From Actinomycetota bacterium (GTDB lineage: Bacteria; Actinomycetota; Humimicrobiia; Hakubellales; JAMDDV01): a stretch of DNA of 64,000 nt. The position numbers and the translations under genes were made by a program. The stretch spans positions 1-64,000 of the forward strand of contig JAMDDV010000025.1 of NCBI GenBank assembly GCA_023488455.1, written 5' to 3'. How positions within the stretch are numbered: the stretch's first letter is position 1; each line of letters opens with the position of its first letter. Shown piece after piece: positions 1 to 64,000 of this stretch. The notes under the pieces are model-generated. The model saw only the letters and a list, made by a program, of their open reading frames with translations. It made no database searches and had not been told where the DNA came from.

Positions 1-675
1 GCAATAAAAAGTGCAGACCTCCGTTTAGGTCTTACGATCCCTGAAATGTATAGAAACAGCATAATTTGTTCATTTTCTTCAGTAGTAATTGCAATTATTA
101 TTGCTTCTCTTTCATCATTTAGCATAAGTCACTTTCGTTTTAGGGGCAAAGAAATAATCTTTACTATTTTAATAGTAAGTTTTGTTATACCAGCTCAAGT
201 ATTGCTAATTCCACTATTCTTTGTTCTTAGACAGTTACATGTTTTAAACACCTATTTTGCAGTTATACTTTCCTATGTCAGTCTTCTTATACCGATAGCA
301 GTTTTAATATTAAGATCCTTTTTTGAAGAGATTCCTAAAGAGATAAAGGAATCGGCAAAAATAGATGGATGTACTGATTTTGGTATATTCTTGCGAATTG
401 TATTACCCCTTTCGAAACCAGCTATCGCTTCATGCATAATTCTCCTTTTTCTTGAGACATGGAACGAATTTATTTATGCATTAGTTTTTTTGCAGAATTC
501 AAAAATTCAAACAATCCCGGTTGTAATTGCAAAACTTGCAGGCGGTAAGTTTGCATTTCCGATAGGGACTTATGCAGCCTTAATAATGATAACTATTATA
601 CCAGTTATAATTATCTTTATGATTTTTCAAAGGTGGTTCATCTCAGGAATGACAATGGGAGCACTAAAGGGTTAG
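1..675 (+). CDS. Sugar ABC transporter permease, MalG/UgpE type (5' truncated by window)
   Basis: The reading frame is open from base 1, so the gene starts outside the window; the ATG at 46 is only the first internal Met. The product is a hydrophobic inner-membrane protein with about five visible membrane spans. It carries the EAA loop of binding-protein-dependent permeases (EIPKEIKESAKIDGCTDFG, then LPLSKPA), the contact with the ATPase subunit. The end (RWFISGMTMGALKG) is the usual C-terminus of CUT1 carbohydrate permeases. It lies 24 bases before an isomerase-like gene, so it is probably the last transport gene of a deoxysugar operon. The substrate cannot be read from the sequence. Confidence 0.9.
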   Translation, partial: AIKSADLRLGLTIPEMYRNSIICSFSSVVIAIIIASLSSFSISHFRFRGKEIIFTILIVSFVIPAQVLLIPLFFVLRQLHVLNTYFAVILSYVSLLIPIAVLILRSFFEEIPKEIKESAKIDGCTDFGIFLRIVLPLSKPAIASCIILLFLETWNEFIYALVFLQNSKIQTIPVVIAKLAGGKFAFPIGTYAALIMITIIPVIIIFMIFQRWFISGMTMGALKG

Positions 676-699
676 CAATAGAAGAAAGGAGCTGTAGAT

Positions 700-2028
700 A
701 TGTTAAAGCCAAAGGTTGGAGTGGCTGTTATGGCTTTCCCTGGCTTTAATCTTGAAGAAGATGATTGCCCAAAATATTTAAGTGAGCTTTCCGCATCTCT
801 GAGGGGGAAAGGATTGGATCTTGTTGTGTATGAGGAGCCTGTTATAAGCATATCGGGAGCCGAGAAAGCTGCTGATGCTTTTAATTCTGGAAAGGTTGAT
901 TGTTATGTATTATTGATTGGAACTTTTGTTCCTGATTTTATGGTCATGCCGATAGCAACAGGTGTAGCTAAGCCCGTCATCGTATGGGCAAACGATAGGA
1001 ACATATACAATGTTTCAATTACAGGGTCACAAAACGTTACTCCCACCCTCTGGGAAGCTGGTATTGAATTCAGGTTTGTTTATGGAGAACTGGAGGATCC
1101 AATTTTACTGGACGAGGTCTATAGGTTCACCAGGGCTTGTGCACTGAAGAATAAGCTTAAGGAGATAAAAGTTGGTTACTGGGGAGGCCACCCAAACATA
1201 ATGACTGTGCTTAATGTGGATGAAGTTGCTACCCGAATGATACTTGGGCCAACTCTGGTTAATTTTGGGAACGAGGATATATTCTTAAAGAGGGATCAGT
1301 TTTCAAAAGATGAGGTTAAAAGAGAATGGGGAAAGATCAAGGATGCTGCGGGGAACGTAAAATCGACTGAGGAAAATGGCCTGATAAGCGCAAAAACTCT
1401 TTTGTATATATTACAGAAAGTCAAGGAATATTCACTTGATGCTGTATCCATTAATTGCTTTCCGTATTTAAAGGGCCAGGTTTGCATCCCTGTTGCTAGA
1501 CTGAACGACTATGGGATCCCCTCTGCTTGCGAAGGGGATCTGAATTCAACAATATTAATGTACATGCTTTATCAACTTTCCGGAAAAGCAGTTGCAAATA
1601 GCGATCAGCTGAAGGTCTTGAATAAAGGAACTGATGAAAATTCTATGATTTTCTCGCATTGCGGTGCTGGAGCCCTAAGTCTTGCGACCTCAAAGGACAA
1701 GATTGTTATTCATGAAGATTATGAAACAGGCAAGGGGATAGGGGTTTACTTCCCTGAGACGATACCTGGTGAGGTCACGGTTTGCAATCTTGTTGGATTT
1801 GGTAATACTTACCGAATGTTCATAACAAAAGGAAAAGTCATAGAAACGGACATGATCTACGAGGGTAATCCAATGAATGTCCAGTTTGATTTTGATATAA
1901 GAGATATGCTGAAAAAGATCGCTGAGTGCGGGTTTGGTCATCACTGGAACCTTGCTTATGGAGATTTTATAGTGGAGTTAAGGGAGTTTTGTAATCTTGT
2001 TGGCATCAACTACATGGTCTATCCATGA
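700..2028 (+). CDS. L-fucose/L-arabinose isomerase-like protein
   Basis: 442 residues, related to the FucI/AraA ketol-isomerase fold but shorter than FucI (about 590). The C-terminal half shows the family landmarks: an EGD segment (SACEGDLNST) where Glu and Asp bind the metal, an SHCGAG motif, and a late GFGHHWNLAYGD with the expected His. The family interconverts aldoses and ketoses such as L-fucose/L-fuculose in the cytosol. The neighbours (class II aldolase and rhamnulokinase downstream) fit an isomerase-kinase-aldolase route for a 6-deoxyhexose. The exact substrate is inference; many family members of this length are uncharacterised. The ATG at 700 follows an AAGGAGCTG Shine-Dalgarno site. 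Confidence 0.75.
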   Translation: MLKPKVGVAVMAFPGFNLEEDDCPKYLSELSASLRGKGLDLVVYEEPVISISGAEKAADAFNSGKVDCYVLLIGTFVPDFMVMPIATGVAKPVIVWANDRNIYNVSITGSQNVTPTLWEAGIEFRFVYGELEDPILLDEVYRFTRACALKNKLKEIKVGYWGGHPNIMTVLNVDEVATRMILGPTLVNFGNEDIFLKRDQFSKDEVKREWGKIKDAAGNVKSTEENGLISAKTLLYILQKVKEYSLDAVSINCFPYLKGQVCIPVARLNDYGIPSACEGDLNSTILMYMLYQLSGKAVANSDQLKVLNKGTDENSMIFSHCGAGALSLATSKDKIVIHEDYETGKGIGVYFPETIPGEVTVCNLVGFGNTYRMFITKGKVIETDMIYEGNPMNVQFDFDIRDMLKKIAECGFGHHWNLAYGDFIVELREFCNLVGINYMVYP

Positions 2029-2047
2029 GGGAGAAGAGGAGGTCAAT

Positions 2048-3163
2048 GTGGAAGAACTAACACCGCTTGAAAGACTTGAGCGAACTTTAAGGGGAGAGGA
2101 GATTGATAGGATTGCTACTTATGACATTATTCATAACGTTGATTTAATTGAGCATTTGGCTGAAAAGAAGATAACATCCAAAAATGCGCTTGACTTATTG
2201 TGCAAGGCAGCAAAAAAGATTCTCGACTTGATTCGACACTTCGCAATACCTGATGATCTGGAAGTTAGGCTGGAGAAGGATGAAGACGGTTTTGTCTATA
2301 AGCGAGAATGGTGGACAAAGACTTTCGTTCACAGGCCATTTGAGACAGTGGATGATGCTGCAAGGATGGTTGAAAAGGACATAAAGAAGATCAGTGACTG
2401 CATTGATAAAAAGAAGGTCTGCTGGCAGGCCTTGCAACACCTTCAGTTATTTGGAGAGGACTGCGAATATTTAGAAGAAGTTGTGGAAAAGTTCAGAGTT
2501 GTGGCCGAAAAGCTCAACCCGACTCAAATGATAGTTCCTGAAAGTCTGCCTGGAATTTACATTGCAATTTCCCGCTATGATTTCAAGTGGTTTACCTATC
2601 TGCAGTACGACTACCCTGAACTTCTTGATAGTTACCTTCAGGCTCTCTGTGATTATGAAATTGCCAGGATTGAGAGCTTTGCAGGTTCTAATCTAACCAA
2701 GATAGCTTTTCTGTCTGAACCTACGGCTTTTAATGATAGATTAATCTGGCCCTTGGAATGGCTGAGAGAGCACGAATTTCCAATGACAAAGCGCGTTATT
2801 GATGCCTGGAAGAAATACGGATATTATGTAATTTACTTTTCTGATGGTCATAAATGGCCAGTGCTGGATGACGTTACCAGGATGGATATAGATGCAGTTG
2901 ATCCCTGTGAGCCACTTGCAGGTATGGATGTAAAAAGATTCAGGGACAAATATCCCGATATAACAATCTGTCAACCGATAGATTGCCAGTTCCTGCTTGC
3001 TTATGGCACTCACGAGGAAATTAAAGAAGCGACGATCAAGGCAATTAAGGCATCTGGAGGGAAAAGATTGATAATGGGGTCATCTTCTGAAATTCATCCT
3101 GAAATACCTGTTGCAAATGCAATGGCTATGTATAAAACAACAATTAATTATAAACTTAACTAA
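2048..3163 (+). CDS. Uroporphyrinogen decarboxylase (URO-D) family protein
   Basis: 371 residues. The frame is open further upstream, but GTG at 2048 sits 4-5 bases behind GAAGAGGAGGT and 20 bases after the previous stop, so I take it as the start. The N-terminus (LTPLERLERTLRGEEIDRIATYD) is the typical opening of URO-D/MtaA-like proteins, and the rest fits the single TIM barrel. Family members are either the heme enzyme HemE or methyltransferases acting on corrinoid or coenzyme carriers. No heme or corrinoid genes are nearby. It is the first of four divergent paralogues in this window, all inside sugar operons, so a role in sugar or sugar-acid metabolism is more likely than heme synthesis. 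Function unknown. Confidence 0.75.
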   Translation: MEELTPLERLERTLRGEEIDRIATYDIIHNVDLIEHLAEKKITSKNALDLLCKAAKKILDLIRHFAIPDDLEVRLEKDEDGFVYKREWWTKTFVHRPFETVDDAARMVEKDIKKISDCIDKKKVCWQALQHLQLFGEDCEYLEEVVEKFRVVAEKLNPTQMIVPESLPGIYIAISRYDFKWFTYLQYDYPELLDSYLQALCDYEIARIESFAGSNLTKIAFLSEPTAFNDRLIWPLEWLREHEFPMTKRVIDAWKKYGYYVIYFSDGHKWPVLDDVTRMDIDAVDPCEPLAGMDVKRFRDKYPDITICQPIDCQFLLAYGTHEEIKEATIKAIKASGGKRLIMGSSSEIHPEIPVANAMAMYKTTINYKLN

Positions 3164-3174
3164 AAGGCGGCTTT

Positions 3175-4086
3175 GTGGATAAAGAAGATAAGATTATTTG
3201 TCTACCAGAAGAAGAGATATTAAAACCTCGGGACATTATTCTCGAGCTTTCGCAGCTAATGCTGCAGAGGGGCCTCACAGATATGTCCGGAGGTAATATT
3301 GCGCTTAGGATTGGCAGCAAGGTTTACATGACAAGAAGATACAGCGGTGAAAGGTTTAGATGGAAACTTCGGCCCGATGATATTGTTCTCACAGATTTAT
3401 ACGGCAAGCCGCTTGAGGGAAATGAAACGCGCATTTCAAGAGAGGCAAAGTTACACTACATGATATTGCAGGAGTTCAACCAGGTAAACTGCTCAATTCA
3501 TGCGCATCCTCTGTATACGTTGCTGATTGCGGATTTGAACATTAAGCCGGAAGCTGTCTTTTATCCAGCCGAAGAATTCAAGCTTCAGGAGGTAGATATC
3601 ATTAATCCCGAAGTCAAGACGATGACGGATGAAGAGTACAACATTGTAATCGAGAATTTTAGGAAATATCAGGAGACTGGTAAGGCTCGGATAATGATAA
3701 TGCCGGGACATGGAGTAATCACCGCTGGCAGGGATCACAGTGAAGCCTTTTCTTTGCTTGATGTGCTGGAGATGAACTCCAGATTTCTCTTCTATCGCGA
3801 GATGGGCAAGACAAGCAAAGTTTTTAAATCGATACTCGATAATGTGCATAGAAGCGATGGTCATAAAATTTCAGAGAATATCTCAGTTGATTCCACTGGA
3901 CGCACTGGTAGTTATCCACAAGGCGGAGCGGGAATGAAAGCAGGGAGGAATGTGATCACCGCAGAGGATATACTAAACCTCCCAGACGGTATTACAAGCA
4001 TATCCGTTAGAAAGGACACGCTGGTTACGGATCAAGCAGAGATTATTGCCCAGGAACATAAGGTCAAGATTATCAGACTTGAATGA
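3175..4086 (+). CDS. Class II aldolase/adducin family protein with C-terminal extension
   Basis: 303 residues starting at GTG 3175 behind AAGGCGG. Residues 15-215 are a class II aldolase fold: catalytic Glu90 (SREAKLHY) and zinc ligands His109 and His111 (SIHAHPL) and His179 (MPGHGV). Such enzymes cleave L-fuculose- or L-rhamnulose-1-phosphate to dihydroxyacetone phosphate and lactaldehyde. A linker follows, then about 50 residues reading VITAEDILNLPDG...TLVTDQAEIIAQEHKVKI. This resembles the short tail of some EutQ-like and aldolase proteins and is absent from E. coli FucA. The stop overlaps the rhamnulokinase start (ATGA), so the two are translationally coupled. Probable deoxysugar-phosphate aldolase; the substrate is inferred from context. 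Confidence 0.8.
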   Translation: MDKEDKIICLPEEEILKPRDIILELSQLMLQRGLTDMSGGNIALRIGSKVYMTRRYSGERFRWKLRPDDIVLTDLYGKPLEGNETRISREAKLHYMILQEFNQVNCSIHAHPLYTLLIADLNIKPEAVFYPAEEFKLQEVDIINPEVKTMTDEEYNIVIENFRKYQETGKARIMIMPGHGVITAGRDHSEAFSLLDVLEMNSRFLFYREMGKTSKVFKSILDNVHRSDGHKISENISVDSTGRTGSYPQGGAGMKAGRNVITAEDILNLPDGITSISVRKDTLVTDQAEIIAQEHKVKIIRLE

Positions 4087-5570
4087 AATCAACGAAGAAA
4101 TATTTAGCGGTTGATTTTGGTGCAAGCAACGGAAGGGCGATAATAGGGAAATTTGATGGCTCAAAACTTTTTCTGGAAGAAATCCACAGGTTTGAGAATA
4201 GACCGGTATATGCTGGGGGTACTTTATACTGGGATTTGTTAAGACTTTTCTCAGAATTAAAAATCGGGGTTCAGCTAGCTGCCAAAAAATATTCGGATAC
4301 AACAAGTCTTGGGATAGATACATGGGGACTTGACTTTGGCCTACTAGACGAAGGTGGCACCCTATTATCAAACCCTGTTCATTATAGGGACAAAAGAACA
4401 AGCGGTATTTTAGATAAGGTTTTCGAGTTAGTCTCTGCTGAAGAGATATACCATAGAACGCAAGCTGTAATATGGGAACTCAACTCGCTTTATCAGATAT
4501 ATGCAATGAGGCTTTCCAGATCTCCAATACTGGGGGTCGCCAAGCACTTCCTTTTTATGGGTGATCTGTTTAATTACTTTCTTACAGGCAGCATTCTCTG
4601 TGAATATACAAATGCAACTGCATCTCAGATGTTGGACCAGCGGAATAAAGTTTGGGCCACTGATGTTCTAAAAGAATTGCAAATCCCGCAGAGCATCCTT
4701 CCTAAGGTCAGCATGCCTGGGACTTTTATCGGAAACTTGAATGAGAAGATTTGCATTGAATTGGATTGTCATAAGATTCCAGTTATATTATCTGCTTACG
4801 ATACCGCTTCAGAGATCGCTGCTATTCCTGTGACTAACAGTGTCGGCGATTGGGTTTATATTTGTTGTGGTACATGGACGATGATCGGTATAGGTATTAA
4901 TGACCCTATCGTTAGCAATGAAGCATTCTTAGCCGGTTTTGGAAACGAAGGTGGGGTAGAGCAGTATCACTTTCTCACGAACATCGTTGGGTTATGGATA
5001 ATCCAGCAGTGCAGGAAGAAGTGGATGGAGGGAAATGGCAAAAATTTATCCTGGGATGAGGTTGTTGATATGGCAAAAAAATCTGATGAGATCAATACCT
5101 TCATCAACGTGGACGACCCTGTTTTTAACCGTGAAATATTTGATATGCCCGCCGAAGTCATAGATTTTTCTAAAAGGACAGGTCAAAAAGTACCCCGAAC
5201 AGTTGGAGAAATTGCAAGATGTGTGTATGAAAGTCTGGTATTAAAATATGCTAAAACTATTAAGGATTTAAGCAGAATTACTGGGAAAGAGATCAAACTG
5301 ATACATCTGGTCGGAGGAGGGTCAAAAAATAGCCTGCTCTGTCAGTGGACCTCAAATGTCAGTGGTAGGCCTGTTATAGCAGGACCTACTGAAACCACAA
5401 TAAATGGCAACCTTCTGGTTCAGATGATTGCCTCTGGTGAAATTAACTCTGTAGGTGAGGGAAGAGAAATAATAAAGTATTCATCGAAACTTGAATATTT
5501 TGATCCGCAAGATCTTGAAAAATGGAATGAAAAATTAGATAAATACGAGCAGCTGTTCTTTGAAAGTTAA
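4083..5570 (+). CDS. rhaB: Rhamnulokinase (FGGY family)
   Basis: 495 residues, close to the 489 of E. coli RhaB. It has the N-terminal phosphate loop VDFGASNGRAIIGKF (residues 9-23), the RhaB-like GIDTWGLDFGLLDEGG and HYRDKRT segments, and a C-terminal ADP-binding block (HLVGGGSKNSLLCQW, then AGPTETTINGNLLVQ). It transfers phosphate from ATP to L-rhamnulose, or a related ketose, in the cytosol, giving the substrate for the upstream aldolase. It overlaps that aldolase by four bases. No gene follows for about 210 bases, so it probably ends the operon. Assignment to rhamnulokinase rather than another FGGY kinase rests on the GGGSKN/N-terminal pattern and neighbours. Confidence 0.85.
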   Translation: MKSTKKYLAVDFGASNGRAIIGKFDGSKLFLEEIHRFENRPVYAGGTLYWDLLRLFSELKIGVQLAAKKYSDTTSLGIDTWGLDFGLLDEGGTLLSNPVHYRDKRTSGILDKVFELVSAEEIYHRTQAVIWELNSLYQIYAMRLSRSPILGVAKHFLFMGDLFNYFLTGSILCEYTNATASQMLDQRNKVWATDVLKELQIPQSILPKVSMPGTFIGNLNEKICIELDCHKIPVILSAYDTASEIAAIPVTNSVGDWVYICCGTWTMIGIGINDPIVSNEAFLAGFGNEGGVEQYHFLTNIVGLWIIQQCRKKWMEGNGKNLSWDEVVDMAKKSDEINTFINVDDPVFNREIFDMPAEVIDFSKRTGQKVPRTVGEIARCVYESLVLKYAKTIKDLSRITGKEIKLIHLVGGGSKNSLLCQWTSNVSGRPVIAGPTETTINGNLLVQMIASGEINSVGEGREIIKYSSKLEYFDPQDLEKWNEKLDKYEQLFFES

Positions 5571-5694
5571 ACATATTCTTCGCATTTTACATAATAAAGG
5601 TTTTTTAGTAGCTACATCGATCCAAGGGAAGCAAACAAGCTTATCGATTACCAATCATCTGATTTAGCTTACCACGATTTGAGATTTTAATTTG

Positions 5695-5735
5695 TTGACA
5701 TGTAATCGTACATGTGCTATCCTGTACGTACATGA
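5695..5735 (+). promoter_or_regulatory. Sigma-70 type promoter with overlapping TGTACGTACA operator
   Basis: TTGACA (5695-5700), a 17-base spacer, and TATCCT (5718-5723) with an extended -10 TGC just before it form a near-consensus promoter 61 bases upstream of the radical SAM gene. A perfect palindrome TGTACGTACA (5723-5732) overlaps the -10 and start region, and GTACATGT (5708-5715) lies within the spacer. This placement suggests repression. A related palindrome stands before the GntR/LacI-type regulator gene of this cluster, making that protein the likely binder (inference). Confidence 0.7.
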
Positions 5736-5783
5736 TTAACACTATTGACGCTATGGGTAGTCTAGTCAAGTTGGGGGTAGGTA

Positions 5784-7256
5784 ATGATGAAAGAATCGGC
5801 GTGGATCAATGTTGCTGAGGAACTTTATGCTTTTAACGTTGAGTCCACTGGTTTTTTACTTCATATACCAACTTCGCGGGTATTTCGAACAGACGACATA
5901 ACAAAGAACATAGTAAATCTTTTAACACGTAGAGCTAGCGAAGAAGTTGTAATTCAGAAGTTAAAATACAAATATAAAGAAGAAAAAATTCAAGAAACAA
6001 TCCAAGAACTTAGAGATGCGGAATTAATTGGGGCTGACCACTCTATTGATGCAGAGATTGCACAAAAAGCCTGGCAGGATAAATTTAAGGTAAATTACCT
6101 GATGCTGATTCTAGTGGGAGACTGTAACCTCAGATGCAGCTACTGTTTTGCTGATCAAGGTCATTTTGGCAATGCTCCGGGTTTTATGTCTTGGGAGGTC
6201 GCAAAAGCGTGCGTCGATTTCACTTTTAACGAACCTGGTAACGGGCTATATAATATCTGCTTTTTTGGAGGAGAGCCGCTACTCAATTTTCCTTTGATAA
6301 AAAAGACTGTGCTTTATGCTAGGAAACAGTTTTCACGCTTAAGTAAGAACATCGAATTTAGCGTCACCACTAACGGAACACTTCTTACGGATGAAATATG
6401 CGAATTTCTTAATGAGAACCAATTCGGTGTCCTTATCAGCATTGATGGTCCCCAACACATTCATGACAGATGGCGAAGATTTAAGAGCGGAAGGGGGTCT
6501 CATACGACAGTAGCGGGTAACATACAACGCATGCTATCGTGCTGGGATATCAAGGGGAGGAAGTCAAACCTGATGGGCAGAGCTACGGTCACATCCTGGG
6601 AGCCTGATCTTACAAAGATTATTCCTTATCTTGAGGGTTTGGGGGTTCCGTTAGTTGCTGCTGAGCCGGTTTCTATTTCACCTCTGGAAGAAAGCAGTTA
6701 TGCTCTCATGGGTGACTCTTTAGAACAATATAAGCTGAGCTTCGAAAAGTTAGTGAAATTTTACAGAAACAAAATCTTAGTGGGGAAGCCGTGTGCTTTT
6801 CATGTGCTTAGACAAAGCCTAAAAAATATCTTTGAGGGACAGCAAAAGTACTATCATTGCGGTGCTGGAAGGCACTTTAAAACTGTTGCTCCCAATGGTG
6901 ATATCTATCCTTGCCAGCGGTTAACCGGATATAAGGATTATCGCATGGGTTCGGTATTCACTGGCATAGATGATTCTGCGGTAAAAGAATTTCTGCCCAA
7001 ATTAGTCACTGAAAAAGAAACCTGTCGCTCTTGCTGGGCGAGATTCTTCTGTGGCGGTGGATGTGCATCTGAACAGATCCTAACCAAAGGTGTTGATGCT
7101 CATCCTCTTAAATGGAGTTGTGAACTCTTTAAGCATAACCTTAAGTGGAATATCTGGCTCTTTGATGAAATTCAAAATGCAGATCCAGAGCTATTACCTA
7201 AGATTGTGGGAGATGTTTCTTTAAATGAACAACGAGAACGGACTCAAGCGGTTTGA
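5784..7256 (+). CDS. Radical SAM/SPASM peptide maturase, SCIFF-maturase-like
   Basis: 490 residues. Residues 12-85 look like a PqqD-type winged-helix leader-recognition domain (FNVESTGFLLHIPTSRVFR, then a helical repeat). The radical SAM core follows with CxxxCxxC at C114, C118, C121 (CNLRCSYCFADQG) and GGEP at 163-166. The SPASM domain carries C359, C377, C414, C417, C423, C427 and C446 (CGAGRHF, CRSCWARFFCGGGC) for two auxiliary [4Fe-4S] clusters. The layout matches maturases that install thioether links in ribosomal peptides (CteB and relatives; QhpD is a more distant possibility). A cysteine-containing 45-residue ORF follows 75 bases downstream and is the probable substrate. The promoter just upstream suggests carbohydrate-linked control. 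Confidence 0.88.
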   Translation: MMKESAWINVAEELYAFNVESTGFLLHIPTSRVFRTDDITKNIVNLLTRRASEEVVIQKLKYKYKEEKIQETIQELRDAELIGADHSIDAEIAQKAWQDKFKVNYLMLILVGDCNLRCSYCFADQGHFGNAPGFMSWEVAKACVDFTFNEPGNGLYNICFFGGEPLLNFPLIKKTVLYARKQFSRLSKNIEFSVTTNGTLLTDEICEFLNENQFGVLISIDGPQHIHDRWRRFKSGRGSHTTVAGNIQRMLSCWDIKGRKSNLMGRATVTSWEPDLTKIIPYLEGLGVPLVAAEPVSISPLEESSYALMGDSLEQYKLSFEKLVKFYRNKILVGKPCAFHVLRQSLKNIFEGQQKYYHCGAGRHFKTVAPNGDIYPCQRLTGYKDYRMGSVFTGIDDSAVKEFLPKLVTEKETCRSCWARFFCGGGCASEQILTKGVDAHPLKWSCELFKHNLKWNIWLFDEIQNADPELLPKIVGDVSLNEQRERTQAV

Positions 7257-7331
7257 GGTTTAATCGGGGGATATTTTTTAGAATTAAATCTTGGAGCGGT
7301 CTCCGCAAATACTCTAAAGGGAGGTGGTTTT

Positions 7332-7469
7332 ATGACGCACATCAAGCAGATTAATGCAGCAAAAACAGATCAATCTTGCGATGACGTTGCTTTGGATTAT
7401 TGCTATGTTCCTTGTGATGGCACAGTAGTGTGCCCACCCTACATTGGGGCTATTGGGCCAGTTCGCTAA
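7332..7469 (+). CDS. Putative RiPP precursor peptide, four Cys, SCIFF-like leader
   Basis: A 45-codon frame (ATG 7332, tandem TAA stops from 7467) preceded by a very strong AAAGGGAGGTGG ribosome-binding site, so high translation is expected. The N-terminus MTHIKQIN resembles the start of SCIFF precursors (commonly MKHIKTLN, from memory). The core holds Cys16, Cys24, Cys28 and Cys34 and ends in the Pro/Gly-rich PPYIGAIGPVR. SCIFF cores have six closely spaced Cys; this one has four in the spacing C-x7-C-x3-C-x5-C, with Asp and Tyr around them. Its position right after a leader-binding radical SAM/SPASM enzyme makes a thioether-modified peptide the natural reading. No protease or dedicated exporter gene is adjacent; the next genes are a sugar importer. 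Role unknown. Confidence 0.75.
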   Translation: MTHIKQINAAKTDQSCDDVALDYCYVPCDGTVVCPPYIGAIGPVR

Positions 7470-7515
7470 TAATTTAGCAGGCATTCGCTAGAATTGGTGT
7501 AGTTGAAAGGTAAAA

Positions 7516-7614
7516 ATGATGGGAGACCGTTCTAAATATCTTGGGATGGATCCATTACAAAGGATTTGCAGGAGATCAAACTATCAATGTGAGACAAAGA
7601 AGTTAATTGTCTGA
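7516..7614 (+). CDS. Possible small protein of 32 residues
   Basis: Two tandem ATG codons (7516, 7519) follow GAAAGGTAAAA, a plausible ribosome-binding site. The frame encodes a basic peptide with two Cys (PLQRICRRSNYQCETKKLIV at the end). It starts 46 bases after the four-cysteine peptide and is read on the same strand. It has no family I recognise; it could be a second small component of the peptide locus or a chance frame. The rest of 7470-7703 holds no other gene that I can support, only the AGAGAGGTGA leader of the binding-protein gene. Confidence 0.3.
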   Translation: MMGDRSKYLGMDPLQRICRRSNYQCETKKLIV

Positions 7615-7703
7615 TATGAGGTGATTGGAGGTGATAGTAGAGATTAAAGGTTAATAAATGGTCTGGTTTGTGAATGAATAAAAGAGAGAGGTGAAATCAA
7701 GAG

Positions 7704-9086
7704 ATGACAAAAAGAAGATTTTTCACATTAATTACAATGATAATAATCATTATTACAACTTTTTCGCTATCTAGTTGTGTACCAGCACAGGCGCCTGCGA
7801 CAACGGAAGCAGTGACTGAAGAAACACCAACAACAGCAGAAGAAACTACTGCTGAGGAAAAAACTTATGAAGGCAGGGTTGATCCAAATATAACAGCGAC
7901 TCTTGAGGTCTGGACATACTATGACCCGACAGGTCCTCAGACCGAAATTTTGGATCCAGTAGCAAAAACGGCGTTGAAAGTTGTCGAAAACTTCAACAAG
8001 AAGTATCCAAACGTCAAGATTAATTTCACAGTAGTCCCGTGGGATCAAATTCAGGATAAGGTCTTCACTGCTGGCCAGGCAGGACAGGGGCCGGATGTGG
8101 CAACATTGATGATTCAGAGGATGGCTGAGTTAGTAGAGCCTGGTTTATTATATCCCATCACCGAAGACTACCTAAGCGATCTTGATCTGGAGGACTGGGT
8201 TAATTTTGAAATAGATAAAGGGTATGCCCAATTCGATGGTCAATTGTACGGAATATCACAGGCTTTACATGGCAGGCTGTTATGGTATAACAAAAAGGCT
8301 TTTAAAGAAGCTGGTCTGGATCCAGAGAAGCCTCCAGAGACCTGGACGCAGTTGGTTGAATATGGAAAAGCTCTTACCAAAGGGAAACAATATGGATTGG
8401 CCATTACTGCTGGTGAGAAAAATCAAGCAACCTTTGAATGGTTATGGCCCTGGATTATTGCCGGTGGTGGATTAGAAGATCTATTTAAGAAGGATGGTAC
8501 TGCAGGATGGGACGGCAACGCAGGTCAACAAGCCTTTCAATTCATCTATGATCTTTTTAATGTTAACAAGATCGTTTCAATGGATGCAGTTGGATGGGTA
8601 GATGGCACAGAACATTTCGTTGCTGGGGACACTGCTATGTTTATAGGTGGGACATATCGAATAATCCCGATCACCAAAGCTCTGGGCGACGATACAGGCT
8701 ATGCTCCTATTCCTTATCCCGAAGGTGGTCATTCCGTAAATATTGCTAATAGCTGGGCTTTAGGTATTAGCAAGGCTTCAAAAAATCCCGATCTGGCCTG
8801 GGAGCTGATCAAGGAATGGCTTACGCCTGAGATAGTGCCACAGGAGGCTACTGCTGAAGGCGCCGTGCCAATAAGAAAATCCGCACTGAAAGAGATAACA
8901 GATCCTATACTGCTCTTCTTTGCAGAGAATGTTGGTAAATACGGTCAGCCAGTGCCTCCAACGAAGTTTCATCAGCAAGGTCAGGATATTACTTTCTCAG
9001 CAATTCAGGAAGTAATTTTAGGCAAAAAAGATCCTGCTCAAGCTGTAAAAGATTCAGCGGCTGAATTTAATGCGTTGTTTAAATAG
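7704..9086 (+). CDS. Extracellular sugar-binding lipoprotein (ABC family 1)
   Basis: 460 residues. The N-terminus is a lipoprotein signal: KRR, a hydrophobic stretch, then SLSSC with Cys25 as the lipidation site. A Thr/Glu-rich flexible linker (about residues 30-52) follows before the folded domain. The remainder is a family 1 solute-binding protein: ATLEVWTYYDPTG at the first beta strand, GPDVATLMI, LYGISQALHGRLLWYNKKAFKEAGLD, and GISKASKNPDLAWELIKEWL near the end. It captures a mono- or oligosaccharide outside the cell and delivers it to the two permeases encoded downstream. The nearby alpha-mannosidase suggests a mannose-containing glycan, but this is inference. A stable hairpin follows the stop. 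Confidence 0.9.
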   Translation: MTKRRFFTLITMIIIIITTFSLSSCVPAQAPATTEAVTEETPTTAEETTAEEKTYEGRVDPNITATLEVWTYYDPTGPQTEILDPVAKTALKVVENFNKKYPNVKINFTVVPWDQIQDKVFTAGQAGQGPDVATLMIQRMAELVEPGLLYPITEDYLSDLDLEDWVNFEIDKGYAQFDGQLYGISQALHGRLLWYNKKAFKEAGLDPEKPPETWTQLVEYGKALTKGKQYGLAITAGEKNQATFEWLWPWIIAGGGLEDLFKKDGTAGWDGNAGQQAFQFIYDLFNVNKIVSMDAVGWVDGTEHFVAGDTAMFIGGTYRIIPITKALGDDTGYAPIPYPEGGHSVNIANSWALGISKASKNPDLAWELIKEWLTPEIVPQEATAEGAVPIRKSALKEITDPILLFFAENVGKYGQPVPPTKFHQQGQDITFSAIQEVILGKKDPAQAVKDSAAEFNALFK

Positions 9087-9118
9087 TAGTAATATTTAGA
9101 AAAAAATTGTTTGGTGTT

Positions 9119-9147
9119 GGAAGAAGGGTCATATTGATCCTTCTTCC
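9119..9147 (+). terminator. Intercistronic stem-loop after the binding-protein gene
   Basis: GGAAGAAGG pairs with CCTTCTTCC, extended by TCA/TGA across a G-T pair, with a 3-base loop. It is followed by GTTAAAATTTTC, only moderately U-rich. Between a binding-protein gene and its permeases such hairpins commonly act as partial terminators or RNase blocks that keep the binding protein in excess. Confidence 0.55.
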
Positions 9148-9180
9148 GTTAAAATTTTCTTGAATTATACGAATGATTAG

Positions 9181-10047
9181 ATGAAAAGATTTTTTGAAAA
9201 AAACTTCTATATTCTTCTCACAATACCAGCGACAGTTATGATAGCTTTCATAAGCATTTACCCAGCATTTTATTCATTTGCCCTAAGTTTGAATAAGTTG
9301 ACAAATGCAGTAGGAAAGTTTGAATATGTCGGTCTAAAAAACTACGTTCGTTTATTTAGGAATCCAGATTTCTTATCATCTGGGATAGTTTCTTTAAAAT
9401 ACATTTCCATCTCGCTTGTCGGCACCATATTTTTGGGACTAATCTTAGCCCTTCTTCTGAATAAGAAGGTGAAGTTTAAAGGCACATTTATGAGCATTTT
9501 CCTTATACCGTGGATTATATCGGAAGTTGTATCAGGAAATATGTTCAGATGGCTTTTCGACGGTTCTTTTAGCATTATAAACGAGATGTTAAGTGAAGCA
9601 GGGTTACCAGCTTTAAAGCTTCTAAATAATCCAGATGGAGCGCTTGCGATAGTTAACACTGCGACAATATGGCGTAATCTTGGTTTTGCAATGATTATAT
9701 TCATTGCTGCTTTGCAAACGATTGATCCCAATGTAATTGAAGCTGCTAAAGTTGATGGGGCAGGAGGATGGCAGCAGTTTAGATTTATAACTTTTCCCCT
9801 AATTCGTTACCATTTTATGGTCGTATTGATTTTACTTACATTGTTCTTCATTAACCAGGTCACAACAGTTTTTGTTATTACACGCGGTGGTCCAGTGGAT
9901 TCTACTCTTGTGCCTGGAATGTTTCTATACAGGCTTGCCTTTAATTATTTTGATCTTGGTCAAGCATCGGCTTTCTCAGTATTTTTATTTGTAGTCAACA
10001 TAATCGTTATCTCGTTTTACATAAGATTATTAATGCGTCCGCAATAA
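9181..10047 (+). CDS. Sugar ABC transporter permease, MalF/UgpA type
   Basis: 288 residues, an integral membrane protein with six predicted spans: first at about 10-30, then four or five from about residue 75 on. The EAA loop is clear (TIDPNVIEAAKVDGAGGWQQFRFITFPLI), the docking site for the ATPase. The N-terminal PATVMIAFISIYPAFYSFALSL is typical of CUT1 family permeases. It pairs with the next gene to form the channel for the upstream binding protein. No ATPase gene is in this operon, so a shared MsmK/UgpC-type ATPase encoded elsewhere probably energises it. Confidence 0.9.
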   Translation: MKRFFEKNFYILLTIPATVMIAFISIYPAFYSFALSLNKLTNAVGKFEYVGLKNYVRLFRNPDFLSSGIVSLKYISISLVGTIFLGLILALLLNKKVKFKGTFMSIFLIPWIISEVVSGNMFRWLFDGSFSIINEMLSEAGLPALKLLNNPDGALAIVNTATIWRNLGFAMIIFIAALQTIDPNVIEAAKVDGAGGWQQFRFITFPLIRYHFMVVLILLTLFFINQVTTVFVITRGGPVDSTLVPGMFLYRLAFNYFDLGQASAFSVFLFVVNIIVISFYIRLLMRPQ

Positions 10048-10063
10048 TTAGAGATGAAGTAGG

Positions 10064-10897
10064 ATGGTTGTGAAGAAATATTTGAATTCGGTTTTCACTT
10101 ATATAGTTTTGATTGTGGTATCAATTGGGGTACTATTCCCCTTGGCTTGGACAGCTTCTACATCATTCAAATTTAAACGAGATATACTCACGATAAATCC
10201 TTCCTGGATTCCGCCGAGACCGACCATATCTAACTATTTAAATGTTCTTTTTGATACCAGTATCCCAAGAAACATACTGGTTTCTACAATAGTGGCAGTT
10301 TTTTCTGTTATAACCACAGTCCTGATAGGCGCAATCGCCGCTTATGGTTTCTCTCGGTCGAGATATAAGTTAAAAGATGTGCTCATGTATTTGATACTTG
10401 CAACAATGATGATCCCTGGTCTATCAAACCTTGTGCCGTTATATATAATGTTCGCGCGTTTTGGTCAGATAGATTCTTTGCGCACGATTGTTATCATCTA
10501 CTCCTCGTGGATGCTGCCATTTACCATATGGCTGCTTCGTGGTTTTTTCGATTCGATTCCTAAGGAGATGGAAGAATCTGCTTTGATTGACGGCTGTACA
10601 AAGTTTGGAGCATTTTACAGGATTGTTTTGCCCATGTCGTTTCCCGGAATATCTGCTGTTTCCATTACTAATGCCATATTCGCCTGGAATGAGTTTATTG
10701 TTGCTGTTGTTTTTCTGAATTCCAGGTTTAAGCAAACATTACCCGTTGGTATCCAATCCTTTCAGACTATGGCAGAAGCAGAATGGGGCAATATGACAGC
10801 AGCTTCAATAATAGCCGTCCTTCCGATTCTTATAGCTTTTCTTTTACTGCGTAAGAGCTTTGTCAGAGGCATGATTGAGGGAGCGGTCAAGGGATAG
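10064..10897 (+). CDS. Sugar ABC transporter permease, MalG/UgpE type
   Basis: 277 residues, six membrane spans. The EAA loop reads SIPKEMEESALIDGCTKFGAFYRIVLPMSFPG, and the protein ends SFVRGMIEGAVKG, the standard MalG-like C-terminus. It closely resembles the truncated permease at the window start, so the two operons use related importers. It is 16 bases from the preceding permease and its stop abuts the next start (TAGATG), so it is cotranscribed with both. Confidence 0.9.
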   Translation: MVVKKYLNSVFTYIVLIVVSIGVLFPLAWTASTSFKFKRDILTINPSWIPPRPTISNYLNVLFDTSIPRNILVSTIVAVFSVITTVLIGAIAAYGFSRSRYKLKDVLMYLILATMMIPGLSNLVPLYIMFARFGQIDSLRTIVIIYSSWMLPFTIWLLRGFFDSIPKEMEESALIDGCTKFGAFYRIVLPMSFPGISAVSITNAIFAWNEFIVAVVFLNSRFKQTLPVGIQSFQTMAEAEWGNMTAASIIAVLPILIAFLLLRKSFVRGMIEGAVKG

Positions 10898-12052
10898 ATG
10901 GCTAAATACAAAATCAACATTAAGTACTCCAGTGAGGTTATGAAAAAAAATAAGGTAAGGCTTGAATCAGCTAAGAATTTTTTAAGAAGCGACAGAGTAC
11001 CTGTACTTTTTGGAATATTTGAAAGATATATCCTGAAAGAAAGAGGAGTAGGTTATCTCGAATTTTTTAGTGATTCAAGAGCCATGCTTCATCATGAGAT
11101 CTTAAATCAGAAATGGGCAATTGAGAATATCCCCGATGATCGTTGTCAGGAAAACATAATATGGGTGTATCCATGGTGGGAAAATGTTGTAAATGCCAAT
11201 TCTTTAGGTGCTGAAGTTGTATGGTTTGATGATCAGCCTCCTTACGTAAAACCGCTTTTTGGTTCTGTAGAAGAAGTTACGGATTTTAGAGTATCCCCTT
11301 CTGATAGCGGTCTTTGGGGAGAAAGAAAGAAATATTTCTTTGAATGGAGAGAGTTAGTCAAGGATTATGAGGTTTATTTTAATGGCGAACCTGGAAAGGT
11401 TGAAATTCAGCCTCTAGATATAGGGGGCGAGAGCTCATTTTGCACTGCAGTAAATTTAGCTGGACAGAGTTTTTATGCATGGTTAAGTCTCTATCCCAAT
11501 GAATGCAGAGACTTTCTGTCTAAAATAACGAATGCTCTGGTCAATGCCGGGCTATTCTTCCGAGAAATAGATCCAGGACCTCGGTCATCATTCATTATAT
11601 CTGAGGATTTCGCTGAAATCATATCTCCAGATATGTTCAGGAGGTTTTGTGTTCCATATGACAACAGATTGTTCGATGCTCTTGGCAAGGATTTAAAAGA
11701 CGGTCGCAGTATGCATATGTGTGGTGACACTACTCACCTTTTAGACATTCTTGTTAACGAGGAAAAAATAACAAGTTTCATTGGGTTTGGTAGTTCTGTC
11801 AATCCCTATATCGTGGCAGAAAAGATGGGCGGGAAGGTTTACCTGTGGGGCAATCTGAGTTGCACAAGTCTCCTCAATGGACCAGAGAAAATAATATACG
11901 AAGAAGCACTGAACTGCATACGAGCTTTTTCTCGTTTTGGCGGTTTTTGCCTGGGTGATGGCTTCAATGTAGCACCCGGAACGCCTTTAGAAAACCTGGA
12001 GACTGCGGTTTTAGCGGCAAAGGAATTTGGAAGTGTGCCTGAGGAATTATGA
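10898..12052 (+). CDS. URO-D family protein
   Basis: 384 residues, second URO-D family paralogue. It has the DRVPVLFGIFERYILKERG segment near the N-terminus and a C-terminal half typical of the family: SEDFAEIISPDMFRRFCVPYDNRLFDAL, then MHMCGDTTHLLDILV, and GGFCLGDGFNVAPGTPLENLETAVLAAKEFG. The His-x-Cys-Gly motif and the closing PGTPLENLETAV are shared with corrinoid methyltransferase-like members, where His and Cys bind zinc. It begins directly after the permease stop and overlaps the mannosidase start by four bases (ATGA), so it belongs to the glycan operon. Reaction unknown. Confidence 0.75.
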   Translation: MAKYKINIKYSSEVMKKNKVRLESAKNFLRSDRVPVLFGIFERYILKERGVGYLEFFSDSRAMLHHEILNQKWAIENIPDDRCQENIIWVYPWWENVVNANSLGAEVVWFDDQPPYVKPLFGSVEEVTDFRVSPSDSGLWGERKKYFFEWRELVKDYEVYFNGEPGKVEIQPLDIGGESSFCTAVNLAGQSFYAWLSLYPNECRDFLSKITNALVNAGLFFREIDPGPRSSFIISEDFAEIISPDMFRRFCVPYDNRLFDALGKDLKDGRSMHMCGDTTHLLDILVNEEKITSFIGFGSSVNPYIVAEKMGGKVYLWGNLSCTSLLNGPEKIIYEEALNCIRAFSRFGGFCLGDGFNVAPGTPLENLETAVLAAKEFGSVPEEL

Positions 12053-14763
12053 GACAAAATAGCATAAATCTGGGCAGGAGAGATTTAAGTAGCAAGCAAA
12101 TGATCACCATTCATCTAATCTCGCATACCCACTGGGATCGGGAGTGGTATCAGCCCTTCCAGGTATTTCGAATGCGCCTTGTAGACCTTCTTGATCAGCT
12201 AATGGATTTGATGGAGGAGGATGAGGGTTTCCGTTATTTCACCCTGGATGGACAGTCGGTGATTTTAGAGGACTATCTGGAGATGCGCCCCGAAAATGAA
12301 GGCAGGTTAAGAAAGTTGATTCAGGATGGGCGTATTCTAATCGGGCCCTGGTACACTCAGAGTGATGAGTTCTTGGCCAGTCCAGAAAGTCTTATAAGAA
12401 ACCTGCTTCTTGGCATAAAGGTTTCTCGAAGGTTTGGAGAACCCATGATGGTAGGCTATCTACCCGATACCTTTGGGCATATTTCCACAATGCCCCTTAT
12501 TTTGAATGGGTTTGGCATAGACAGCGCTATCTTTGGACGGGGACGGGATGGACTGAAGCAGGAGTTCTTATGGAAGTCGCCTGATGGGTCTCAGGTACTG
12601 GCGGTTGACCAGCATTATGTCCTGGGCACTGTATCGCCTCCCAGCATCGAGGGCTTTAAGAGAGTCGGAGAGTATTTGCCCGGTAGCGGAAGAGAGCAAT
12701 TTAAGCTGATACAAAGTAAGCTAAATCAGATGACTCAGAGGGCCACCTTCACGGACCAGTTACTGCTTATGAGTGGCATTGATCATGCTCTGCCTCATCA
12801 AGAACTTCCAGAGATCATAAGAAGCTGCAATGAAATGCTTTTGAGAAGCAATGACAGTCGTCTTAAGAATTACCAGTTAATTCAGAGCACACTGCCCGAA
12901 TACATTCGCAGTATCTGTGCTATCAAAGATGATTTAAACGTGGAGACAGGCGAATTCCGTCAACAAGGGCATCACAGTTATACTGGCACCATATCGTCCA
13001 GGATGTATCTAAAGCTGGAGAACTATGTCTGTCAGCAGGAGCTGGAGTGCTGGGCGGAACCGTTTTCTGCGTTTGCTTGGCTTCTCGGAAGGGAATATCC
13101 ACGGAGTCTTTTATGGAAATCGTGGAGAGAACTTCTTCTTAACCATTCTCATGATAGCATCTACGGATGCAGCATAGATTCAGTTCACCAGGATATGTTT
13201 GCTCGATTTCGTTCTTCTCGTCAAATCTCTGAGAGGATAACAGAAGATTCACTCACTTTCGTGGCGGGAAGGATCAATACTAAATTTTTAGAAGGGAGCA
13301 TTGGAGCTATTGTGATCTTCAATCCGCTAAGCACAAACCGAACAGAAGTAGTAGAGGCAGAGTTAGACTTCGCTGGCGATATTGCCTCCTTTGGACTACG
13401 GGATGAGAAGGATTTTGATATGCCCTACCAGATTGTCTCCTGCCAACTGATGGATGATTTCAGATTTCATGAGCACGGAGCCCCTGACTTCGGGACATTT
13501 GCTCGCTACAGAGTAGCGCTTGAGGCCAAAGATATACCTCCCTGTGGGTATAAGACTCTGTTTATTGTGCCATCTTCACAAAAAAGGGTTTCTCTCATAG
13601 ATGAGGGGAAGCTTTCTTTCGGAGATAGCGAAGCGGAGAATGAGTTCTTGAAGCTTGCTGTGGAGAAGAATGGCACTCTCACTCTTATCAATAAAGAGAT
13701 GGGAAGTATTTATCGGAATCTCAATCTTTTCGAGGATGGGGCAGATGTCGGGGACGAGTATAACTATTCTCCCTGCCAATCTGATATCAAAATACTCTCT
13801 AAAAGTTTCAACCCAAGAATATGCCTGGAAAGAAATGGGCCTTTGGAGGTTGTTTTCAGGGTTGAGACGGTCATGGAAGTTCCCGAAAGGGTTAGTGAGG
13901 ATAGAAAGAGCCGCAGCCAAGATCTCGCCGGGCTTCATATAGTTTCTTATATTTCCATGAAAAAAGGTCTTCCTCGCCTTGACATAAGAACGATGGTGAA
14001 TAACACAGCCAGAGATCATCGGTTTCGAGTGCTCTTCCCCATTGAACTGAAGGCTGTCAGGGTCTATGTCGGAGGTCATTTTGATACCATAGAAAGGCCG
14101 ACTGCCGATGAGAAGAGGAATGGACTGGATAACACATTCCCGATGCGGGATTTTATTCTGGTAAGGGGTAAGGGAAGCTCTTTTGTTGTCTTGAGCCAGG
14201 GCCTGACGGAATATGAAATTATTAAGGACCCAATTGAAGCCGTTGCCTTCACGCTCTTTCGTTCAGTGGGCTGGCTGTCCAGGGGAGACCTTTTGACCCG
14301 ACATGGTAGCGGTGCTTATGATATCGAGACTCCTGAGGCTCAGTGTATTGGTCCGCAGGAGTTTTGCTACAGCGTACTTCCTTTACCTGAAGATGTGGAT
14401 ATCTCTTTTGTTCATTTCAATGCGAAAAAGTATGGTGTTCCGCTCAGGGCGATAAAGACTGATGTTCATCCAGGAGAGCTTCCGCTCTCGCAAGGTTTCA
14501 TTCGGATCACATCCGATTCTTTAATCCTTTCTGCGATTAAGAAGAGTGAGGAGAGGGACTCCATCACAGCTCGTTTTTATAATCCCTCGAGCCACCATGT
14601 TGATTCTGTAATCAAACTTGGAATAGAAGCAACAGAAGCCTATCGCCTGAGGCTTGATGAGGGTCGCGAGGAGAAGCTGGAAGTGGCAGATAGATGTATT
14701 TACATATCGGTGAAGGCAAATGAGGTAGTAACCGTAGAGGTTGTTTTTGGGAAGAGAAATTGA
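12049..14763 (+). CDS. Glycoside hydrolase family 38 alpha-mannosidase
   Basis: 904 residues, normal for bacterial GH38 enzymes. The N-terminal catalytic barrel shows SHTHWDREW (His28 and Asp30, zinc ligands) and GYLPDTFGH with the nucleophile Asp140. The later NHSHDSIYGCSID supplies the third zinc-site His. A middle helical bundle and a large beta-sandwich C-terminal region follow, as in the family. No signal peptide is visible, so it works in the cytosol on imported mannosides. ATG 12049 follows GAGGAATT; a second Met at codon 18 lacks a site. It is translationally coupled to the upstream URO-D protein. It is the best clue that this operon handles alpha-mannose-containing glycans. Confidence 0.9.
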   Translation: MRQNSINLGRRDLSSKQMITIHLISHTHWDREWYQPFQVFRMRLVDLLDQLMDLMEEDEGFRYFTLDGQSVILEDYLEMRPENEGRLRKLIQDGRILIGPWYTQSDEFLASPESLIRNLLLGIKVSRRFGEPMMVGYLPDTFGHISTMPLILNGFGIDSAIFGRGRDGLKQEFLWKSPDGSQVLAVDQHYVLGTVSPPSIEGFKRVGEYLPGSGREQFKLIQSKLNQMTQRATFTDQLLLMSGIDHALPHQELPEIIRSCNEMLLRSNDSRLKNYQLIQSTLPEYIRSICAIKDDLNVETGEFRQQGHHSYTGTISSRMYLKLENYVCQQELECWAEPFSAFAWLLGREYPRSLLWKSWRELLLNHSHDSIYGCSIDSVHQDMFARFRSSRQISERITEDSLTFVAGRINTKFLEGSIGAIVIFNPLSTNRTEVVEAELDFAGDIASFGLRDEKDFDMPYQIVSCQLMDDFRFHEHGAPDFGTFARYRVALEAKDIPPCGYKTLFIVPSSQKRVSLIDEGKLSFGDSEAENEFLKLAVEKNGTLTLINKEMGSIYRNLNLFEDGADVGDEYNYSPCQSDIKILSKSFNPRICLERNGPLEVVFRVETVMEVPERVSEDRKSRSQDLAGLHIVSYISMKKGLPRLDIRTMVNNTARDHRFRVLFPIELKAVRVYVGGHFDTIERPTADEKRNGLDNTFPMRDFILVRGKGSSFVVLSQGLTEYEIIKDPIEAVAFTLFRSVGWLSRGDLLTRHGSGAYDIETPEAQCIGPQEFCYSVLPLPEDVDISFVHFNAKKYGVPLRAIKTDVHPGELPLSQGFIRITSDSLILSAIKKSEERDSITARFYNPSSHHVDSVIKLGIEATEAYRLRLDEGREEKLEVADRCIYISVKANEVVTVEVVFGKRN

Positions 14764-14784
14764 ATGCTACTGAGGAGTTTCTCG

Positions 14785-15990
14785 ATGGCCAAAAATATGA
14801 CATCCAGAGAGAGGGTGATGAGGGCATACCGCAGGGAGATCCCTGATAGAGTACCCGTTTGTCCTGATATTTCAAATATGATCCCCTGCAAACTGACAGG
14901 AAAGCCTTTCTGGGAGATCTATCTATATAACAGTCCTGCCCTGGGTGATGCCTATATGAGGGCGGTGGATTACTTTGGCATAGACGGTTGGTATATCTAT
15001 GGCTATCTTTACGGAGGGAATTCCAGGTTTTACTGCAGGGGACATGAAGATAAACTGGTCATCATCGATGGACTTCAGATAAATAGGAGGATTTTAAGGA
15101 TAGATATCGTCGGGATGGATTCTGAAAGCATAACCGTGAAATACACAATTGATACTCCTAAAGGTAAACTTGCCTGGAGAATTATTTATCCTGCATCTAA
15201 CCCACCATGGTGGTCAGAAAAGATGATCAAGGATCTGGATCAAGACTGGCCGTGTTTTGCGTACGTACTGGGCGAGGACTGGGACTATAATCCGGGGATC
15301 AAGGTGGGGTTTGATAAAATAGAGGACAGGGCAGTTTACGCTCTGTGCATTGACCTGCCTGTTGACTGGTGGTTCTTCTTGCGACAAGGAGATCAGCAGC
15401 AGTTGATCTTTGATCTGATGGATCGGGAGAAGGATATGCTGGAGATATTTGCTTTCTACCAGAGGTACGCTGAAGCAAAGGTGAGGGCTTTTATTGAAGC
15501 TGGCCCTGATGAGATAGTTTTCCAGGGCTCAGCATCATCGCTAAGCGTCATCTCACCGCAGATCTACCGAAAGTTTAACCTTCCTTTCATTAAGGTCATA
15601 ACCGCATTGTGTAGGGAGGCAGGGGTCATTTCACATCAGCACACATGTGGCAGGTCAAATGAGATAATTGAGATCAACTATCATGAAACAGAGTTGGACG
15701 TCATGGAACCTCTGGAGCCGCCTCCTGGTGGAGATGTTGACCTGGCCGAAGCCAAGAGAATATATGGGGATAAGTTCTGCCTTAAGGGAGGTGTCAATAC
15801 CTTTGATGTTATGAGGACTTATAAGCCAGAAGAGGTGGGTGATGCAGTAAGAAAATGTATCAACGACGCTGCTACCAATGGCGGTTACATACTTTCCACG
15901 GGTGACCAATGTCCTTTGGATACCCCTGAAGAAAATATACTTAAGCTGGTTGAAGTAGCCCGGGCCTATGGTAGATATGACTTCAGGTAG
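14785..15990 (+). CDS. URO-D family protein
   Basis: 401 residues, third URO-D paralogue. ATG 14785 lies seven bases after GAGGAG and is preferred to the ATG at 14764, which has no good site. The N-terminus (MTSRERVMRAYRREIPDRVPVCPDI) is the family opening. The C-terminal half has SHQHTCGRSNEIIEINYHETELDVMEPLEPPPGGDVDLAEAKRIYG, KGGVNTF, and the closing STGDQCPLDTPEENILKLVEVARAYG, with the HTCG motif that binds zinc in methyltransferase-like members. It is cotranscribed with the mannosidase and ends the operon; the regulator gene converges on it 23 bases later. Substrate unknown. Confidence 0.75.
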   Translation: MAKNMTSRERVMRAYRREIPDRVPVCPDISNMIPCKLTGKPFWEIYLYNSPALGDAYMRAVDYFGIDGWYIYGYLYGGNSRFYCRGHEDKLVIIDGLQINRRILRIDIVGMDSESITVKYTIDTPKGKLAWRIIYPASNPPWWSEKMIKDLDQDWPCFAYVLGEDWDYNPGIKVGFDKIEDRAVYALCIDLPVDWWFFLRQGDQQQLIFDLMDREKDMLEIFAFYQRYAEAKVRAFIEAGPDEIVFQGSASSLSVISPQIYRKFNLPFIKVITALCREAGVISHQHTCGRSNEIIEINYHETELDVMEPLEPPPGGDVDLAEAKRIYGDKFCLKGGVNTFDVMRTYKPEEVGDAVRKCINDAATNGGYILSTGDQCPLDTPEENILKLVEVARAYGRYDFR

Positions 15991-16013
15991 AGTAATACAT
16001 TAAGCTATAGGAA

Positions 16014-17168
16014 CTAATTTGCAACCTGCCTGGCTTCGTGTGTTGGTACTGTAGATCTGCGCACGATTAGCTTTGTGGAAATCACGATCTGCCTGTTTCC
16101 TTTTTCTCTTCCCTCAACCTTGTCGATCAAGAGCTCGACCGCTTGTGCCCCAATGGCGTATTTGTCCTGAGCTACGGTTGTCAGTGGGGTTTCTAGGTGG
16201 GAGACGATATCGATGTCGTCAAAGCCTACCAGAGCCAGGTCATCGGGTATTTTCAAGCCAACCAGTGAAGCAGCCTCCACGACAGCAAGTGCCACCAGGT
16301 CATTAATAGCAAAGATTGCAGATGGTCTTTCTTTATTTTTCAGGAACTCCACTATTACCTCGACATCGTGCTGACTGTTTCCTCTGGCCGTGCCGAAGAA
16401 CTCCAGCTCGCTGGCGGATGTCTTGAGCTTATCACACACCAGAGATTGGTCGAATGGCAGCCGATAGTCCATAAGGGCTCTCTTGTACCCATCGACCCTG
16501 TCCCTCACACTCGTGGTCTGCAGTGATGATCTGGTTACCATACCTATTCTGTTGTGTCCCAGTTTGATAAGATGCTCCATTGCCTGATAGGCTCCGCCAA
16601 AGTTATCTGATACCACGTAACTGACGTCTATGTTCGGTATATATCGATCAATCAAGACGAAATTGAACCTCTGCTCCACCAGGCTGATCGTGATCTCATC
16701 AAGCGGGTAATTATCAGGAAGAAATATTATCAACCCATCGACCTTTTTGGATAGAAGCTGACGCACTGACCTCTGGTGCTGTTCATATTTGTTATCCGTG
16801 ATGGAGAGCATGAGTTGATAGCCTTTGGTACGCGTTGTGCTTTCGATGCTGAGTGTTATTAAAGTGAGAAAGGAGTCTCGCAGGTAGGGCTGAATCAAAC
16901 CTATCACCCCACTTCTGGGCGGGAACTTCTGCTTAAATGGATCTGATGATACATAGGTTCCTTTTCCTGATACCCTGAGTAGAATCCCCTCATGCACAAG
17001 TTCTAGTATAGCCTGTCGGACCGTGGATCTGCTGATGTTGAACTCCCGAGCTATCTCAAACTCGGATGGGATTGCAGAATTTGGCTTGAAAGTGCCATCT
17101 CTAACCTTATCCCTGAAGTACTGAGCCAGTTGTACGTATAGGGGGAACGGACTGTCTTTAGTTATCAT
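16014..17168 (-). CDS. GntR/LacI hybrid transcriptional regulator (AraR-like architecture)
   Basis: 384 residues. Residues 1-75 are a GntR winged helix (SPFPLYVQLAQYFRDKVRDG, SEFEIAREFNISRSTVRQAILELVHEGILLRVSGKGTYVSSD). The rest is a LacI-type periplasmic-binding-protein fold (GVIGLIQPYL..., KVDGLIIFLPDN, HLIKLGHNRIGMV, GFDDIDIVSHLETPLTTVAQD) that senses a sugar. This two-part design is that of AraR. It lies convergent to the mannosidase operon, and a TGTATGTACA-type palindrome stands 52 bases upstream of its start. A similar site overlaps the radical SAM promoter, so it probably represses itself and that promoter, with release by a sugar. The inducer is unknown. Confidence 0.85.
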   Translation of the reverse strand: MITKDSPFPLYVQLAQYFRDKVRDGTFKPNSAIPSEFEIAREFNISRSTVRQAILELVHEGILLRVSGKGTYVSSDPFKQKFPPRSGVIGLIQPYLRDSFLTLITLSIESTTRTKGYQLMLSITDNKYEQHQRSVRQLLSKKVDGLIIFLPDNYPLDEITISLVEQRFNFVLIDRYIPNIDVSYVVSDNFGGAYQAMEHLIKLGHNRIGMVTRSSLQTTSVRDRVDGYKRALMDYRLPFDQSLVCDKLKTSASELEFFGTARGNSQHDVEVIVEFLKNKERPSAIFAINDLVALAVVEAASLVGLKIPDDLALVGFDDIDIVSHLETPLTTVAQDKYAIGAQAVELLIDKVEGREKGNRQIVISTKLIVRRSTVPTHEARQVAN

Positions 17169-17219
17169 CTTGTTTCACTTTTAATTTTTATTTTGCCTTA
17201 ATTATTGTAAATGGTAGTA

Positions 17220-17232
17220 ACATGTATGTACA
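17220..17232. promoter_or_regulatory. Candidate operator ACATGTATGTACA before the regulator gene
   Basis: This near-palindrome shares the TGTAYGTACA core with the perfect palindrome at 5723-5732 and lies upstream of the GntR/LacI-type gene, as expected for autoregulation. A partial copy, GTGTACGT, occurs at 17283-17290. The match is based on two sites only. Confidence 0.45.
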
Positions 17233-17368
17233 GCCAAATTTATTTATTCATTGGTATTGAGTTGCAAATTGGTCATTAAAAAGTGTACGTTTTAAATTTT
17301 TGATGTAGAACATTAAATTGACTGGATTTAAAGTACGGTGACTTCTGATAAAATCTTTATTATACTGT

Positions 17369-17464
17369 GGAGAGGTGGCTGAGTCCGGTTGAAAGCGCTC
17401 GACTCGAAATCGAGTAGGCGAGCTAAAACTTGCCTCCAGGGTTCAAATCCCTGCCTCTCCGCCA
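17369..17464 (+). tRNA. tRNA-Ser (anticodon CGA)
   Basis: 96 bases with encoded CCA. GGAGAGG (17369-17375) pairs with CCTCTCC (17454-17460), followed by discriminator G and CCA. The anticodon stem CTCGA/TCGAG encloses the loop CTCGAAA with anticodon CGA (17405-17407), reading UCG. A long variable arm (GGCGAGCTAAAACTTGCC) and GGTTCAAATCC T-arm confirm a class II serine tRNA. The stop codon of an antisense gene lies inside its 3' end. Confidence 0.96.
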
Positions 17465-18738
17465 ATTTCATTTGTGATGCTCCAGTATTTCCAGTATGGG
17501 ATCGCTCTAACTGTAAGGCCATACTCTGAGAAAGTTTTTTCGGTTTTACCTGTGATTATGTAACCCTCCTTGAGTTCATACTTTTTCAGGAATTTAAAAA
17601 TCGGTGCAACTTCTTTTTCGCTGACTTCGGGTTTGATCTTGATTTCAATGGGAATAACCTTGTCATCAGAAGCAAGAATAATATCGATCTCCTCTTTCTG
17701 TGGAGTTCTCCAGAAAAACTTTGACTGGAACAGGTTTTGGAAGAACTGCTCTATTATTAGAGAAGGACCTAGGTTTGAGGAGAGTGCCAGCGAGAAGGCA
17801 GTGCTTGTAAGATATGCCCGTCTCATCTTCTTTTCGCTGGTGAGTACGTTAGAGGAGTAGTTGTACACTTTTTTTATAAGCAGGGCGTATTCCAGGTAAG
17901 ATAAATAGTTGGCTATGGTTCTCTGGTCATATTTGAGATCGTTTGCGATATTTTTATAATCGATATATAAACCAGGTCTATCAGCGAGGAGACGAATTAG
18001 CTGGTATGAAAGATCTGGTGTGCTGATGGGGAAGGCGTTTGGCAGGTCTTTATATATAACCCTTTCGAGCAGTCCTTCTTTAAAATATTTCTGTAATTGG
18101 AAATCGTTGAATTGCATCGCTTCAATGAAACCACCGGTTTTGAAGAAGTCCTCAAGAATTTTCTTTATCTCAACCTCAAAAATGTTTTCCCTTCTCTTGT
18201 CAATCTGGACATCTCTGAATTCGAGGTATTCGTTGAAATCAAGTGGTTTGACACTGAAATCGAAGAATCTTCCTGCTAAGCTTTCCCTTGTACCCCTTTT
18301 TATGTTTATGGCGGCAGAGCCTGAAAGAAATATTTTTATATTTGGGTACAGATCATAGATTATTTTTATTTTTTCGCTCCAACCTTCAAGTTTTTGTATT
18401 TCATCAAAGAATAGGTAAACTCTTTCTTTTTTTAGGAGCCTTTCTTTCAGAATCTCGTTTTCGTAGTAATTTATAATATCCATGACTTCGCCAACTGCTT
18501 CATCAAAAGAAAAATAGAGGATGTCAAACGGATTAGTGTTTCTGGTTATAAGCAGTTCGTTTATCAATTGAAACATAATTGTGGTTTTGCCAGATCTTCT
18601 TAGTCCAGTCAGTATCAATATTTGTCTTAAGTCTATGTATTTCCAGATTTCATCTAGGAATTTTCTTTTCCTTCCTCTCAGGGCATCTGGTAATTTCCCA
18701 TCTCTCCACCATGGGTTGAAGATCGATATATCAATCAA
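17443..18738 (-). CDS. AAA ATPase with C-terminal DUF4143 domain
   Basis: 431 residues. The start is a TTG at 18738 behind GGAG. Walker A is GLRRSGKTT (residues 45-53), Walker B is RVYLFFDEIQ, and sensor-like FLSGSAA follows. After about residue 190 comes the DUF4143 winged-helix/nuclease-like part (RPGLYIDYKNIANDLKYDQRTIANYLSYLEYALLI; SKFFWRTPQKEEIDIIL; VIPIEIK). This family is common in archaea and anaerobic bacteria, often in mobile or defence-like contexts, and its function is unclear. It is a lone gene on the minus strand. Its last seven codons and stop overlap the 3' 22 bases of tRNA-Ser on the other strand, hinting at past integration next to the tRNA. Confidence 0.85.
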   Translation of the reverse strand: MIDISIFNPWWRDGKLPDALRGRKRKFLDEIWKYIDLRQILILTGLRRSGKTTIMFQLINELLITRNTNPFDILYFSFDEAVGEVMDIINYYENEILKERLLKKERVYLFFDEIQKLEGWSEKIKIIYDLYPNIKIFLSGSAAINIKRGTRESLAGRFFDFSVKPLDFNEYLEFRDVQIDKRRENIFEVEIKKILEDFFKTGGFIEAMQFNDFQLQKYFKEGLLERVIYKDLPNAFPISTPDLSYQLIRLLADRPGLYIDYKNIANDLKYDQRTIANYLSYLEYALLIKKVYNYSSNVLTSEKKMRRAYLTSTAFSLALSSNLGPSLIIEQFFQNLFQSKFFWRTPQKEEIDIILASDDKVIPIEIKIKPEVSEKEVAPIFKFLKKYELKEGYIITGKTEKTFSEYGLTVRAIPYWKYWSITNEIGGEAGI

Positions 18739-18767
18739 TTAGCGCTCCAATGTAATTATTATTTGAT

Positions 18768-18793
18768 TACAATAACATTATAATGTAATTGTA
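18768..18793. promoter_or_regulatory. 26-bp AT-rich palindrome between divergent genes
   Basis: TACAAT-A-ACATTATAATGT-A-ATTGTA is symmetrical except for the two single A positions. It lies between the ATPase gene (minus) and metF (plus), 30 bases from the ATPase start. A second inverted repeat, TTTTACC...GGTAAAA, follows at about 18817-18852. Either could be an operator; no regulator is identified. Confidence 0.4.
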
Positions 18794-18915
18794 TTGATAA
18801 AAATAGTGATAAGTTATTTTTACCCTTAAATAATGTAACTTTGGTAAAATCTATTACAAATTTGTATAAATTCAGGATTGGTGATGGAAAAATTTGAGCC
18901 ATGGAGGAAGTACTG

Positions 18916-20472
18916 ATGAAGAATAGCTTCAAAGAAGCAGTGCTGGATAGAAACGGATTTGCAATAACTGCGGAAATGGTTCCAGGGCGCGGGTCACAGG
19001 GCAAAGGTGTAGATTCAATACTTAATTTTGCGGCCGACGCGGTTAAGGGTGGGAAGATTCATGCGATGAGCTTGACCGACAATGCTGGTGGGAATCCGGC
19101 ACTGATGCCCGATATACTCTGGCAGGACCTCAAGTCCATAGGGATGGATGCGTTAATTCACATTACCTGCAAGGATAAGAACCGTAATCAACTTGAGGGG
19201 CAGCTTTTTGCGCTGGAACGGGCAGGGGTAAAGAATATACTCGCCATGAGCGGGGACTATCCAGAGACAGGTTATGAGGGTAGGGCAAAGCCGGTCTTTG
19301 ATATTGATTCGGTGCCGCTCATAAAGATGATATCTGAGATGAACAGGAATGAGTTAAAGGACATAAAGGACTACGTTTCCCCGGCAAATCTCAATAAGAC
19401 CGACTTTTTTGTCGGTGGATGCGTTTCACCTTTTAAAATCCACGAAGAGGAGCAGATGTCGCAGTATTATAAATTAGTTAAAAAGGTGAGAGCGGGTGCT
19501 CAGTTCATCATCACACAGGTGGGGTATGACGCGAGAAAGTTCGAGGAGCTCAAGAAATTTGTAGAGGATAGGAGGCTAAATGTTCCTCTTATTGCAAATG
19601 TATACGTGCTGAATAAAACGGTAGCTGGCATGATGTCAAGAAATGAGGTACCCGGCTGTCTTGTCATACCTGAGCTTGCCGCAGAATACGCCGAAGCAAG
19701 CAAAGCCGAAGATAAGGGTGTTGGCTTTAAGCTTGAGAAAGCTGCCAGGCTGTTGGCTGTTGTGAGAGGACTGAAATATGATGGTGCCCACATTGGTGGT
19801 TTCGGCCTTACCTATAAACAGGTCGAGTACGTTATCGACCGCTCACAGGATCTTTTAGCTGATTGGGAAAAATGGGCTGCGGAGTTCGATTATTCACCCA
19901 AAAACACATTTTACTTCTATCAGCCCAGGGAGGACAGTCCGCTTAATTCCGATGTTGAATTTGACAGGAAGAAGAAGAGACCATCTAAACCGTTTATATA
20001 TATGATGTTCAGATTGCTTCACAGAATGATGTTCGTTGAGGACAAAGGACTTTACAGATTTATGAAGTGGTTTTTCAGGGTTATTGATGGCAAGTGGATT
20101 GAGGAGCCGATAACACGCATGGAGTACCAGATCAAGAAGGTTACATCCAGGTGCCAGGAGTGCGGTGACTGCACGCTTCTGGATATTGTTTACCTCTGCC
20201 CACAGGGTGACTGCCCGAAGCATCAGTTGAATGGGGCTTGCGGGGGGAGTTATGACGGATGGTGTGAGGTGTATCCAGATGAAAAGAGGTGTATCTACTA
20301 CAGGGCTTACAGAAGGTTGAAGTCCTACAGGGAAGAGGACACGATGGCAGATAAGATATTACCACCCAGAAACTGGGATCTTTACAGAACCTCATCATGG
20401 GCGAACTATTTTCTAGGACGCGATCATGTAAATAATTATGGGAGGGGCAAAAGTAAAGATAATCAAATGTAA
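18916..20472 (+). CDS. metF: Methylenetetrahydrofolate reductase fused to MetV-like C-terminal domain
   Basis: 518 residues. ATG 18916 follows GGAGG by eight bases; the ATG at 18901 has no site. Residues 1-300 are the MetF TIM barrel (FAITAEMVPGRGSQGKG, SLTDNAGGNPALMP, HITCKDKNRNQLEGQLFALERAGVKNILAMSGDYP) that reduces methylene-tetrahydrofolate to methyl-tetrahydrofolate. The C-terminal third has a Cys-rich block from residue 413 (CQECGDC...CPQGDCPKH...GACGGSYDGWCEVYPDEKRCIYY) matching the MTHFR C-terminal domain found separately as MetV in acetogens. Fusion of the two suggests a ferredoxin-linked or electron-bifurcating reductase of the folate branch. A ferredoxin gene follows about 125 bases downstream. 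No other Wood-Ljungdahl genes are in the window. Confidence 0.85.
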   Translation: MKNSFKEAVLDRNGFAITAEMVPGRGSQGKGVDSILNFAADAVKGGKIHAMSLTDNAGGNPALMPDILWQDLKSIGMDALIHITCKDKNRNQLEGQLFALERAGVKNILAMSGDYPETGYEGRAKPVFDIDSVPLIKMISEMNRNELKDIKDYVSPANLNKTDFFVGGCVSPFKIHEEEQMSQYYKLVKKVRAGAQFIITQVGYDARKFEELKKFVEDRRLNVPLIANVYVLNKTVAGMMSRNEVPGCLVIPELAAEYAEASKAEDKGVGFKLEKAARLLAVVRGLKYDGAHIGGFGLTYKQVEYVIDRSQDLLADWEKWAAEFDYSPKNTFYFYQPREDSPLNSDVEFDRKKKRPSKPFIYMMFRLLHRMMFVEDKGLYRFMKWFFRVIDGKWIEEPITRMEYQIKKVTSRCQECGDCTLLDIVYLCPQGDCPKHQLNGACGGSYDGWCEVYPDEKRCIYYRAYRRLKSYREEDTMADKILPPRNWDLYRTSSWANYFLGRDHVNNYGRGKSKDNQM

Positions 20473-20598
20473 GATATAGACTGACATTGTTACCAGGTAT
20501 TTTCTTATAAATAAATCAGAATTTCGCTGATATTCTTCATTAATACAAAGTTGTATTTTTTGGATGTAATTGTTTAAATAAGCATGGGAGGTATAAAG

Positions 20599-20817
20599 TT
20601 GAAGATAACCGAGGTAAAGATTGACAGAGAAAAATGTATAGGCACCGGGAACTGTGTTGACTTAGCGCCAAGAGTTTTTGAGCTTGATGATGAAGGTAAA
20701 TCAACTGTAATTAACAAATCAGGAGCTGGTGATGAGACCTTGAAAGAGGCAGCGCAGAGCTGTCCTGTGGAGGCCATCACCCTCATTGGCGAAGATGGTC
20801 GGCAGATCTGGCCGTGA
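20599..20817 (+). CDS. Small ferredoxin, probably [3Fe-4S]
   Basis: 72 residues starting at TTG 20599, seven bases after GGGAGG; the ATG at 20584 lies within that site. Cluster ligands visible are Cys13, Cys19 and Cys55 (KCIGTGNC and SCPVEAI). Position 16, where a fourth ligand would sit, is Thr, which favours a three-iron cluster or an exchangeable fourth ligand. The stop overlaps the start of the oxidoreductase alpha subunit, so it is probably its dedicated electron acceptor. Confidence 0.85.
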   Translation: MKITEVKIDREKCIGTGNCVDLAPRVFELDDEGKSTVINKSGAGDETLKEAAQSCPVEAITLIGEDGRQIWP

Positions 20818-22565
20818 TTGGCATGAAAAAAGAAGAGATAACCTGGAAGATCGGTGGTGAGGCTGGATACGGTATAATGGTCACCGGGTTCACGATGTCA
20901 AAAATATTCAGCCGCTTGGGCTACAATGTTTTTGACTATCCTGAGTATCCATCTCTTATTCGCGGAGGCCACAACAGCTATCAGGTCAGGGCATCGGTAA
21001 ATAAAGTTAATTCACCGCTTAAGAATATTGATGTACTGGTTGCATTAAATCAGGATACCGTAGATATGCACTTTTCAGAGTTGAATGCTGACGGCATACT
21101 GATTTATGATGGAGACCTGGTAAAAGAACCTTCGCATGTAGATGATTCTAGAGGTATAAAATCCTACAAGATCCCGTTTGAAAAAATTGCCATAGATGTT
21201 GCAGGTGGTAAGTTAATGCGAAACACCGTGGCAATTGGGGCATCTCTTCCAGTCTATGGCCTGCAGCTTGAGAAGTTGACGGATATGCTGAGGGAGGCTT
21301 TTGCTGGAAAGGCACAGGAGATTATTGAATCAAACCTAAAGGCAGCAGAAGCAGGATTTAAAGCAATGCAAGATCTTTTGAGCAAAGAAATCCCATTTGC
21401 GATAAGGAGTTCAAATAAGCCTAAAAAGTTGATAATGACGGGCAATGAGGCAATTGCGCTTGGGGCAATAAGGGCAGGGTGCAAGTTTTACGCTGCTTAT
21501 CCGATGACGCCCTCCTCACCTATACTTCATTTCATGGCTGCAAATGACCGCAGGTTTGGCGTGGTCGTGAAGCATACGGAGGATGAGATAGCAGCGATTA
21601 ATATGGCGATAGGTGCAGCAACAGCAGGGGTGAGGTCGATGGTAGCCACTTCAGGTGGTGGTTTCTCGCTTATGGTTGAGGGCCTTGGGCTTGCGGGGAT
21701 GACGGAGACTCCTGTGGTGATAGTTGAGGGCCAGCGAGGAGCTCCAAGCACGGGACTGCCCACATGGACTGAACAGGGAGATCTCAGGTTTGTCCTTGGT
21801 GCCTCACAGGGCGACTTCCTGAGGGTCGTGCTTGCGCCAGGTGATGTTGCACAGTGTTTTTATCTGACCGCTGCTGCTTTCAACATAGCGGAGAAGGTTC
21901 AGACTCCTGTCATCGTAATGTCAGATAAGCATGTTGCTGAAAGCCATTCGACGGTTGATGATATTGATCCTGGTAAGGTGAAGATCGATAGCGGAGAACT
22001 CTTAAGTGAATCGGATAAGCGCCTTGGAGCGGATTTCAAAAGATATAAGATAACGAAATCCGGCATATCTCCGCGCCCACTGCCCTCCTATGAAGGCGGA
22101 ATTTATTTTGCGAATTCAGATGAACATGACGAGAAGGGCTTTTCGATAGAGGATTCGCCCACGAGGACGGCAATGATGGATAAACGACTTCGCAAGTTCG
22201 CAGCAGCTCTTTCCATTGCACCAAAGCCGTTGTGGCATGGTCCCCAAGAGCCAGATATATTAATAGTTGGCTGGGGCTCTACTCGAGGAGCGATTCTCGA
22301 CAGCATTTCGCAGCTAAAAAGTGAGGGGATAAATGCTGCACATCTGCAGGTACTGTCGCTATGCCCATTGCATGCAGATGATATCAAAGATGCGATTTCC
22401 AGGTGTAAAAAGATTGCATGCATTGAAAATAATAAGACCGGCCACCTTAAGGGGCTGATCGCTGAGAAATGCGGGATAAACATAGAAAATTTCCTGCCCA
22501 AGTACGATGGGAGGCCGTTCTTTCCTGACGAGATTGTGAAATGGGTGAAGGAGGTGCTTTCCTAG
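20814..22565 (+). CDS. korA: 2-oxoacid:ferredoxin oxidoreductase, fused gamma-alpha subunit
   Basis: 583 residues. Residues 1-190 are the gamma domain (KIGGEAGYGIMVTGFTMSKIFSRLGYNVFDYPEYPSLIRGGHNSYQVR). From about 205 on is the alpha pyrimidine-binding part (GNEAIALGAIRAGCKFYAAYPMTPSSPILHFM, HTEDEIAAINMAIGAATAGVRSMVATSGGGFSLM). With the beta subunit downstream it oxidatively decarboxylates a 2-oxoacid to an acyl-CoA, passing electrons to ferredoxin. The fused form without a delta ferredoxin domain is common for 2-oxoglutarate or branched-chain type enzymes; substrate not determinable. The start may be GTG 20814, overlapping the ferredoxin stop, or ATG 20823; neither has a clear ribosome site. 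Confidence 0.88.
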   Translation: MIGMKKEEITWKIGGEAGYGIMVTGFTMSKIFSRLGYNVFDYPEYPSLIRGGHNSYQVRASVNKVNSPLKNIDVLVALNQDTVDMHFSELNADGILIYDGDLVKEPSHVDDSRGIKSYKIPFEKIAIDVAGGKLMRNTVAIGASLPVYGLQLEKLTDMLREAFAGKAQEIIESNLKAAEAGFKAMQDLLSKEIPFAIRSSNKPKKLIMTGNEAIALGAIRAGCKFYAAYPMTPSSPILHFMAANDRRFGVVVKHTEDEIAAINMAIGAATAGVRSMVATSGGGFSLMVEGLGLAGMTETPVVIVEGQRGAPSTGLPTWTEQGDLRFVLGASQGDFLRVVLAPGDVAQCFYLTAAAFNIAEKVQTPVIVMSDKHVAESHSTVDDIDPGKVKIDSGELLSESDKRLGADFKRYKITKSGISPRPLPSYEGGIYFANSDEHDEKGFSIEDSPTRTAMMDKRLRKFAAALSIAPKPLWHGPQEPDILIVGWGSTRGAILDSISQLKSEGINAAHLQVLSLCPLHADDIKDAISRCKKIACIENNKTGHLKGLIAEKCGINIENFLPKYDGRPFFPDEIVKWVKEVLS

Positions 22566-23423
22566 ATGCTGGATAAAAAGATATATGATAGCGGAGTGTT
22601 CCCAACCTGGTGTCCTGGGTGCGGCAATTTCGGGATGTGGAATGCCCTGAAGAGGGCATATGCTGAACTTGAGTTAAATCCTAAAGATATCTTCATGGTA
22701 TTTGGGATTGGTTGTTCCGGGAACGGAGTGAATTTCTTCAACTGTTACAGCTTTCATGCCCTGCATGGCAGAACGCTCCCTGTTGCGACAGGGGCCAGGC
22801 TTGCAAACCACAAGTTAAATGTGGTTGCGGCTGGTGGCGATGGTGACGGTTATGGAATAGGTGTGGGGCATTTCATTCATTCTCTTAGGAGAAATCTTAA
22901 TATAACCTATGTAGTCCACAACAACCAGGTTTATGGACTAACAACAGGGCAGACATCGCCAACATCATCAAAGGGGTTTAAAACAAAGTCGACACCCACC
23001 GGTGTAATTGAGCAGCCGTTGAACCCACTGGCGCTTGCACTGGACTGTGGAGGGACGTTTGTCGCAAGGGGCTACGCTGGTGACATGCTCAATCTGACGA
23101 AGATATTTGTTGAGGCAATAAAGCATGTCGGGTTTTCCCTTGTGGATGTGCTTCAACCATGCGTCACGTGGAATAAGGTTAATACCTACGCCTGGTACAA
23201 GGACAGAGTGTATAAGCTCGAGGACGCAGGACACGATTTCACGAACAGGGATGAAGCCTATAAAAAGGCGTGGGAGTGGGGAGATAAAATCCCGATTGGC
23301 ATATTTTATAAAGTCGAGAGTCCTACATATGAAAGTGAGTTACCACAGATAGCAGAGATACCTCTTTTCAGACAGGACATCTCAGATGTGGATTTAACCA
23401 CGATATTGAGTGAATTCTATTGA
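22566..23423 (+). CDS. korB: 2-oxoacid:ferredoxin oxidoreductase, beta subunit
   Basis: 285 residues starting directly after the alpha stop behind GGAGGTGC. It carries the thiamine diphosphate site: TWCPGCGNFGMWNALKRA, GIGCSGNGVNFFN, and GGDGDGYGIGVGHFIHSLRRNLNITYVVHNNQVYGLTTGQTSPTS. CPGC supplies cluster ligands. The short C-terminal extension is normal for two-subunit enzymes. It forms an operon with the ferredoxin and alpha genes; the SRP RNA gene follows. Confidence 0.9.
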   Translation: MLDKKIYDSGVFPTWCPGCGNFGMWNALKRAYAELELNPKDIFMVFGIGCSGNGVNFFNCYSFHALHGRTLPVATGARLANHKLNVVAAGGDGDGYGIGVGHFIHSLRRNLNITYVVHNNQVYGLTTGQTSPTSSKGFKTKSTPTGVIEQPLNPLALALDCGGTFVARGYAGDMLNLTKIFVEAIKHVGFSLVDVLQPCVTWNKVNTYAWYKDRVYKLEDAGHDFTNRDEAYKKAWEWGDKIPIGIFYKVESPTYESELPQIAEIPLFRQDISDVDLTTILSEFY

Positions 23424-23440
23424 TAGGTCATAATAAGCTT

Positions 23441-23711
23441 GATCGTGCTAAGCGGGGAGATAGCGGTGCCCTGTAACCTGCAATCCGCTACAGCAGGGCT
23501 GAATTCCAACCTGAGGTGTTCACAGGTGGGGTCAAGATTACGGGCAAGTGGTGTTGAAAGTCGGGTCCCATGCGGCGAAGGGTCGTGAACCCCGTCAGGT
23601 CCGGGAGGAAGCAGCGGTAAACGAACTCCTTTGGGTGTTATGGGTGAGCCTGGCTGGAGCTAACTACGCGCAGTTCGCCTATTTGTGAATATCGATGGAA
23701 GGTGCACGATC
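23441..23711 (+). ncRNA. ffs: Signal recognition particle RNA, large bacterial type
   Basis: The hallmark SRP54-binding hairpin is at about 23591-23620 (CCCCGTCAGGTCCGGGAGG then AAGCAGCGG). The 5' Alu-type part reads GGGGAGATAGCGGTGCCCTG and CCTGCAATCCGCTAC. The ends pair exactly: GATCGTGC at 23441-23448 with GCACGATC at 23704-23711, giving about 271 nt, the length of the Bacillus scRNA. This means a long SRP RNA with an Alu domain rather than the short 4.5S form. It is followed directly by dnaX, a neighbourhood also seen in Firmicutes. It fills most of the 350-base gap 23424-23773. Confidence 0.93.
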
Positions 23712-23773
23712 ATTTTCCGTTATGCTTTTCTTGTGTGATAAAATAGGATGTTTTGTTTTGATAGCGTGTTCTT

Positions 23774-25411
23774 ATGGAAAAGCATTTGTCTTTATATCGT
23801 AAGTGGAGACCTCAGGATTTCGAATCCGTTGTAGGCCAGGTCCACATTACCCAGACCTTAAAAAACGAGATATCAAAAGGGGATATTGCTCACGCATACC
23901 TTTTTTGCGGTCCGCGTGGAACAGGCAAGACGAGCACAGCAAGAATTTTCGCCAAGGCTTTGAACTGCATCGAGGGACCGACGCCAAATCCATGTGGAAA
24001 GTGCGAAAACTGCCTTTCAGTTCTGCAGGGGACATCGCTTGATCTGATTGAGCTTGATGCCGCTTCCAATCGGGGCATCGATGACATAAGGGAGATAATC
24101 AATAGGGTCGGGTACTCTCCATCGAAATCCCGTTTCAAGGTGTACATCCTGGATGAGGCTCACATGTTGACCACGCCAGCTGTTAATGCTTTTCTCAAAA
24201 CGCTGGAAGAACCTCCCGAACATGTAGTCTTTATTTTGGCTACAACTGAACCACACCAGATCCCTCTGACGCTTCAGTCCAGATGCCAGCGATTTGACTT
24301 CAGGCCGCTCTCTCAGCAGGATATCGTGAAGAAGTTGATGGTGATTTCTGATGCTGAGGGAATAAAAGCCAGTGATGAAGCATTACAAAAGATAGCACTC
24401 TACTCATACGGCAGCCAGCGCGATGCTGAGACCGCGCTTGACCAGATAGCGGCTTATAGCGGCGGAGAGATCAAAAGTGATGATGTTGAATTCATCCTTG
24501 GGATAATCAGAGAAGACGTAATAGTCGATTTTTTGGGATTGCTTGCGCAGAAAGATATTGTCGGTGCAATTGATTTTGTTAACCGGCTTTTTGAAGGGGG
24601 ACAGGATCTCTTGCTTTTTTGCAGGGAAATAATAGAGACACTAAATGAGGTTAGGTTTGTAGTTGCAGTTGGGCCTGTGGCAGCAGAGAGATTGAATTTG
24701 AAGGTTAATGTCAAAAAGATCGCAGGAATTTCCGGGGATTTCTCCATAAAGCAGGTGGATTCCATGATTGAGATATTCAGCAAGTGCTACTGGGAGATCA
24801 AGAGGGAAGAAAACCCTAGGATATGGGTTGACGTAGCCATTCTTGAATGCAGCACTGTTTTGGGTGGAAAAATAGAACCTGAAGTAATAGAAAAAGTTCC
24901 AGAGGTAAAAAAATCCAGAATTGCTGAAGTTGTAAGAGAAGAGATACCCGAAGAGAGTCAGATGACTCAGCAGGGGAAACCGATAGAATCAGGAGAGGAT
25001 GATCTTTCCATAATCTCAGGTCAATGGGATGCAGTATTGAAAGAACTGAAGGAGTCCAGCAAAAAGTACACAGCCGTCTGTTTGAATGAGGGTATCGTCA
25101 AGGAAGTTAGAAATTCAAGGGTTGTAATCACTTTTACAAAGGATAAGGAAAGCAAGAAAGCATATTTGGACAGGAATGAAAATAAGGGCTTTGTTGAGTC
25201 AGTTTTGAATAAAGTTACAGGTAAGAGTTATTCCATCGAATGCAGGGTTGCTGATGAAAAGGAAGAGGGCAGCGATTTGAATAAAATTAGGGAAGACTCA
25301 GGCGTAAAGGACAAAGCTGACGGTGATGTAGAAGTTGGCAGAAATATCAGGAAGAAGTTTGATGCCGTTGAGATAAAGACTGAGAAGGATTTAAATAAAG
25401 GGGGTGCATGA
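23774..25411 (+). CDS. dnaX: DNA polymerase III subunit gamma/tau
   Basis: 545 residues. The clamp-loader ATPase has Walker A GPRGTGKTS (46-54), the zinc module C65, C74, C77, C80 and the DEAH Walker B (VYILDEAHML). SRC (TLQSRCQRF) gives the arginine finger. The C-terminal third is charged and low in complexity, as in tau, which contacts the polymerase. It loads the sliding clamp at the replication fork. It overlaps the ybaB region and is followed by recR, the conserved dnaX-ybaB-recR order. No slippery sequence for a gamma form was noticed. Confidence 0.95.
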   Translation: MEKHLSLYRKWRPQDFESVVGQVHITQTLKNEISKGDIAHAYLFCGPRGTGKTSTARIFAKALNCIEGPTPNPCGKCENCLSVLQGTSLDLIELDAASNRGIDDIREIINRVGYSPSKSRFKVYILDEAHMLTTPAVNAFLKTLEEPPEHVVFILATTEPHQIPLTLQSRCQRFDFRPLSQQDIVKKLMVISDAEGIKASDEALQKIALYSYGSQRDAETALDQIAAYSGGEIKSDDVEFILGIIREDVIVDFLGLLAQKDIVGAIDFVNRLFEGGQDLLLFCREIIETLNEVRFVVAVGPVAAERLNLKVNVKKIAGISGDFSIKQVDSMIEIFSKCYWEIKREENPRIWVDVAILECSTVLGGKIEPEVIEKVPEVKKSRIAEVVREEIPEESQMTQQGKPIESGEDDLSIISGQWDAVLKELKESSKKYTAVCLNEGIVKEVRNSRVVITFTKDKESKKAYLDRNENKGFVESVLNKVTGKSYSIECRVADEKEEGSDLNKIREDSGVKDKADGDVEVGRNIRKKFDAVEIKTEKDLNKGGA

Positions 25412-25412
25412 A

Positions 25413-25730
25413 TTGGGCACTAACTACATGAAGATGATGGGACAGTTAAAGAAGGTTCAACAACAACTTGAGAAGGCGCAGGAAGAGCTGGCCAATGAAC
25501 TATTTAGCGCTACATCTGGTGGAGGTGCTGTAAAGGTAACCGTGACGGGCGAGCAGCAGGTTAAGGAAATTGAAATTTCAAAAGATATTCTAAACCCAGA
25601 TGATGCGGATATCTTATCGGATATGCTTGTTGTTGCGTTGAATGAAGCAATAACAAAGGCAAAAGAGGAAGCTTCAAGGAAGCTTGGTGTGCTTGGAGCA
25701 GGGTTTGGGATACCCCCTGGTGTATTATGA
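25413..25730 (+). CDS. ybaB: YbaB/EbfC nucleoid-associated protein
   Basis: 105 residues from TTG 25413, seven bases after GGGGGTG. The family pattern is complete: [23 protein letters not shown] helix, then [20 protein letters not shown] and a C-terminal helix ([22 protein letters not shown]). It forms dimers that bind and bridge DNA. It lies between dnaX and recR, as in most bacteria, and its stop overlaps the recR ATG. Confidence 0.93.
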
Positions 25731-26326
25731 GAATTCTTGCGAAGCCGCTGGATGATCTGATAGAGGAGTTCAGAAAGCTCCCGACCATAGGACCCAAGAC
25801 TGCTCAACGAATTGCTTTCTATCTGCTCAGCATGAGCAAAAAAGAGGCAGCGAAGCTGGCACAGGCGATACTTGACCTCAAGGAGAAAGTGGGTTATTGC
25901 AGGGTTTGCTATAATCCCGCAGATGCTGAAATATGCGAGATATGCGCAGATGCAAGGCGCGATGATTCGTTGATATGCGTTGTGGAACAGCCATTTGATG
26001 TGATCGCCATTGAAAAAACGGGTGAGTACAGAGGGTTTTATCACGTGCTTGGTGGCTCTATATCACCGATTGAAAATATAGGGCCAGATGAGATCAGGAT
26101 AAAGGAGCTGTTGGACCGGGTGGGCAAAGGCAGCGTAAAAGAGATAATAGTGGCAACAAACCCGAATATTGAAGGTGAGACAACCGCCATGTATATATCA
26201 AAGATATTCAAGCCGCTGGGAATTAGGATTACAAGGATCGCAAGTGGTCTGCCGGTTGGTGGCGATCTTGAATATGCTGATGAAATCACGCTCGGGAGGG
26301 CGATGCTTGGGCGGCGCGAGCTATAA
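25727..26326 (+). CDS. recR: Recombination mediator protein RecR
   Basis: 199 residues, normal length. It has the helix-hairpin-helix ([20 protein letters not shown]), the zinc finger C58, C61, C70, C73 ([16 protein letters not shown]), and a Toprim domain ([30 protein letters not shown]). Acting with RecO and RecF it helps load RecA onto gapped DNA. It starts inside the ybaB stop (ATGA overlap). The insertion sequence follows after about 50 bases and may have separated it from genes formerly downstream. Confidence 0.95.
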
Positions 26327-26372
26327 TCTTAAATTGTATTAATAATAATTATTAATTTAATGCCATGAAAAA

Positions 26373-26433
26373 TTTGCCCCCCTTCGGGGATATCATTTAA
26401 TATCCCTGTAGGGAAAAAACGAAAGGGGGCAAA
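26373..26433 (+). promoter_or_regulatory. Stem-loop sequestering the transposase ribosome-binding site
   Basis: TTTGCCCCC (26373-26381) pairs with GGGGGCAAA (26425-26433), continued after one mismatch by TTCG/CGAA; inside it GGGATAT (26387-26393) pairs with ATATCCC (26400-26406). The AAAGGGGG Shine-Dalgarno site lies in the 3' arm, two bases before the transposase ATG, so translation from read-through transcripts should be blocked. Part of this DNA could also encode the guide (bridge/seek) RNA known from IS110 elements. Confidence 0.6.
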
Positions 26434-26434
26434 G

Positions 26435-27487
26435 ATGATCTATATGGGAATAGATTTGCACAAACGCTATCTATTTTCAACTGTTATCGATGAGGATGGA
26501 AAGGAGGTTGAAAGAGCAAGGGTAGGTAATAAGAAGAGCTCAATCCTTGCATACATCAGTGAGATGAAGAAGATCGATGAGGAGATATCGGTGGTAGTTG
26601 AGGCGACATCGAACTGCTCTAAGCTATACGATGAGTTAGAGGATCTTGTAGATGATATCTGCATTGCAAATCCACTTAAGACAAAGGCAATAGCATCAGC
26701 GCGGATAAAGACAGACAAGATAGATTCAAGGACGCTAGCTCTTCTACTTCGATCTGACCTCATCCCTAAGGCCCACATGCCCGATAAGGCCACGAGGGAG
26801 ATGCGGGAGCTAGCCAGATATCATGTAGCCCTAACTAAGGTCATGACTTCTCTTAAGAACAGGGTGCATGCCATACTGGATAAATATGAGATAGAGAGCC
26901 AAATACTTTTATCTGCTAGCGACATCTTTGGAAAGCTCGGCGTATCTGAGCTTAGATCCACAGAGCTTAGCCCAAATCACAGAAAAGCGCTAAATGGATA
27001 CTTAAATATAATCCTAGCAATAAAAAGCGAGCTCTCTGATCTCAAAAAAAAGATAAAGATGACAGCTGAGGCCGATGAGGTCTGCAGTCGTCTTAGGTCA
27101 ATTCCAGGCATAGGCGATCTATTGTCTGTTCTAATTAGATATGAGATAGATGAGGTAGATAGGTTTCCATCACCTGCCAAACTTGCCTCATATGCCGGCA
27201 TAATCCCATCGACATATCAGAGCGCAGATAAGCTACGCCATGGTAGGATAACAAAACAGGGCAATTCGCTTTTAAGGTGGGCACTGATTGAGGCGACACA
27301 GGTCGCAATAGTGCACTCAGCATACTTTAGAAACTACTATGAGCGTATCAAGAGTAGGATTGGCGCAAAACCAGCAATAGTGTCAACTGCAAGAAGGCTT
27401 TTAGAGATCGTCTATAGTGTATGGAAACATAAAAGGGATTACTATGAGGTGAATAGGATTAAAGATTTGGCGGTCGCCCTCACTTAA
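26435..27487 (+). CDS. IS110-family transposase (DEDD recombinase)
   Basis: 350 residues, intact. The N-terminal RuvC-like domain has the DEDD set: Asp7 (MGIDLHK), Glu56 (VVVEATSN), Asp94 and Asp97 (KTDKIDSRT). The C-terminal Transposase_20 region has the helix-hairpin-helix-like LRSIPGIGDLLSVLIRYEI and FPSPAKLASYAGIIPST...HGRITKQGNSLLRWALIEA, which includes the catalytic Ser region. Enzymes of this family move DNA through RNA-guided recombination. No frameshift is visible, so the element may be active. Confidence 0.92.
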   Translation: MIYMGIDLHKRYLFSTVIDEDGKEVERARVGNKKSSILAYISEMKKIDEEISVVVEATSNCSKLYDELEDLVDDICIANPLKTKAIASARIKTDKIDSRTLALLLRSDLIPKAHMPDKATREMRELARYHVALTKVMTSLKNRVHAILDKYEIESQILLSASDIFGKLGVSELRSTELSPNHRKALNGYLNIILAIKSELSDLKKKIKMTAEADEVCSRLRSIPGIGDLLSVLIRYEIDEVDRFPSPAKLASYAGIIPSTYQSADKLRHGRITKQGNSLLRWALIEATQVAIVHSAYFRNYYERIKSRIGAKPAIVSTARRLLEIVYSVWKHKRDYYEVNRIKDLAVALT

Positions 27488-27540
27488 TCTTAGCCATAAT
27501 GGGCTCTTAATTTAATTAGGGGACCGCCAATCCAATTGGC
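27467..27540 (+). repeat. Competing hairpins at the downstream end of the IS
   Basis: TTGGCGGTC (27467-27475) plus CCCT pairs with AGGG plus GACCGCCAA (27518-27530); the 5' arm lies in the last codons of the transposase. The 3' arm also takes part in a second hairpin, GCCAAT/ATTGGC (27526-27540). No T-tract follows, so this is not a standard terminator. It may mark the right end of the element or structured RNA. Confidence 0.5.
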
Positions 27541-27696
27541 AATATGCGCTTAAGCTAAAGAGCTGGCGCGAATAGGTAAATGATTTTGATTGATAAATAT
27601 TTAGATAATAAAATGGAGAGATTAAAGAAAAAAATAATAAGCTAAAGACGCAAATTTTTCATAGGTAGATATAATGTAATCAACGAGGTGATTGGT

Positions 27697-28266
27697 TTGG
27701 AGCAAATGGTGGAAGTAATATGGCACGCAAGAGCAGGCCAGGGTGCGGTAACTGCATCGAAGTATTTGGCGGAATCGGCTATGGATGAAGGATTTTACAT
27801 CCAGGCTTTTCCTGAATATGGTGCGGAGAGGAGAGGCGCACCGGTAAAATCGTTCACCCGCATTAGCGATAAACCGGTAAGGGTTCACAGCCAGATATAC
27901 AATCCAAATGTTGTCTTGATACTGGATCCCTCCCTTGTGGGTATGAGTAAAATTACCGATGGTTTGCAAAAGGGCGGCAAGATCATCGTTAATACCACGA
28001 AATCGCCTAAAGAAATAGCAAATAAGCTGGGCATCTCAGATGAATTTGAGGTTCATACGCTGGATGCCACCGGAATTGCCAATGAGACCATTGGAAGACC
28101 ACTTCCGAATATGCCCATGCTTGCTGCTTTTATAAAAGTGACAGGTCTGCTAAACATGGAAAAAGTGATGGAAAGGACGAAGAAGGAGCTCTCAAAGAGG
28201 TTTAATGAAAAAGTTGTTAATGGCAATCTTGAAGCAATAAGACGTGGTTATGAGGAGGTTAACTGA
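27697..28266 (+). CDS. porG: Pyruvate/2-oxoacid:ferredoxin oxidoreductase, gamma subunit
   Basis: 189 residues from TTG 27697, six bases after GAGGTG; GTG 27688 lies inside that site. The family pattern is clear: VIWHARAGQGAVTASKYLAESAMDEGFYIQAFPEYGAERRGAPVKSFTRI. It is the first of four genes in the order gamma-delta-alpha-beta, the arrangement of pyruvate:ferredoxin oxidoreductase in many anaerobes. The complex converts pyruvate and CoA to acetyl-CoA, CO2 and reduced ferredoxin. Confidence 0.92.
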   Translation: MEQMVEVIWHARAGQGAVTASKYLAESAMDEGFYIQAFPEYGAERRGAPVKSFTRISDKPVRVHSQIYNPNVVLILDPSLVGMSKITDGLQKGGKIIVNTTKSPKEIANKLGISDEFEVHTLDATGIANETIGRPLPNMPMLAAFIKVTGLLNMEKVMERTKKELSKRFNEKVVNGNLEAIRRGYEEVN

Positions 28267-28574
28267 TGCCAATGTTCGATGTTAAGACGAAGCATGGTTG
28301 GAAGGATATACCGATAGGTGGTGTGATCCCGGAGGGGGGCACTGCCACTAAATATAGAACAGGTGAATGGAGAACCGAGCGGCCAGTATGGGATAAGGAC
28401 AAATGTTCGCACTGCATGCTCTGTTTTATCTTTTGTCCTGACAGTTCGATAGAAGTACGAGACGAAAAGATGGTTGGGATCGATTACGAGCATTGCAAAG
28501 GCTGCGGTATATGTGTGAAAGAGTGCCCCAGAGCAGCCATCTGCATGGAGACTGATCCCAAATATACTGAATAG
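28266..28574 (+). CDS. porD: Pyruvate/2-oxoacid:ferredoxin oxidoreductase, delta (2[4Fe-4S]) subunit
   Basis: 102 residues with two full ferredoxin motifs: C47, C50, C53, C57 and C77, C80, C83, C87 (CSHCMLCFIFCP and CKGCGICVKECP). It channels electrons from the catalytic subunits to free ferredoxin. The start ATG follows GAGGAGGT and overlaps the last base of porG. Confidence 0.94.
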   Translation: MPMFDVKTKHGWKDIPIGGVIPEGGTATKYRTGEWRTERPVWDKDKCSHCMLCFIFCPDSSIEVRDEKMVGIDYEHCKGCGICVKECPRAAICMETDPKYTE

Positions 28575-28586
28575 ACTGGAGAAGAA

Positions 28587-29768
28587 ATGGGTAAGAAATT
28601 TGCACAGACAGGAACTACTGCTGTTGCTCTTGCGATGAAGCAGATTAATCCAGACGTGGTTGCAGCATATCCCATCACGCCGCAGACTGCCATTGTTCAG
28701 GACTTCGCATCGTTTGTGGCAAATGGCGAAGTAGACACTGAACTCATAACAGTTGAGAGCGAACATTCTGCCATGAGCGCCTGTGTTGGTGCGTCAGCAG
28801 CAGGAGTCAGGGTCATGACTGCGACATCAGCTAACGGCCTTGCACTTATGTGGGAGGTCCTTTACATAGCATCGGGCCTGCGCCTCCCGATAGTCATGGT
28901 CGATGTTAATAGAGCCCTGAGCGGGCCGATTAATATTCACTGCGATCACAGCGATAGCATGGGTGCGCGTGACAGTGGTTGGATGCAGATATTCTCGGAG
29001 ACGTCGCAGGATATTTATGATAACGTGATTCAGGCGGTGAGAATTGCCGAGCATAATGACGTGATGCTGCCTGTCATGGTGATGATGGACGGCTTTATAA
29101 TCAGCCACGGGATAGAGATTTTTGAAATACTCGAGGATGATCAGGTCAAGAAGTTCATAGGTGAGTACAAACCGCAGTATGCTTTACTGAACACGGGAAA
29201 ACCGGTGACCATGGGAGCCTTTGATCTTTTCGATTACTACTTTGAGCACAAGCGTCAGCAGGCAGAAGGCATGGAAAACGCAAGGCAGGTGATAGTTGAG
29301 GTCTCAAAGAAGTATTCGGATCTCTCGGGCAGGAAACAGGAGCTCTATAGGGGTTACTATCTTGATGATGCAGAGATAGCTGTCGTTGCGCTGGGTTCCT
29401 CCGCAGGCACTATCAGGGATGTCATCGATGAGATGAGGGCGCAGGGACATAAAGTTGGTCTTATGAGCCCGCGGATTTACAGGCCATTTCCAAATGTGGA
29501 CTATGCTGAAGCGCTTAAGAATAAGTCAGTCGTAGGCGTCCTCGACAGGTCAGATTCGTTTGGCGGAAACGGAGGGCCTCTATATACTGAACTGCGGTCG
29601 GCGCTTTATGAGTACGACAGGCGACCAAAAATGATAGACAAAATATATGGTCTTGGTGGACGCGACTTCAAGACTGAGGACGCACGTTCCTATTTGGAGG
29701 AGCTAATGGAGATAGCGAACGGCAAAAAGCAGTACAGCGCGATTTCTTATTTAGGTGTAAGGGAGTAG
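28587..29768 (+). CDS. porA: Pyruvate/2-oxoacid:ferredoxin oxidoreductase, alpha subunit
   Basis: 393 residues. It has the N-terminal GTTAVALAMKQINPDVVAAYPITPQTAIVQ, the ESEHSAMSACVGASAAGVRVMTATSANGLALMWE segment contacting thiamine diphosphate, and a C-terminal transketolase-C-like domain (IAVVALGSSAGTIRDVIDEM; VGVLDRSDSFGGNGGPLYTEL). The length fits stand-alone PorA. It works with the beta subunit encoded directly downstream. Confidence 0.93.
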   Translation: MGKKFAQTGTTAVALAMKQINPDVVAAYPITPQTAIVQDFASFVANGEVDTELITVESEHSAMSACVGASAAGVRVMTATSANGLALMWEVLYIASGLRLPIVMVDVNRALSGPINIHCDHSDSMGARDSGWMQIFSETSQDIYDNVIQAVRIAEHNDVMLPVMVMMDGFIISHGIEIFEILEDDQVKKFIGEYKPQYALLNTGKPVTMGAFDLFDYYFEHKRQQAEGMENARQVIVEVSKKYSDLSGRKQELYRGYYLDDAEIAVVALGSSAGTIRDVIDEMRAQGHKVGLMSPRIYRPFPNVDYAEALKNKSVVGVLDRSDSFGGNGGPLYTELRSALYEYDRRPKMIDKIYGLGGRDFKTEDARSYLEELMEIANGKKQYSAISYLGVRE

Positions 29769-29778
29769 GGTGGTGTAG

Positions 29779-30699
29779 ATGGCAACGTTAAAAGAGTTGA
29801 CAAAGAAGGAAGCAAGGTTCACCTGCGGACACAGGATGTGTCCAGGGTGCGGTGCACCCATAATTTTCAGACAGATACTGCTTGCGGTGGATGAGCCTGT
29901 AGTGGTTGGTGTGGCGACGGGTTGTCTTGAAGTATCCACTACCATTTTCCCATTCACTTCCTGGAATATACCCTATTTACACAATGCATTCGAAAACGCT
30001 GCATCAACCGTCAGCGGAATTGAGACAGCCTACAGAGCGTTTGTTAAAAAAGGAAAGATCAAGGATAAAATCCACTTTATGGCTGTTGGTGGTGATGGAG
30101 CGTCATATGATATAGGGTTTCAGATGATATCGGGAGCGTTTGAGCGGGGACATGATATGGTTTACGTCTGTTATGACAACGGTGCCTATATGAATACCGG
30201 CATACAGCGTTCAAGCGCCACCCCGTACTGCGCAGATACGACAACCAGCCCCGTCGGGAGTATTATCCCGGGTAAGGTCCAAAAGAAGAAAGATCTGACA
30301 AAGATATTTGCAGCACATAATATCCCGTATGTAGCTCAGGCAAGTCCATCTCACTGGAAGGATCTGATGGATAAAGCAAAAAAAGCGTTTGATGCTGAAG
30401 GACCAGCTTTCTTAAACGTAATCTCCCCTTGCCCGCTGGGTTGGAGATTTGACCAGAGCGAGAGTGTTGCACTTGCCAAGGAGGCCGTGATGAGCTGTTT
30501 CTGGCCGCTTTACGAGGTCGAAAACGGAAAGTACAGGATAACTTACAGACCAAAAGAGAAGACACCTGTTGTGGATTGGTTGAAGAAACAGGGAAGATTT
30601 GCCCATCTGTTCAAGCCCGGAAATGAGCATCTGCTGGAAGCGATACAGACCCAGGTCAATGTGGAATGGGAGCAGCTCCAGAAGTTAACTGAACTGTAG
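29779..30699 (+). CDS. porB: Pyruvate/2-oxoacid:ferredoxin oxidoreductase, beta subunit
   Basis: 306 residues. The thiamine diphosphate and cluster-binding motifs are present: CGHRMCPGCGAPIIFRQIL, GVATGCLEVSTT, MAVGGDGASYDIGFQMISGAFERGHDMVYVCYDNGAYMNTGIQRS, and a late conserved Cys region (NVISPCPLGW). This completes the four-subunit enzyme. The next gene (aspartate kinase) is 60 bases away, so a new transcript may begin there. Confidence 0.93.
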   Translation: MATLKELTKKEARFTCGHRMCPGCGAPIIFRQILLAVDEPVVVGVATGCLEVSTTIFPFTSWNIPYLHNAFENAASTVSGIETAYRAFVKKGKIKDKIHFMAVGGDGASYDIGFQMISGAFERGHDMVYVCYDNGAYMNTGIQRSSATPYCADTTTSPVGSIIPGKVQKKKDLTKIFAAHNIPYVAQASPSHWKDLMDKAKKAFDAEGPAFLNVISPCPLGWRFDQSESVALAKEAVMSCFWPLYEVENGKYRITYRPKEKTPVVDWLKKQGRFAHLFKPGNEHLLEAIQTQVNVEWEQLQKLTEL

Positions 30700-30759
30700 C
30701 TTGAACATGGGTGTCTTAATTGTTAATATAGCTTCTTAAAATTTGAACAGGATCTCAAC

Positions 30760-32010
30760 ATGTCAACAGTCGTTCAAAAGTTTGGTGGTACTTCTGTCGC
30801 TGCTGAGGAAAATATAGTAAACGTTGCCAAAAAGGTGATCAAAACGAAGTCTTACGGCAAAGATGTCGTCGTCGTGGTCTCTGCTATGGGCAAGACGACA
30901 AATACGCTTCTTGAAATGGCGCACAGGATTAACCCCAACCCACATAAGAGAGAGCTTGACATGCTGGCATCAACTGGGGAGCAAGCGAGCATTGCGCTCC
31001 TGACGATGGCCATTCAGGCTCAGGGATATGATGCTATATCCTTTACCGGAAATCAGGTTGGTATTTTGACCGATAATGCTTATACAAAAGCAAAGATAAT
31101 AGATATCAAAAAGGACAGGATCCTTAAAGAGCTCTCGAATGGCAAGATAGTCGTTGTCGCTGGTTTTCAGGGTGTGACGGAGGACGGTGAAATAACCACC
31201 CTTGGTCGTGGCGGTTCAGATACCACCGCAGTTGCTCTGGCTGCAGCTCTGAAGGCGGAGTACTGTGAAATTTTTACCGATGTTGATGGAATATTCACGG
31301 CGGATCCAAATGTCGTGCCTGAAGCTAGGAAACTGCACGTGGTTTCCTATGAAGAGATGCTGGAGATGTCATCTTCTGGGGCAAAAGTGCTTCAGCTTCG
31401 TTCTGTAGAGTTCGGCAGGATGTATAAGGTCTTAATTCACGTGCGTTCAAGTTTTAACGAGGAGCAGGGCACGTGGATTATAGAGGAGGACGAAAGAATG
31501 GAGAAAGCGATCATCAGTGGTGTTACATATGATAAAAACCAGGCAAAAGTGACAATTTATGGGCTTCCGGATGTCCCGGGGATCGCTGCTAAGGTTTTTC
31601 AAGCTCTTGCCGATGCCAATATAAACGTGGACATGATAATTCAAAATGTGAGCAAGGGCGAACGCTCTGACATATCTTTCACGGTGGATAAGGAGGATTT
31701 AAACCAGACTTTAGAAGTCATGGACAAAGTTAAAAATGATCTCGGCGCTACATTGGTTGACTTTGATAATGATATTGCAAAGGTGTCGCTTGTAGGCGCT
31801 GGCATGCGGACAAATCCTGGCGTCGCAGCTTCGATGTTCACGGCTCTTGCAGAGAGCAACATTAACATCGAGATGATAAGCACTTCGCCGATAAAGATTT
31901 CCTGCGTTATCCGTAAGGATGAAGTCGAGAGGGCAATTAAATCAATTCACAGAAAATTTGAGCTGCATAAGGATATGCGCTCTGATGAACACGTTCAGAG
32001 GGTGAAATAA
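30760..32010 (+). CDS. lysC: Aspartate kinase
   Basis: 416 residues. It opens with VVQKFGGTSVAAEENIVNVAKKV, then VVSAMGKTTNTLL and FTDVDGIFTADPNVVPEA, the kinase signatures. Two ACT domains follow (GLPDVPGIAAKVFQALADANINVDMIIQN and GMRTNPGVAASMFTALAESNINIEMIST), so end-product feedback by lysine and/or threonine is likely. It phosphorylates L-aspartate in the first step of Lys/Thr/Met synthesis. The next gene makes the second enzyme. ATG 30760 follows AGGATCTC. Confidence 0.95.
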   Translation: MSTVVQKFGGTSVAAEENIVNVAKKVIKTKSYGKDVVVVVSAMGKTTNTLLEMAHRINPNPHKRELDMLASTGEQASIALLTMAIQAQGYDAISFTGNQVGILTDNAYTKAKIIDIKKDRILKELSNGKIVVVAGFQGVTEDGEITTLGRGGSDTTAVALAAALKAEYCEIFTDVDGIFTADPNVVPEARKLHVVSYEEMLEMSSSGAKVLQLRSVEFGRMYKVLIHVRSSFNEEQGTWIIEEDERMEKAIISGVTYDKNQAKVTIYGLPDVPGIAAKVFQALADANINVDMIIQNVSKGERSDISFTVDKEDLNQTLEVMDKVKNDLGATLVDFDNDIAKVSLVGAGMRTNPGVAASMFTALAESNINIEMISTSPIKISCVIRKDEVERAIKSIHRKFELHKDMRSDEHVQRVK

Positions 32011-32013
32011 TAT

Positions 32014-33021
32014 ATGAGGGAATTTATGCTCGCTATCGCTGGTGCGACCGGGGCAGTAGGCGAGAAGATGGCTCAGGTGCTTCAAGAGAGGAATATAAGG
32101 CCCACGAAGATCAAAATGCTGGCATCAATCCGTTCAGCAGGGAAGATTAAAAAATTCTATGACCAGGATGTAATCGTAGAGCTTCTGGATGAGGATTCGT
32201 TTAAAGGGATCGATTTTGCGCTGTTTTCCGCAGGGAGCGGTGTATCAAAGCAGTTCTCACCAATAGCAGTGAAAAGCGGTGCGGTCGTGATTGATAACAG
32301 CAGCGCATTTCGGATGGACGATGGCGTTCCCCTGGTGGTGCCAGAAGTGAACGCAGAAGATGCCTTCAAGCACAAAGGCATAATTGCAAATCCGAACTGC
32401 TCGACCATCCAGATGGTATTGGTATTGAAACCGATTCATGATGCTTTTGGGATAAAAAGGGTGGTCGTCTCCACCTACCAGTCTGTTTCGGGAACGGGCT
32501 GGAAGGCCATACTGGAGCTTCGTTCCCAGGTGGAAAAAATAATGAAAAATGAACCTTTAGATCCACCAAAGGTTTATCCACGGCAGATTGCATTTAACGT
32601 GCTCCCACAGATCGAAGGGTTTCTTGAGAACGGCTATACCAGGGAAGAGATGAAGATGGTGAACGAGACCAGGAAGATCATGCGTGTACCCGATATGCGC
32701 ATAACTGCAACCACTGCCAGGGTTCCCGTGTATTTTTCGCATTCTGAGAGTGTTAATCTTGAGCTTGAAAGACATGTCTCTCCAAAGGAGATAGCAGAGG
32801 TACTCAAGTCTGCTCCAGGAGTGAAAGTTATGGATGATTTCGCGAACAATAGGTATCCGACCAATCTTGATGCAACCGAGACGGATTTAAGTTACGTCGG
32901 GCGCATCAGACAGGATTTCTCGATAGAAAACGGCATCAATCTCTGGATCGTATCCGATAATTTGAGAAAGGGCGCAGCGACCAACGCAGTTCAGATCCTG
33001 GAACTTTTTTTAAAGGATTAG
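32014..33021 (+). CDS. asd: Aspartate-semialdehyde dehydrogenase
   Basis: 335 residues. The N-terminal NADP-binding motif is GATGAVGEKMAQVL, and the catalytic cysteine is Cys129 in NPNCSTIQM. The closing part (VPVYFSHSESVNLELERHVSPKEI; WIVSDNLRKGAATNAVQI) is typical. It reduces aspartyl phosphate to aspartate semialdehyde. It begins three bases after lysC, so the two are one transcript. Confidence 0.95.
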   Translation: MREFMLAIAGATGAVGEKMAQVLQERNIRPTKIKMLASIRSAGKIKKFYDQDVIVELLDEDSFKGIDFALFSAGSGVSKQFSPIAVKSGAVVIDNSSAFRMDDGVPLVVPEVNAEDAFKHKGIIANPNCSTIQMVLVLKPIHDAFGIKRVVVSTYQSVSGTGWKAILELRSQVEKIMKNEPLDPPKVYPRQIAFNVLPQIEGFLENGYTREEMKMVNETRKIMRVPDMRITATTARVPVYFSHSESVNLELERHVSPKEIAEVLKSAPGVKVMDDFANNRYPTNLDATETDLSYVGRIRQDFSIENGINLWIVSDNLRKGAATNAVQILELFLKD

Positions 33022-33029
33022 CTGGAAAA

Positions 33030-33509
33030 GTGCAGATATATATCGCGGTCATAGGTGGAGCTTTTTGTCCAAAAGATGTGGAACAAGAGGCCTATGAGGT
33101 TGGATGTGAAATTGCAAGGCGGGGGGCCTGGCTTATATGCGGAGGTCTGAGCGGAGTGATGAATGAAGCTGCGAAGGGAGCAAAGGATGCTGGTGGTTTT
33201 AGCATTGGAATTCTTCCCTCTGAGGACAGGACAGGAGCAAGTCCTCATCTTGATGTCAGCATTCCCACTGGAATTGGCTTTGCGAGAAATCTCATCGTTA
33301 TATTATCTGCGGATGCCGTAATTGCCATAGATGGCGAGAGCGGCACACTCTCGGAGATCGGATACGCGCTTCGCTATAATAAGCCCGTGATTGGATTGCA
33401 CACATGGAACCTAACCTCTTATTCGGGAAGGTGTGCAGATATCATCATGGCGGATAATCCCAAACAGGCTGTTGATCTTGCCATTAAAGCTGTGAGGGGT
33501 CACTCTTGA
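33030..33509 (+). CDS. TIGR00725-type Rossmann-fold protein (LOG-related)
   Basis: 159 residues from GTG 33030. It has the nucleotide-binding core of the MoCo carrier/LOG-like superfamily: VIGGAFCPKDVEQEAYEVGCEIARRGAWLICGGLSGVMNEAAKGA, IPTGIGFARNLIVILSADAVIAIDGESGTLSEIGYALRYNKPVIGL. The GGLSGVM and GESGTLSEI loops correspond to the PGGxGTxxE motif of lysine-decarboxylase-like LOG enzymes, but the exact LOG signature is missing. Biochemical role unknown. It overlaps the next gene by four bases in a dense run that continues to 39471. Confidence 0.75.
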   Translation: MQIYIAVIGGAFCPKDVEQEAYEVGCEIARRGAWLICGGLSGVMNEAAKGAKDAGGFSIGILPSEDRTGASPHLDVSIPTGIGFARNLIVILSADAVIAIDGESGTLSEIGYALRYNKPVIGLHTWNLTSYSGRCADIIMADNPKQAVDLAIKAVRGHS

Positions 33510-34663
33510 GAAAGGTCTCAATTGTAAAATGCGATGGTTACGAATTCAGCCCTCTTGACTCTGCGATAAGAAAAGCAGTTGAACTGGCAGTTGGAAGCGA
33601 TTTGGGAATAAAGCCAGGTGATAAAGTTTTGATCAAACCCAATATGCTGTGCAGGGCAACTCCAGATAAAGCAATAACCACTCATCCCGAATTTGTTAGA
33701 TCCGTTATACGGCTTGTTCGCGAGCATGGCGGTGATCCCGTTGTTGGGGATAGCCCGGGGATCTTGCAGCCAAGACAGCTAAATGCAATATGGGAGCAAT
33801 CGGGGATAAGGAATGTATGCGATGAAGAAGCTGCGAAACTTGTGAGTTTTGAAGCTGAATACGGCGAAGTTGATATTGGCAGTGGAAAGCTGCTTAAAAA
33901 GATACCGATATCAAAAGAGGTTCTGGATTCCGATTACATCATCACCTTGCCGAAGCTGAAGACGCACGGATTTATGTTCTTTACGGGCGGGATCAAAATA
34001 ATATTTGGCTGCGTGCCAGGTCATAATAAGTTTATCTTTCACATTAAGTTGGAGACGAGGGAAAACTTTGCCAATATGCTCATTGATCTGTACAGCGCCA
34101 TAAAGCCAAACTTCGTTATCTTGGATTCAATCCTGGCAATGGAGGGCAATGGACCATCAAATGGTGATCCTAGACATCTCGGATTGATTTTTGCGAGCCG
34201 TGACTCATTAGCGCTGGACGTGGTCGCCTCAAGTGCTGTTGGATATGATCCTTGGGAGGTCTTTACTAATAGGGCTGCCATGGAGCGTGGTCTGATTAGT
34301 AATATGAATGAGATAGAGGTGGTCGGAGAGTCTTTAGATGATATTAAAGTTGACGATTTCAAGAAACCGATATCACGTGAGGTCAATCAGTCAGTTCCTA
34401 GGTTTTTATGGTATTTTATGCGCAATATAGCCAGCCCAAAGCCTGTGGTCATACATGATGTTTGTGAAGGTTGCAGCGCCTGTCTGAATAGCTGTCCTGC
34501 GAAGGCGATGTACAGTAAGGATAGTAAGATTTACATAGATTATGATAAGTGCATTCGCTGCTATTGCTGCGATGAGGTATGCCTATACGGATCAATTGAA
34601 CTCAAACCGCATCCACTTACGAAACCGTTTCTTTCCCGGAAAAATAAAAAAGAAGTGATCTAA
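33506..34663 (+). CDS. DUF362 protein with C-terminal 2[4Fe-4S] ferredoxin domain
   Basis: 385 residues. TTG 33506 overlaps the preceding stop (TTGA) and follows GAGGGGT. Residues 1-300 are DUF362 (GDKVLIKPNMLCRATPDKAITTHPEFVRSVIRLVREHGGDPVVGDSPG; ITLPKLKTHGFMFFTGGIKIIFGCVPG). The last 80 residues hold CEGCSACLNSCPAKAM and CIRCYCCDEVCLYGSI, ligands for two [4Fe-4S] clusters. Such proteins are common in anaerobes and are presumed electron carriers or iron-sulfur enzymes of unknown reaction. Confidence 0.85.
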   Translation: MRKVSIVKCDGYEFSPLDSAIRKAVELAVGSDLGIKPGDKVLIKPNMLCRATPDKAITTHPEFVRSVIRLVREHGGDPVVGDSPGILQPRQLNAIWEQSGIRNVCDEEAAKLVSFEAEYGEVDIGSGKLLKKIPISKEVLDSDYIITLPKLKTHGFMFFTGGIKIIFGCVPGHNKFIFHIKLETRENFANMLIDLYSAIKPNFVILDSILAMEGNGPSNGDPRHLGLIFASRDSLALDVVASSAVGYDPWEVFTNRAAMERGLISNMNEIEVVGESLDDIKVDDFKKPISREVNQSVPRFLWYFMRNIASPKPVVIHDVCEGCSACLNSCPAKAMYSKDSKIYIDYDKCIRCYCCDEVCLYGSIELKPHPLTKPFLSRKNKKEVI

Positions 34664-34665
34664 CC

Positions 34666-35808
34666 TTGAAGATCCTTGTTGCCCCTGACAAGTTCAAGGG
34701 GAGCCTTAGTGCCAAACAGGTCGCATCAGCGATAAAAAGAGGCATAATCCGTGCGATGCCCGATGCTATTGTTGAGGTTTGCCCCATGGCGGATGGAGGT
34801 GAAGGCATGGCGGAAGCACTGCTGGATTCGCTTGGTGGTGAGCGCAGGGAAGTGATAGTCACAGGGCCAATGGGAGAGAAAGTTAATGCTGAATACGGAA
34901 TTCTACCGGGAGGCATCGCTGTAATTGAGATGTCTGCTGCAGCCGGGTTGTGGATGGTGCCTGTGGAGAAAAGAAATCCTATGCTGGCCACAACTTATGG
35001 GGTTGGTGAATTAATAAAAGATGCCCTTTCCAAAAACATCAGAAGGATAATAATTGGGATAGGCGGCAGCGCTACGAACGACGGTGGGACAGGTATGGCA
35101 AAAGCGCTTGGAGTGAGGTTTATGGATGACCACGGTGAGGAGCTGGGGATTGGCGGACAGATTCTCACCAGGATCAGGAAGATAGATATGCATGGGCTTG
35201 ATTTACGCACGAGAAAAGTTGAGATACTGGCGGCATGTGATGTAACCAACCCGCTGTACGGAGAGAAAGGTGCAGCCTATGTATATGCGCCGCAAAAAGG
35301 AGCAGACTCGCAGATGGTCAGGGAACTGGACGATGGATTGCGCAATTTTGCTCAAGTCATCAAAAATGACCTGGATGTGGATGTCGCAGAGATTCCTGGT
35401 GCTGGTGCTGCTGGCGGAATTGGTGCAGGACTGGTTGCCTTTCTTGGTGCAAGGCTTATCCCGGGTGTTGAGATAGTGGCTGAGACGGTCGGCCTCAGGG
35501 AAAAGATGGGGGGAGCTGATATGGTAGTGACGGCTGAGGGAAGGATCGACAGCCAGACGCTTTCCGGTAAGGTCCCTTTTGGGGTTGCCATAATAGCCAA
35601 GGATCTGGGGATACCCGTGATCGCTTTTGCGGGCAGCGTGAAAGAGGATGCCTATTCCTTACATGACAGCGGTATTGTTTCAATGTTTTCAATTTCAGAT
35701 GGGCCTATTTCGCTTGATGAATCAATGAGAAAAGCTGAAGAATTACTGGGAAGAAGTGCGGAAGAGGTTTTCAGGTTGATGAATCTGAAACTGTCGGCGA
35801 AAAGATGA
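34666..35808 (+). CDS. glxK: Glycerate kinase (GlxK family)
   Basis: 380 residues starting at TTG 34666. The N-terminus (MKILVAPDKFKGSLSAKQVASAIKRGI) and the segments EVCPMADGGEGMAEALLDSLGG, IIIGIGGSATNDGGTGMAKALGVRF, and GAGAAGGIGAGLVAFLGARLIPGVEIV are diagnostic of class I glycerate kinases. It phosphorylates D-glycerate, usually at the 2-position, linking sugar-acid breakdown to glycolysis. The stop overlaps the next start by four bases. Confidence 0.9.
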   Translation: MKILVAPDKFKGSLSAKQVASAIKRGIIRAMPDAIVEVCPMADGGEGMAEALLDSLGGERREVIVTGPMGEKVNAEYGILPGGIAVIEMSAAAGLWMVPVEKRNPMLATTYGVGELIKDALSKNIRRIIIGIGGSATNDGGTGMAKALGVRFMDDHGEELGIGGQILTRIRKIDMHGLDLRTRKVEILAACDVTNPLYGEKGAAYVYAPQKGADSQMVRELDDGLRNFAQVIKNDLDVDVAEIPGAGAAGGIGAGLVAFLGARLIPGVEIVAETVGLREKMGGADMVVTAEGRIDSQTLSGKVPFGVAIIAKDLGIPVIAFAGSVKEDAYSLHDSGIVSMFSISDGPISLDESMRKAEELLGRSAEEVFRLMNLKLSAKR

Positions 35809-36662
35809 AGATCAAGATCCTTGGTTCGGGTGGTACCTTCTCAATTCCAAGGGCATGCTGCAGCTGTTCGGTATGTGTGGAAGCCAGGCAGAAGGGTGTC
35901 CCCTATGCGCGCGGTGGTCCATCTGTCTTTTTGGAGGATGTGAGACTGGTAATAGACACGCCGGATGATCTCAACCAGCTTATTAACCGCGAGGGCATCA
36001 TGCAGATCGACGGCATAATGTTCACTCACTGGCATGGAGATCATACATATGGGATCAGAATCATAGAGCGCATCGGACGTGACATCATAAATTCGAGATA
36101 TTTCCCCACTAATGTATATATAACTGATGATCTTTACAATGATCTTAGTAATATGGATATGTGCTTTAAATTTTACGAGAACCTGGGCCTTGTAAATCCC
36201 ATAAGGCTGGAGAATGGAGAAGTTTTTAGATTAGGTAATATCGACATAACTCCTATAAAGTTGAAGCCAGCAAGGTTTGGTGAAATAAATTTCTATGAGC
36301 GGTCGATATATGCTTATATATTTGAAGAGCCAGGGAAACGAGTGCTCTTCTGTCCGGATCATATGACGCAGCTGCCAGTGGAGGATATCGAGCCTGACTT
36401 CGATGTGTCTTTTTTTGAATGCGGATATTTTGAGGATTTTGGTAATGGTGAGCTTTTGCCGGAAGATCACTGGCTTCGCTGGAGGCTTTTGCCGTTTGAT
36501 AGACAACTGGAGTTGATTGACGAGTTGGAGTCGAAGATGACGGTAATCTGCCATCTTGAGGATGTCTGGGGAAGGAATTATGATGATTACCTCAAGCTAG
36601 GGGAACAAAATAAGGATAAAAATATCATCTTCGCGGTGGATGGCATGATTGTTGAGATATAA
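35805..36662 (+). CDS. MBL-fold metallo-hydrolase
   Basis: 285 residues. The metal motif HWHGDHTYGIR (HxHxDH type) sits at about residue 72, with LFCPDHMTQLP and ICHLEDVWG as later metal-site elements. An N-terminal CCSCSVCVEARQKG Cys cluster resembles the zinc site in PhnP/ribonuclease Z-like phosphodiesterases. A phosphodiesterase role in the cytosol is likely, but the substrate is unknown. It overlaps glxK by four bases and touches the glycosyltransferase start by one base. Confidence 0.8.
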   Translation: MKIKILGSGGTFSIPRACCSCSVCVEARQKGVPYARGGPSVFLEDVRLVIDTPDDLNQLINREGIMQIDGIMFTHWHGDHTYGIRIIERIGRDIINSRYFPTNVYITDDLYNDLSNMDMCFKFYENLGLVNPIRLENGEVFRLGNIDITPIKLKPARFGEINFYERSIYAYIFEEPGKRVLFCPDHMTQLPVEDIEPDFDVSFFECGYFEDFGNGELLPEDHWLRWRLLPFDRQLELIDELESKMTVICHLEDVWGRNYDDYLKLGEQNKDKNIIFAVDGMIVEI

Positions 36663-37813
36663 TGAAGATTGGCATTTTTACAAATAATTACAAGCCGCTC
36701 ATATCAGGAATCACGACCTCGATCTCACTTTCGATGGCTGAGCTGAGGAAAAATGGACACGAGGTTTTCATCTTTGCTCCTGATTACCCTGATTACATTG
36801 ATGATGATCCATGTATTTTCCGCTACCCTTCGATCTCAACCTATCTTCATCCAAACTTCAGGATACCTATCTCCTTCTCACCGCAGGTTGACAGGAAGAT
36901 AAAAGATATAGGAATTGAGATAGTTCATTCACAGCACCCTTTTGCCCTGGGTCCCCACGGATATCATCTGGGAAGGCGATCAGGGATTCCGATTGTGTTT
37001 ACTTATAATTCAATTTACGAAAACTTTTCGCACAATGTTCCGCTGCCAAAGCCGATAGTTGACTGGTACTCGATCAATCAGAGCATAAATTTTTCGAATA
37101 AGTGCGATCTCGTCATAGTCCCCACTCAAGCGGTCGCTGATTTGATAAAGATGCGAGGAGTTAAAAAGCCAGTTAAGGTCATTTCCAGCGGGATAGATTT
37201 TTCGTATATAGAAAGAGCTGATCCAAAACGTGTTCTGGAAAAATATCCGCAACTAACAGGCAAAAATATCTTGCTTTATATAGGCAGGACATCTGCAGAA
37301 AAAGGGGTCGACTTTTTAGTCAGAGTTTTTTCAAAAGTTGCAGAGAAGAAGGACGATGTATATTTCTTAGTAGTAGGCTCTCCGGAGACGGCAGAGATAC
37401 CGAAGATGGTAATTGAGCTTGGTTTAACTGACAGGGTTATCATGGCTGATGACGTCTCCTATGAAGAGGTCTTTGATTATTACTTGGCAGCGGACATTTT
37501 CATTTTTGCCTCATATGGTGAAACCCAGGGTCTTGTGCTCACGGAATCTCTCAGCACAGGTCTGCCGATAGTTGCGGTGAAAGCGATTGGCGTAAATGAA
37601 GTGATTGATGATAACATCACTGGAATTCTGGTTAACAGAGACGAAGACCTGATGATGGACAGGATAATTTACTTGTTGGATAATCCCAATGAACTTAAAC
37701 GACTTTCGCAAAACGCATCCGTAAAGGCAAGAAAGTATTCAATTCAGGATATGACTATCGAACTGGAAAAAATCTATGAGGAGCTACTTAGAAAGTATGC
37801 GAGGAATAAATGA
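36662..37813 (+). CDS. Glycosyltransferase family 4
   Basis: 383 residues with the GT-B fold. The N-terminal acceptor domain starts MKIGIFTNNYKPLISGITTSISLSMAELRKNGHEVFIFAPDYP; the donor domain has LLYIGRTSAEKGVDFLVRVFSKVAEK and the EX7E element (FASYGETQGLVLTESLSTGLPIVAVKA). The sequence resembles transferases that add glucose or mannose to diacylglycerol or phosphatidylinositol; the acceptor here is not certain. Being soluble with amphipathic patches, it probably works at the inner membrane face. It overlaps the next gene by four bases. Confidence 0.85.
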   Translation: MKIGIFTNNYKPLISGITTSISLSMAELRKNGHEVFIFAPDYPDYIDDDPCIFRYPSISTYLHPNFRIPISFSPQVDRKIKDIGIEIVHSQHPFALGPHGYHLGRRSGIPIVFTYNSIYENFSHNVPLPKPIVDWYSINQSINFSNKCDLVIVPTQAVADLIKMRGVKKPVKVISSGIDFSYIERADPKRVLEKYPQLTGKNILLYIGRTSAEKGVDFLVRVFSKVAEKKDDVYFLVVGSPETAEIPKMVIELGLTDRVIMADDVSYEEVFDYYLAADIFIFASYGETQGLVLTESLSTGLPIVAVKAIGVNEVIDDNITGILVNRDEDLMMDRIIYLLDNPNELKRLSQNASVKARKYSIQDMTIELEKIYEELLRKYARNK

Positions 37814-39471
37814 GCACGATACTGGTAATCGGCGGCAATGCGGCAGGTGCGAGCGCAGCTACCAAGGCAAGAAGAACAGATGAAGATGCCGAGATAATCA
37901 TGCTTGAAAAGGGTTCCTATGTTTCATATGCGAACTGCGGGATACCGTACAGCCTTGGCGGTGTCGTTCATGGGATCGAACCACTTCTTGTGACTTCAAA
38001 ACAGAGGTTTGAGGCGAGATTCAAAATAGATGTCAGGGTTTTACATGAAGCGTTGTCCATTGATCGTGCCAGAAAGGTAGTCACGATCAGGGATATAGCA
38101 AAGAATCAGGTATATGAAAAGGGCTACGATAAACTTGTTATCGCCGTGGGAAGCACTCCTCTGAAACCCAGGATACCTGGCTTGGATCTTGTAAATGTTT
38201 TCACGCTTACGACCATAGAGGATCTGGAGGCTATTAGTGATTATATTTTGCGCAATATTGTTAATCGGGTAACCGTGGTTGGAGCTGGCTACATAGGCAT
38301 CGAAGCGATCGAAGCTTTCCACAAATTGAAGAAACGGATAACCCTGATCGAGATGAAGAAACAGATACTCCCGCTAATAGACCCAGAGATAGCTGTGAAG
38401 CCTTGGGAACATCTGATTGCTAATGGGGTCGACGTGCTTCTGGGTAGAAGCGTGGTTTCAGTAGAAGGTAATGGCAGGGCTGATTTAATTCGGCTTGACG
38501 ATGGGAATCTGATTGAAACAGATCTTGTGCTTTTGGCGATAGGGGTGAAGCCCGATCTGAGGCTTGTAGAGGGAACCGGTATTGAGGTGAACAAAGGAGT
38601 AATAGTTGATGAATACATGAGGACCAGCGATCCTGATGTATTTGCATGTGGTGATGTTGCTGAAAGCATGTATTATCCGACGGGTGAAAGGATGCTGATT
38701 CCTTTAGGAGGGCCTGCCAACAAACAGGGGCGAGTGGCTGGTGCAAATGCAGCAGGTGCCAGTATGAAATACAGGGGGGCACTGAGAAGCGCAATTATGA
38801 GGGTAATCGATATGACGGTTGCCCATACTGGCTTAACAGAAAGGGAAGCCAGGGAAAGAGAGCTACCTTACGAGGCGGTATATCTGAATTCACCTTCACA
38901 CGCTTCGTATTATCCAGGCGCAAAACCCATTGTGACAAAGATCTTATTTGATAAAAATGACGGAAGGCTTATAGGTGCTCAGGTCGTTGGATATGACGGT
39001 GTCGATAAAAGAACGGATGTATTTGCCACGGCAATATATGCTGGACTGAGCGTATTTGACCTTGAAAATCTGGATCTGTGTTACGCACCTCAGTACTCAT
39101 CGGCAAAGGATGCTGAGGTCATAATAGGGTTTATCGCATCAAATATCGTGCGAGGAGAAGTTAATAACATAACACCTGCAGCGTTGTTGGAAAGAATTAG
39201 TAGGAACGAGGATCTACAGATCATAGACGTAAGGACCGAAAAGGAATACAAAAACGGATATATTGGAAATGCGATCAACACTCCAATAGACTCACTGCGG
39301 TATAATCTGGATAAGGTGAAGAGGGATAAGCCAACGGTTGTTTACTGTTCTGAGGGTTACAGGTCATATCATGCCTATAAGATCTTAAAGCACTACGGAG
39401 TTGGGGATATAGCTAATCTGACGGGTGGTTACAGTGTCTTCGAGCTCGTCAGAAAATCAACTGCTGACTAA
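37810..39471 (+). CDS. CoA-disulfide reductase fused to rhodanese (CoADR-RHD)
   Basis: 553 residues. The FAD/NAD(P)H oxidoreductase part has VIGGNAAGASAATKARR, the redox Cys43 in SYANCGIP, TVVGAGYIGIEAIEAF for the nicotinamide nucleotide, and PDVFACGDVAES for FAD. The C-terminal 110 residues are a rhodanese domain with active Cys513 (VVYCSEGYRSYHAY). Such fusions reduce CoA disulfide, CoA persulfide or polysulfide. It ends the overlapping run that begins at 33030. A separate, diverged copy of its rhodanese tail lies at 56443-56685. Confidence 0.92.
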   Translation: MSTILVIGGNAAGASAATKARRTDEDAEIIMLEKGSYVSYANCGIPYSLGGVVHGIEPLLVTSKQRFEARFKIDVRVLHEALSIDRARKVVTIRDIAKNQVYEKGYDKLVIAVGSTPLKPRIPGLDLVNVFTLTTIEDLEAISDYILRNIVNRVTVVGAGYIGIEAIEAFHKLKKRITLIEMKKQILPLIDPEIAVKPWEHLIANGVDVLLGRSVVSVEGNGRADLIRLDDGNLIETDLVLLAIGVKPDLRLVEGTGIEVNKGVIVDEYMRTSDPDVFACGDVAESMYYPTGERMLIPLGGPANKQGRVAGANAAGASMKYRGALRSAIMRVIDMTVAHTGLTEREARERELPYEAVYLNSPSHASYYPGAKPIVTKILFDKNDGRLIGAQVVGYDGVDKRTDVFATAIYAGLSVFDLENLDLCYAPQYSSAKDAEVIIGFIASNIVRGEVNNITPAALLERISRNEDLQIIDVRTEKEYKNGYIGNAINTPIDSLRYNLDKVKRDKPTVVYCSEGYRSYHAYKILKHYGVGDIANLTGGYSVFELVRKSTAD

Positions 39472-39534
39472 ATATAAGTATGCTTATTCCAGTATATTGG
39501 ATAAAGTTCCAAAATTTTGTAAAAAGGAGAGCCA

Positions 39535-40656
39535 GTGACAACAGTTAAGATGTATGGCAACTCAGAGGTCGATGAAAAAATTGTCAAATTAAGAACTCTT
39601 ATTAAACAACGAAAACTTGGTGGAATACTAATCACCCGGCAGCATAACTTTGCCTGGATTACAGGTGGAAGAAAGAACCAAGTCTTGAATAGTTTTGATG
39701 ATAGTCTGTGTGGTGTGCTTGTAACCGAATCAGATGTATATTTTTTAGCAAGCCAGAGTGATTTTAGACGGGTGTTGGAAGAAGAGTTAAAGGATTTGAA
39801 GTTTGAAGAAGTTTTATACGACTGGTATGGTAATGGAATAGCACCTGAGGTTTTGAAAAGAGTGGATGGTGTTGTTGGTATTGATTCATATGTTAATGGA
39901 ATAGCAGACCAGAGGATAATAGAGGCAGATCTTTCAGATTTAAGGAGTACGCTTTCTTCATATGAGATCGAGCGAATCAAATCGTTTAGCCTTAAATGCT
40001 CTGAAATCATAACGGAAGTTGCAATGTCAACCAAACAAGGTGAAAGCGAACTTAAAGTTGCATCGGAAATCGCACAAAGGTATTGGGAGTTTGGGATAGC
40101 TCCATCAGTGCTAATGGTAGGAAGCGATGATCGTCTCTTCAAATATAGACATCCAGTAGCCACCCAAAAAAAGATAGATAAGTATTTTATGATAGCCTTA
40201 GTTGCTGAGAAATTTGGTCTCAACGTTTCAATAAGCAGGCTAATACATTTTGGGAAACCAGACGAAGATTTATTAAAAAGACAAAAGGCGATAGAGAATG
40301 TGTTTGCTTATCTAATATCGCTATCAAAACCTGGGATTTCTTTCGGAGATATATTTGAAAAAATGTCCATATTTTATGAGTCTCTTGGGTTCAAGGATGA
40401 GTGGAAATATCACCTGCAGGGTGGCACCATTGCATACAAACCCCGCGAGGCGCTTGTCGTAATGGACTCAAAGTGTGAATTTAGGGAAAATCAGCTTGCC
40501 GGTTGGAACCCAACTATAACTGGGGTCAAAGCAGAAGATGTTTATTTAATTAAGAAGGATGGAGGAGAAATCATATCCTTCGACAATCGATGGCCTCATT
40601 ACGAGGTTGAAGTAAATGGATTTAAGCTGATTAGGCCGGACTTTCTAATTCTATAA
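39535..40656 (+). CDS. M24 family (creatinase/Xaa-Pro peptidase-like) protein
   Basis: 373 residues from GTG 39535 behind AAAAGGAGAG. The N-terminal creatinase-like domain (IVKLRTLIKQRKLGGILITRQHNFAWITGG) is followed by a pita-bread fold domain. The metal ligands of true aminopeptidase P are largely not seen: the D-x-G and HxxG patterns are absent, while only GTIAYKPRE and the final AGWNPTITGVKAEDVYLI are recognisable. It is probably a non-peptidase member. Its position beside the GntR/UTRA regulator suggests a link to the sugar regulon. A broken relative lies at 58209. Confidence 0.75.
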   Translation: MTTVKMYGNSEVDEKIVKLRTLIKQRKLGGILITRQHNFAWITGGRKNQVLNSFDDSLCGVLVTESDVYFLASQSDFRRVLEEELKDLKFEEVLYDWYGNGIAPEVLKRVDGVVGIDSYVNGIADQRIIEADLSDLRSTLSSYEIERIKSFSLKCSEIITEVAMSTKQGESELKVASEIAQRYWEFGIAPSVLMVGSDDRLFKYRHPVATQKKIDKYFMIALVAEKFGLNVSISRLIHFGKPDEDLLKRQKAIENVFAYLISLSKPGISFGDIFEKMSIFYESLGFKDEWKYHLQGGTIAYKPREALVVMDSKCEFRENQLAGWNPTITGVKAEDVYLIKKDGGEIISFDNRWPHYEVEVNGFKLIRPDFLIL

Positions 40657-40754
40657 AAACTGGAATGATGTTGGGATTCAGAAATTTCTAAGTGACTGGG
40701 CAAAAGCACCAACAAAATAGAAAATAAAAAGGTATAAGGTTTTGTAAAACTTTT

Positions 40755-41489
40755 CTATTCACCTAGACGCACATGGAATCTTGATCTTGAACCAATAAAT
40801 TTTGCATATGCCCATTCGACCGGAGTGCTGTCTGAAAGATATGATATTACTTCAACGTACATTATCGGAGAACCTTCTGGTAATTTAAGTATTTCAGCAT
40901 CTTCCTTGCTAGCAATAGTAGCTTCAAAATACCTATCTGCTTTAACAATCTTTAGGTTATATTTAGCGTAAATTGTTTTATGAAAAGATTCTTTGGAGAA
41001 GTCTATATTGATGATATCAGGAAAAAATTTAAGTGGTGATAATAATTTTGTTAACGCAAGAGGCTCCCCCTTTATTAGGATTAATCTTTCAAGATTGAAT
41101 AATTTACTCTTATTCTTTATATGTAGTTTTAGGGCCATGGTATCATCTGACGTTATAACATTCTGTTTCAGAACTACGGTTTCATGACCTAATCCTCTTT
41201 TTTCCATTCCCCATGTCAGGCTTGTTAAATCTTCTGCTAACCATTGATTTATTTTGCTTGATGATACATAAGTACCTTTTCCTCTGACTCTATATAAGTA
41301 ACCCTCTATGATCAGATCAGATATTGCTTGTCTAACGGTTGTTCTGCTGATGTTAAAATTCTCAATGTAATATTGCTCTGATGGTATTCTTTTCCCTGCT
41401 TTTAATTCTCCCGAATTAATTTTGCTTATAATTATCTCTTTTAATTGATGGTACAAGGGTACGGGTACATCTTTAAGAAGATCTATCAT
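40755..41489 (-). CDS. GntR family regulator, HutC type with UTRA domain
   Basis: 244 residues. Residues 1-75 are the GntR winged helix (VPVPLYHQLKEIIISKINSGELKAGKRIPSEQYYIENFNISRTTVRQAISDLIIEGYLYRVRGKGTYVSS). The remaining UTRA domain (LFNLERLILIKGEPLALTKLLSPLKF; ILKLPEGSPIMYVEVISYLSDSTPVEWAYAKFIGSRSRFHV) binds a small sugar-like effector. It is divergent from the large regulon at 41817-56444 and the 327-base space between them holds a promoter with operator-like repeats. It is the obvious local regulator. Confidence 0.9.
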   Translation of the reverse strand: MIDLLKDVPVPLYHQLKEIIISKINSGELKAGKRIPSEQYYIENFNISRTTVRQAISDLIIEGYLYRVRGKGTYVSSSKINQWLAEDLTSLTWGMEKRGLGHETVVLKQNVITSDDTMALKLHIKNKSKLFNLERLILIKGEPLALTKLLSPLKFFPDIINIDFSKESFHKTIYAKYNLKIVKADRYFEATIASKEDAEILKLPEGSPIMYVEVISYLSDSTPVEWAYAKFIGSRSRFHVRLGE

Positions 41490-41702
41490 ACCTTTTCTCC
41501 GACTTCAGTTTTAGTTTCAAATAAATATAGAACATATTGTTAATAATTCAAGTTGGCAATCTATAAGGATTATTTAATTTAATTATTAAAATTAGTAATG
41601 TTTTTCAATTTTTGCCCTTTAGTGTATTTTTTTGCTTAGTCCTTTAAACCTTTAAGGCAACAATTTAATATCCAAAAAGTGCTGTAATATCTGTAAATAC
41701 CA

Positions 41703-41764
41703 TTGACAAGTAATATTATTGGTATATACTACTCAATAGTGACATCACTACATCATGATATCAC
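41703..41764 (+). promoter_or_regulatory. Promoter and operator-like repeats before the sugar-acid regulon
   Basis: TTGACA (41703-41708), 16 bases, TATACT (41725-41730). Just downstream are GTGACATCAC (41739-41748; GTGA/TCAC inverted repeat) and the overlapping palindromes ATCATGAT and TGATATCA (41752-41763). Such repeats at the start region fit repression by the divergent GntR/UTRA protein. The rest of the 41490-41816 gap is AT-rich with no gene seen. Confidence 0.55.
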
Positions 41765-41816
41765 GATAGTTATTAATTAGGAATGATTTTTGGTATTTAT
41801 TCTGGAGATGAAAGCA

Positions 41817-43886
41817 ATGTGGGACGGTAAATTAAAAGTGAAAGGGGATTCAGTGCTATCAGCAGAAAAAAAGGTTGAAATGTATAGAAACATGGTCAGA
41901 ATCAGAAAATTTGAGGAATCTCTTATAGATTTAGCAAACAAAGATGTATTTATGGGTTATGTACATTTATATATAGGTGAAGAGGCAATAGCTGTGGGGG
42001 CGTGTGCCAATCTGAATAAAGATGACTATGTTGTAAGTACGCATAGAGGCCATGGTCATTGCATAGCAAAAGGCGCTGATTTTAAAAAGATGATGGCGGA
42101 AATATTAGGGAAAAAAGATGGATACTGCCATGGTAAAGGTGGCTCAATGCATGTGTCAGCAATTGACCTCGGTATCGTGGGTGCAGAGGGTATAACTGCT
42201 GCTGGAATTCCGGTTGGAGTTGGTGCAGCACTAACAGCAAAATTAAACAAAAAGGGACAGATGGCAATTGCATTCTTTGGAGATGGTGCTACTAACACCG
42301 GGGTATTTCATGAATCTTTAAATCTCGCGGCTGTATGGAAGTTGCCAATTGTTTTTATTATTGAAAATAATGGTTATGGGTTGGGAACCGCAATTGAAAA
42401 AGTAACAACAATAAAGAATCTGTCTATTAGGGCAAAATCCTATAATCTCCCCGGAGTTACCATTGATGGAAACGATATTGATCTTGTTTATAACACTGTG
42501 AAACGAGCAGCAAAAAGAGCACGCGATGGCAATGGGCCAACATTAATTGAATGTATAACCTTCAGGTGGCGAGGGCATCATGAACTTGAGACGCGTGAAA
42601 CTTATCTTCAATATACAACTCAGGAAAAGATCGATTACTGGATGAAAAAAGATCCCATAAAAAATTATAGAGATAAATTGATCTGTGAGGAAATCAACAA
42701 AGATTTACTTGATGATATTGATAGATCGGTTGAGAGGGAGATCACGGAGGCAATTGAATTTGCAATGAAGTCACCGGATCCAGATGCCGAGGAGAAGTAT
42801 GCTGATCATTTTGTTATTTCAGAAGATAAATCTATTCACAATGATGAACCGAAAGATAAGGGTAGTAGGATTTTGGATTATCGGGAAGCAATACGCGAGG
42901 CAATATCTCAGGAAATGGAGAGAGATGAAAGGGTAATAATAATTGGAGAAGAAGTTGGTTGGCGAGGGGGTACATTTTTCTGCGTGAAAGGTTTGATTGA
43001 TAAATTTGACAGCGAAAGGGTTAGAGAAACACCCATTTCTGAAGCAGCTTTCACAGGAGCAGCAGTTGGTGCTGCGATAACAGGCAAGAGACCAATTGTT
43101 GAGATAATGTTTCAGGATTTCATTACTCGTGGTTGGGATGAGATCGTCAATACTGCAGCCAAGTCTATTTACATGAGTGGCGGACGGAAAAAGCTGCCTT
43201 TGGTAATCAGGGCTCCGGGTGGCTCACGTTATCCTCTTAAGAATCGCAGTGAGGGGCCACAACATTCACAGCATTTTGAATCAATGTTTATGCATTTACC
43301 TGGTCTAAAAGTTACATGTGCTGCTACTCCATATGATGTTAAGGGGTTAATGATAACTGCAATTAGGGACGACAACCCAGTGATATTCTGTGAAAACAAG
43401 GTTCTTTATTACGGCAAAGATTTGGAGCATCTTTATCCAACTTTATTAGAATCAGTGCCAGAAGAGCCATATACAATACCTTTCGGCAAAGCCAGGGTTC
43501 ACAGATCAGGATCAGATGTAACGGTGGTCGCCATTTTGTCTATGCTGCATAAAGCATTAAGGGCTGCCAGGGAGCTCGAAGAAGAGGGTATTGATGTGGA
43601 AGTAATAGATCCCAGAACACTAGTTCCTCTGGATGAAGAAGTAATCATTAAATCAGTACAGAAAACAGGAAGATTAGTAGTTGCTGTTGAGGCTACCAGA
43701 CGCTGTAGCGTGGCCTCTGAATTATCAGCAATGGTCGCAGAAAAGGCTTTTCAATATCTCAAAGCTCCAATTAAAAGAGTTGCTGTCGATGATATATTGG
43801 TTCCTTTTTCTACCACGTTACTCAAGGAGACGCTTCCAGGAGAAAGGGAGATTAAGGTGGCTGTTAAATCACTTTTAAACGGATAA
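41817..43886 (+). CDS. Fused 2-oxoacid dehydrogenase E1 (alpha-beta), thiamine diphosphate dependent
   Basis: 689 residues. ATG 41817 lies nine bases after GGAG; earlier in-frame starts lack a site. The first half is an E1 alpha domain (YRNMVRIRKFEESLIDLANKDVFMGYVHLYIGEEAIAVGA; TPP motif GDGATNTGVFHESLNLAAVWKLPIVFIIENNGYG). The second half is an E1 beta domain (REAIREAISQEMERDERVIIIGEEVGWRGGTF; PISEAAFTGAAVGAAITGKRPIVEIMFQDF). It resembles branched-chain, acetoin or pyruvate dehydrogenase E1 chains fused in one polypeptide. No E2 or E3 gene is adjacent. It leads the regulon. Substrate unknown. Confidence 0.88.
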   Translation: MWDGKLKVKGDSVLSAEKKVEMYRNMVRIRKFEESLIDLANKDVFMGYVHLYIGEEAIAVGACANLNKDDYVVSTHRGHGHCIAKGADFKKMMAEILGKKDGYCHGKGGSMHVSAIDLGIVGAEGITAAGIPVGVGAALTAKLNKKGQMAIAFFGDGATNTGVFHESLNLAAVWKLPIVFIIENNGYGLGTAIEKVTTIKNLSIRAKSYNLPGVTIDGNDIDLVYNTVKRAAKRARDGNGPTLIECITFRWRGHHELETRETYLQYTTQEKIDYWMKKDPIKNYRDKLICEEINKDLLDDIDRSVEREITEAIEFAMKSPDPDAEEKYADHFVISEDKSIHNDEPKDKGSRILDYREAIREAISQEMERDERVIIIGEEVGWRGGTFFCVKGLIDKFDSERVRETPISEAAFTGAAVGAAITGKRPIVEIMFQDFITRGWDEIVNTAAKSIYMSGGRKKLPLVIRAPGGSRYPLKNRSEGPQHSQHFESMFMHLPGLKVTCAATPYDVKGLMITAIRDDNPVIFCENKVLYYGKDLEHLYPTLLESVPEEPYTIPFGKARVHRSGSDVTVVAILSMLHKALRAARELEEEGIDVEVIDPRTLVPLDEEVIIKSVQKTGRLVVAVEATRRCSVASELSAMVAEKAFQYLKAPIKRVAVDDILVPFSTTLLKETLPGEREIKVAVKSLLNG

Positions 43887-43902
43887 AAATTTAGGAGATA
43901 GG

Positions 43903-44568
43903 ATGATGTTACCTGGGTGGGAAATAATAGATCTCTCACATCGGCTTGTGCCTGGTGACGAGAGGTTTCGGCTGGAAATAGAAAAATATTTTGTAGATGA
44001 ATATATCCCTGGTTATAAAAGAAAGCCAGATGAATGGTACATAATGGAGGAAGTCAGATTATCCAGCCATATTGGCACACATATTGAAGCTCCTTTCCAC
44101 CATATTGAGAGCGGAGCGGATGTTTCTAGGCTCAACCTTAGCACTTTCATTGGCGAAGCCTGTCTTGTCAATATAGTGGGAATAGGCGAATCTGAGCCGA
44201 TTTGCGTAGAGGATCTTGTTACGTTTGATGATTTGATTAAACCTGGGGATATTGTTCTGATAAGATCAGATTTTAGTAAATACTTCAATACTCCGAAATA
44301 CAAAAACAGACCATATTTTGAGAAAGAAGCGATTACATGGTTAGCGGATAAGCAGATCAAGTTACTTGGAATAGATTTTTCTGGAATTGAAAATAAAGCA
44401 AGCGATATCCAGGAAAATCACATCTCACTTTTTAAAAGAAATATTCCTTTAATTGAAGATTTAAATAATCTTGAAGCCATAACAAGAGAACGGTTTCTTT
44501 TTGTTTGTTTGCCACTATTTATAGAAGGATTGGATTCTTCGCCGCTCAGGCCGATTGCATTAGTGTGA
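43903..44568 (+). CDS. Cyclase family protein (kynurenine formamidase-like)
   Basis: 221 residues. The PF04199-type metal motif is HIGTHIEAPFHH (HxGTHxDxPxH-like) at about residue 53, preceded by IDLSHRLVPGDERF. A later KLLGIDFSGIE and the C-terminal segment complete the fold. The family hydrolyses cyclic or N-formyl compounds; in a sugar regulon a lactonase-like or amidohydrolase role is possible. ATG 43903 or 43906 follows TAGGAGATA. Genes around it are on the same transcript. Confidence 0.82.
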   Translation: MMLPGWEIIDLSHRLVPGDERFRLEIEKYFVDEYIPGYKRKPDEWYIMEEVRLSSHIGTHIEAPFHHIESGADVSRLNLSTFIGEACLVNIVGIGESEPICVEDLVTFDDLIKPGDIVLIRSDFSKYFNTPKYKNRPYFEKEAITWLADKQIKLLGIDFSGIENKASDIQENHISLFKRNIPLIEDLNNLEAITRERFLFVCLPLFIEGLDSSPLRPIALV

Positions 44569-44626
44569 AGGTTATATTTAAAGATTCTAAAAATGAAATA
44601 TGAAAACAAAATGAAGGGGAATCTGG

Positions 44627-45970
44627 ATGCTAAACCCAATGTATGATCCAGTTGTTTTTAATAATGAAATAGAAAGCTTAGATTCAGGAAAGTATTTCAT
44701 AGTCACTTTCTACTTTGAAAATGAAAGGGAACCAGGGGAGTTCATAGATCATCTTGCAATGATTCAGAGAGCTGGTCTTTTAGGCTCAACTGGTGCATGG
44801 GTAAAACTGGAAGATGAAACTGATGATGTAAGAGAGAGGCTTTGTTTCAAAATTGTTGGTTATTACCAGTTACCATCAGTCGAAAATGTAAAAAAAGCGG
44901 TTGTTCAGATTGCCTACCCGATTGAAGCATATAATTCAGATAATTTAAATATTCCTACTCTTTTAATGGCTCCTGTTGGGAATATTCTAATGTATCCAGG
45001 AAAGTGCCTTGTTCTGGGAATTAGTTTCCCGAAATTACTTGTTGAGCAGTTTAAAGGGCCAAAATTTGGCATTAATGGTATAAGAAATCTAGTTAATGTT
45101 CAGGATAGGCCGCTTCTTATGGTTGTATCGAAACCTAAAATTGGAATGAGCCCTAAAGAAACTGCCCAGCAGGTATATGAATGCGCAATAGCAGGTGCAG
45201 ATCTATTTAAAGATGATGAAGGAATGACTGAAACCTGGAACTCAAGATTCGATGAGAGGCTCAATACAGTGGTTGAAGCCTTACATAAAGCTGAAAGTAA
45301 GACAGGAAAAAAAACCTTGTACTTTATAACAGTTACAGATGAAGTTGATAGGGTTATGGGAAAGGCAGCTAGAGCAATGAAAAGAGGGGCAACTGGATTC
45401 TTGCTCTGCTGCTCTACTGGTTGGTCACAACTCAGGGTAATGGCTGAAAGTCATGAAATTGATGTTCCTATCCTTTATCATTTGACCACTTGCTCTGTCT
45501 ATTTAGAGCGAATGAGTTTTACTGTCTTTAACAAGATCTCGAGATTGTGTGGAGCTGATATTTTAATTATCCCACCTTTCTGGGGAACCCTACCAATTAC
45601 TACTCTTGAAGACGAGTTGAGATCTGTTCAAGTCCTAAAATCAAAATTTTTCCAAATCAAGCCAAGCTTTCCAATGGTTGGTGGAGGAGTCTATCTGGGG
45701 ATGGTTCCATCTATTTGGAATCAGTATGGGATAGATGTTATTTTTGAGGCTGGTGGAGGTATTTTTGGACACCCAAGCGGAATGCAGGCAGGATGTGAGG
45801 CTTTTCACCAGGCTTTCAATGCAATGAAAGAGGGAAAATCTTTAGAACAAGCCTCAAAGGAAAAGGAAAACACATACTTATTAGAAGCTCTTCAGAAATG
45901 GGGTGAATTAGATAGACCAACTATGCCGAATGATGGTCTGTTTAATAAATGGGGCTCTAAAAGGCTTTAA
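44627..45970 (+). CDS. RuBisCO-like protein (form IV)
   Basis: 447 residues, length of a RuBisCO large subunit. Recognisable are VSKPKIG (Lys169 and Lys171), the metal triad Lys195, Asp197, Glu198 in ADLFKDDEG, and the phosphate site EAGGGIFGHPSGMQAG. But the loop-6 lysine motif (GKLEG) is missing: the matching place reads PPFWGTLPITTLEDE, so it cannot carboxylate ribulose bisphosphate. Form IV proteins act as enolases, isomerases or sugar-acid phosphate decarboxylases (in methionine salvage and apionate routes). With a sugar importer, kinase and isomerases around it, a sugar-acid phosphate reaction is most likely. No methionine-salvage genes are near. Confidence 0.88.
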   Translation: MLNPMYDPVVFNNEIESLDSGKYFIVTFYFENEREPGEFIDHLAMIQRAGLLGSTGAWVKLEDETDDVRERLCFKIVGYYQLPSVENVKKAVVQIAYPIEAYNSDNLNIPTLLMAPVGNILMYPGKCLVLGISFPKLLVEQFKGPKFGINGIRNLVNVQDRPLLMVVSKPKIGMSPKETAQQVYECAIAGADLFKDDEGMTETWNSRFDERLNTVVEALHKAESKTGKKTLYFITVTDEVDRVMGKAARAMKRGATGFLLCCSTGWSQLRVMAESHEIDVPILYHLTTCSVYLERMSFTVFNKISRLCGADILIIPPFWGTLPITTLEDELRSVQVLKSKFFQIKPSFPMVGGGVYLGMVPSIWNQYGIDVIFEAGGGIFGHPSGMQAGCEAFHQAFNAMKEGKSLEQASKEKENTYLLEALQKWGELDRPTMPNDGLFNKWGSKRL

Positions 45971-46022
45971 TTAATTATTCTTTATTTGATGGAAATATTA
46001 GCTACTTATAAAGGAAAAAATA

Positions 46023-47096
46023 ATGACCGAAGAACATTTTTCTAAACGAGGTTTGAATGAGGAGAATGTAGTATCTGGTACTAAGACTAGTCAGACAGGC
46101 GTCCTACCAACAAACTTCTATGGAAGACTAAGAGTATTCATACGAAAGATATTTAGAGCAAGAGAGATGGGTATCCTGGTAGCTACTGTGGCTCTCGCCA
46201 TAGCCCTTACTTTTGCGACTCCATATTTTTTAACAGCTAAAAATTTGCTTAATGTGGCTAGACAAACTTCACTCATTGCCATCATTGCAGTAGGGGTGAC
46301 TTTCCTCCTAATCTCTGGGGAGATCGACCTCTCAGTCGGTGGTATATTCGGTCTCACTGGTTGTATAACAGCAATAGCTATGGTTAATGGGATCAATGTG
46401 TGGGTTGCAATATTACTTGGCCTTTTAGCAGGGAGTTTTTTTGGATTTGCCAATGGGATGGTAAGCACCAGATTGGGAATTCCTGGGGTAATAGTCACGC
46501 TTGGGAGCATGGGAATTGCTCGAGGTCTGGCACTGTTAATAACTGGTGGGTGGCCAATTCACATCTCGGAAAGAGAAGTCCCCGGCGCAGATTTGTTTTT
46601 TACTGTTGGGTCGGGAAGATTGTTTGGCACAGTTCCCATGTCAGCGATCTTCATGGTATTGATATTCATCCTCGGTGGAATATTGCTCTCTCGTACAGTA
46701 TATGGAATACACGTCTATGCCACAGGTGGTAACCCGAAGAGTGCTATTCTTTCAGGAGTTAATGTTAAAAACACCAAACTTATTGCATTTGTCATTACTG
46801 GGTTCCTTAGTGCTCTAGCAGGGATTCTTGGAACCGCTAATATCGAATCTGGTTCTCCTCTTTCAGGCTCAGGTTATGAGCTGGATGTAATCGCCGCTGT
46901 CATCATTGGCGGTACAAGTCTGGCAGGAGGGGAGGGATCAGTAGTAGGAACTTTGTTGGGAGCGATCATAATGAACTTCATCCGTAATGGGCTTGTGCTC
47001 TTGGGTGTAGAACCATACACCCAGATGGTAGTTGTGGGTTTCATAATAATCTTTGCTGTCATGATCGATAGAGTCGTGAATGTAAGACGTACCTGA
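46023..47096 (+). CDS. Sugar ABC transporter permease, RbsC family
   Basis: 357 residues with about ten membrane spans and a 45-residue hydrophilic N-terminus. Family signatures: VTFLLISGEIDLSVGGIFGLTGC, GMVSTRLGIPGVIVTLGSMGIARGLALLITGG, TGGNPKSAILSGVNVKNTKLIAFVITGFLSALAGIL, and GTSLAGGEGSVVGTLLGAIIMNFIRNGL. It forms the channel of a CUT2 importer, with the binding protein directly downstream and the ATPase four genes on. A ribosome site is weak (AAGGAAAAAATA). Confidence 0.92.
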   Translation: MTEEHFSKRGLNEENVVSGTKTSQTGVLPTNFYGRLRVFIRKIFRAREMGILVATVALAIALTFATPYFLTAKNLLNVARQTSLIAIIAVGVTFLLISGEIDLSVGGIFGLTGCITAIAMVNGINVWVAILLGLLAGSFFGFANGMVSTRLGIPGVIVTLGSMGIARGLALLITGGWPIHISEREVPGADLFFTVGSGRLFGTVPMSAIFMVLIFILGGILLSRTVYGIHVYATGGNPKSAILSGVNVKNTKLIAFVITGFLSALAGILGTANIESGSPLSGSGYELDVIAAVIIGGTSLAGGEGSVVGTLLGAIIMNFIRNGLVLLGVEPYTQMVVVGFIIIFAVMIDRVVNVRRT

Positions 47097-47203
47097 ACAG
47101 TTTCCAACAAGGTATCTTGAGCAAAAAAATTTTGTTAGGGGGTGATATATGGATTGAATACTGAAGTCTATTTTTAGTAAGGATAAGAGAAGGAGGAAGT
47201 CTG

Positions 47204-48223
47204 ATGAAAAGATTTTTAAAATTGGCAGTTGTTGTCTTTGTGGTTATGTTAGTAGCTGTAATTTTCTGGTCATGTAAACCCGCCGCACCCATAGAAGAAT
47301 CAGTAACAACTAAAGCAGAAGAAACTACAGCGGCTACAGAGACTACAGCAGCAACAGAAACTACAAAGCCTTTGCGCTTTGGTTTCGTTTGGCATGAAGT
47401 GGGAGGAGAGTTCGGTGTTCCAGTGAAACAAGGTATGGAGGATGCTGCCCAAAAGTTTGGTGTTGAAGCGACATGGCAGGGTCCAGAGAAACCAGATCCT
47501 GAACTTCAGATCCGTATAGTCGAAAGTTTGATTGAAAGTGGAGTCGACGGACTTGCTATCTCTCCATTGGATCCGACGTCACTTGTAAAAATCATAGATC
47601 AAGCTATGGATGCTGGAATTCCAGTAGTCACATATAATACTGACGCTCCTACATCAAAAAGAATGACTTATATTGGACAGATACATTACACTGCAGGAAA
47701 GGCAGTAGGAGAAAATCTGCGCCAATTTTTAGAGGGCAAGAAAGGAACTGTTGCGATAATTTCAGAGTATCCAGCAATGGTAGAACTCCAGGATAGAGCT
47801 CGCGGCGAGCAAGATGCTATAAAAGAATATAATCCTGATCTTAAATTTCTGGAACCATTTGAGATAGGGATTGATCTTGATAAGGCATATAGCGTGGCTG
47901 AAAGTGTATTAGAAGGTAATCCAGATCTTGTTGCTATGCTTGCAGTTGGTGGAGTTGGAACACCCACGGCAGGCCGAGTTGCTGAGAAGAATGATCTAAT
48001 TGGGAAGCTAATTGTTGGTGGTTTTGACCTTCTGCCAGATACACTGGAACTAGTCAAGGAGGGCGCCATTCAGGTAACAGTAGGACAGAATCCTTATAAC
48101 CAGGGTTATGAGCCATTACGAATATTGTACGAATACATTGTAAATGGCACCAAACCACCAGAGATCTTTGACACAGGTGCAGAAGTGGTTACTCAGGACA
48201 ATATAGATGATTATCTGAAGTAG
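47204..48223 (+). CDS. Ribose-type sugar-binding lipoprotein
   Basis: 339 residues. The signal sequence ends in FWSC with the likely lipidated Cys25, then a Thr-rich spacer (TTKAEETTAATETTAATETT) precedes the fold. The mature protein is a Peripla_BP_4 domain: LRFGFVWHEVGGEFGVPVKQGMEDAAQKFGVEATWQGPEKPDPELQIRIVESLIESGVDGLAISPLDP, IPVVTYNTDAP, VGGFDLLPDTLELVKEGAIQVTVGQNPYNQGY. It delivers a sugar to the RbsC/RbsA-type importer. ATG 47204 follows GAAGGAGGAAG. A 12-bp hairpin follows the gene. Confidence 0.93.
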   Translation: MKRFLKLAVVVFVVMLVAVIFWSCKPAAPIEESVTTKAEETTAATETTAATETTKPLRFGFVWHEVGGEFGVPVKQGMEDAAQKFGVEATWQGPEKPDPELQIRIVESLIESGVDGLAISPLDPTSLVKIIDQAMDAGIPVVTYNTDAPTSKRMTYIGQIHYTAGKAVGENLRQFLEGKKGTVAIISEYPAMVELQDRARGEQDAIKEYNPDLKFLEPFEIGIDLDKAYSVAESVLEGNPDLVAMLAVGGVGTPTAGRVAEKNDLIGKLIVGGFDLLPDTLELVKEGAIQVTVGQNPYNQGYEPLRILYEYIVNGTKPPEIFDTGAEVVTQDNIDDYLK

Positions 48224-48262
48224 GGTTTGGTAACTGTTATCTTGTAGTGTCTCAGTGATTGA

Positions 48263-48307
48263 GGTGCTCCTTATTATGGTTCAACTTTTAGATTTATAAG
48301 GAGCACC
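48263..48307 (+). terminator. Intercistronic 12-bp stem-loop after the binding-protein gene
   Basis: GGTGCTCCTTAT (48263-48274) pairs perfectly with ATAAGGAGCACC (48296-48307) across a 21-base loop. Only a weak T/A-rich tail follows. It is likely a partial terminator or mRNA stabiliser favouring the binding protein, as after the other binding-protein gene at 9119. Confidence 0.55.
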
Positions 48308-48332
48308 TTGGATTTAAAAATTGAGGAGAGTA

Positions 48333-49586
48333 ATGAAATCAAGAGAAAGAGTCATTACGGCTCTGCAGCATAAAGAGCCGGATAGAGTACCACGGGATAT
48401 GGATGGAGGTGTAGCTAGTGGCATCACTGGCATAGCATATAACAGATTGGTACGTCGGCTTGGAATTGATGAAGAAGCTCATATTTATGATTTGTGGCAA
48501 CAGTTAGCTAAGCCCAGCATCACTATACTGAAAGCTTTGGAAATTGATTGTGTTCGAGTCGGGCAGCCCATAAACGAGTGGAAGAGGGGTAAATTACCCG
48601 ATGGTTCCCCATGTTGGGTCCCCAGATCTTGGAATCCGGAGGAGATGCCCAATGGGTCAAAAGTACAAAAATATAAAGGTGAAGTAATCGCAAGAATGCC
48701 TAAGAATGGTTATTGGTTCGAGCCTGTTTATGCGTTGGACTCCTCTAAGGCTCCGCTGGTTGATGCCACAATAGATGATTTGGCTGATTTTACCTGGATG
48801 GTACCTTTCTCTTTTGATCGAGTTCCAGATATGCAGCAATTGAACCAAATTGTGGATGGTTTACAGGGGGAAGTAAAGTGGTGGTATAAGGAAACTGATT
48901 TTGCTTTGGTGGGTGCGTTTGGTGCTAGTATATTCGAGACTGCTCAAAGGTTAAGGGGTATGGAACAGTTCTTCATTGATCTTATAAAAAATCGTAAATT
49001 TGTTGAGGCGTTGTTAGATAGACTCGTCGAAACAAATATAGAGTATGCAAAAAGATATTTAGAGGCAGTGCAAGATTGTGTCCAGGTCATAATTGTTGGC
49101 GGAGAGGATATTGGTACCCAAACAGGTTTACAGATTAACCCTGAGATATACCGGGAAGTGGTAAAACCGCATCAGAAGAATTTATGGCAATTCCTAAAAC
49201 GAAATTCAAGTGCATATTTACAAATACATACATGTGGTAACGTAGAAGAAATAATTGATGATCTCATTGATGCTGGCATTGATATTCTTAACCCAGTGCA
49301 GATATCTGCTGGTATGGACCCTATAAAGTTAAAAGAGCGGTTTGGGACTCGGATTACGTTCTGGGGAGGTGGTGTTGATACACAACACACTCTGCCCTTT
49401 GCTTCTCAGGAAGAGGTAAAAAAAGAGGTTAGGGAAAGAATCGCAGCACTCGCACCGGGAGGCGGTTATGTATTTGCCCCTGAGCAGAATGTGCAACCTG
49501 AAGTACCTGTAGAAAATGTTCTTGCCATGTACCAAGCTGCTGAGATATATGGTCAATATCCGATAGAGAAGCATAATCTCTCATGA
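48333..49586 (+). CDS. URO-D family protein
   Basis: 417 residues, fourth URO-D paralogue. ATG 48333 lies four bases after GAGGAG; TTG 48321 begins that site and is unlikely. It opens MKSRERVITALQHKEPDRVPRDMDG and has the C-terminal set LQIHTCGNVEEIIDDLIDAGIDILNPVQISAGMDPIKLKERFGTRITFWGGGVDTQHTLPF and GGGYVFAPEQNVQPEVPVENVLAMYQAAEIYG. The HTCG motif is that of methyltransferase-like family members. It sits between sugar-binding protein and isomerase genes, so it acts in the same sugar pathway. Reaction unknown. Confidence 0.78.
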   Translation: MKSRERVITALQHKEPDRVPRDMDGGVASGITGIAYNRLVRRLGIDEEAHIYDLWQQLAKPSITILKALEIDCVRVGQPINEWKRGKLPDGSPCWVPRSWNPEEMPNGSKVQKYKGEVIARMPKNGYWFEPVYALDSSKAPLVDATIDDLADFTWMVPFSFDRVPDMQQLNQIVDGLQGEVKWWYKETDFALVGAFGASIFETAQRLRGMEQFFIDLIKNRKFVEALLDRLVETNIEYAKRYLEAVQDCVQVIIVGGEDIGTQTGLQINPEIYREVVKPHQKNLWQFLKRNSSAYLQIHTCGNVEEIIDDLIDAGIDILNPVQISAGMDPIKLKERFGTRITFWGGGVDTQHTLPFASQEEVKKEVRERIAALAPGGGYVFAPEQNVQPEVPVENVLAMYQAAEIYGQYPIEKHNLS

Positions 49587-49603
49587 CTTAATTAGGAGTA
49601 TGA

Positions 49604-50584
49604 ATGAACGAGAGAATAAAGTTTGGTAGTGTTTTGGCGCCTTTCGGCAATCCAGCGGATAGATATGTTCTTTCTGGTTACAAGAAGGAAGTTCCAGTAT
49701 CTAAGATGCTACAGCAGGTAGCTAAGTTGGGAATTTTGGATGGAGTAGAGCTTATTGGAACATGGCACGTAACGGACAAAAATTTGAATCATATCAAAAA
49801 AATTGTAAAAGACCTCGGCCTTACTATCTCTTGTATTACCCCAGATATTTGGGCCCAAGCGAAGTGGGGATATGGGAGTATTTCTGTGCCTAATAAGGGC
49901 ACGAGAGATGATGCAATAGAAGAAGTGAAGAAAGCTATGGACTTTGCAGTAGAGCTTGGTTGCCAATTTGTAGATGTTTGGCTAGCTCAAGATGGATATG
50001 ACTATCCTTTTCAGACGGATTACACTCAAGCTTGGGAAAATATAGTGTTAGCATTGAGAGAATGTGCTGATTACCGTAAAGATGTAAAACTGCTGATTGA
50101 ATATAAGATCAAGGAGCCGAGGACACATTGTTTTATTGGAACAGCTGCTAAGACGTTGCTACTTATAAACGAACTCAATAAAGGAAATGTGGGCGTACTC
50201 GTCGATGTTGGTCATGCATGGATGGCTTACGAGAATGTGGCTGAATCCATTGCACTATTAAAGCGGTCGGGTGATAAATTATGGTACATGCATTTTAACG
50301 ATAACTACCAACTTTGGGATGATGATATGATAGCCGGTTCTTTACATATTGTTGAATACCTTGAACTTCTTTATTGGCTGGATAGAACAGAATATAACGG
50401 CTGGTTTGTACTTGATATCTTTCCGTATCGCGAAGATGGAATTCAGGCTGTAAGAGAAAGCATTGATTGGCTAAAAGGTTTGAGGACTGTTCTTGGAAAG
50501 GTTGACTCACAAATCATCGAGGAGACAATAAGAAGTAGAGATGGAGTTAAAGCCTCACAGCTTGTAAGGAAAATGCTTTTTTGA
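49604..50584 (+). CDS. Sugar phosphate isomerase/epimerase family TIM barrel
   Basis: 326 residues, xylose isomerase-like/AP endonuclease 2 fold. Metal-site elements appear as LIEYKIKEPRTH (Glu), GNVGVLVDVGHAWMAYENVAES (Asp and His) and LWYMHFNDNY (His, Asp). These match sugar epimerases and isomerases such as IolE/IolH and tagatose epimerase relatives; the exact activity is unknown. It overlaps the open frame of the downstream ATPase gene by four bases, but that gene probably starts at 50611. Part of the sugar regulon. Confidence 0.85.
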   Translation: MNERIKFGSVLAPFGNPADRYVLSGYKKEVPVSKMLQQVAKLGILDGVELIGTWHVTDKNLNHIKKIVKDLGLTISCITPDIWAQAKWGYGSISVPNKGTRDDAIEEVKKAMDFAVELGCQFVDVWLAQDGYDYPFQTDYTQAWENIVLALRECADYRKDVKLLIEYKIKEPRTHCFIGTAAKTLLLINELNKGNVGVLVDVGHAWMAYENVAESIALLKRSGDKLWYMHFNDNYQLWDDDMIAGSLHIVEYLELLYWLDRTEYNGWFVLDIFPYREDGIQAVRESIDWLKGLRTVLGKVDSQIIEETIRSRDGVKASQLVRKMLF

Positions 50585-50610
50585 TTTTTGAAAAAGAATG
50601 GAGTGCTTTC

Positions 50611-52125
50611 GTGGATCTAAATGAATATATAGTTGAATTCTCTAATGTTTCCAAGCGCTTTGTAAATGTTCAAGCTCTGGAGGATGTAAGCTTTGGAATA
50701 AAAAGTAACCAGGTGCATGCAGTGGTTGGCGAGAATGGTGCCGGTAAATCGACTTTGATGAATATCCTAGCAGGCGTATTCCCCCCTACCAAAGGCCAGA
50801 TTATGTTGAGAGGCAAGCCTATTCGGATTATTAACGTTAAACATGCTCAGACTCTCGGCATTGGTGTTGTTTATCAAGAGCTGAATCTCTGTCCAAGCTT
50901 GACTGTAGCAGAAAATATTTTTCTTGGTCGCGAGATTCAGACTGCCAAGATGTTCGCTGATCGCTCGACAATGCTTAAAGAAACAAAAAAATTATTAGAT
51001 CTACTGGGAATTGAGTTGAGTCCTAATGTTCGTGTACGGGAGCTATCAGTAGCAAAACAGCAAATGACAGAAATCGCAAAGGCACTTTCACTGGGTGCAA
51101 AAATACTCATTTTAGATGAACCCAACTCTGCACTTACTGAACGTGAAACGGAAATCCTTTTTGATATCATTCATGGCTTAAGGGTCCGGGGTACTACTAT
51201 TATATATGTTTCTCACAAGCTGTCAGAGGTATTAAAAATTGCTGACCAAATTACTATACTTCGCGATGGGCGACATATAGCGACATTGAGTCGTAAAGAG
51301 ACAAATATAGATCAGGTAATCCACATGATGATTGGTCGTAATATAACCGATTTATTCCCTGAGCATAAAACCAAAGAAGAGGATGAAAGATCAGGTGATC
51401 TGCTAGAGGTCAGAAATCTTTCCAAGAGCGGACGATTCAGGAACATTAGTTTTAAGATAACACAAGGAGAAGTTGTAGGATTTTCAGGTTTGGCAGGCGC
51501 TGGTCGCCGATCAGTAGTTAGAGCAATTTTTGGTTTGGAGAAGTTCGATAGTGGGGAAATTCTGATGAATGGAAGGCGAGTAGATATAAAGTCACCATCC
51601 CGGGCGATTAAACTTGGACTAGGTTTTGTTCCTTCAGATAGACGTGGAGAAGGTATTTTGCCAAGGATGCCAGTTAGAGAAAACATTACGCTTATCGAAC
51701 TAAAAAAGTTAGTTAAATGGGGCTTATTGAACAGGCTGAGAATGGATACCTTTGCACAAACATACATAGACAGATTGAGCATTAGGACTCCTGACCTTAG
51801 CACAAAAGCTGCAAACTTATCTGGTGGCAACCAGCAGAAAGTCGTGGTTGCTAGAATGATTGCCATTAAACCCAAAATACTGATTCTAGATGAACCAACA
51901 CAAGGAATTGATGTAGGTACAAAAGCAGAAATTCACAAGATGTTAAGGCAGCTTGCCGATCAGGGGCTGGGTGTTTTGATGATATCTTCTGAACTGCCCG
52001 AGATTTTGGGAATGAGCGACCGCATAATTGTCATGCACGAAGGGCAAATTACGGGTCACTTTAGTGGACAAGAAGCCACAGAACAAAAAATAATGGAATG
52101 TGCGACTGGCGTTACAGTACATTGA
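50611..52125 (+). CDS. Sugar ABC transporter ATP-binding protein, RbsA family
   Basis: 504 residues. GTG 50611 follows GGAG by seven bases; the frame extends to TTG 50581 without a site. There are two ABC domains: Walker A GENGAGKST and signature LSVAKQQM in the first, and a degenerate Walker A (GLAGAGRRS) with normal signature LSGGNQQKV and LILDEPTQGIDVGTKAEI in the second, as in all RbsA/MglA proteins. It energises the CUT2 importer made with the RbsC-like permease and binding protein. Confidence 0.94.
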   Translation: MDLNEYIVEFSNVSKRFVNVQALEDVSFGIKSNQVHAVVGENGAGKSTLMNILAGVFPPTKGQIMLRGKPIRIINVKHAQTLGIGVVYQELNLCPSLTVAENIFLGREIQTAKMFADRSTMLKETKKLLDLLGIELSPNVRVRELSVAKQQMTEIAKALSLGAKILILDEPNSALTERETEILFDIIHGLRVRGTTIIYVSHKLSEVLKIADQITILRDGRHIATLSRKETNIDQVIHMMIGRNITDLFPEHKTKEEDERSGDLLEVRNLSKSGRFRNISFKITQGEVVGFSGLAGAGRRSVVRAIFGLEKFDSGEILMNGRRVDIKSPSRAIKLGLGFVPSDRRGEGILPRMPVRENITLIELKKLVKWGLLNRLRMDTFAQTYIDRLSIRTPDLSTKAANLSGGNQQKVVVARMIAIKPKILILDEPTQGIDVGTKAEIHKMLRQLADQGLGVLMISSELPEILGMSDRIIVMHEGQITGHFSGQEATEQKIMECATGVTVH

Positions 52126-52176
52126 GTTTGAACTGCGCTATCGACTTTCATCTTTAATCAAAGGATAAGGTAATTA

Positions 52177-53730
52177 ATGAGTTTGCTTGGTATCGATGTG
52201 GGTACGACTGGATGCAAGGCTGTGGCATTCAATTTAGAAGGACGGGTTCTAGGTCATGCCTATAAGGAATATGAACTCGTCTCACCCTATTCTGGCTGGG
52301 TTGAACTTAACCCCTTAGATGTGTGGAGAGTGGTTAAATTAGTTGTGGCCCAAGCGGTTGCAATGGTAGGCGATGACCGGGTTGAAGCTTTAAGCCTATC
52401 AGTATTAGGAGAAGCAGTTATACCGGTGGCAAAAACTGGTGAAATTCTGTATAACGCGGTTACCTCTCCCGATAATCGCTCTATAAAACAAAGCCAAACT
52501 ATGGAGAAAAAGCTGGGACATAGAAAAATATATTCGATAACTGGACAGCCAATCCATCCCTCTCATACCCTTAATAAAATATTGTGGTTCTTGGAAGAGA
52601 GGCCGGATATTTTCGCTAAAACATGGAAGTTCCTTCTATTTGAGGATTTCTTGTTTTTTAAGATGGGCTTAAGACCTACTTTAGATTATTCACTTGCATC
52701 GCGTACTCTTGCTTTTGATATTCATAAAAAGAGGTGGTCAGAGCAGATATTGAGTTATTCAGGAATTAGTGCAGACTTTCTAGCAGATGTCTTACCTTCG
52801 GGCGAGCCAATAGGTGAAATACCGAGTCAAGTGATCGATGAAATGGGCTTATCTGGCAGGGTAATAGCTGTCACTGGTGGTCATGACCAACTTGTTGCTG
52901 CGTTGGGAGCGGGTCTAATAAATGAAGGGATGGCTGTTGACTCTCACGGAACAACTGAGTGCGTGACAGTTGGCTTTAATCATGCTCCTAATTTAAGCAG
53001 TTTGCTGAAACATAATTATCCTTATTATTGCCACGTAAGGCCGGATATGTACGTATCTATAGCATTCAATTACACCGCGGGAAATCTTTTACGCTGGTAT
53101 CGGGATAATTTTGGGTTTCAGGAAATAGACATCAGTAAGAAAACTGGGCGCGATGTGTATGAAATTATCCTTGGGGAAGCGGTAGATGGCCCTACAAATC
53201 TTTTTATTTTGCCTTATTTTGCTGCTAGCGGGACACCATATATGGATGCTCTTGCAAGTGGAGCAGTTATAGGACTGACATTAGAGACCAAAAGGGCTGA
53301 TCTAATAAGAGCCATTATGGAAAGCACTTGTTATGAGTTGAAACTTAATCTTGAACTTTTAGAGGAATCATCTATCGGTATAGAGGAACTAAGAGCAGTG
53401 GGTGGTGCAGCAAGATCACATTCCTGGCTACAGCTAAAGGCAGATATCTGTGATAAGTGTTTTCATTCATTAGGTGTGGAAGAAGTCGGTTGTTTAGGGG
53501 CAGCGATTCTTGCTGGATACGGAGCTGGCATCTTTGACTCTTTTGAGGTGGCTCTTGATCAGATGTTAACTATAAGGGAGACTTTTGAGCCTGATCAAAA
53601 AAGGAATGCTCAATATGTAAAGCGGTACGATCTTTACAAGGAACTCTATCCAAGAATTAAACCGCTGAGTCATCGAATTGCTACCATTAGAGAACCAGAA
53701 GGAATTAATTATGATGCAAAAAAAAGATAA
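52177..53730 (+). CDS. FGGY family carbohydrate kinase (xylulokinase-like)
   Basis: 517 residues. The phosphate loop is LLGIDVGTTGCKAVAFNLEGRVLG, followed by SGWVELNPLDVWRVVK; VTGGHDQLVAALGAGLINEGMAVDSHGTTEC and the nucleotide-site LRAVGGAARSHSWLQLKADICDKCFHSL end the fold. It phosphorylates a ketose, polyol or sugar acid entering through the adjacent importer. FGGY specificity cannot be read from sequence alone. ATG 52177 follows AAAGGATAAGG. Confidence 0.88.
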   Translation: MSLLGIDVGTTGCKAVAFNLEGRVLGHAYKEYELVSPYSGWVELNPLDVWRVVKLVVAQAVAMVGDDRVEALSLSVLGEAVIPVAKTGEILYNAVTSPDNRSIKQSQTMEKKLGHRKIYSITGQPIHPSHTLNKILWFLEERPDIFAKTWKFLLFEDFLFFKMGLRPTLDYSLASRTLAFDIHKKRWSEQILSYSGISADFLADVLPSGEPIGEIPSQVIDEMGLSGRVIAVTGGHDQLVAALGAGLINEGMAVDSHGTTECVTVGFNHAPNLSSLLKHNYPYYCHVRPDMYVSIAFNYTAGNLLRWYRDNFGFQEIDISKKTGRDVYEIILGEAVDGPTNLFILPYFAASGTPYMDALASGAVIGLTLETKRADLIRAIMESTCYELKLNLELLEESSIGIEELRAVGGAARSHSWLQLKADICDKCFHSLGVEEVGCLGAAILAGYGAGIFDSFEVALDQMLTIRETFEPDQKRNAQYVKRYDLYKELYPRIKPLSHRIATIREPEGINYDAKKR

Positions 53731-54697
53731 TAACGATCATTTTTTGATTTCAGCCCTAAGAAGGATGCTTGAGATCCGTCCTTTCGAATCAAAGGTAAAC
53801 GAGCTCTACCTAAGGGGGTTTGTATCAGGCACCATTCACCTCTACTCTGGCCAGGAAGCAGTTGCTGTTGGGGTCTGCTCTAACCTAAAAGATGATGATG
53901 TGATCTTCACTACCCACAGGCCGCATGGCCATGCACTGGCAAAGGGAGCATCAAGGGTTGAGGTATTTGCAGAGATAATGGGGCGATCGGGCGGATGCTG
54001 CCGAGGTAGGGCTGGGTCAATGCACATAGCTGATATCAGAAGAGGCCTCGCCCCAGCGATTGGGATAGTAGCTGCAGGCATACCGATAGCAGCAGGTGCT
54101 GCATTTGCCTTCAAATATCGCAATCTAGATAATGTTGCGGTCTCATTCTTTGGTGATGGCGCAACAAACGAGGGTGCTTTTCATGAGGGGCTAAACATCG
54201 CCTCCATCTGGAACCTACCAGTAGTATACATCTGCGAGAACAACCTATACGGGGTGTCCACAAGAATTGCTTCAACAACTAAAATCGATAGGCTATCGAA
54301 GCGAGCAAACTCCTACGCAATTGATGGCGTAACGATAGATGGAAACGACTTTACCAAAGTATACAAGACGGCCAAAAGTGCGATAGGTAAAGCGCGAAGT
54401 GGAGGTGGGCCAACACTCATTGAATGTCTCACATATCGGCACTGGGGTCACTCAAGAGGGGATCCTGCTAGATATCGTCCTGCTGAAGAGCTCCAAAGCT
54501 GGCTTGCCAGAGATCCCATCATCCTGCTTAAGGATAAGATGATAGCTCGAGGTATATTGAGCGAAGATCAGTTCAAGGCTCTTGAGGCAGAGGTATTAGA
54601 AGAAATCGATAGAGATGCAGAGATCGCACTAGCAAGTCCCCCTCCAGGACCAGGAGAGGTTACTTGCAACGTTTACGCAGGTGACCTAGATGATTGA
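53711..54697 (+). CDS. 2-oxoacid/acetoin dehydrogenase E1 alpha subunit
   Basis: 328 residues. ATG 53711 follows AGAAGGA by seven bases; ATG 53678 further up lacks a site. It shows RRMLEIRPFESKVNELYLRGFVSGTIHLYSGQEAVAVGV and the TPP motif GDGATNEGAFHEGLNIASIWNLPVVYICENNLYG. It is related to the alpha half of the fused E1 at 41817 but clearly diverged, and belongs to the acetoin/pyruvate dehydrogenase group. The first 20 bases overlap the kinase gene. The beta subunit overlaps its end. Confidence 0.9.
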   Translation: MMQKKDNNDHFLISALRRMLEIRPFESKVNELYLRGFVSGTIHLYSGQEAVAVGVCSNLKDDDVIFTTHRPHGHALAKGASRVEVFAEIMGRSGGCCRGRAGSMHIADIRRGLAPAIGIVAAGIPIAAGAAFAFKYRNLDNVAVSFFGDGATNEGAFHEGLNIASIWNLPVVYICENNLYGVSTRIASTTKIDRLSKRANSYAIDGVTIDGNDFTKVYKTAKSAIGKARSGGGPTLIECLTYRHWGHSRGDPARYRPAEELQSWLARDPIILLKDKMIARGILSEDQFKALEAEVLEEIDRDAEIALASPPPGPGEVTCNVYAGDLDD

Positions 54698-55712
54698 GCA
54701 AAGGAAAAAATTGACCATCGTCGAGGCGCTAAGAGCTGCGCTGCGCGATGAGATGAGATCAGATGAAAGCGTATATGTAATTGGAGAGGACGTCAGGATA
54801 GGTGGATCATTTGGCATCACTATAGGCCTTTTTGCTGAGTTTGGTGAGAGGAGGGTACTTGATACACCGATATCTGAGAGCGGATACATCGGCCTATCAA
54901 TAGGTTCTTCGATGTTTGGGCTTAGGCCTGTTGCTGACTTTCAGTTCAGCGACTTTGTGATGTGCTCTATGGACCAGATAATAAATCAGGCAGCCAAGCT
55001 TAGGTACATGTCAGGTGGACAGGTGAAGCTGCCCATGGTAGTGAGGTTTCCAGGTGGAAATAACGGAAGAGGGGCTCAGCATGCCCAAAGTCTTGAGTCA
55101 TACTTTGCCCACACCCCTGGGCTCATCGTCATAGCTGTCTCTACGCCTAAAGACGGCTATGGTCTTCTTCGCGCTGCCATCAGAGATGATAACCCTGTAA
55201 TGTTCTTTGAGCACAAGCTGCTCTATGGTAGTAAAGGACTATCTCTAACAGATGGAGGTGAACCAGATAGAGACTTCATCTACGAGGGTGATGAGGTAAT
55301 CCTGCCCATAGGTAAGGCAGATGTTAAACTGGAAGGCAAGCACCTCAGCCTTGTAGCAACCCATCTCATGCTCTACAGGAGCCTTGAGGCTGCTAATGAG
55401 CTTGCATCTGATGGGATCTACGTTGAGGTCATAGATCCGCGCACGCTTGCCCCATATGATCACAAGACCATAGTTAACTCAGTAAACAAGACAGGTAAAT
55501 TGCTTGTGGTCGAGGAGGAAAACCCCATCTGCAGTTGGGGGGCATCTCTTATTGCGGATATGGTCGAGCTAACCGGTTCTCGCATAAAGGCAAAGAGAAT
55601 CTCAAGTCCCAACAGCCCAGTTCCCTATGCAAAAGAGTTAATCGATAATTATGTTCCTTCGAAGGATAGGATTAAGAATACGATACTTGATATGTTAGAG
55701 AGAGGATATTAA
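54690..55712 (+). CDS. 2-oxoacid/acetoin dehydrogenase E1 beta subunit
   Basis: 340 residues. TIVEALRAALRDEMRSDESVYVIGEDVRIGGSFG, DTPISESGYIGLSIGSSMFGLRPVADFQFSDFVM, GAQHAQSLESYFAHTPGLIVIAVSTPKDGYGLLRAAIRDDNPVMFFEHKLLY and EVIDPRTLAPYDHKTIVNSV are standard E1 beta segments. It starts eight bases before the alpha stop and abuts the lipoyl-domain gene. With alpha it forms the TPP-dependent decarboxylating component. Confidence 0.92.
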   Translation: MIEQRKKLTIVEALRAALRDEMRSDESVYVIGEDVRIGGSFGITIGLFAEFGERRVLDTPISESGYIGLSIGSSMFGLRPVADFQFSDFVMCSMDQIINQAAKLRYMSGGQVKLPMVVRFPGGNNGRGAQHAQSLESYFAHTPGLIVIAVSTPKDGYGLLRAAIRDDNPVMFFEHKLLYGSKGLSLTDGGEPDRDFIYEGDEVILPIGKADVKLEGKHLSLVATHLMLYRSLEAANELASDGIYVEVIDPRTLAPYDHKTIVNSVNKTGKLLVVEEENPICSWGASLIADMVELTGSRIKAKRISSPNSPVPYAKELIDNYVPSKDRIKNTILDMLERGY

Positions 55713-55946
55713 ATGACCAATGAAATAATCATTCCCGATATCTCAGAGGTATCAAGCGAACTAAAGATTATTGCCTGGAAGAAGAAGATCGGAGATCCTG
55801 TTAAGAAGGGCGATGTGCTCTTAGAGATCGAGACGGATAAGGCAAACGTGGAGATAGAGAGCTTTGCTGATGGAGTCCTAAAGGAGATTAAGGTAGCTGA
55901 GGGGGAAATAGTCACCCCTAAAATGGTAGTGGGTATAATAGATTAA
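55713..55946 (+). CDS. Free-standing lipoyl (biotinyl_lipoyl) domain protein
   Basis: 77 residues forming one complete lipoyl domain. It has IIAWKKKIGDPVKKGDVLLEIETDKANVEIESFADGVL with the lipoylation lysine in ETDKA, then IKVAEGEIVTPKMVVGIID. Normal E2 proteins carry this domain joined to a peripheral-subunit-binding and an acyltransferase domain; both are absent, and the frame is intact with its own start and stop. It abuts the E1 beta stop (TAAATG). It probably shuttles intermediates from the E1 pair to another enzyme encoded elsewhere. Confidence 0.9.
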   Translation: MTNEIIIPDISEVSSELKIIAWKKKIGDPVKKGDVLLEIETDKANVEIESFADGVLKEIKVAEGEIVTPKMVVGIID

Positions 55947-55982
55947 ATCCTTTAGATAAAATACCTTTAAAGGATGACAGTT

Positions 55983-56444
55983 ATGCTAATGAAAAAGAGG
56001 ATAGCCATAGCCTGCGATGATGCAGGTATCAGCTTAAAAGAGATAATAAAGAAGTTCCTATCCGACTCTAACGTTGAGTTTGGTGATCTGGGCATCCATG
56101 AAGATGAAAAGGTTGACTATCCTGATATTGCGCTTCGCGTTGCAAGGAAAATAGCAGATGGCATATACGAAAGGGGAATACTGATATGCGGCACTGGCAT
56201 CGGCATGTCAATAGTTGCAAATAAGGTGCCGGGCATAAGGGCTGCGCTGTGCCATGATACCTACTCTGCAGAACGATCCCGCAAGAGCAATGATGCGCAG
56301 ATAATCACAATGGGAGCCAGGGTCATTGGGCCAGAGCTAGCTAAAAAGATAATAGACACATGGCTTAAATCAGAATTTGAAGGAGGCAACTCAGCAAGGA
56401 AAGTGCAGAGAATAATTGAGATAGATAAGGACAGGGCTATCTGA
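55983..56444 (+). CDS. RpiB/LacA/LacB family sugar-phosphate isomerase
   Basis: 153 residues. ATG 55983 lies nine bases after AAAGGA. The fold is recognised by KRIAIACDDAGISLKEIIKKFL, VDYPDIALRVARKIADGIYERGILICGTGIGMSIVANKVPGIRAALCHDTYSAERSRKSNDAQIITMGARVIG. Catalytic Cys is in ICGTGIG. It isomerises ribose-5-phosphate or a related aldose-phosphate. The last base of the stop is shared with the beginning of a duplicated rhodanese fragment, so a recombination junction lies right at its end. Confidence 0.9.
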   Translation: MLMKKRIAIACDDAGISLKEIIKKFLSDSNVEFGDLGIHEDEKVDYPDIALRVARKIADGIYERGILICGTGIGMSIVANKVPGIRAALCHDTYSAERSRKSNDAQIITMGARVIGPELAKKIIDTWLKSEFEGGNSARKVQRIIEIDKDRAI

Positions 56445-56685
56445 AAAGGAATATAAAAACGGATATATTGGCAATGCAATCAACCTTCCGATAGATTCAC
56501 TGCGGAATAACCTGGATAAAGTAAGGAGGGATAAGCCAACAGTTATTTACTGTTCGGAAGGTTACAGGTCCTATCATGCTTATAAGATCTTAAAACATTA
56601 TGGAGTAACGTATATAGCTAATCTGACGGGTGGTTACAGTGTCTTCGAACTCGTCAGAAAATCCACTGTCCTTTTTATGGAATGA
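56443..56685 (+). pseudogene. Duplicated C-terminal rhodanese fragment of the CoADR-RHD gene
   Basis: The frame from GAA 56443 to TGA 56683 reads EKEYKNGYIGNAI, RRDKPTVIYCSEGYRSYHAY and LTGGYSVFELVRKST, nearly identical to codons 477-552 of the gene at 37810-39471 (DNA from 39238 on). Both the active-site Cys loop and the tail are kept, but it has no start codon or N-terminal half. It begins exactly where rpiB ends. This is a remnant of a duplicated copy, probably truncated by the insertion of the upstream cluster. The remaining 56686-56781 holds no gene. Confidence 0.85.
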
Positions 56686-56781
56686 AAAGGGTAATAATCT
56701 TATGAATAGAGTAATGAATAAGGTAATTACTAAGTTTATTGGTGTTTTTCTACTGCATTAATCTTTTGAATTCATCTACTG

Positions 56782-57048
56782 TTAAATTTGAGTCCTTAAG
56801 CAGTTACTCGTGGCAGCTTTCCACTCATATTGCAACTTCAAGGATGTCAAGCTTACTGATTCGGGTTGAGGTATTTCTTCTCCATCCGCTAATCTATCTT
56901 CTAAATGAAGGCGAATGGCATCCTTTATGTTCTCTAAAACTTCCTCATAAGTATTGCCTTGGGTGTAGCACCCCTGCAACGCGGGGCAGAAAGCAAAAAA
57001 ACCTTCTTGGTCTTTTTCAATAATTACCGAAAACCTAAAAGTTCTCAT
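56782..57048 (-). CDS. HicB-like antitoxin family protein
   Basis: 88 residues. The HicB fold reads FRFSVIIEKDQEGFFAFCPALQGCYTQGNTYEEVLENIKDAIRLHLEDRLADGEEIPQP, a standard partly degenerate RNase-H-like antitoxin. The last 22 residues (after about 65) do not look like the family and contain an odd Trp/Cys tail, so the end may be altered. HicB usually pairs with the HicA toxin gene, but neither flank holds a HicA-like frame. It may be a remnant or act alone. Confidence 0.75.
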   Translation of the reverse strand: MRTFRFSVIIEKDQEGFFAFCPALQGCYTQGNTYEEVLENIKDAIRLHLEDRLADGEEIPQPESVSLTSLKLQYEWKAATSNCLRTQI

Positions 57049-57291
57049 AGTTCTTTACTTAAGTTAAAATCCTTACCTAATCCAAAAATTTATCTTAAAC
57101 TTTTTGCAATTGTACCATAATATTTAATGTAGCTGTCTTGCAGCGAAAGCATTTGGAAGCATTTTGAATTTCGTAGTAAAACAATACTGACTCACCTGAT
57201 ACTATGTTAATTAGTCATAATTACATATTAAGTGCAGATTTTTCATGGCATAAATTTGAAAGAAAATGCGAGAATTAACAAAGTGAAGCTA

Positions 57292-57636
57292 ATGATCAGG
57301 TTAAAACGTGTTTACGAAGAGCCTTCAAAGGATGACGGTTTCAGAATATTGGTTGAGCGGCTTTGGCCGCGTGCTCTCACAAAGGAGCGTGCAGCCGTAG
57401 ATTTGTGGCTTAAGGATATAGCACCGAGCTCAGAACTCCGAACCTGGTTTAGTCATGATATTACAAAATGGGAGCAGTTCCGTGAGCGCTACTGGGTTGA
57501 ACTTTCTGAAAAGGATGATTTGATCAACATTCTAAAACAAAGAAGCAAAGATGGAATAGTTACCTTTGTTTACGCGGCTCATGACGAGAAACATAACAGC
57601 GCTGTGGCTCTTAAGGCTTTTCTCAAGAAATACTAA
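57292..57636 (+). CDS. DUF488 family protein
   Basis: 114 residues from ATG 57292; the frame continues upstream to GTG 57232, but only from 57292 does it match the family ([56 protein letters not shown], then [22 protein letters not shown]). YeaO/DUF488 proteins are small, uncharacterised cytosolic proteins. It lies between a HicB gene and a broken membrane gene, all converging in different directions. No operon partner is seen. The 57049-57291 stretch before it is AT-rich with nothing recognised. Confidence 0.82.
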
Positions 57637-58081
57637 ACTATTTGTTTTGGAGCGTGGGCGCTTGAATGTGCAACAGCATTTTTACTTATGGAAGCAGCAA
57701 TGATTATAATTGCCCCAACTAGCAGGATAGCCCACCCCCATCGTAGTCGAGAATAATGCAGTGCAAGTCTCCCTAATTCTCTGAAAGGATCATCAATTAA
57801 ATTGCGTTCCAGCATAGAACTCGCTTGTGTGACTCGAATTCTAAAGTTTACAATGTGAAAATCATTACTGCAAGTGAACCAAGACCAGTCACCAGCAGCC
57901 ATTTGTAATTCTTTAAAAGTATAAGACTTGTAGCTGCAAGAGAAAGGATGATAATGCCATCTGTTCTGCTATTTTGAAAATAGCTCAAATTACCTGTGAA
58001 CGGAAGGTTGAAGATCGGTGTAAAAATTCCAATAATGAGAATAACAAAACCAATTAGACCAAGTATAAATCTTTTATTCAT
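57633..58081 (-). pseudogene. Frameshifted small membrane protein
   Basis: Two adjoining frames on the minus strand read as one protein. The first (58081-57848) begins MNKRFILGLIGFVILIIGIF with two membrane spans and ends VTGLGSLAVMIFTL. The second (to 57633) continues from about IVNFRIRVTQASSMLERNLIDDPFRELGRL to a third span (WGWAILLVGAIIIIAASI). The break lies at about 57846-57860, where a one-base shift restores continuity. Function unknown. The start has a GAAGAGAT site. It could be a true pseudogene or an assembly error. Confidence 0.65.
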
Positions 58082-58208
58082 ATCTCTTCAGTTTAATACC
58101 ATTTAGCCTCTTAGCTCTTTTTTGGTATTCTTGTGACGATTATAGGTTAATATAGTAATTATTATATCACCTACGAAATTGCTGAAGGAAAGAAGGGATG
58201 GTGAGAAC

Positions 58209-58411
58209 ATGATTAAAAATCTCTATCAGGAGCGCTTAGAAAGGTGCGGTAATTTGATGAAAGCTTATGAGCTTGACATTTTGCTGCTAACCAAACCGTC
58301 CAACATGTTTTACCTGACAGGTGATGGGCGTTTGTGTGGATACAATAGTCATCAAGAAGGATGAGCCAACAATCCTGACAGATTACTCACGAAGTTTGTA
58401 GCTAAAAAATA
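58209..58411 (+). pseudogene. Truncated, frameshifted M24/creatinase N-terminal fragment
   Basis: ATG 58209 opens the start of an Xaa-Pro peptidase-like protein (YQERLERCGNLMKAYELDILLLTKPSNMFYLTGDGRLC). A one-base shift near 58345 moves the expected continuation (VIKKDEPTILTDYS) to the next frame, which soon stops (TAG near 58409). No catalytic domain follows. It is clearly dead. The stretch 58412-58490 before the next gene shows no gene. Confidence 0.75.
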
Positions 58412-58490
58412 TTCATTACTGGTTGCATAAGACCATGTAACGAATTAAAATTTCACCGTCTCTTTCTTTTCTTCAAAAGGGGTATTGCAG

Positions 58491-59735
58491 ATGTTCTTTG
58501 CAAGCAAGCTTCAAAATATCAGGGTAATGGATAGCGCTGGAGAGCTGGCAGGATACGTCAAGGACCTGGTAGCGACGTTTTCAAAAAAATACCCCAGGAT
58601 CACCTCAATTTTGATCAAGCGCATGTTTGAGCCTGATGTGCTGGTCTCATGGAACCAGGTTCGCAGCTTTGAGGAGTCCGAAGTCTTTCTTTCCTGCAAG
58701 AAGGATAAAATTGAGCATATTGAATTGAAAGAGGATGAGGTCCTGATAATAAAGGACATCCTCGATAAGCAAATCGTGGATACAGAGGGCAAAAAGCTGA
58801 TAAGGGTACAGGATATCAAGCTCGCCCGCATAGGTTCGGGGATCAGGGTAATTGCTGTGGATATCAGCAGCACGTCCGTTCTTCGCAGGCTCGGCCTTGG
58901 TTTTCTGGCTGACTGGATCGCTACCAGGATTAAACCGAATCTCATAGATTGGGCTAACGTTGAGTTGATCGGAAGCAATGTTCACAATGTAAAGCTAACT
59001 GTTTCCCATGAAAAGTTAAAACTCCTTCACCCTGCGGATATTGCCGACCTGGTTAACGAGATGGCTCCGGATCAGCGAGCTGCCGTCCTGTCCTCGCTTG
59101 ACAACGAGGTTGCGGCTGATGCCATTGGGGAGATGGAGGACAGCTACCAGGCAAACGTCATTTCGGATATGGAGAGCGAAAGGGCTTCCGATATCCTTGA
59201 GGAAATGGATCCAGATGAAGCTGCTGACCTGATTGCAGACCTACCTGAAGAAAAAGCCGAAGAGCTGCTAGATTTAATGGAGGAGGATGAGGCACGCGAG
59301 ATTCGACAGCTGCTTCAATATCCTGAGGATACTGCTGGCGGAATAATGACGACCGAGTATTTCGCCATAAATGAGAATCTGACGGTAAGCGAGGCACTGG
59401 ATCTAATCAGGAAACACAAACCTGAAGCTGAATCCATTTATTACGTATATGTTGTTGATAATAGCAATCGCCTGCGCGGTGTGATTTCTTTGGTCAACCT
59501 AGTGACCAGTTCACCTGAATTTCGCATCTCTGCAATCATGAACGAAAAAGTGGTCAAGGTCGGGCTTACGACGAAGCATTATGAGGTTGCAAAGGTCGTG
59601 GCAAAGTATAACCTGCTGGCTGTGCCTGTGGTTGATGAAAATAATACCCTCATGGGTATTGTCACGGTCGATGACGCTATCGACATAGTCATTCCTACTG
59701 CTTATAAAAAGAGGATTCCGAGAATTTATTCTTAA
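58491..59735 (+). CDS. PRC-barrel / MgtE N-terminal / CBS domain protein without membrane part
   Basis: 414 residues from ATG 58491, eight bases after AAGGGG. Residues 1-160 look like two PRC-barrel segments (FFASKLQNIRVMDSAGELAGYVKDLV; LDKQIVDTEGKKLIRVQDIKLAR). Residues 175-280 are the MgtE N-terminal superhelix (LHPADIADLVNEMAPDQRAAVLSSLDNEVAADAIGEM, repeats rich in Glu/Asp), ending LLQYPEDTAGGIMTTEY. CBS repeats occupy 285-405. The MgtE membrane domain is absent. The downstream NRAMP-related transporter gene, 114 bases away, is the likely partner, as the regulatory Mg2+ sensor of MgtE. Regulatory role inferred. Confidence 0.88.
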   Translation: MFFASKLQNIRVMDSAGELAGYVKDLVATFSKKYPRITSILIKRMFEPDVLVSWNQVRSFEESEVFLSCKKDKIEHIELKEDEVLIIKDILDKQIVDTEGKKLIRVQDIKLARIGSGIRVIAVDISSTSVLRRLGLGFLADWIATRIKPNLIDWANVELIGSNVHNVKLTVSHEKLKLLHPADIADLVNEMAPDQRAAVLSSLDNEVAADAIGEMEDSYQANVISDMESERASDILEEMDPDEAADLIADLPEEKAEELLDLMEEDEAREIRQLLQYPEDTAGGIMTTEYFAINENLTVSEALDLIRKHKPEAESIYYVYVVDNSNRLRGVISLVNLVTSSPEFRISAIMNEKVVKVGLTTKHYEVAKVVAKYNLLAVPVVDENNTLMGIVTVDDAIDIVIPTAYKKRIPRIYS

Positions 59736-59849
59736 ATTCTATTAATAAGTTTAGTTTTCAGGGCTAATTACAAATTTAGCCTGGATTGTATGTTTTAAAG
59801 ATAAATCTTTCCGAAAATTAAGCGTGTGAGCTTGTTCCTGGAGTGGGAA

Positions 59850-61112
59850 ATGAATGTACTGAAGCGCGCAGCAAAAAAAATAAATTTTAGAAGTATCATA
59901 TTTTTCCTGTCGATCTTAGGCCCGGGGATAATCACTGCTAATGTTGACAACGACGCTGGTGGAATAACCACCTATTCGCTTGCCGGTGCACGCTACGGAT
60001 ATTCTATGCTCTGGACGCTTATTCCCATAACGATTGCCCTGATCATAACCCAGGAGATGTGCTCAAGGATGGGTGCGGTAACCGGGAAGGGTCTGGCAGA
60101 CCTCATTCGCGAGAATTATGGTATAAAGGTGACCTTTTACCTTATGATAGCTTTATTCATCGCTAACCTTGGCACGCTCTCTGCGGAGTTTGCTGGATGG
60201 GCAGCGAGTCTGGAGATTTTTGGCGTCAACAAGTACATTTCAGTGCCCATTGCTGGCCTTGTCGTCTGGTGGCTCGTGTTTAAAGGCTCGCACAGGTTAG
60301 TGGAAAGGGTCTTTCTGATACTCTGCACAGTGTATTTCACGTATGTCATCTCGGGGTTCATGGCAAAACCAGACTGGTCTGCTGTGGCAAAGGGGACGCT
60401 AATCCCATCATTCAGTTTTGAGAGTGGGTACGTGCTGATGTTGGTGGGCGTGATCGGCACAACAATAACCCCCTGGATGCAGTTTTACCTGCAGTCTGCT
60501 GTTGTGGATAAAGGGATAACAATCGATCAGTATAAGGCGTCGAGGCTTGACGTCGTCATCGGCTGTATTATCACTGATATCATAGCATTCTTCATAATTG
60601 TAACCAGTGCAGCAGAACTTTTCACCAAGAACATCAAGGTGGAGACAGCCGCTGATGCCGCTTTTGCGCTGGCACCGTTAGCAGGGCAGTATGCGAAGAT
60701 CCTGTTTGCGGTCGGGCTTGCCAACGCCTCACTTTTTGCTGCCTCGATATTACCGCTTGCAGTGGCTTATTACATCTGCGAAGGAATGGGATGGGAAGCA
60801 GGAGTAGGGAAGAAGTTCAGGGATGCGCCGCAGTTCTTTAGCATATATACTGCGCTGATAATAATCGGTGTGGGTATAATATTAATACCACGGGTCCCGC
60901 TTCTTGAGCTTATGCTCACTTCCCAGGTGGTCAACGGGATAATGCTGCCGTTCGTACTGATCTTCATACTTCAGTTGATAAACAAAAGGGAGCTCATGGG
61001 AGAGTATGTGAATTCGAGGACCTATAATGTTTTTGCATGGGTGAGCACGATAATAATGATCGCGCTCACAGTTGTCCTGGTCATCACCTCATTTTTCCCT
61101 ACTGCTATCTGA
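59850..61112 (+). CDS. NRAMP-related divalent metal transporter
   Basis: 420 residues with eleven or so membrane spans. ATG 59850 follows GGAG by six bases. The TM1 metal motif, DPGN in true NRAMPs, is VDNDAGGITTYSLAGA (33-46), and TM6, normally A-x-x-M-P-H, is GTTITPWMQFYLQS (203-216), so the metal-binding Met and His are replaced by Thr and Trp. These changes are those reported for NRAMP-related magnesium transporters (NRMT) rather than Mn/Fe carriers. The gene follows an MgtE-N/CBS regulator-like gene, supporting Mg2+ or similar hard ions. The 3' end overlaps the convergent DedA gene by 24 bases. Confidence 0.88.
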   Translation: MNVLKRAAKKINFRSIIFFLSILGPGIITANVDNDAGGITTYSLAGARYGYSMLWTLIPITIALIITQEMCSRMGAVTGKGLADLIRENYGIKVTFYLMIALFIANLGTLSAEFAGWAASLEIFGVNKYISVPIAGLVVWWLVFKGSHRLVERVFLILCTVYFTYVISGFMAKPDWSAVAKGTLIPSFSFESGYVLMLVGVIGTTITPWMQFYLQSAVVDKGITIDQYKASRLDVVIGCIITDIIAFFIIVTSAAELFTKNIKVETAADAAFALAPLAGQYAKILFAVGLANASLFAASILPLAVAYYICEGMGWEAGVGKKFRDAPQFFSIYTALIIIGVGIILIPRVPLLELMLTSQVVNGIMLPFVLIFILQLINKRELMGEYVNSRTYNVFAWVSTIIMIALTVVLVITSFFPTAI

Positions 61113-61787
61113 TCGCAGGGTTTTCTCCTCTGGCTTATTATTGTTATTCCTGCTGTTCCTCAGTTCTTTTATCAGAATTGGAATGCCAATGGCCAGCACC
61201 ATCCCGATCAGCATTACCGCCCAGGATGGGAACTGTTTTGCAAAAGGAAGCTTGTTATAGTAAGTATGAAAAATCGTGAAGATTCCAAGCGCAGCAGCAC
61301 ACCATATTGCTGAACCTGTTGCTGTATATAGCGTGAAACGCCAGACTTTCATTCGCATTGCCCCTGCGGGTATGGATATGAAAGTCCTGGTCGTGCCAAA
61401 GAGCTGGGCAAGCAGTATGGATTTATCTCCGTGATCGATGAGGAACTTCCTTGCGCGTGATAGCTCCCGCTCCTCGTCCTTTTTTCCGAGCAGCCTTCGT
61501 TTGAAGATCGGAGCTGTTATGCCCCTGCCTATTCCGTAACTGACCAGCGAACCTGCAGTGCCGCCAATCGTGCCAAATAAGATCGATAGTGCGTATGTCA
61601 GCAAGTTTTTTGATGACGCATTGCTAGCGACGATAAGCATGGGGGAGGAAGCGAACGGTATACCGACGCTTTCCAGGAACATGCCAAAACCAAAGGCAAT
61701 TGGTACATTCAGCAATCTTATAATCATAATTGTCAATACTATTATTTTACTGATCAAATCTTCTTCTACCTTATACCTACTGACCAC
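61089..61787 (-). CDS. DedA family membrane protein
   Basis: 232 residues, several membrane spans. DedA features: FGFGMFLESVGIPFASSPMLIVASNA (E and P in the conserved position), GTIGGTAGSLVSYGIGRGI, FLIDHGDKSILLAQLFGTTRTFISIPAGAMRMKVWRFTLYTATGSAIWCAAALG. Members act as lipid flippases for undecaprenyl phosphate or related lipids in the cytoplasmic membrane. The start (GTG 61787) is uncertain: a TTG about ten codons later has a better site. Confidence 0.88.
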   Translation of the reverse strand: MVSRYKVEEDLISKIIVLTIMIIRLLNVPIAFGFGMFLESVGIPFASSPMLIVASNASSKNLLTYALSILFGTIGGTAGSLVSYGIGRGITAPIFKRRLLGKKDEERELSRARKFLIDHGDKSILLAQLFGTTRTFISIPAGAMRMKVWRFTLYTATGSAIWCAAALGIFTIFHTYYNKLPFAKQFPSWAVMLIGMVLAIGIPILIKELRNSRNNNNKPEEKTLRSDSSREK

Positions 61788-61953
61788 AAAAATTGAATAA
61801 AATTATACATAATATTTTCCCAGGCAATCTGCTATTTTTCAGTTGATGTGATCACAGCGCCATATGCCACATTTTTTATTCAAAAAAGTTGAATTAGGTT
61901 TCGACATAAACTAATATCTTTTGAATCATTTTTTACGCAAGAAGGAGAGGTTT

Positions 61954-63348
61954 GTGATTTCAGAGGGCGTAATTAAAAAAGTTCTAAATATTTGCCACAA
62001 GGCAGGTGCGGACTTTTCGGAGATTTTTGTTGAAGAAAAGGAAACAAACTCCCTGAGGCTCGAGGACTCCAGGATCGAGCGGGCATCAAGCGGGCTTGAC
62101 CGCGGCTATGGGATAAGGGCCAGATTTGGGGACAACACACTGTATTCTTTTTCTAATGATTTTAAGGAGAGGAGCATTATTGATGCTGCAAATGCGCTTG
62201 TATCCTCGGTGAACGGATATCGCAGGATTACCACTCTCGATCTGAGGAAGAAGGATGTCAGGAGCGCGATAAATACATCAACATTCCTACCAGAGGATGT
62301 TGATTGGCAGGAAAAAGTAAACTACCTGTTAGATTCCGACAGGGTGGCCAGGGAATATTCTTCTGAGATCATGCAATTGGGCGTAGTCTATGGGGATGAG
62401 ATACAGAGGGTGCTAATTGCGAACTCCGAGGGCACTTATGCATTTGATGAGAGGATAAGGACGAGGTTCGTAGCTCAGGCTATAGCAAAGAGAGGGGATA
62501 AAGTTCAGACCGGCTATGTGCCCGTTGCTGCACTAAAGGGTCTTGAGCTTTTGAGGGAGAAGAATCCTGCTGATATTGCATTGAAGGCGGCGCAAATAGC
62601 GGTCAGGATGCTTGATTCGATACCTGCACCTGCAGGGAAGATGGATGTTGTAATCGAGAAGGGGCACGGCGGCACCATGTTTCATGAGGCATGTGGTCAC
62701 GGTCTTGAGGGCGATACGGTGGCGAAAAACTCGTCGGTTTACACGGGCAAGATGGGCAAGAAGGTTGCAAGTGATAATATAACCTTAGTTGATGATGGCA
62801 CACTTGAAGGACAGTGGGGCTCATTTGGGTTTGACGATGAGGGATACCCTGCAAAAAAGAACATCCTGATAGAAGATGGGATTCTGGTTGGTTATATGTA
62901 TGATGAATATTATTCGGGTAAAAGCGGTGTTCCTCAGACTGGAAATGGCAGGCGGGAGTCGTACATGCACATCCCTATTCCAAGGATGACAAATACCTAT
63001 ATACTTCCTGGAATTGAGGACCCCCAGAATATCATCAAGGAGACCTTAAAAGGTGTCTATGCCCGCTTTCTCGCTGGAGGTCAGGTCGATCCTGCGACAG
63101 GAGACTTTGTCTTTGGGATAGGCGAGGGCTATCTTATTGAGAACGGTAAGCTTACATATCCGATCAGGGGAGCAACGATCATCGGGAATGGGCCGCAGGT
63201 GCTTTTTAGTATCGACATTATTAGCAACGATCTGGACTTCTTATCGGGCGTATGTGGGAAGGATGGCCAGGGCGTGCCAGTTAATGATGGATGCCCGACG
63301 ATCAGAATAAAAGATATGACCATGGGTGGTACAGAGGTGATGTCTTGA
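61954..63348 (+). CDS. tldD: TldD-type metalloprotease
   Basis: 464 residues from GTG 61954, just after AAGGAGAGG; the frame reaches TTG 61921 but that lies before the site. The metal motif is HEACGH at 244-249 (HGGTMFHEACGHGLEGD), with the family SGVPQTGNGRRESYMHIPIPRMTNTY and VDPATGDFVFGIGEGYLIENGKLTYPI. TldD and TldE (PmbA) form a two-subunit cytosolic protease that trims peptides, including the leaders of some ribosomal peptide products. It is coupled to tldE/pmbA downstream. This could serve the RiPP locus at 7332, but that is speculation. Confidence 0.93.
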   Translation: MISEGVIKKVLNICHKAGADFSEIFVEEKETNSLRLEDSRIERASSGLDRGYGIRARFGDNTLYSFSNDFKERSIIDAANALVSSVNGYRRITTLDLRKKDVRSAINTSTFLPEDVDWQEKVNYLLDSDRVAREYSSEIMQLGVVYGDEIQRVLIANSEGTYAFDERIRTRFVAQAIAKRGDKVQTGYVPVAALKGLELLREKNPADIALKAAQIAVRMLDSIPAPAGKMDVVIEKGHGGTMFHEACGHGLEGDTVAKNSSVYTGKMGKKVASDNITLVDDGTLEGQWGSFGFDDEGYPAKKNILIEDGILVGYMYDEYYSGKSGVPQTGNGRRESYMHIPIPRMTNTYILPGIEDPQNIIKETLKGVYARFLAGGQVDPATGDFVFGIGEGYLIENGKLTYPIRGATIIGNGPQVLFSIDIISNDLDFLSGVCGKDGQGVPVNDGCPTIRIKDMTMGGTEVMS

Positions 63349-64000
63349 AAGAAGAGCTTGGTGGTCTGTGTCAGAAGACGCTGGATATCTGCAGGGAATT
63401 AAAAGCCGATCAGGCCGAGGTTTATGGGGAGAAATCCGATGGGGTCAGGATCAGGGTATATAAGTCAGAGGTCGAATCGCTGACCTCGCAGAGTTCCTAC
63501 GGTATAGCAGTAAGGGTGTTTATTGGTGGTGCACTGGGCTTTGCCTTTACAACAGGTCTTGACGATTTATCGCTTCGAAACTGTGTTGAGAAGGCAGCTC
63601 AAAACGCAAGGTCAACGAATTCTGATGATAATAACGGCTTGCCTGAGCCCAGCTCATATGGGCAGCTCGATATTTATAGAAGTGCACTTGTGGATATGCC
63701 GATTAAGGACAAGGTAAAGCTCACGATCGATATGGAAAGAGCTGCCTATGCTTACGATAAACGCATTTCAGAGATTGATACAGCATTGTATTCTGATGGT
63801 GCCAGCGAGATTTTTCTCGTCAACTCGCTCGGTTTCACAGGTAATTACAGGTTCACTGAGTGTTATATTTACTTAAGCTGTATTGCCAGAGAGGATGGCA
63901 ATGTTTCAACATCGTATTCTTACGGGATTGGGCGCGAGCCAGGCTATTTTGACGTTGATAAGCTGGTGGCAAAGGCAGCCTCAAGGGCAGTATCCCTGCT
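63345..64000 (+). CDS. tldE: PmbA/TldE-type protein (3' truncated by window)
   Basis: TTG 63345 overlaps the tldD stop, and the frame is open to the window end (218 codons). It reads KEELGGLCQKTLDICRELKADQAEVYGEKSDGVRIRVYKSEVESLTSQSSYGIAVRVFIGGALGFAFTTGLDD, matching the N-terminal half of TldE/PmbA, with no metal motif in this part, as expected. It forms the partner of TldD. The rest lies beyond base 64000. Confidence 0.88.
   Translation, partial: MKEELGGLCQKTLDICRELKADQAEVYGEKSDGVRIRVYKSEVESLTSQSSYGIAVRVFIGGALGFAFTTGLDDLSLRNCVEKAAQNARSTNSDDNNGLPEPSSYGQLDIYRSALVDMPIKDKVKLTIDMERAAYAYDKRISEIDTALYSDGASEIFLVNSLGFTGNYRFTECYIYLSCIAREDGNVSTSYSYGIGREPGYFDVDKLVAKAASRAVSL

Follow-up and report, generated by a model that had tools for sequence, protein, structure and literature searches.

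Two adjacent genes in the window, the stretch of 64,000 nucleotides analysed here, are best explained as the precursor and maturase genes of a RiPP of the ranthipeptide type, a reading to which we give a probability of roughly 0.68. Within the ranthipeptide/QhpD enzyme group the pair forms a new family, real but rare; it does not amount to a new kind of system. The initial annotation, made from the letters of the sequence, had already proposed a new RiPP precursor with its maturase, and this is supported by the conservation of the pair, the leader, the clade and the predicted fold. The features of the two genes are as follows.

5784-7256, + strand: maturase, radical SAM/SPASM peptide type, 490 aa (ORF, profile searches, fold model, conservation)
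5823..6017, + strand: RRE-like (leader-binding) domain, maturase residues 14-78 (secondary structure of the model E-E-E-H-H-H; aligns to 5wgg from residue 12)
6123..6146, + strand: radical SAM cluster motif CxxxCxxC, C114, C118 and C121 (alignment)
6858..7121, + strand: SPASM region, seven invariant Cys, C359-C446 (alignment)
7319..7327, + strand: ribosome-binding site GGGAGGTGG of the peptide gene (sequence)
7332-7469, + strand: precursor peptide gene, 45 aa, MTHIKQIN...PPYIGAIGPVR (ORF, relatives, alignment)
7332..7355, + strand: leader motif MTHIKQIN (alignment, comparison with SCIFF and QhpC leaders)
7377..7466, + strand: core with Cys16, 24, 28 and 34 and the conserved CDGTVVCPP (alignment, spacing count)

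The CxxxCxxC and SPASM cysteines attributed to the maturase at the outset were found in an alignment of 50 sequences, where C114, C118 and C121 as well as the C-terminal Cys 359, 377, 414, 417, 423, 427 and 446 are invariant. The expected leader-recognition domain is present in the predicted structure as three strands and three helices at residues 14-78; only model residues 93-482 were covered by at least a fifth of the rows of the structural alignment, so that the RRE match rests on CteB, the top solved structure for the model, together with TigE and a few partial rows. Against Pfam, Radical_SAM (62.8 bits) and Fer4_12 (40.9 bits) scored above cut-off and SPASM slightly under it (19.8 vs 21.5 bits). 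The protein fell under the cut-offs of the best 25 of the 75 NCBIfam models matched, including the closest, QhpD (TIGR03906, 310 of 453 bits), the SCIFF maturase (TIGR03974, 282.9 of 425 bits), a nif11-like maturase (278 of 518.7 bits) and PapB (NF047865, 267 of 340 bits). Over the full length, the best matches by fold and by profile were to CteB and QhpD.

The peptide ORF begins 75 bases past the maturase stop, and four bases separate GGGAGGTGG from its ATG, in agreement with the 45-codon gene and strong ribosome-binding site first described; the four core cysteines and the PPYIGAIGPVR end are likewise seen in the ORF. No Pfam or NCBIfam model, TIGR03973 included, matched the peptide at E<=1, and its PHROG match was at chance level (E 0.26). 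A search of 5.8 billion proteins returned one relative, P0001 (42 aa, 88% identity, 89% query coverage; on a 28,209-base contig), whose companion maturase was not located in these searches. With the maturase as query, 2,981 of the 7,996 candidates scored reached E<=1e-10, and the closest relatives among the 120 matches listed, the window's own entry aside, have 65, 51, 49 and 45% identity.

Whether relatives keep the peptide next to the maturase had been set beforehand as a check, and both genes were found in L001, an Actinomycetota MAG contig of 8,269 bases, where the peptide recurs behind a maturase 49% identical to that of the window, with a like leader and ribosome-binding site.

1223-2698 and 2804-4270, + strand: tandem maturases of L001 (ORFs, tree)
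4303-4458: L001 peptide, 51 aa, MIHMQQIN...PWDGTIVVLPPPPHLPPG, with its own GGAGGTG site (alignment)
4595-6412: L001 ABC exporter-type protein (ABC_membrane + ABC_tran), next after the peptide (Pfam)

The L001 peptide is already in NCBI as a hypothetical protein. A URO-D-like gene comes after the exporter, and the ORF upstream resembles a glycosidase only at scores below cut-off (31.1 of 50 bits; 16.4 of 27). Alignment of the three peptides (window, P0001 and L001), on which the family rests, gave 15 invariant columns, among them M1, H3, Q6, I7 and N8 in the leader and D29, G30, T31, V33, P35 and P36 in the core. Just one Cys column aligned as invariant: Cys16 is Ser in P0001, and the three Cys of the L001 peptide lie 13-16 residues ahead of the DGT Asp, none adjoining it.

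Further members are scarce. A profile of the three peptides matched two sequences, P0001 and the L001 peptide, and no additional member. In a genome scan whose candidates were picked by two short peptide patterns, L001 alone among the best 80 of 282 relatives' loci carried a maturase of at least 40% identity (best segment), followed by loci with 37% over part of the length (L019) and 33% over most of it (L010). Within the class of L001 a maturase was found in 1 of 40 genomes at E<=1e-60, and within its phylum in three of 396 sampled genomes at E<=1e-90 (G001, G002 and G338), with only G001, the genome of L001, being close. Viral contigs held six distant maturases, and plasmid records gave 280 matches, all under 60% identity, with the ten listed at 28-34%.

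We placed the maturase in a tree of 72 chosen rows made by a quick method. It clusters with P0003-P0005 (SH-aLRT 98; clade A), which joins P0006-P0009 and the other L001 maturase (SH-aLRT 99; clade B), with P0011 next (99). L001 thus holds clade A and clade B maturases together and the window clade A only; P0003 and P0006 are recorded on contigs of equal length (13,046 bases) and may share one contig, which suggests a second A/B pair. The SCIFF (eight labelled rows, SH-aLRT 100), QhpD (seven, 98) and PapB-like (three, 99) maturases form separate groups with unlabelled rows inside them. Rows were labelled QhpD where QhpC adjoined them or the database so named them, SCIFF by name or a TIGR03973 locus, and PapB-like, by our own assignment, for three Paenibacillus loci. 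The window clade stands beside QhpD with weak support (SH-aLRT 87). The new pair extends the known set by one precursor family and by one maturase clade that is distinct in the tree from SCIFF, QhpD and PapB.

Assignment to the ranthipeptides is supported by three observations: the maturase groups with the QhpD/CteB/PapB radical SAM-SPASM enzymes, its modelled RRE fold is accompanied by a matching leader on the adjacent small peptide, and, by composition only, core Cys lie near Asp/Glu/Thr/Asn acceptors. Grouping with QhpD is described as a clue to ranthipeptides (PMC11002830). The pair resembles PapA/PapB (freyrasin) in its ranthipeptide maturase of the same enzyme group, its leader Asn and its candidate Cys-Xn-Asp links, as these are described for PapB (PMC9413430). 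Identity with that system was rejected: the maturase lies in a separate tree group and under the NF047865 cut-off, and the window peptide has no repeated CX3D/E and no CX3D motif. The streptococcal NxxcA-type ranthipeptide, compared by description only, is likewise a small peptide given a non-alpha thioether by a radical SAM enzyme but differs in having a Cys-Asn link with the acceptor ahead of the Cys (PMC8326336).

In the mechanism that we propose, the N-terminal RRE of the maturase would bind the leader MTHIKQIN, including its shared Asn8, much as a leader Asn has been proposed to be needed for RRE binding in PapB (PMC9413430) and as the leader is bound on the RRE of CteB (PMC8326336). The radical SAM cluster would make a 5'-deoxyadenosyl radical, which would take a hydrogen from the beta or gamma side-chain carbon of a core residue; the likeliest acceptor is the invariant Asp29 in the DGT motif, and Asp17, Asp18, Asp22 or Thr31 may perhaps also serve. 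A core Cys held at a SPASM cluster would then be joined to the acceptor as a thioether, by analogy Cys24 or Cys28 to Asp29 or Cys16 to Asp17, Asp18 or Asp22; these pairings correspond to the Cys-to-Asp spacings counted in the core (C16-D17/D18/D22, C24-D29 and C28-D29), which reflect composition only. The models for this chemistry are QhpD, which forms three thioethers from Cys to Asp/Glu in QhpC and depends on the 28-residue leader of that peptide (PMC7876137), PapB, which makes Cys-Xn-Asp links with n of 0-6 (PMC9413430), and CteB, which joins Cys32 to a Thr given as either Thr37 or Thr34 (PMC8326336). On these analogies, the chance that the crosslink is a non-alpha thioether would be about two in three.

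Some observations go against this explanation. PapB is reported to refuse Asp before Cys (PMC9413430), and Cys34 of the window peptide has no Asp, Glu, Thr or Asn downstream. L001 has two maturases where the window has one, and the Ser at position 16 of P0001 and the distant Cys of the L001 peptide do not fit a simple Cys rule. The peptides known number just three, no exporter was found in the window, the one peptidase family noticed there lies 54 kb off, and none of six kinase regions inspected in relatives holds the maturase. The constant DGT[VI]V may mark the acceptor, with flexible Cys positions, or else the chemistry may be different. Because the Cys positions move while the DGT motif stays, the two genes offer a compact system for asking how the acceptor is chosen when a non-alpha thioether is formed.

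Of the other explanations, the one that survives best, although we consider it unlikely, keeps the RiPP pair and changes the chemistry to a sactionine (alpha-carbon) bond, a carbon-carbon bond or a Tyr/Trp crosslink at the DGT/PPY region. The single invariant Cys column, set against invariant D29, G30 and T31 and the PP pair, would fit it, as would the Tyr near the DGT motif in the window peptide and the Trp beside the motif in that of L001, and cyclophane and sactipeptide maturases are among the partial NCBIfam matches. Those models scored far lower, however, and the best full-length matches, CteB and QhpD, are described as making non-alpha thioethers (PMC8326336).

The pair lies among sugar-use genes. 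Upstream on the + strand (46-5570) are sugar-permease-like, fucose-isomerase-like, URO-D-like, class II aldolase and FGGY kinase genes, and downstream of the pair are an extracellular solute-binding protein, two permeases, a URO-D-like protein, a GH38 mannosidase and another URO-D-like protein. The initial annotation had put the pair at the head of a glycan operon under a regulated promoter; the pair does have a promoter-like site of its own, but sugar genes also precede it, and such sites are no commoner in the region than in shuffles (7 found vs 6.0 expected). The features concerned are listed below.

5695..5723, + strand: sigma-70-like promoter TTGACA-N17-TATCCT before the maturase (10/12 matches)
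5722..5733, no strand: palindromic operator-like site CTGTACGTACAT overlapping the -10 (motif comparison)
16014..17168, - strand: regulator with GntR-HTH (PF00392) and LacI-type sugar-binding (PF13377) domains (Pfam)
17222..17233, + strand: ATGTATGTACAG site, 54 bases upstream of the regulator start codon (motif comparison)
2042-3160, 10898-12049, 14764-15987 and 48321-49583: four URO-D-like proteins in or beside sugar-use genes (Pfam)
61921-63348, + strand: TldD/PmbA-type peptidase, 54 kb from the pair (Pfam; the only peptidase family noticed among 51 proteins)

The reverse strand of CTGTACGTACAT equals ATGTATGTACAG but for one base, and because of this common operator-like site the motif comparison suggests that the GntR-LacI-type regulator may control both itself and the pair. 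A pattern written after comparing the two local sites has two exact places in the window; with up to two mismatches it has 11 (the site at 5722 on both strands) vs 5.8 expected, a count reached in 4 of 100 shuffles. AraR-type regulators have the same build and a similar operator; the window shows no excess of the AraR operator pattern TTGTACGTACAA (19 places vs 20.0 expected). Expression of the pair would probably be linked to sugar supply via this regulator, and the setting beside sugar-use genes hints at a metabolic, not antibiotic, role for such peptides.

Kinase relatives occurred in 28 of the 40 class genomes searched (45 matches listed), and none of six kinase regions inspected, one of which (L118) stops about 100 bases past the kinase, had the maturase at E<=1e-10. 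The pair is therefore probably not a fixed part of the isomerase-kinase-aldolase cassette and looks like an addition to it. A link between the pair and the URO-D-like genes is weak, since G001 has 14 matches in 1.9 Mb, which by our own estimate gives a chance of about 4% for such a neighbour. Elsewhere in the window (44627-45967) a protein of the RuBisCO large-chain family, perhaps a RuBisCO-like or sugar-catabolic form, lies amid sugar kinase, isomerase and ribose/galactose-isomerase genes.

The lack of an exporter and of a protease noted at first holds locally: no ABC_membrane exporter was found among the 51 window proteins run against Pfam and no protease adjoins the pair, but an ABC exporter lies directly behind the L001 peptide, and the TldD/PmbA-type enzyme is in the window, though distant. 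TldD/PmbA pairs process some RiPP leaders, which makes this enzyme a candidate leader peptidase, but they are widespread. What appears to be the start of a partner gene follows it and runs off the window (61921-64000, + strand). The product would probably be exported, as the L001 arrangement indicates, and could perhaps act as a signal or envelope-associated peptide; in a clostridium, disruption of a ranthipeptide locus is reported to alter sporulation and agr gene expression (PMC8102284).

The same setting bears on a second alternative, in which the peptide is not secreted and serves some enzyme of the sugar cluster as a cross-linked small subunit or as its cofactor carrier, like QhpC in quinohemoprotein amine dehydrogenase. 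The leader, the maturase-then-substrate order and the closest profile are as in qhpD-qhpC, the SPASM Cys spacing is also alike, the tree puts the clade near QhpD, and the pair sits between sugar-catabolic and sugar-uptake genes. Identity with QhpD/QhpC was rejected on the TIGR03906 score, however, and the core is unrelated to that of QhpC in a much shorter peptide (45 aa vs about 105). No partner enzyme was identified, and QHNDH subunits were absent among the 51 window proteins run against Pfam (E limits 1 to 1e-8; small ORFs only partly covered). The exporter behind the L001 peptide speaks against a retained subunit, although QhpC is described as being ABC-exported too (PMC7876137). Taken together, we regard this explanation as quite improbable.

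Keeping to the ranthipeptide reading, we offer one extension as speculative: a single precursor, whose functional centre would be DGT[VI]V-PP and not the variable Cys, might be served by a clade A and a clade B maturase, QhpD/CteB-like paralogues that occur in tandem in L001 and perhaps share the P0003/P0006 contig, with one left in the window, and the sugar-induced ranthipeptide could be a sugar-linked signal or a protein-bound cofactor of carbohydrate metabolism, not an antibiotic.

The leader had been described as SCIFF-like. MTHIKQIN is indeed identical to the SCIFF leader MKHIKTLN at 5 of 8 positions, but the likeness is not SCIFF-specific, with 4 of 8 positions identical to MNHMKPMN of QhpC, and the sequence is compatible with both. 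As a positive control, TIGR03973 matched SCIFF peptides in 7 of 8 genomes searched; the six peptides read start MKHIKTLN or near, and the seventh was missed by the filter. QhpC peptides from seven Pseudomonas/Thauera loci start MNHMKPMN, MKHMKAMN or near. We scanned ATG frames of 30-130 aa from 1.3 Mb of fetched loci and the window with a strict pattern, ^M.H[ILMV][KQR].[ILMV]N, which matched 14 of 11,500 frames, all known or inferred precursors: seven QhpC, four SCIFF, the L001 peptide twice (L087 being the same place) and the window peptide. The strict pattern misses some true SCIFF peptides having Thr for Asn. A relaxed pattern matched 25 of 11,560 frames, 18 precursor-like and seven unrelated. 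Both patterns were written with the leaders already in view, and for the relaxed one L100 as well; many loci had also been fetched for holding such systems, so that these tests show specificity and not blind prediction.

A divergent SCIFF system (CteA/CteB, thermocellin) is a very improbable explanation, and the separation from SCIFF made by the initial annotation stands: despite the leader, the 45-residue length and the CteB structural match, the new peptides have three or four Cys instead of six, the window peptide gives no TIGR03973 match and lies in a sugar cluster, and the maturase scores below the TIGR03974 cut-off and falls apart from the SCIFF clade in the tree. That the short 45-codon frame, with only three relatives known, is a chance ORF behind an orphan maturase can be dismissed almost entirely, as it recurs in L001 and P0001 and the strict leader motif occurs in no unrelated frame.

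Several other small peptides were seen beside related maturases in the fetched loci. L100, fetched from the phylum sample for its maturase once the strict pattern had been run, has two adjacent peptides (865-1279, - strand; MKHMRLIS.. and MKHMLPLN..) with many Cys-Xn-Asp motifs, both missed by the strict pattern. Three Eisenbacteria loci (L023, L026 and L044, about 9490-9900) have small peptides with Cys/Asp cores past the maturase, with leaders such as MNHLRLAN, MKHMKLAN and MKHLKVAN, and an Oceanirhabdus locus (L029:9522-10729, + strand) has three related MKQINKSNIT.. Cys/Asp peptides behind a PapB-side maturase. The leader that the window's peptide family shares with QhpC and SCIFF suggests how all three kinds of precursor are recognised by related maturases. 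In a groundwater Actinomycetota MAG (L003:5430-6902, + strand), a 490-aa protein with dozens of D/P-D-x-C-like repeats lies directly 3' of a QhpD-like maturase and looks like a long multi-crosslink substrate.
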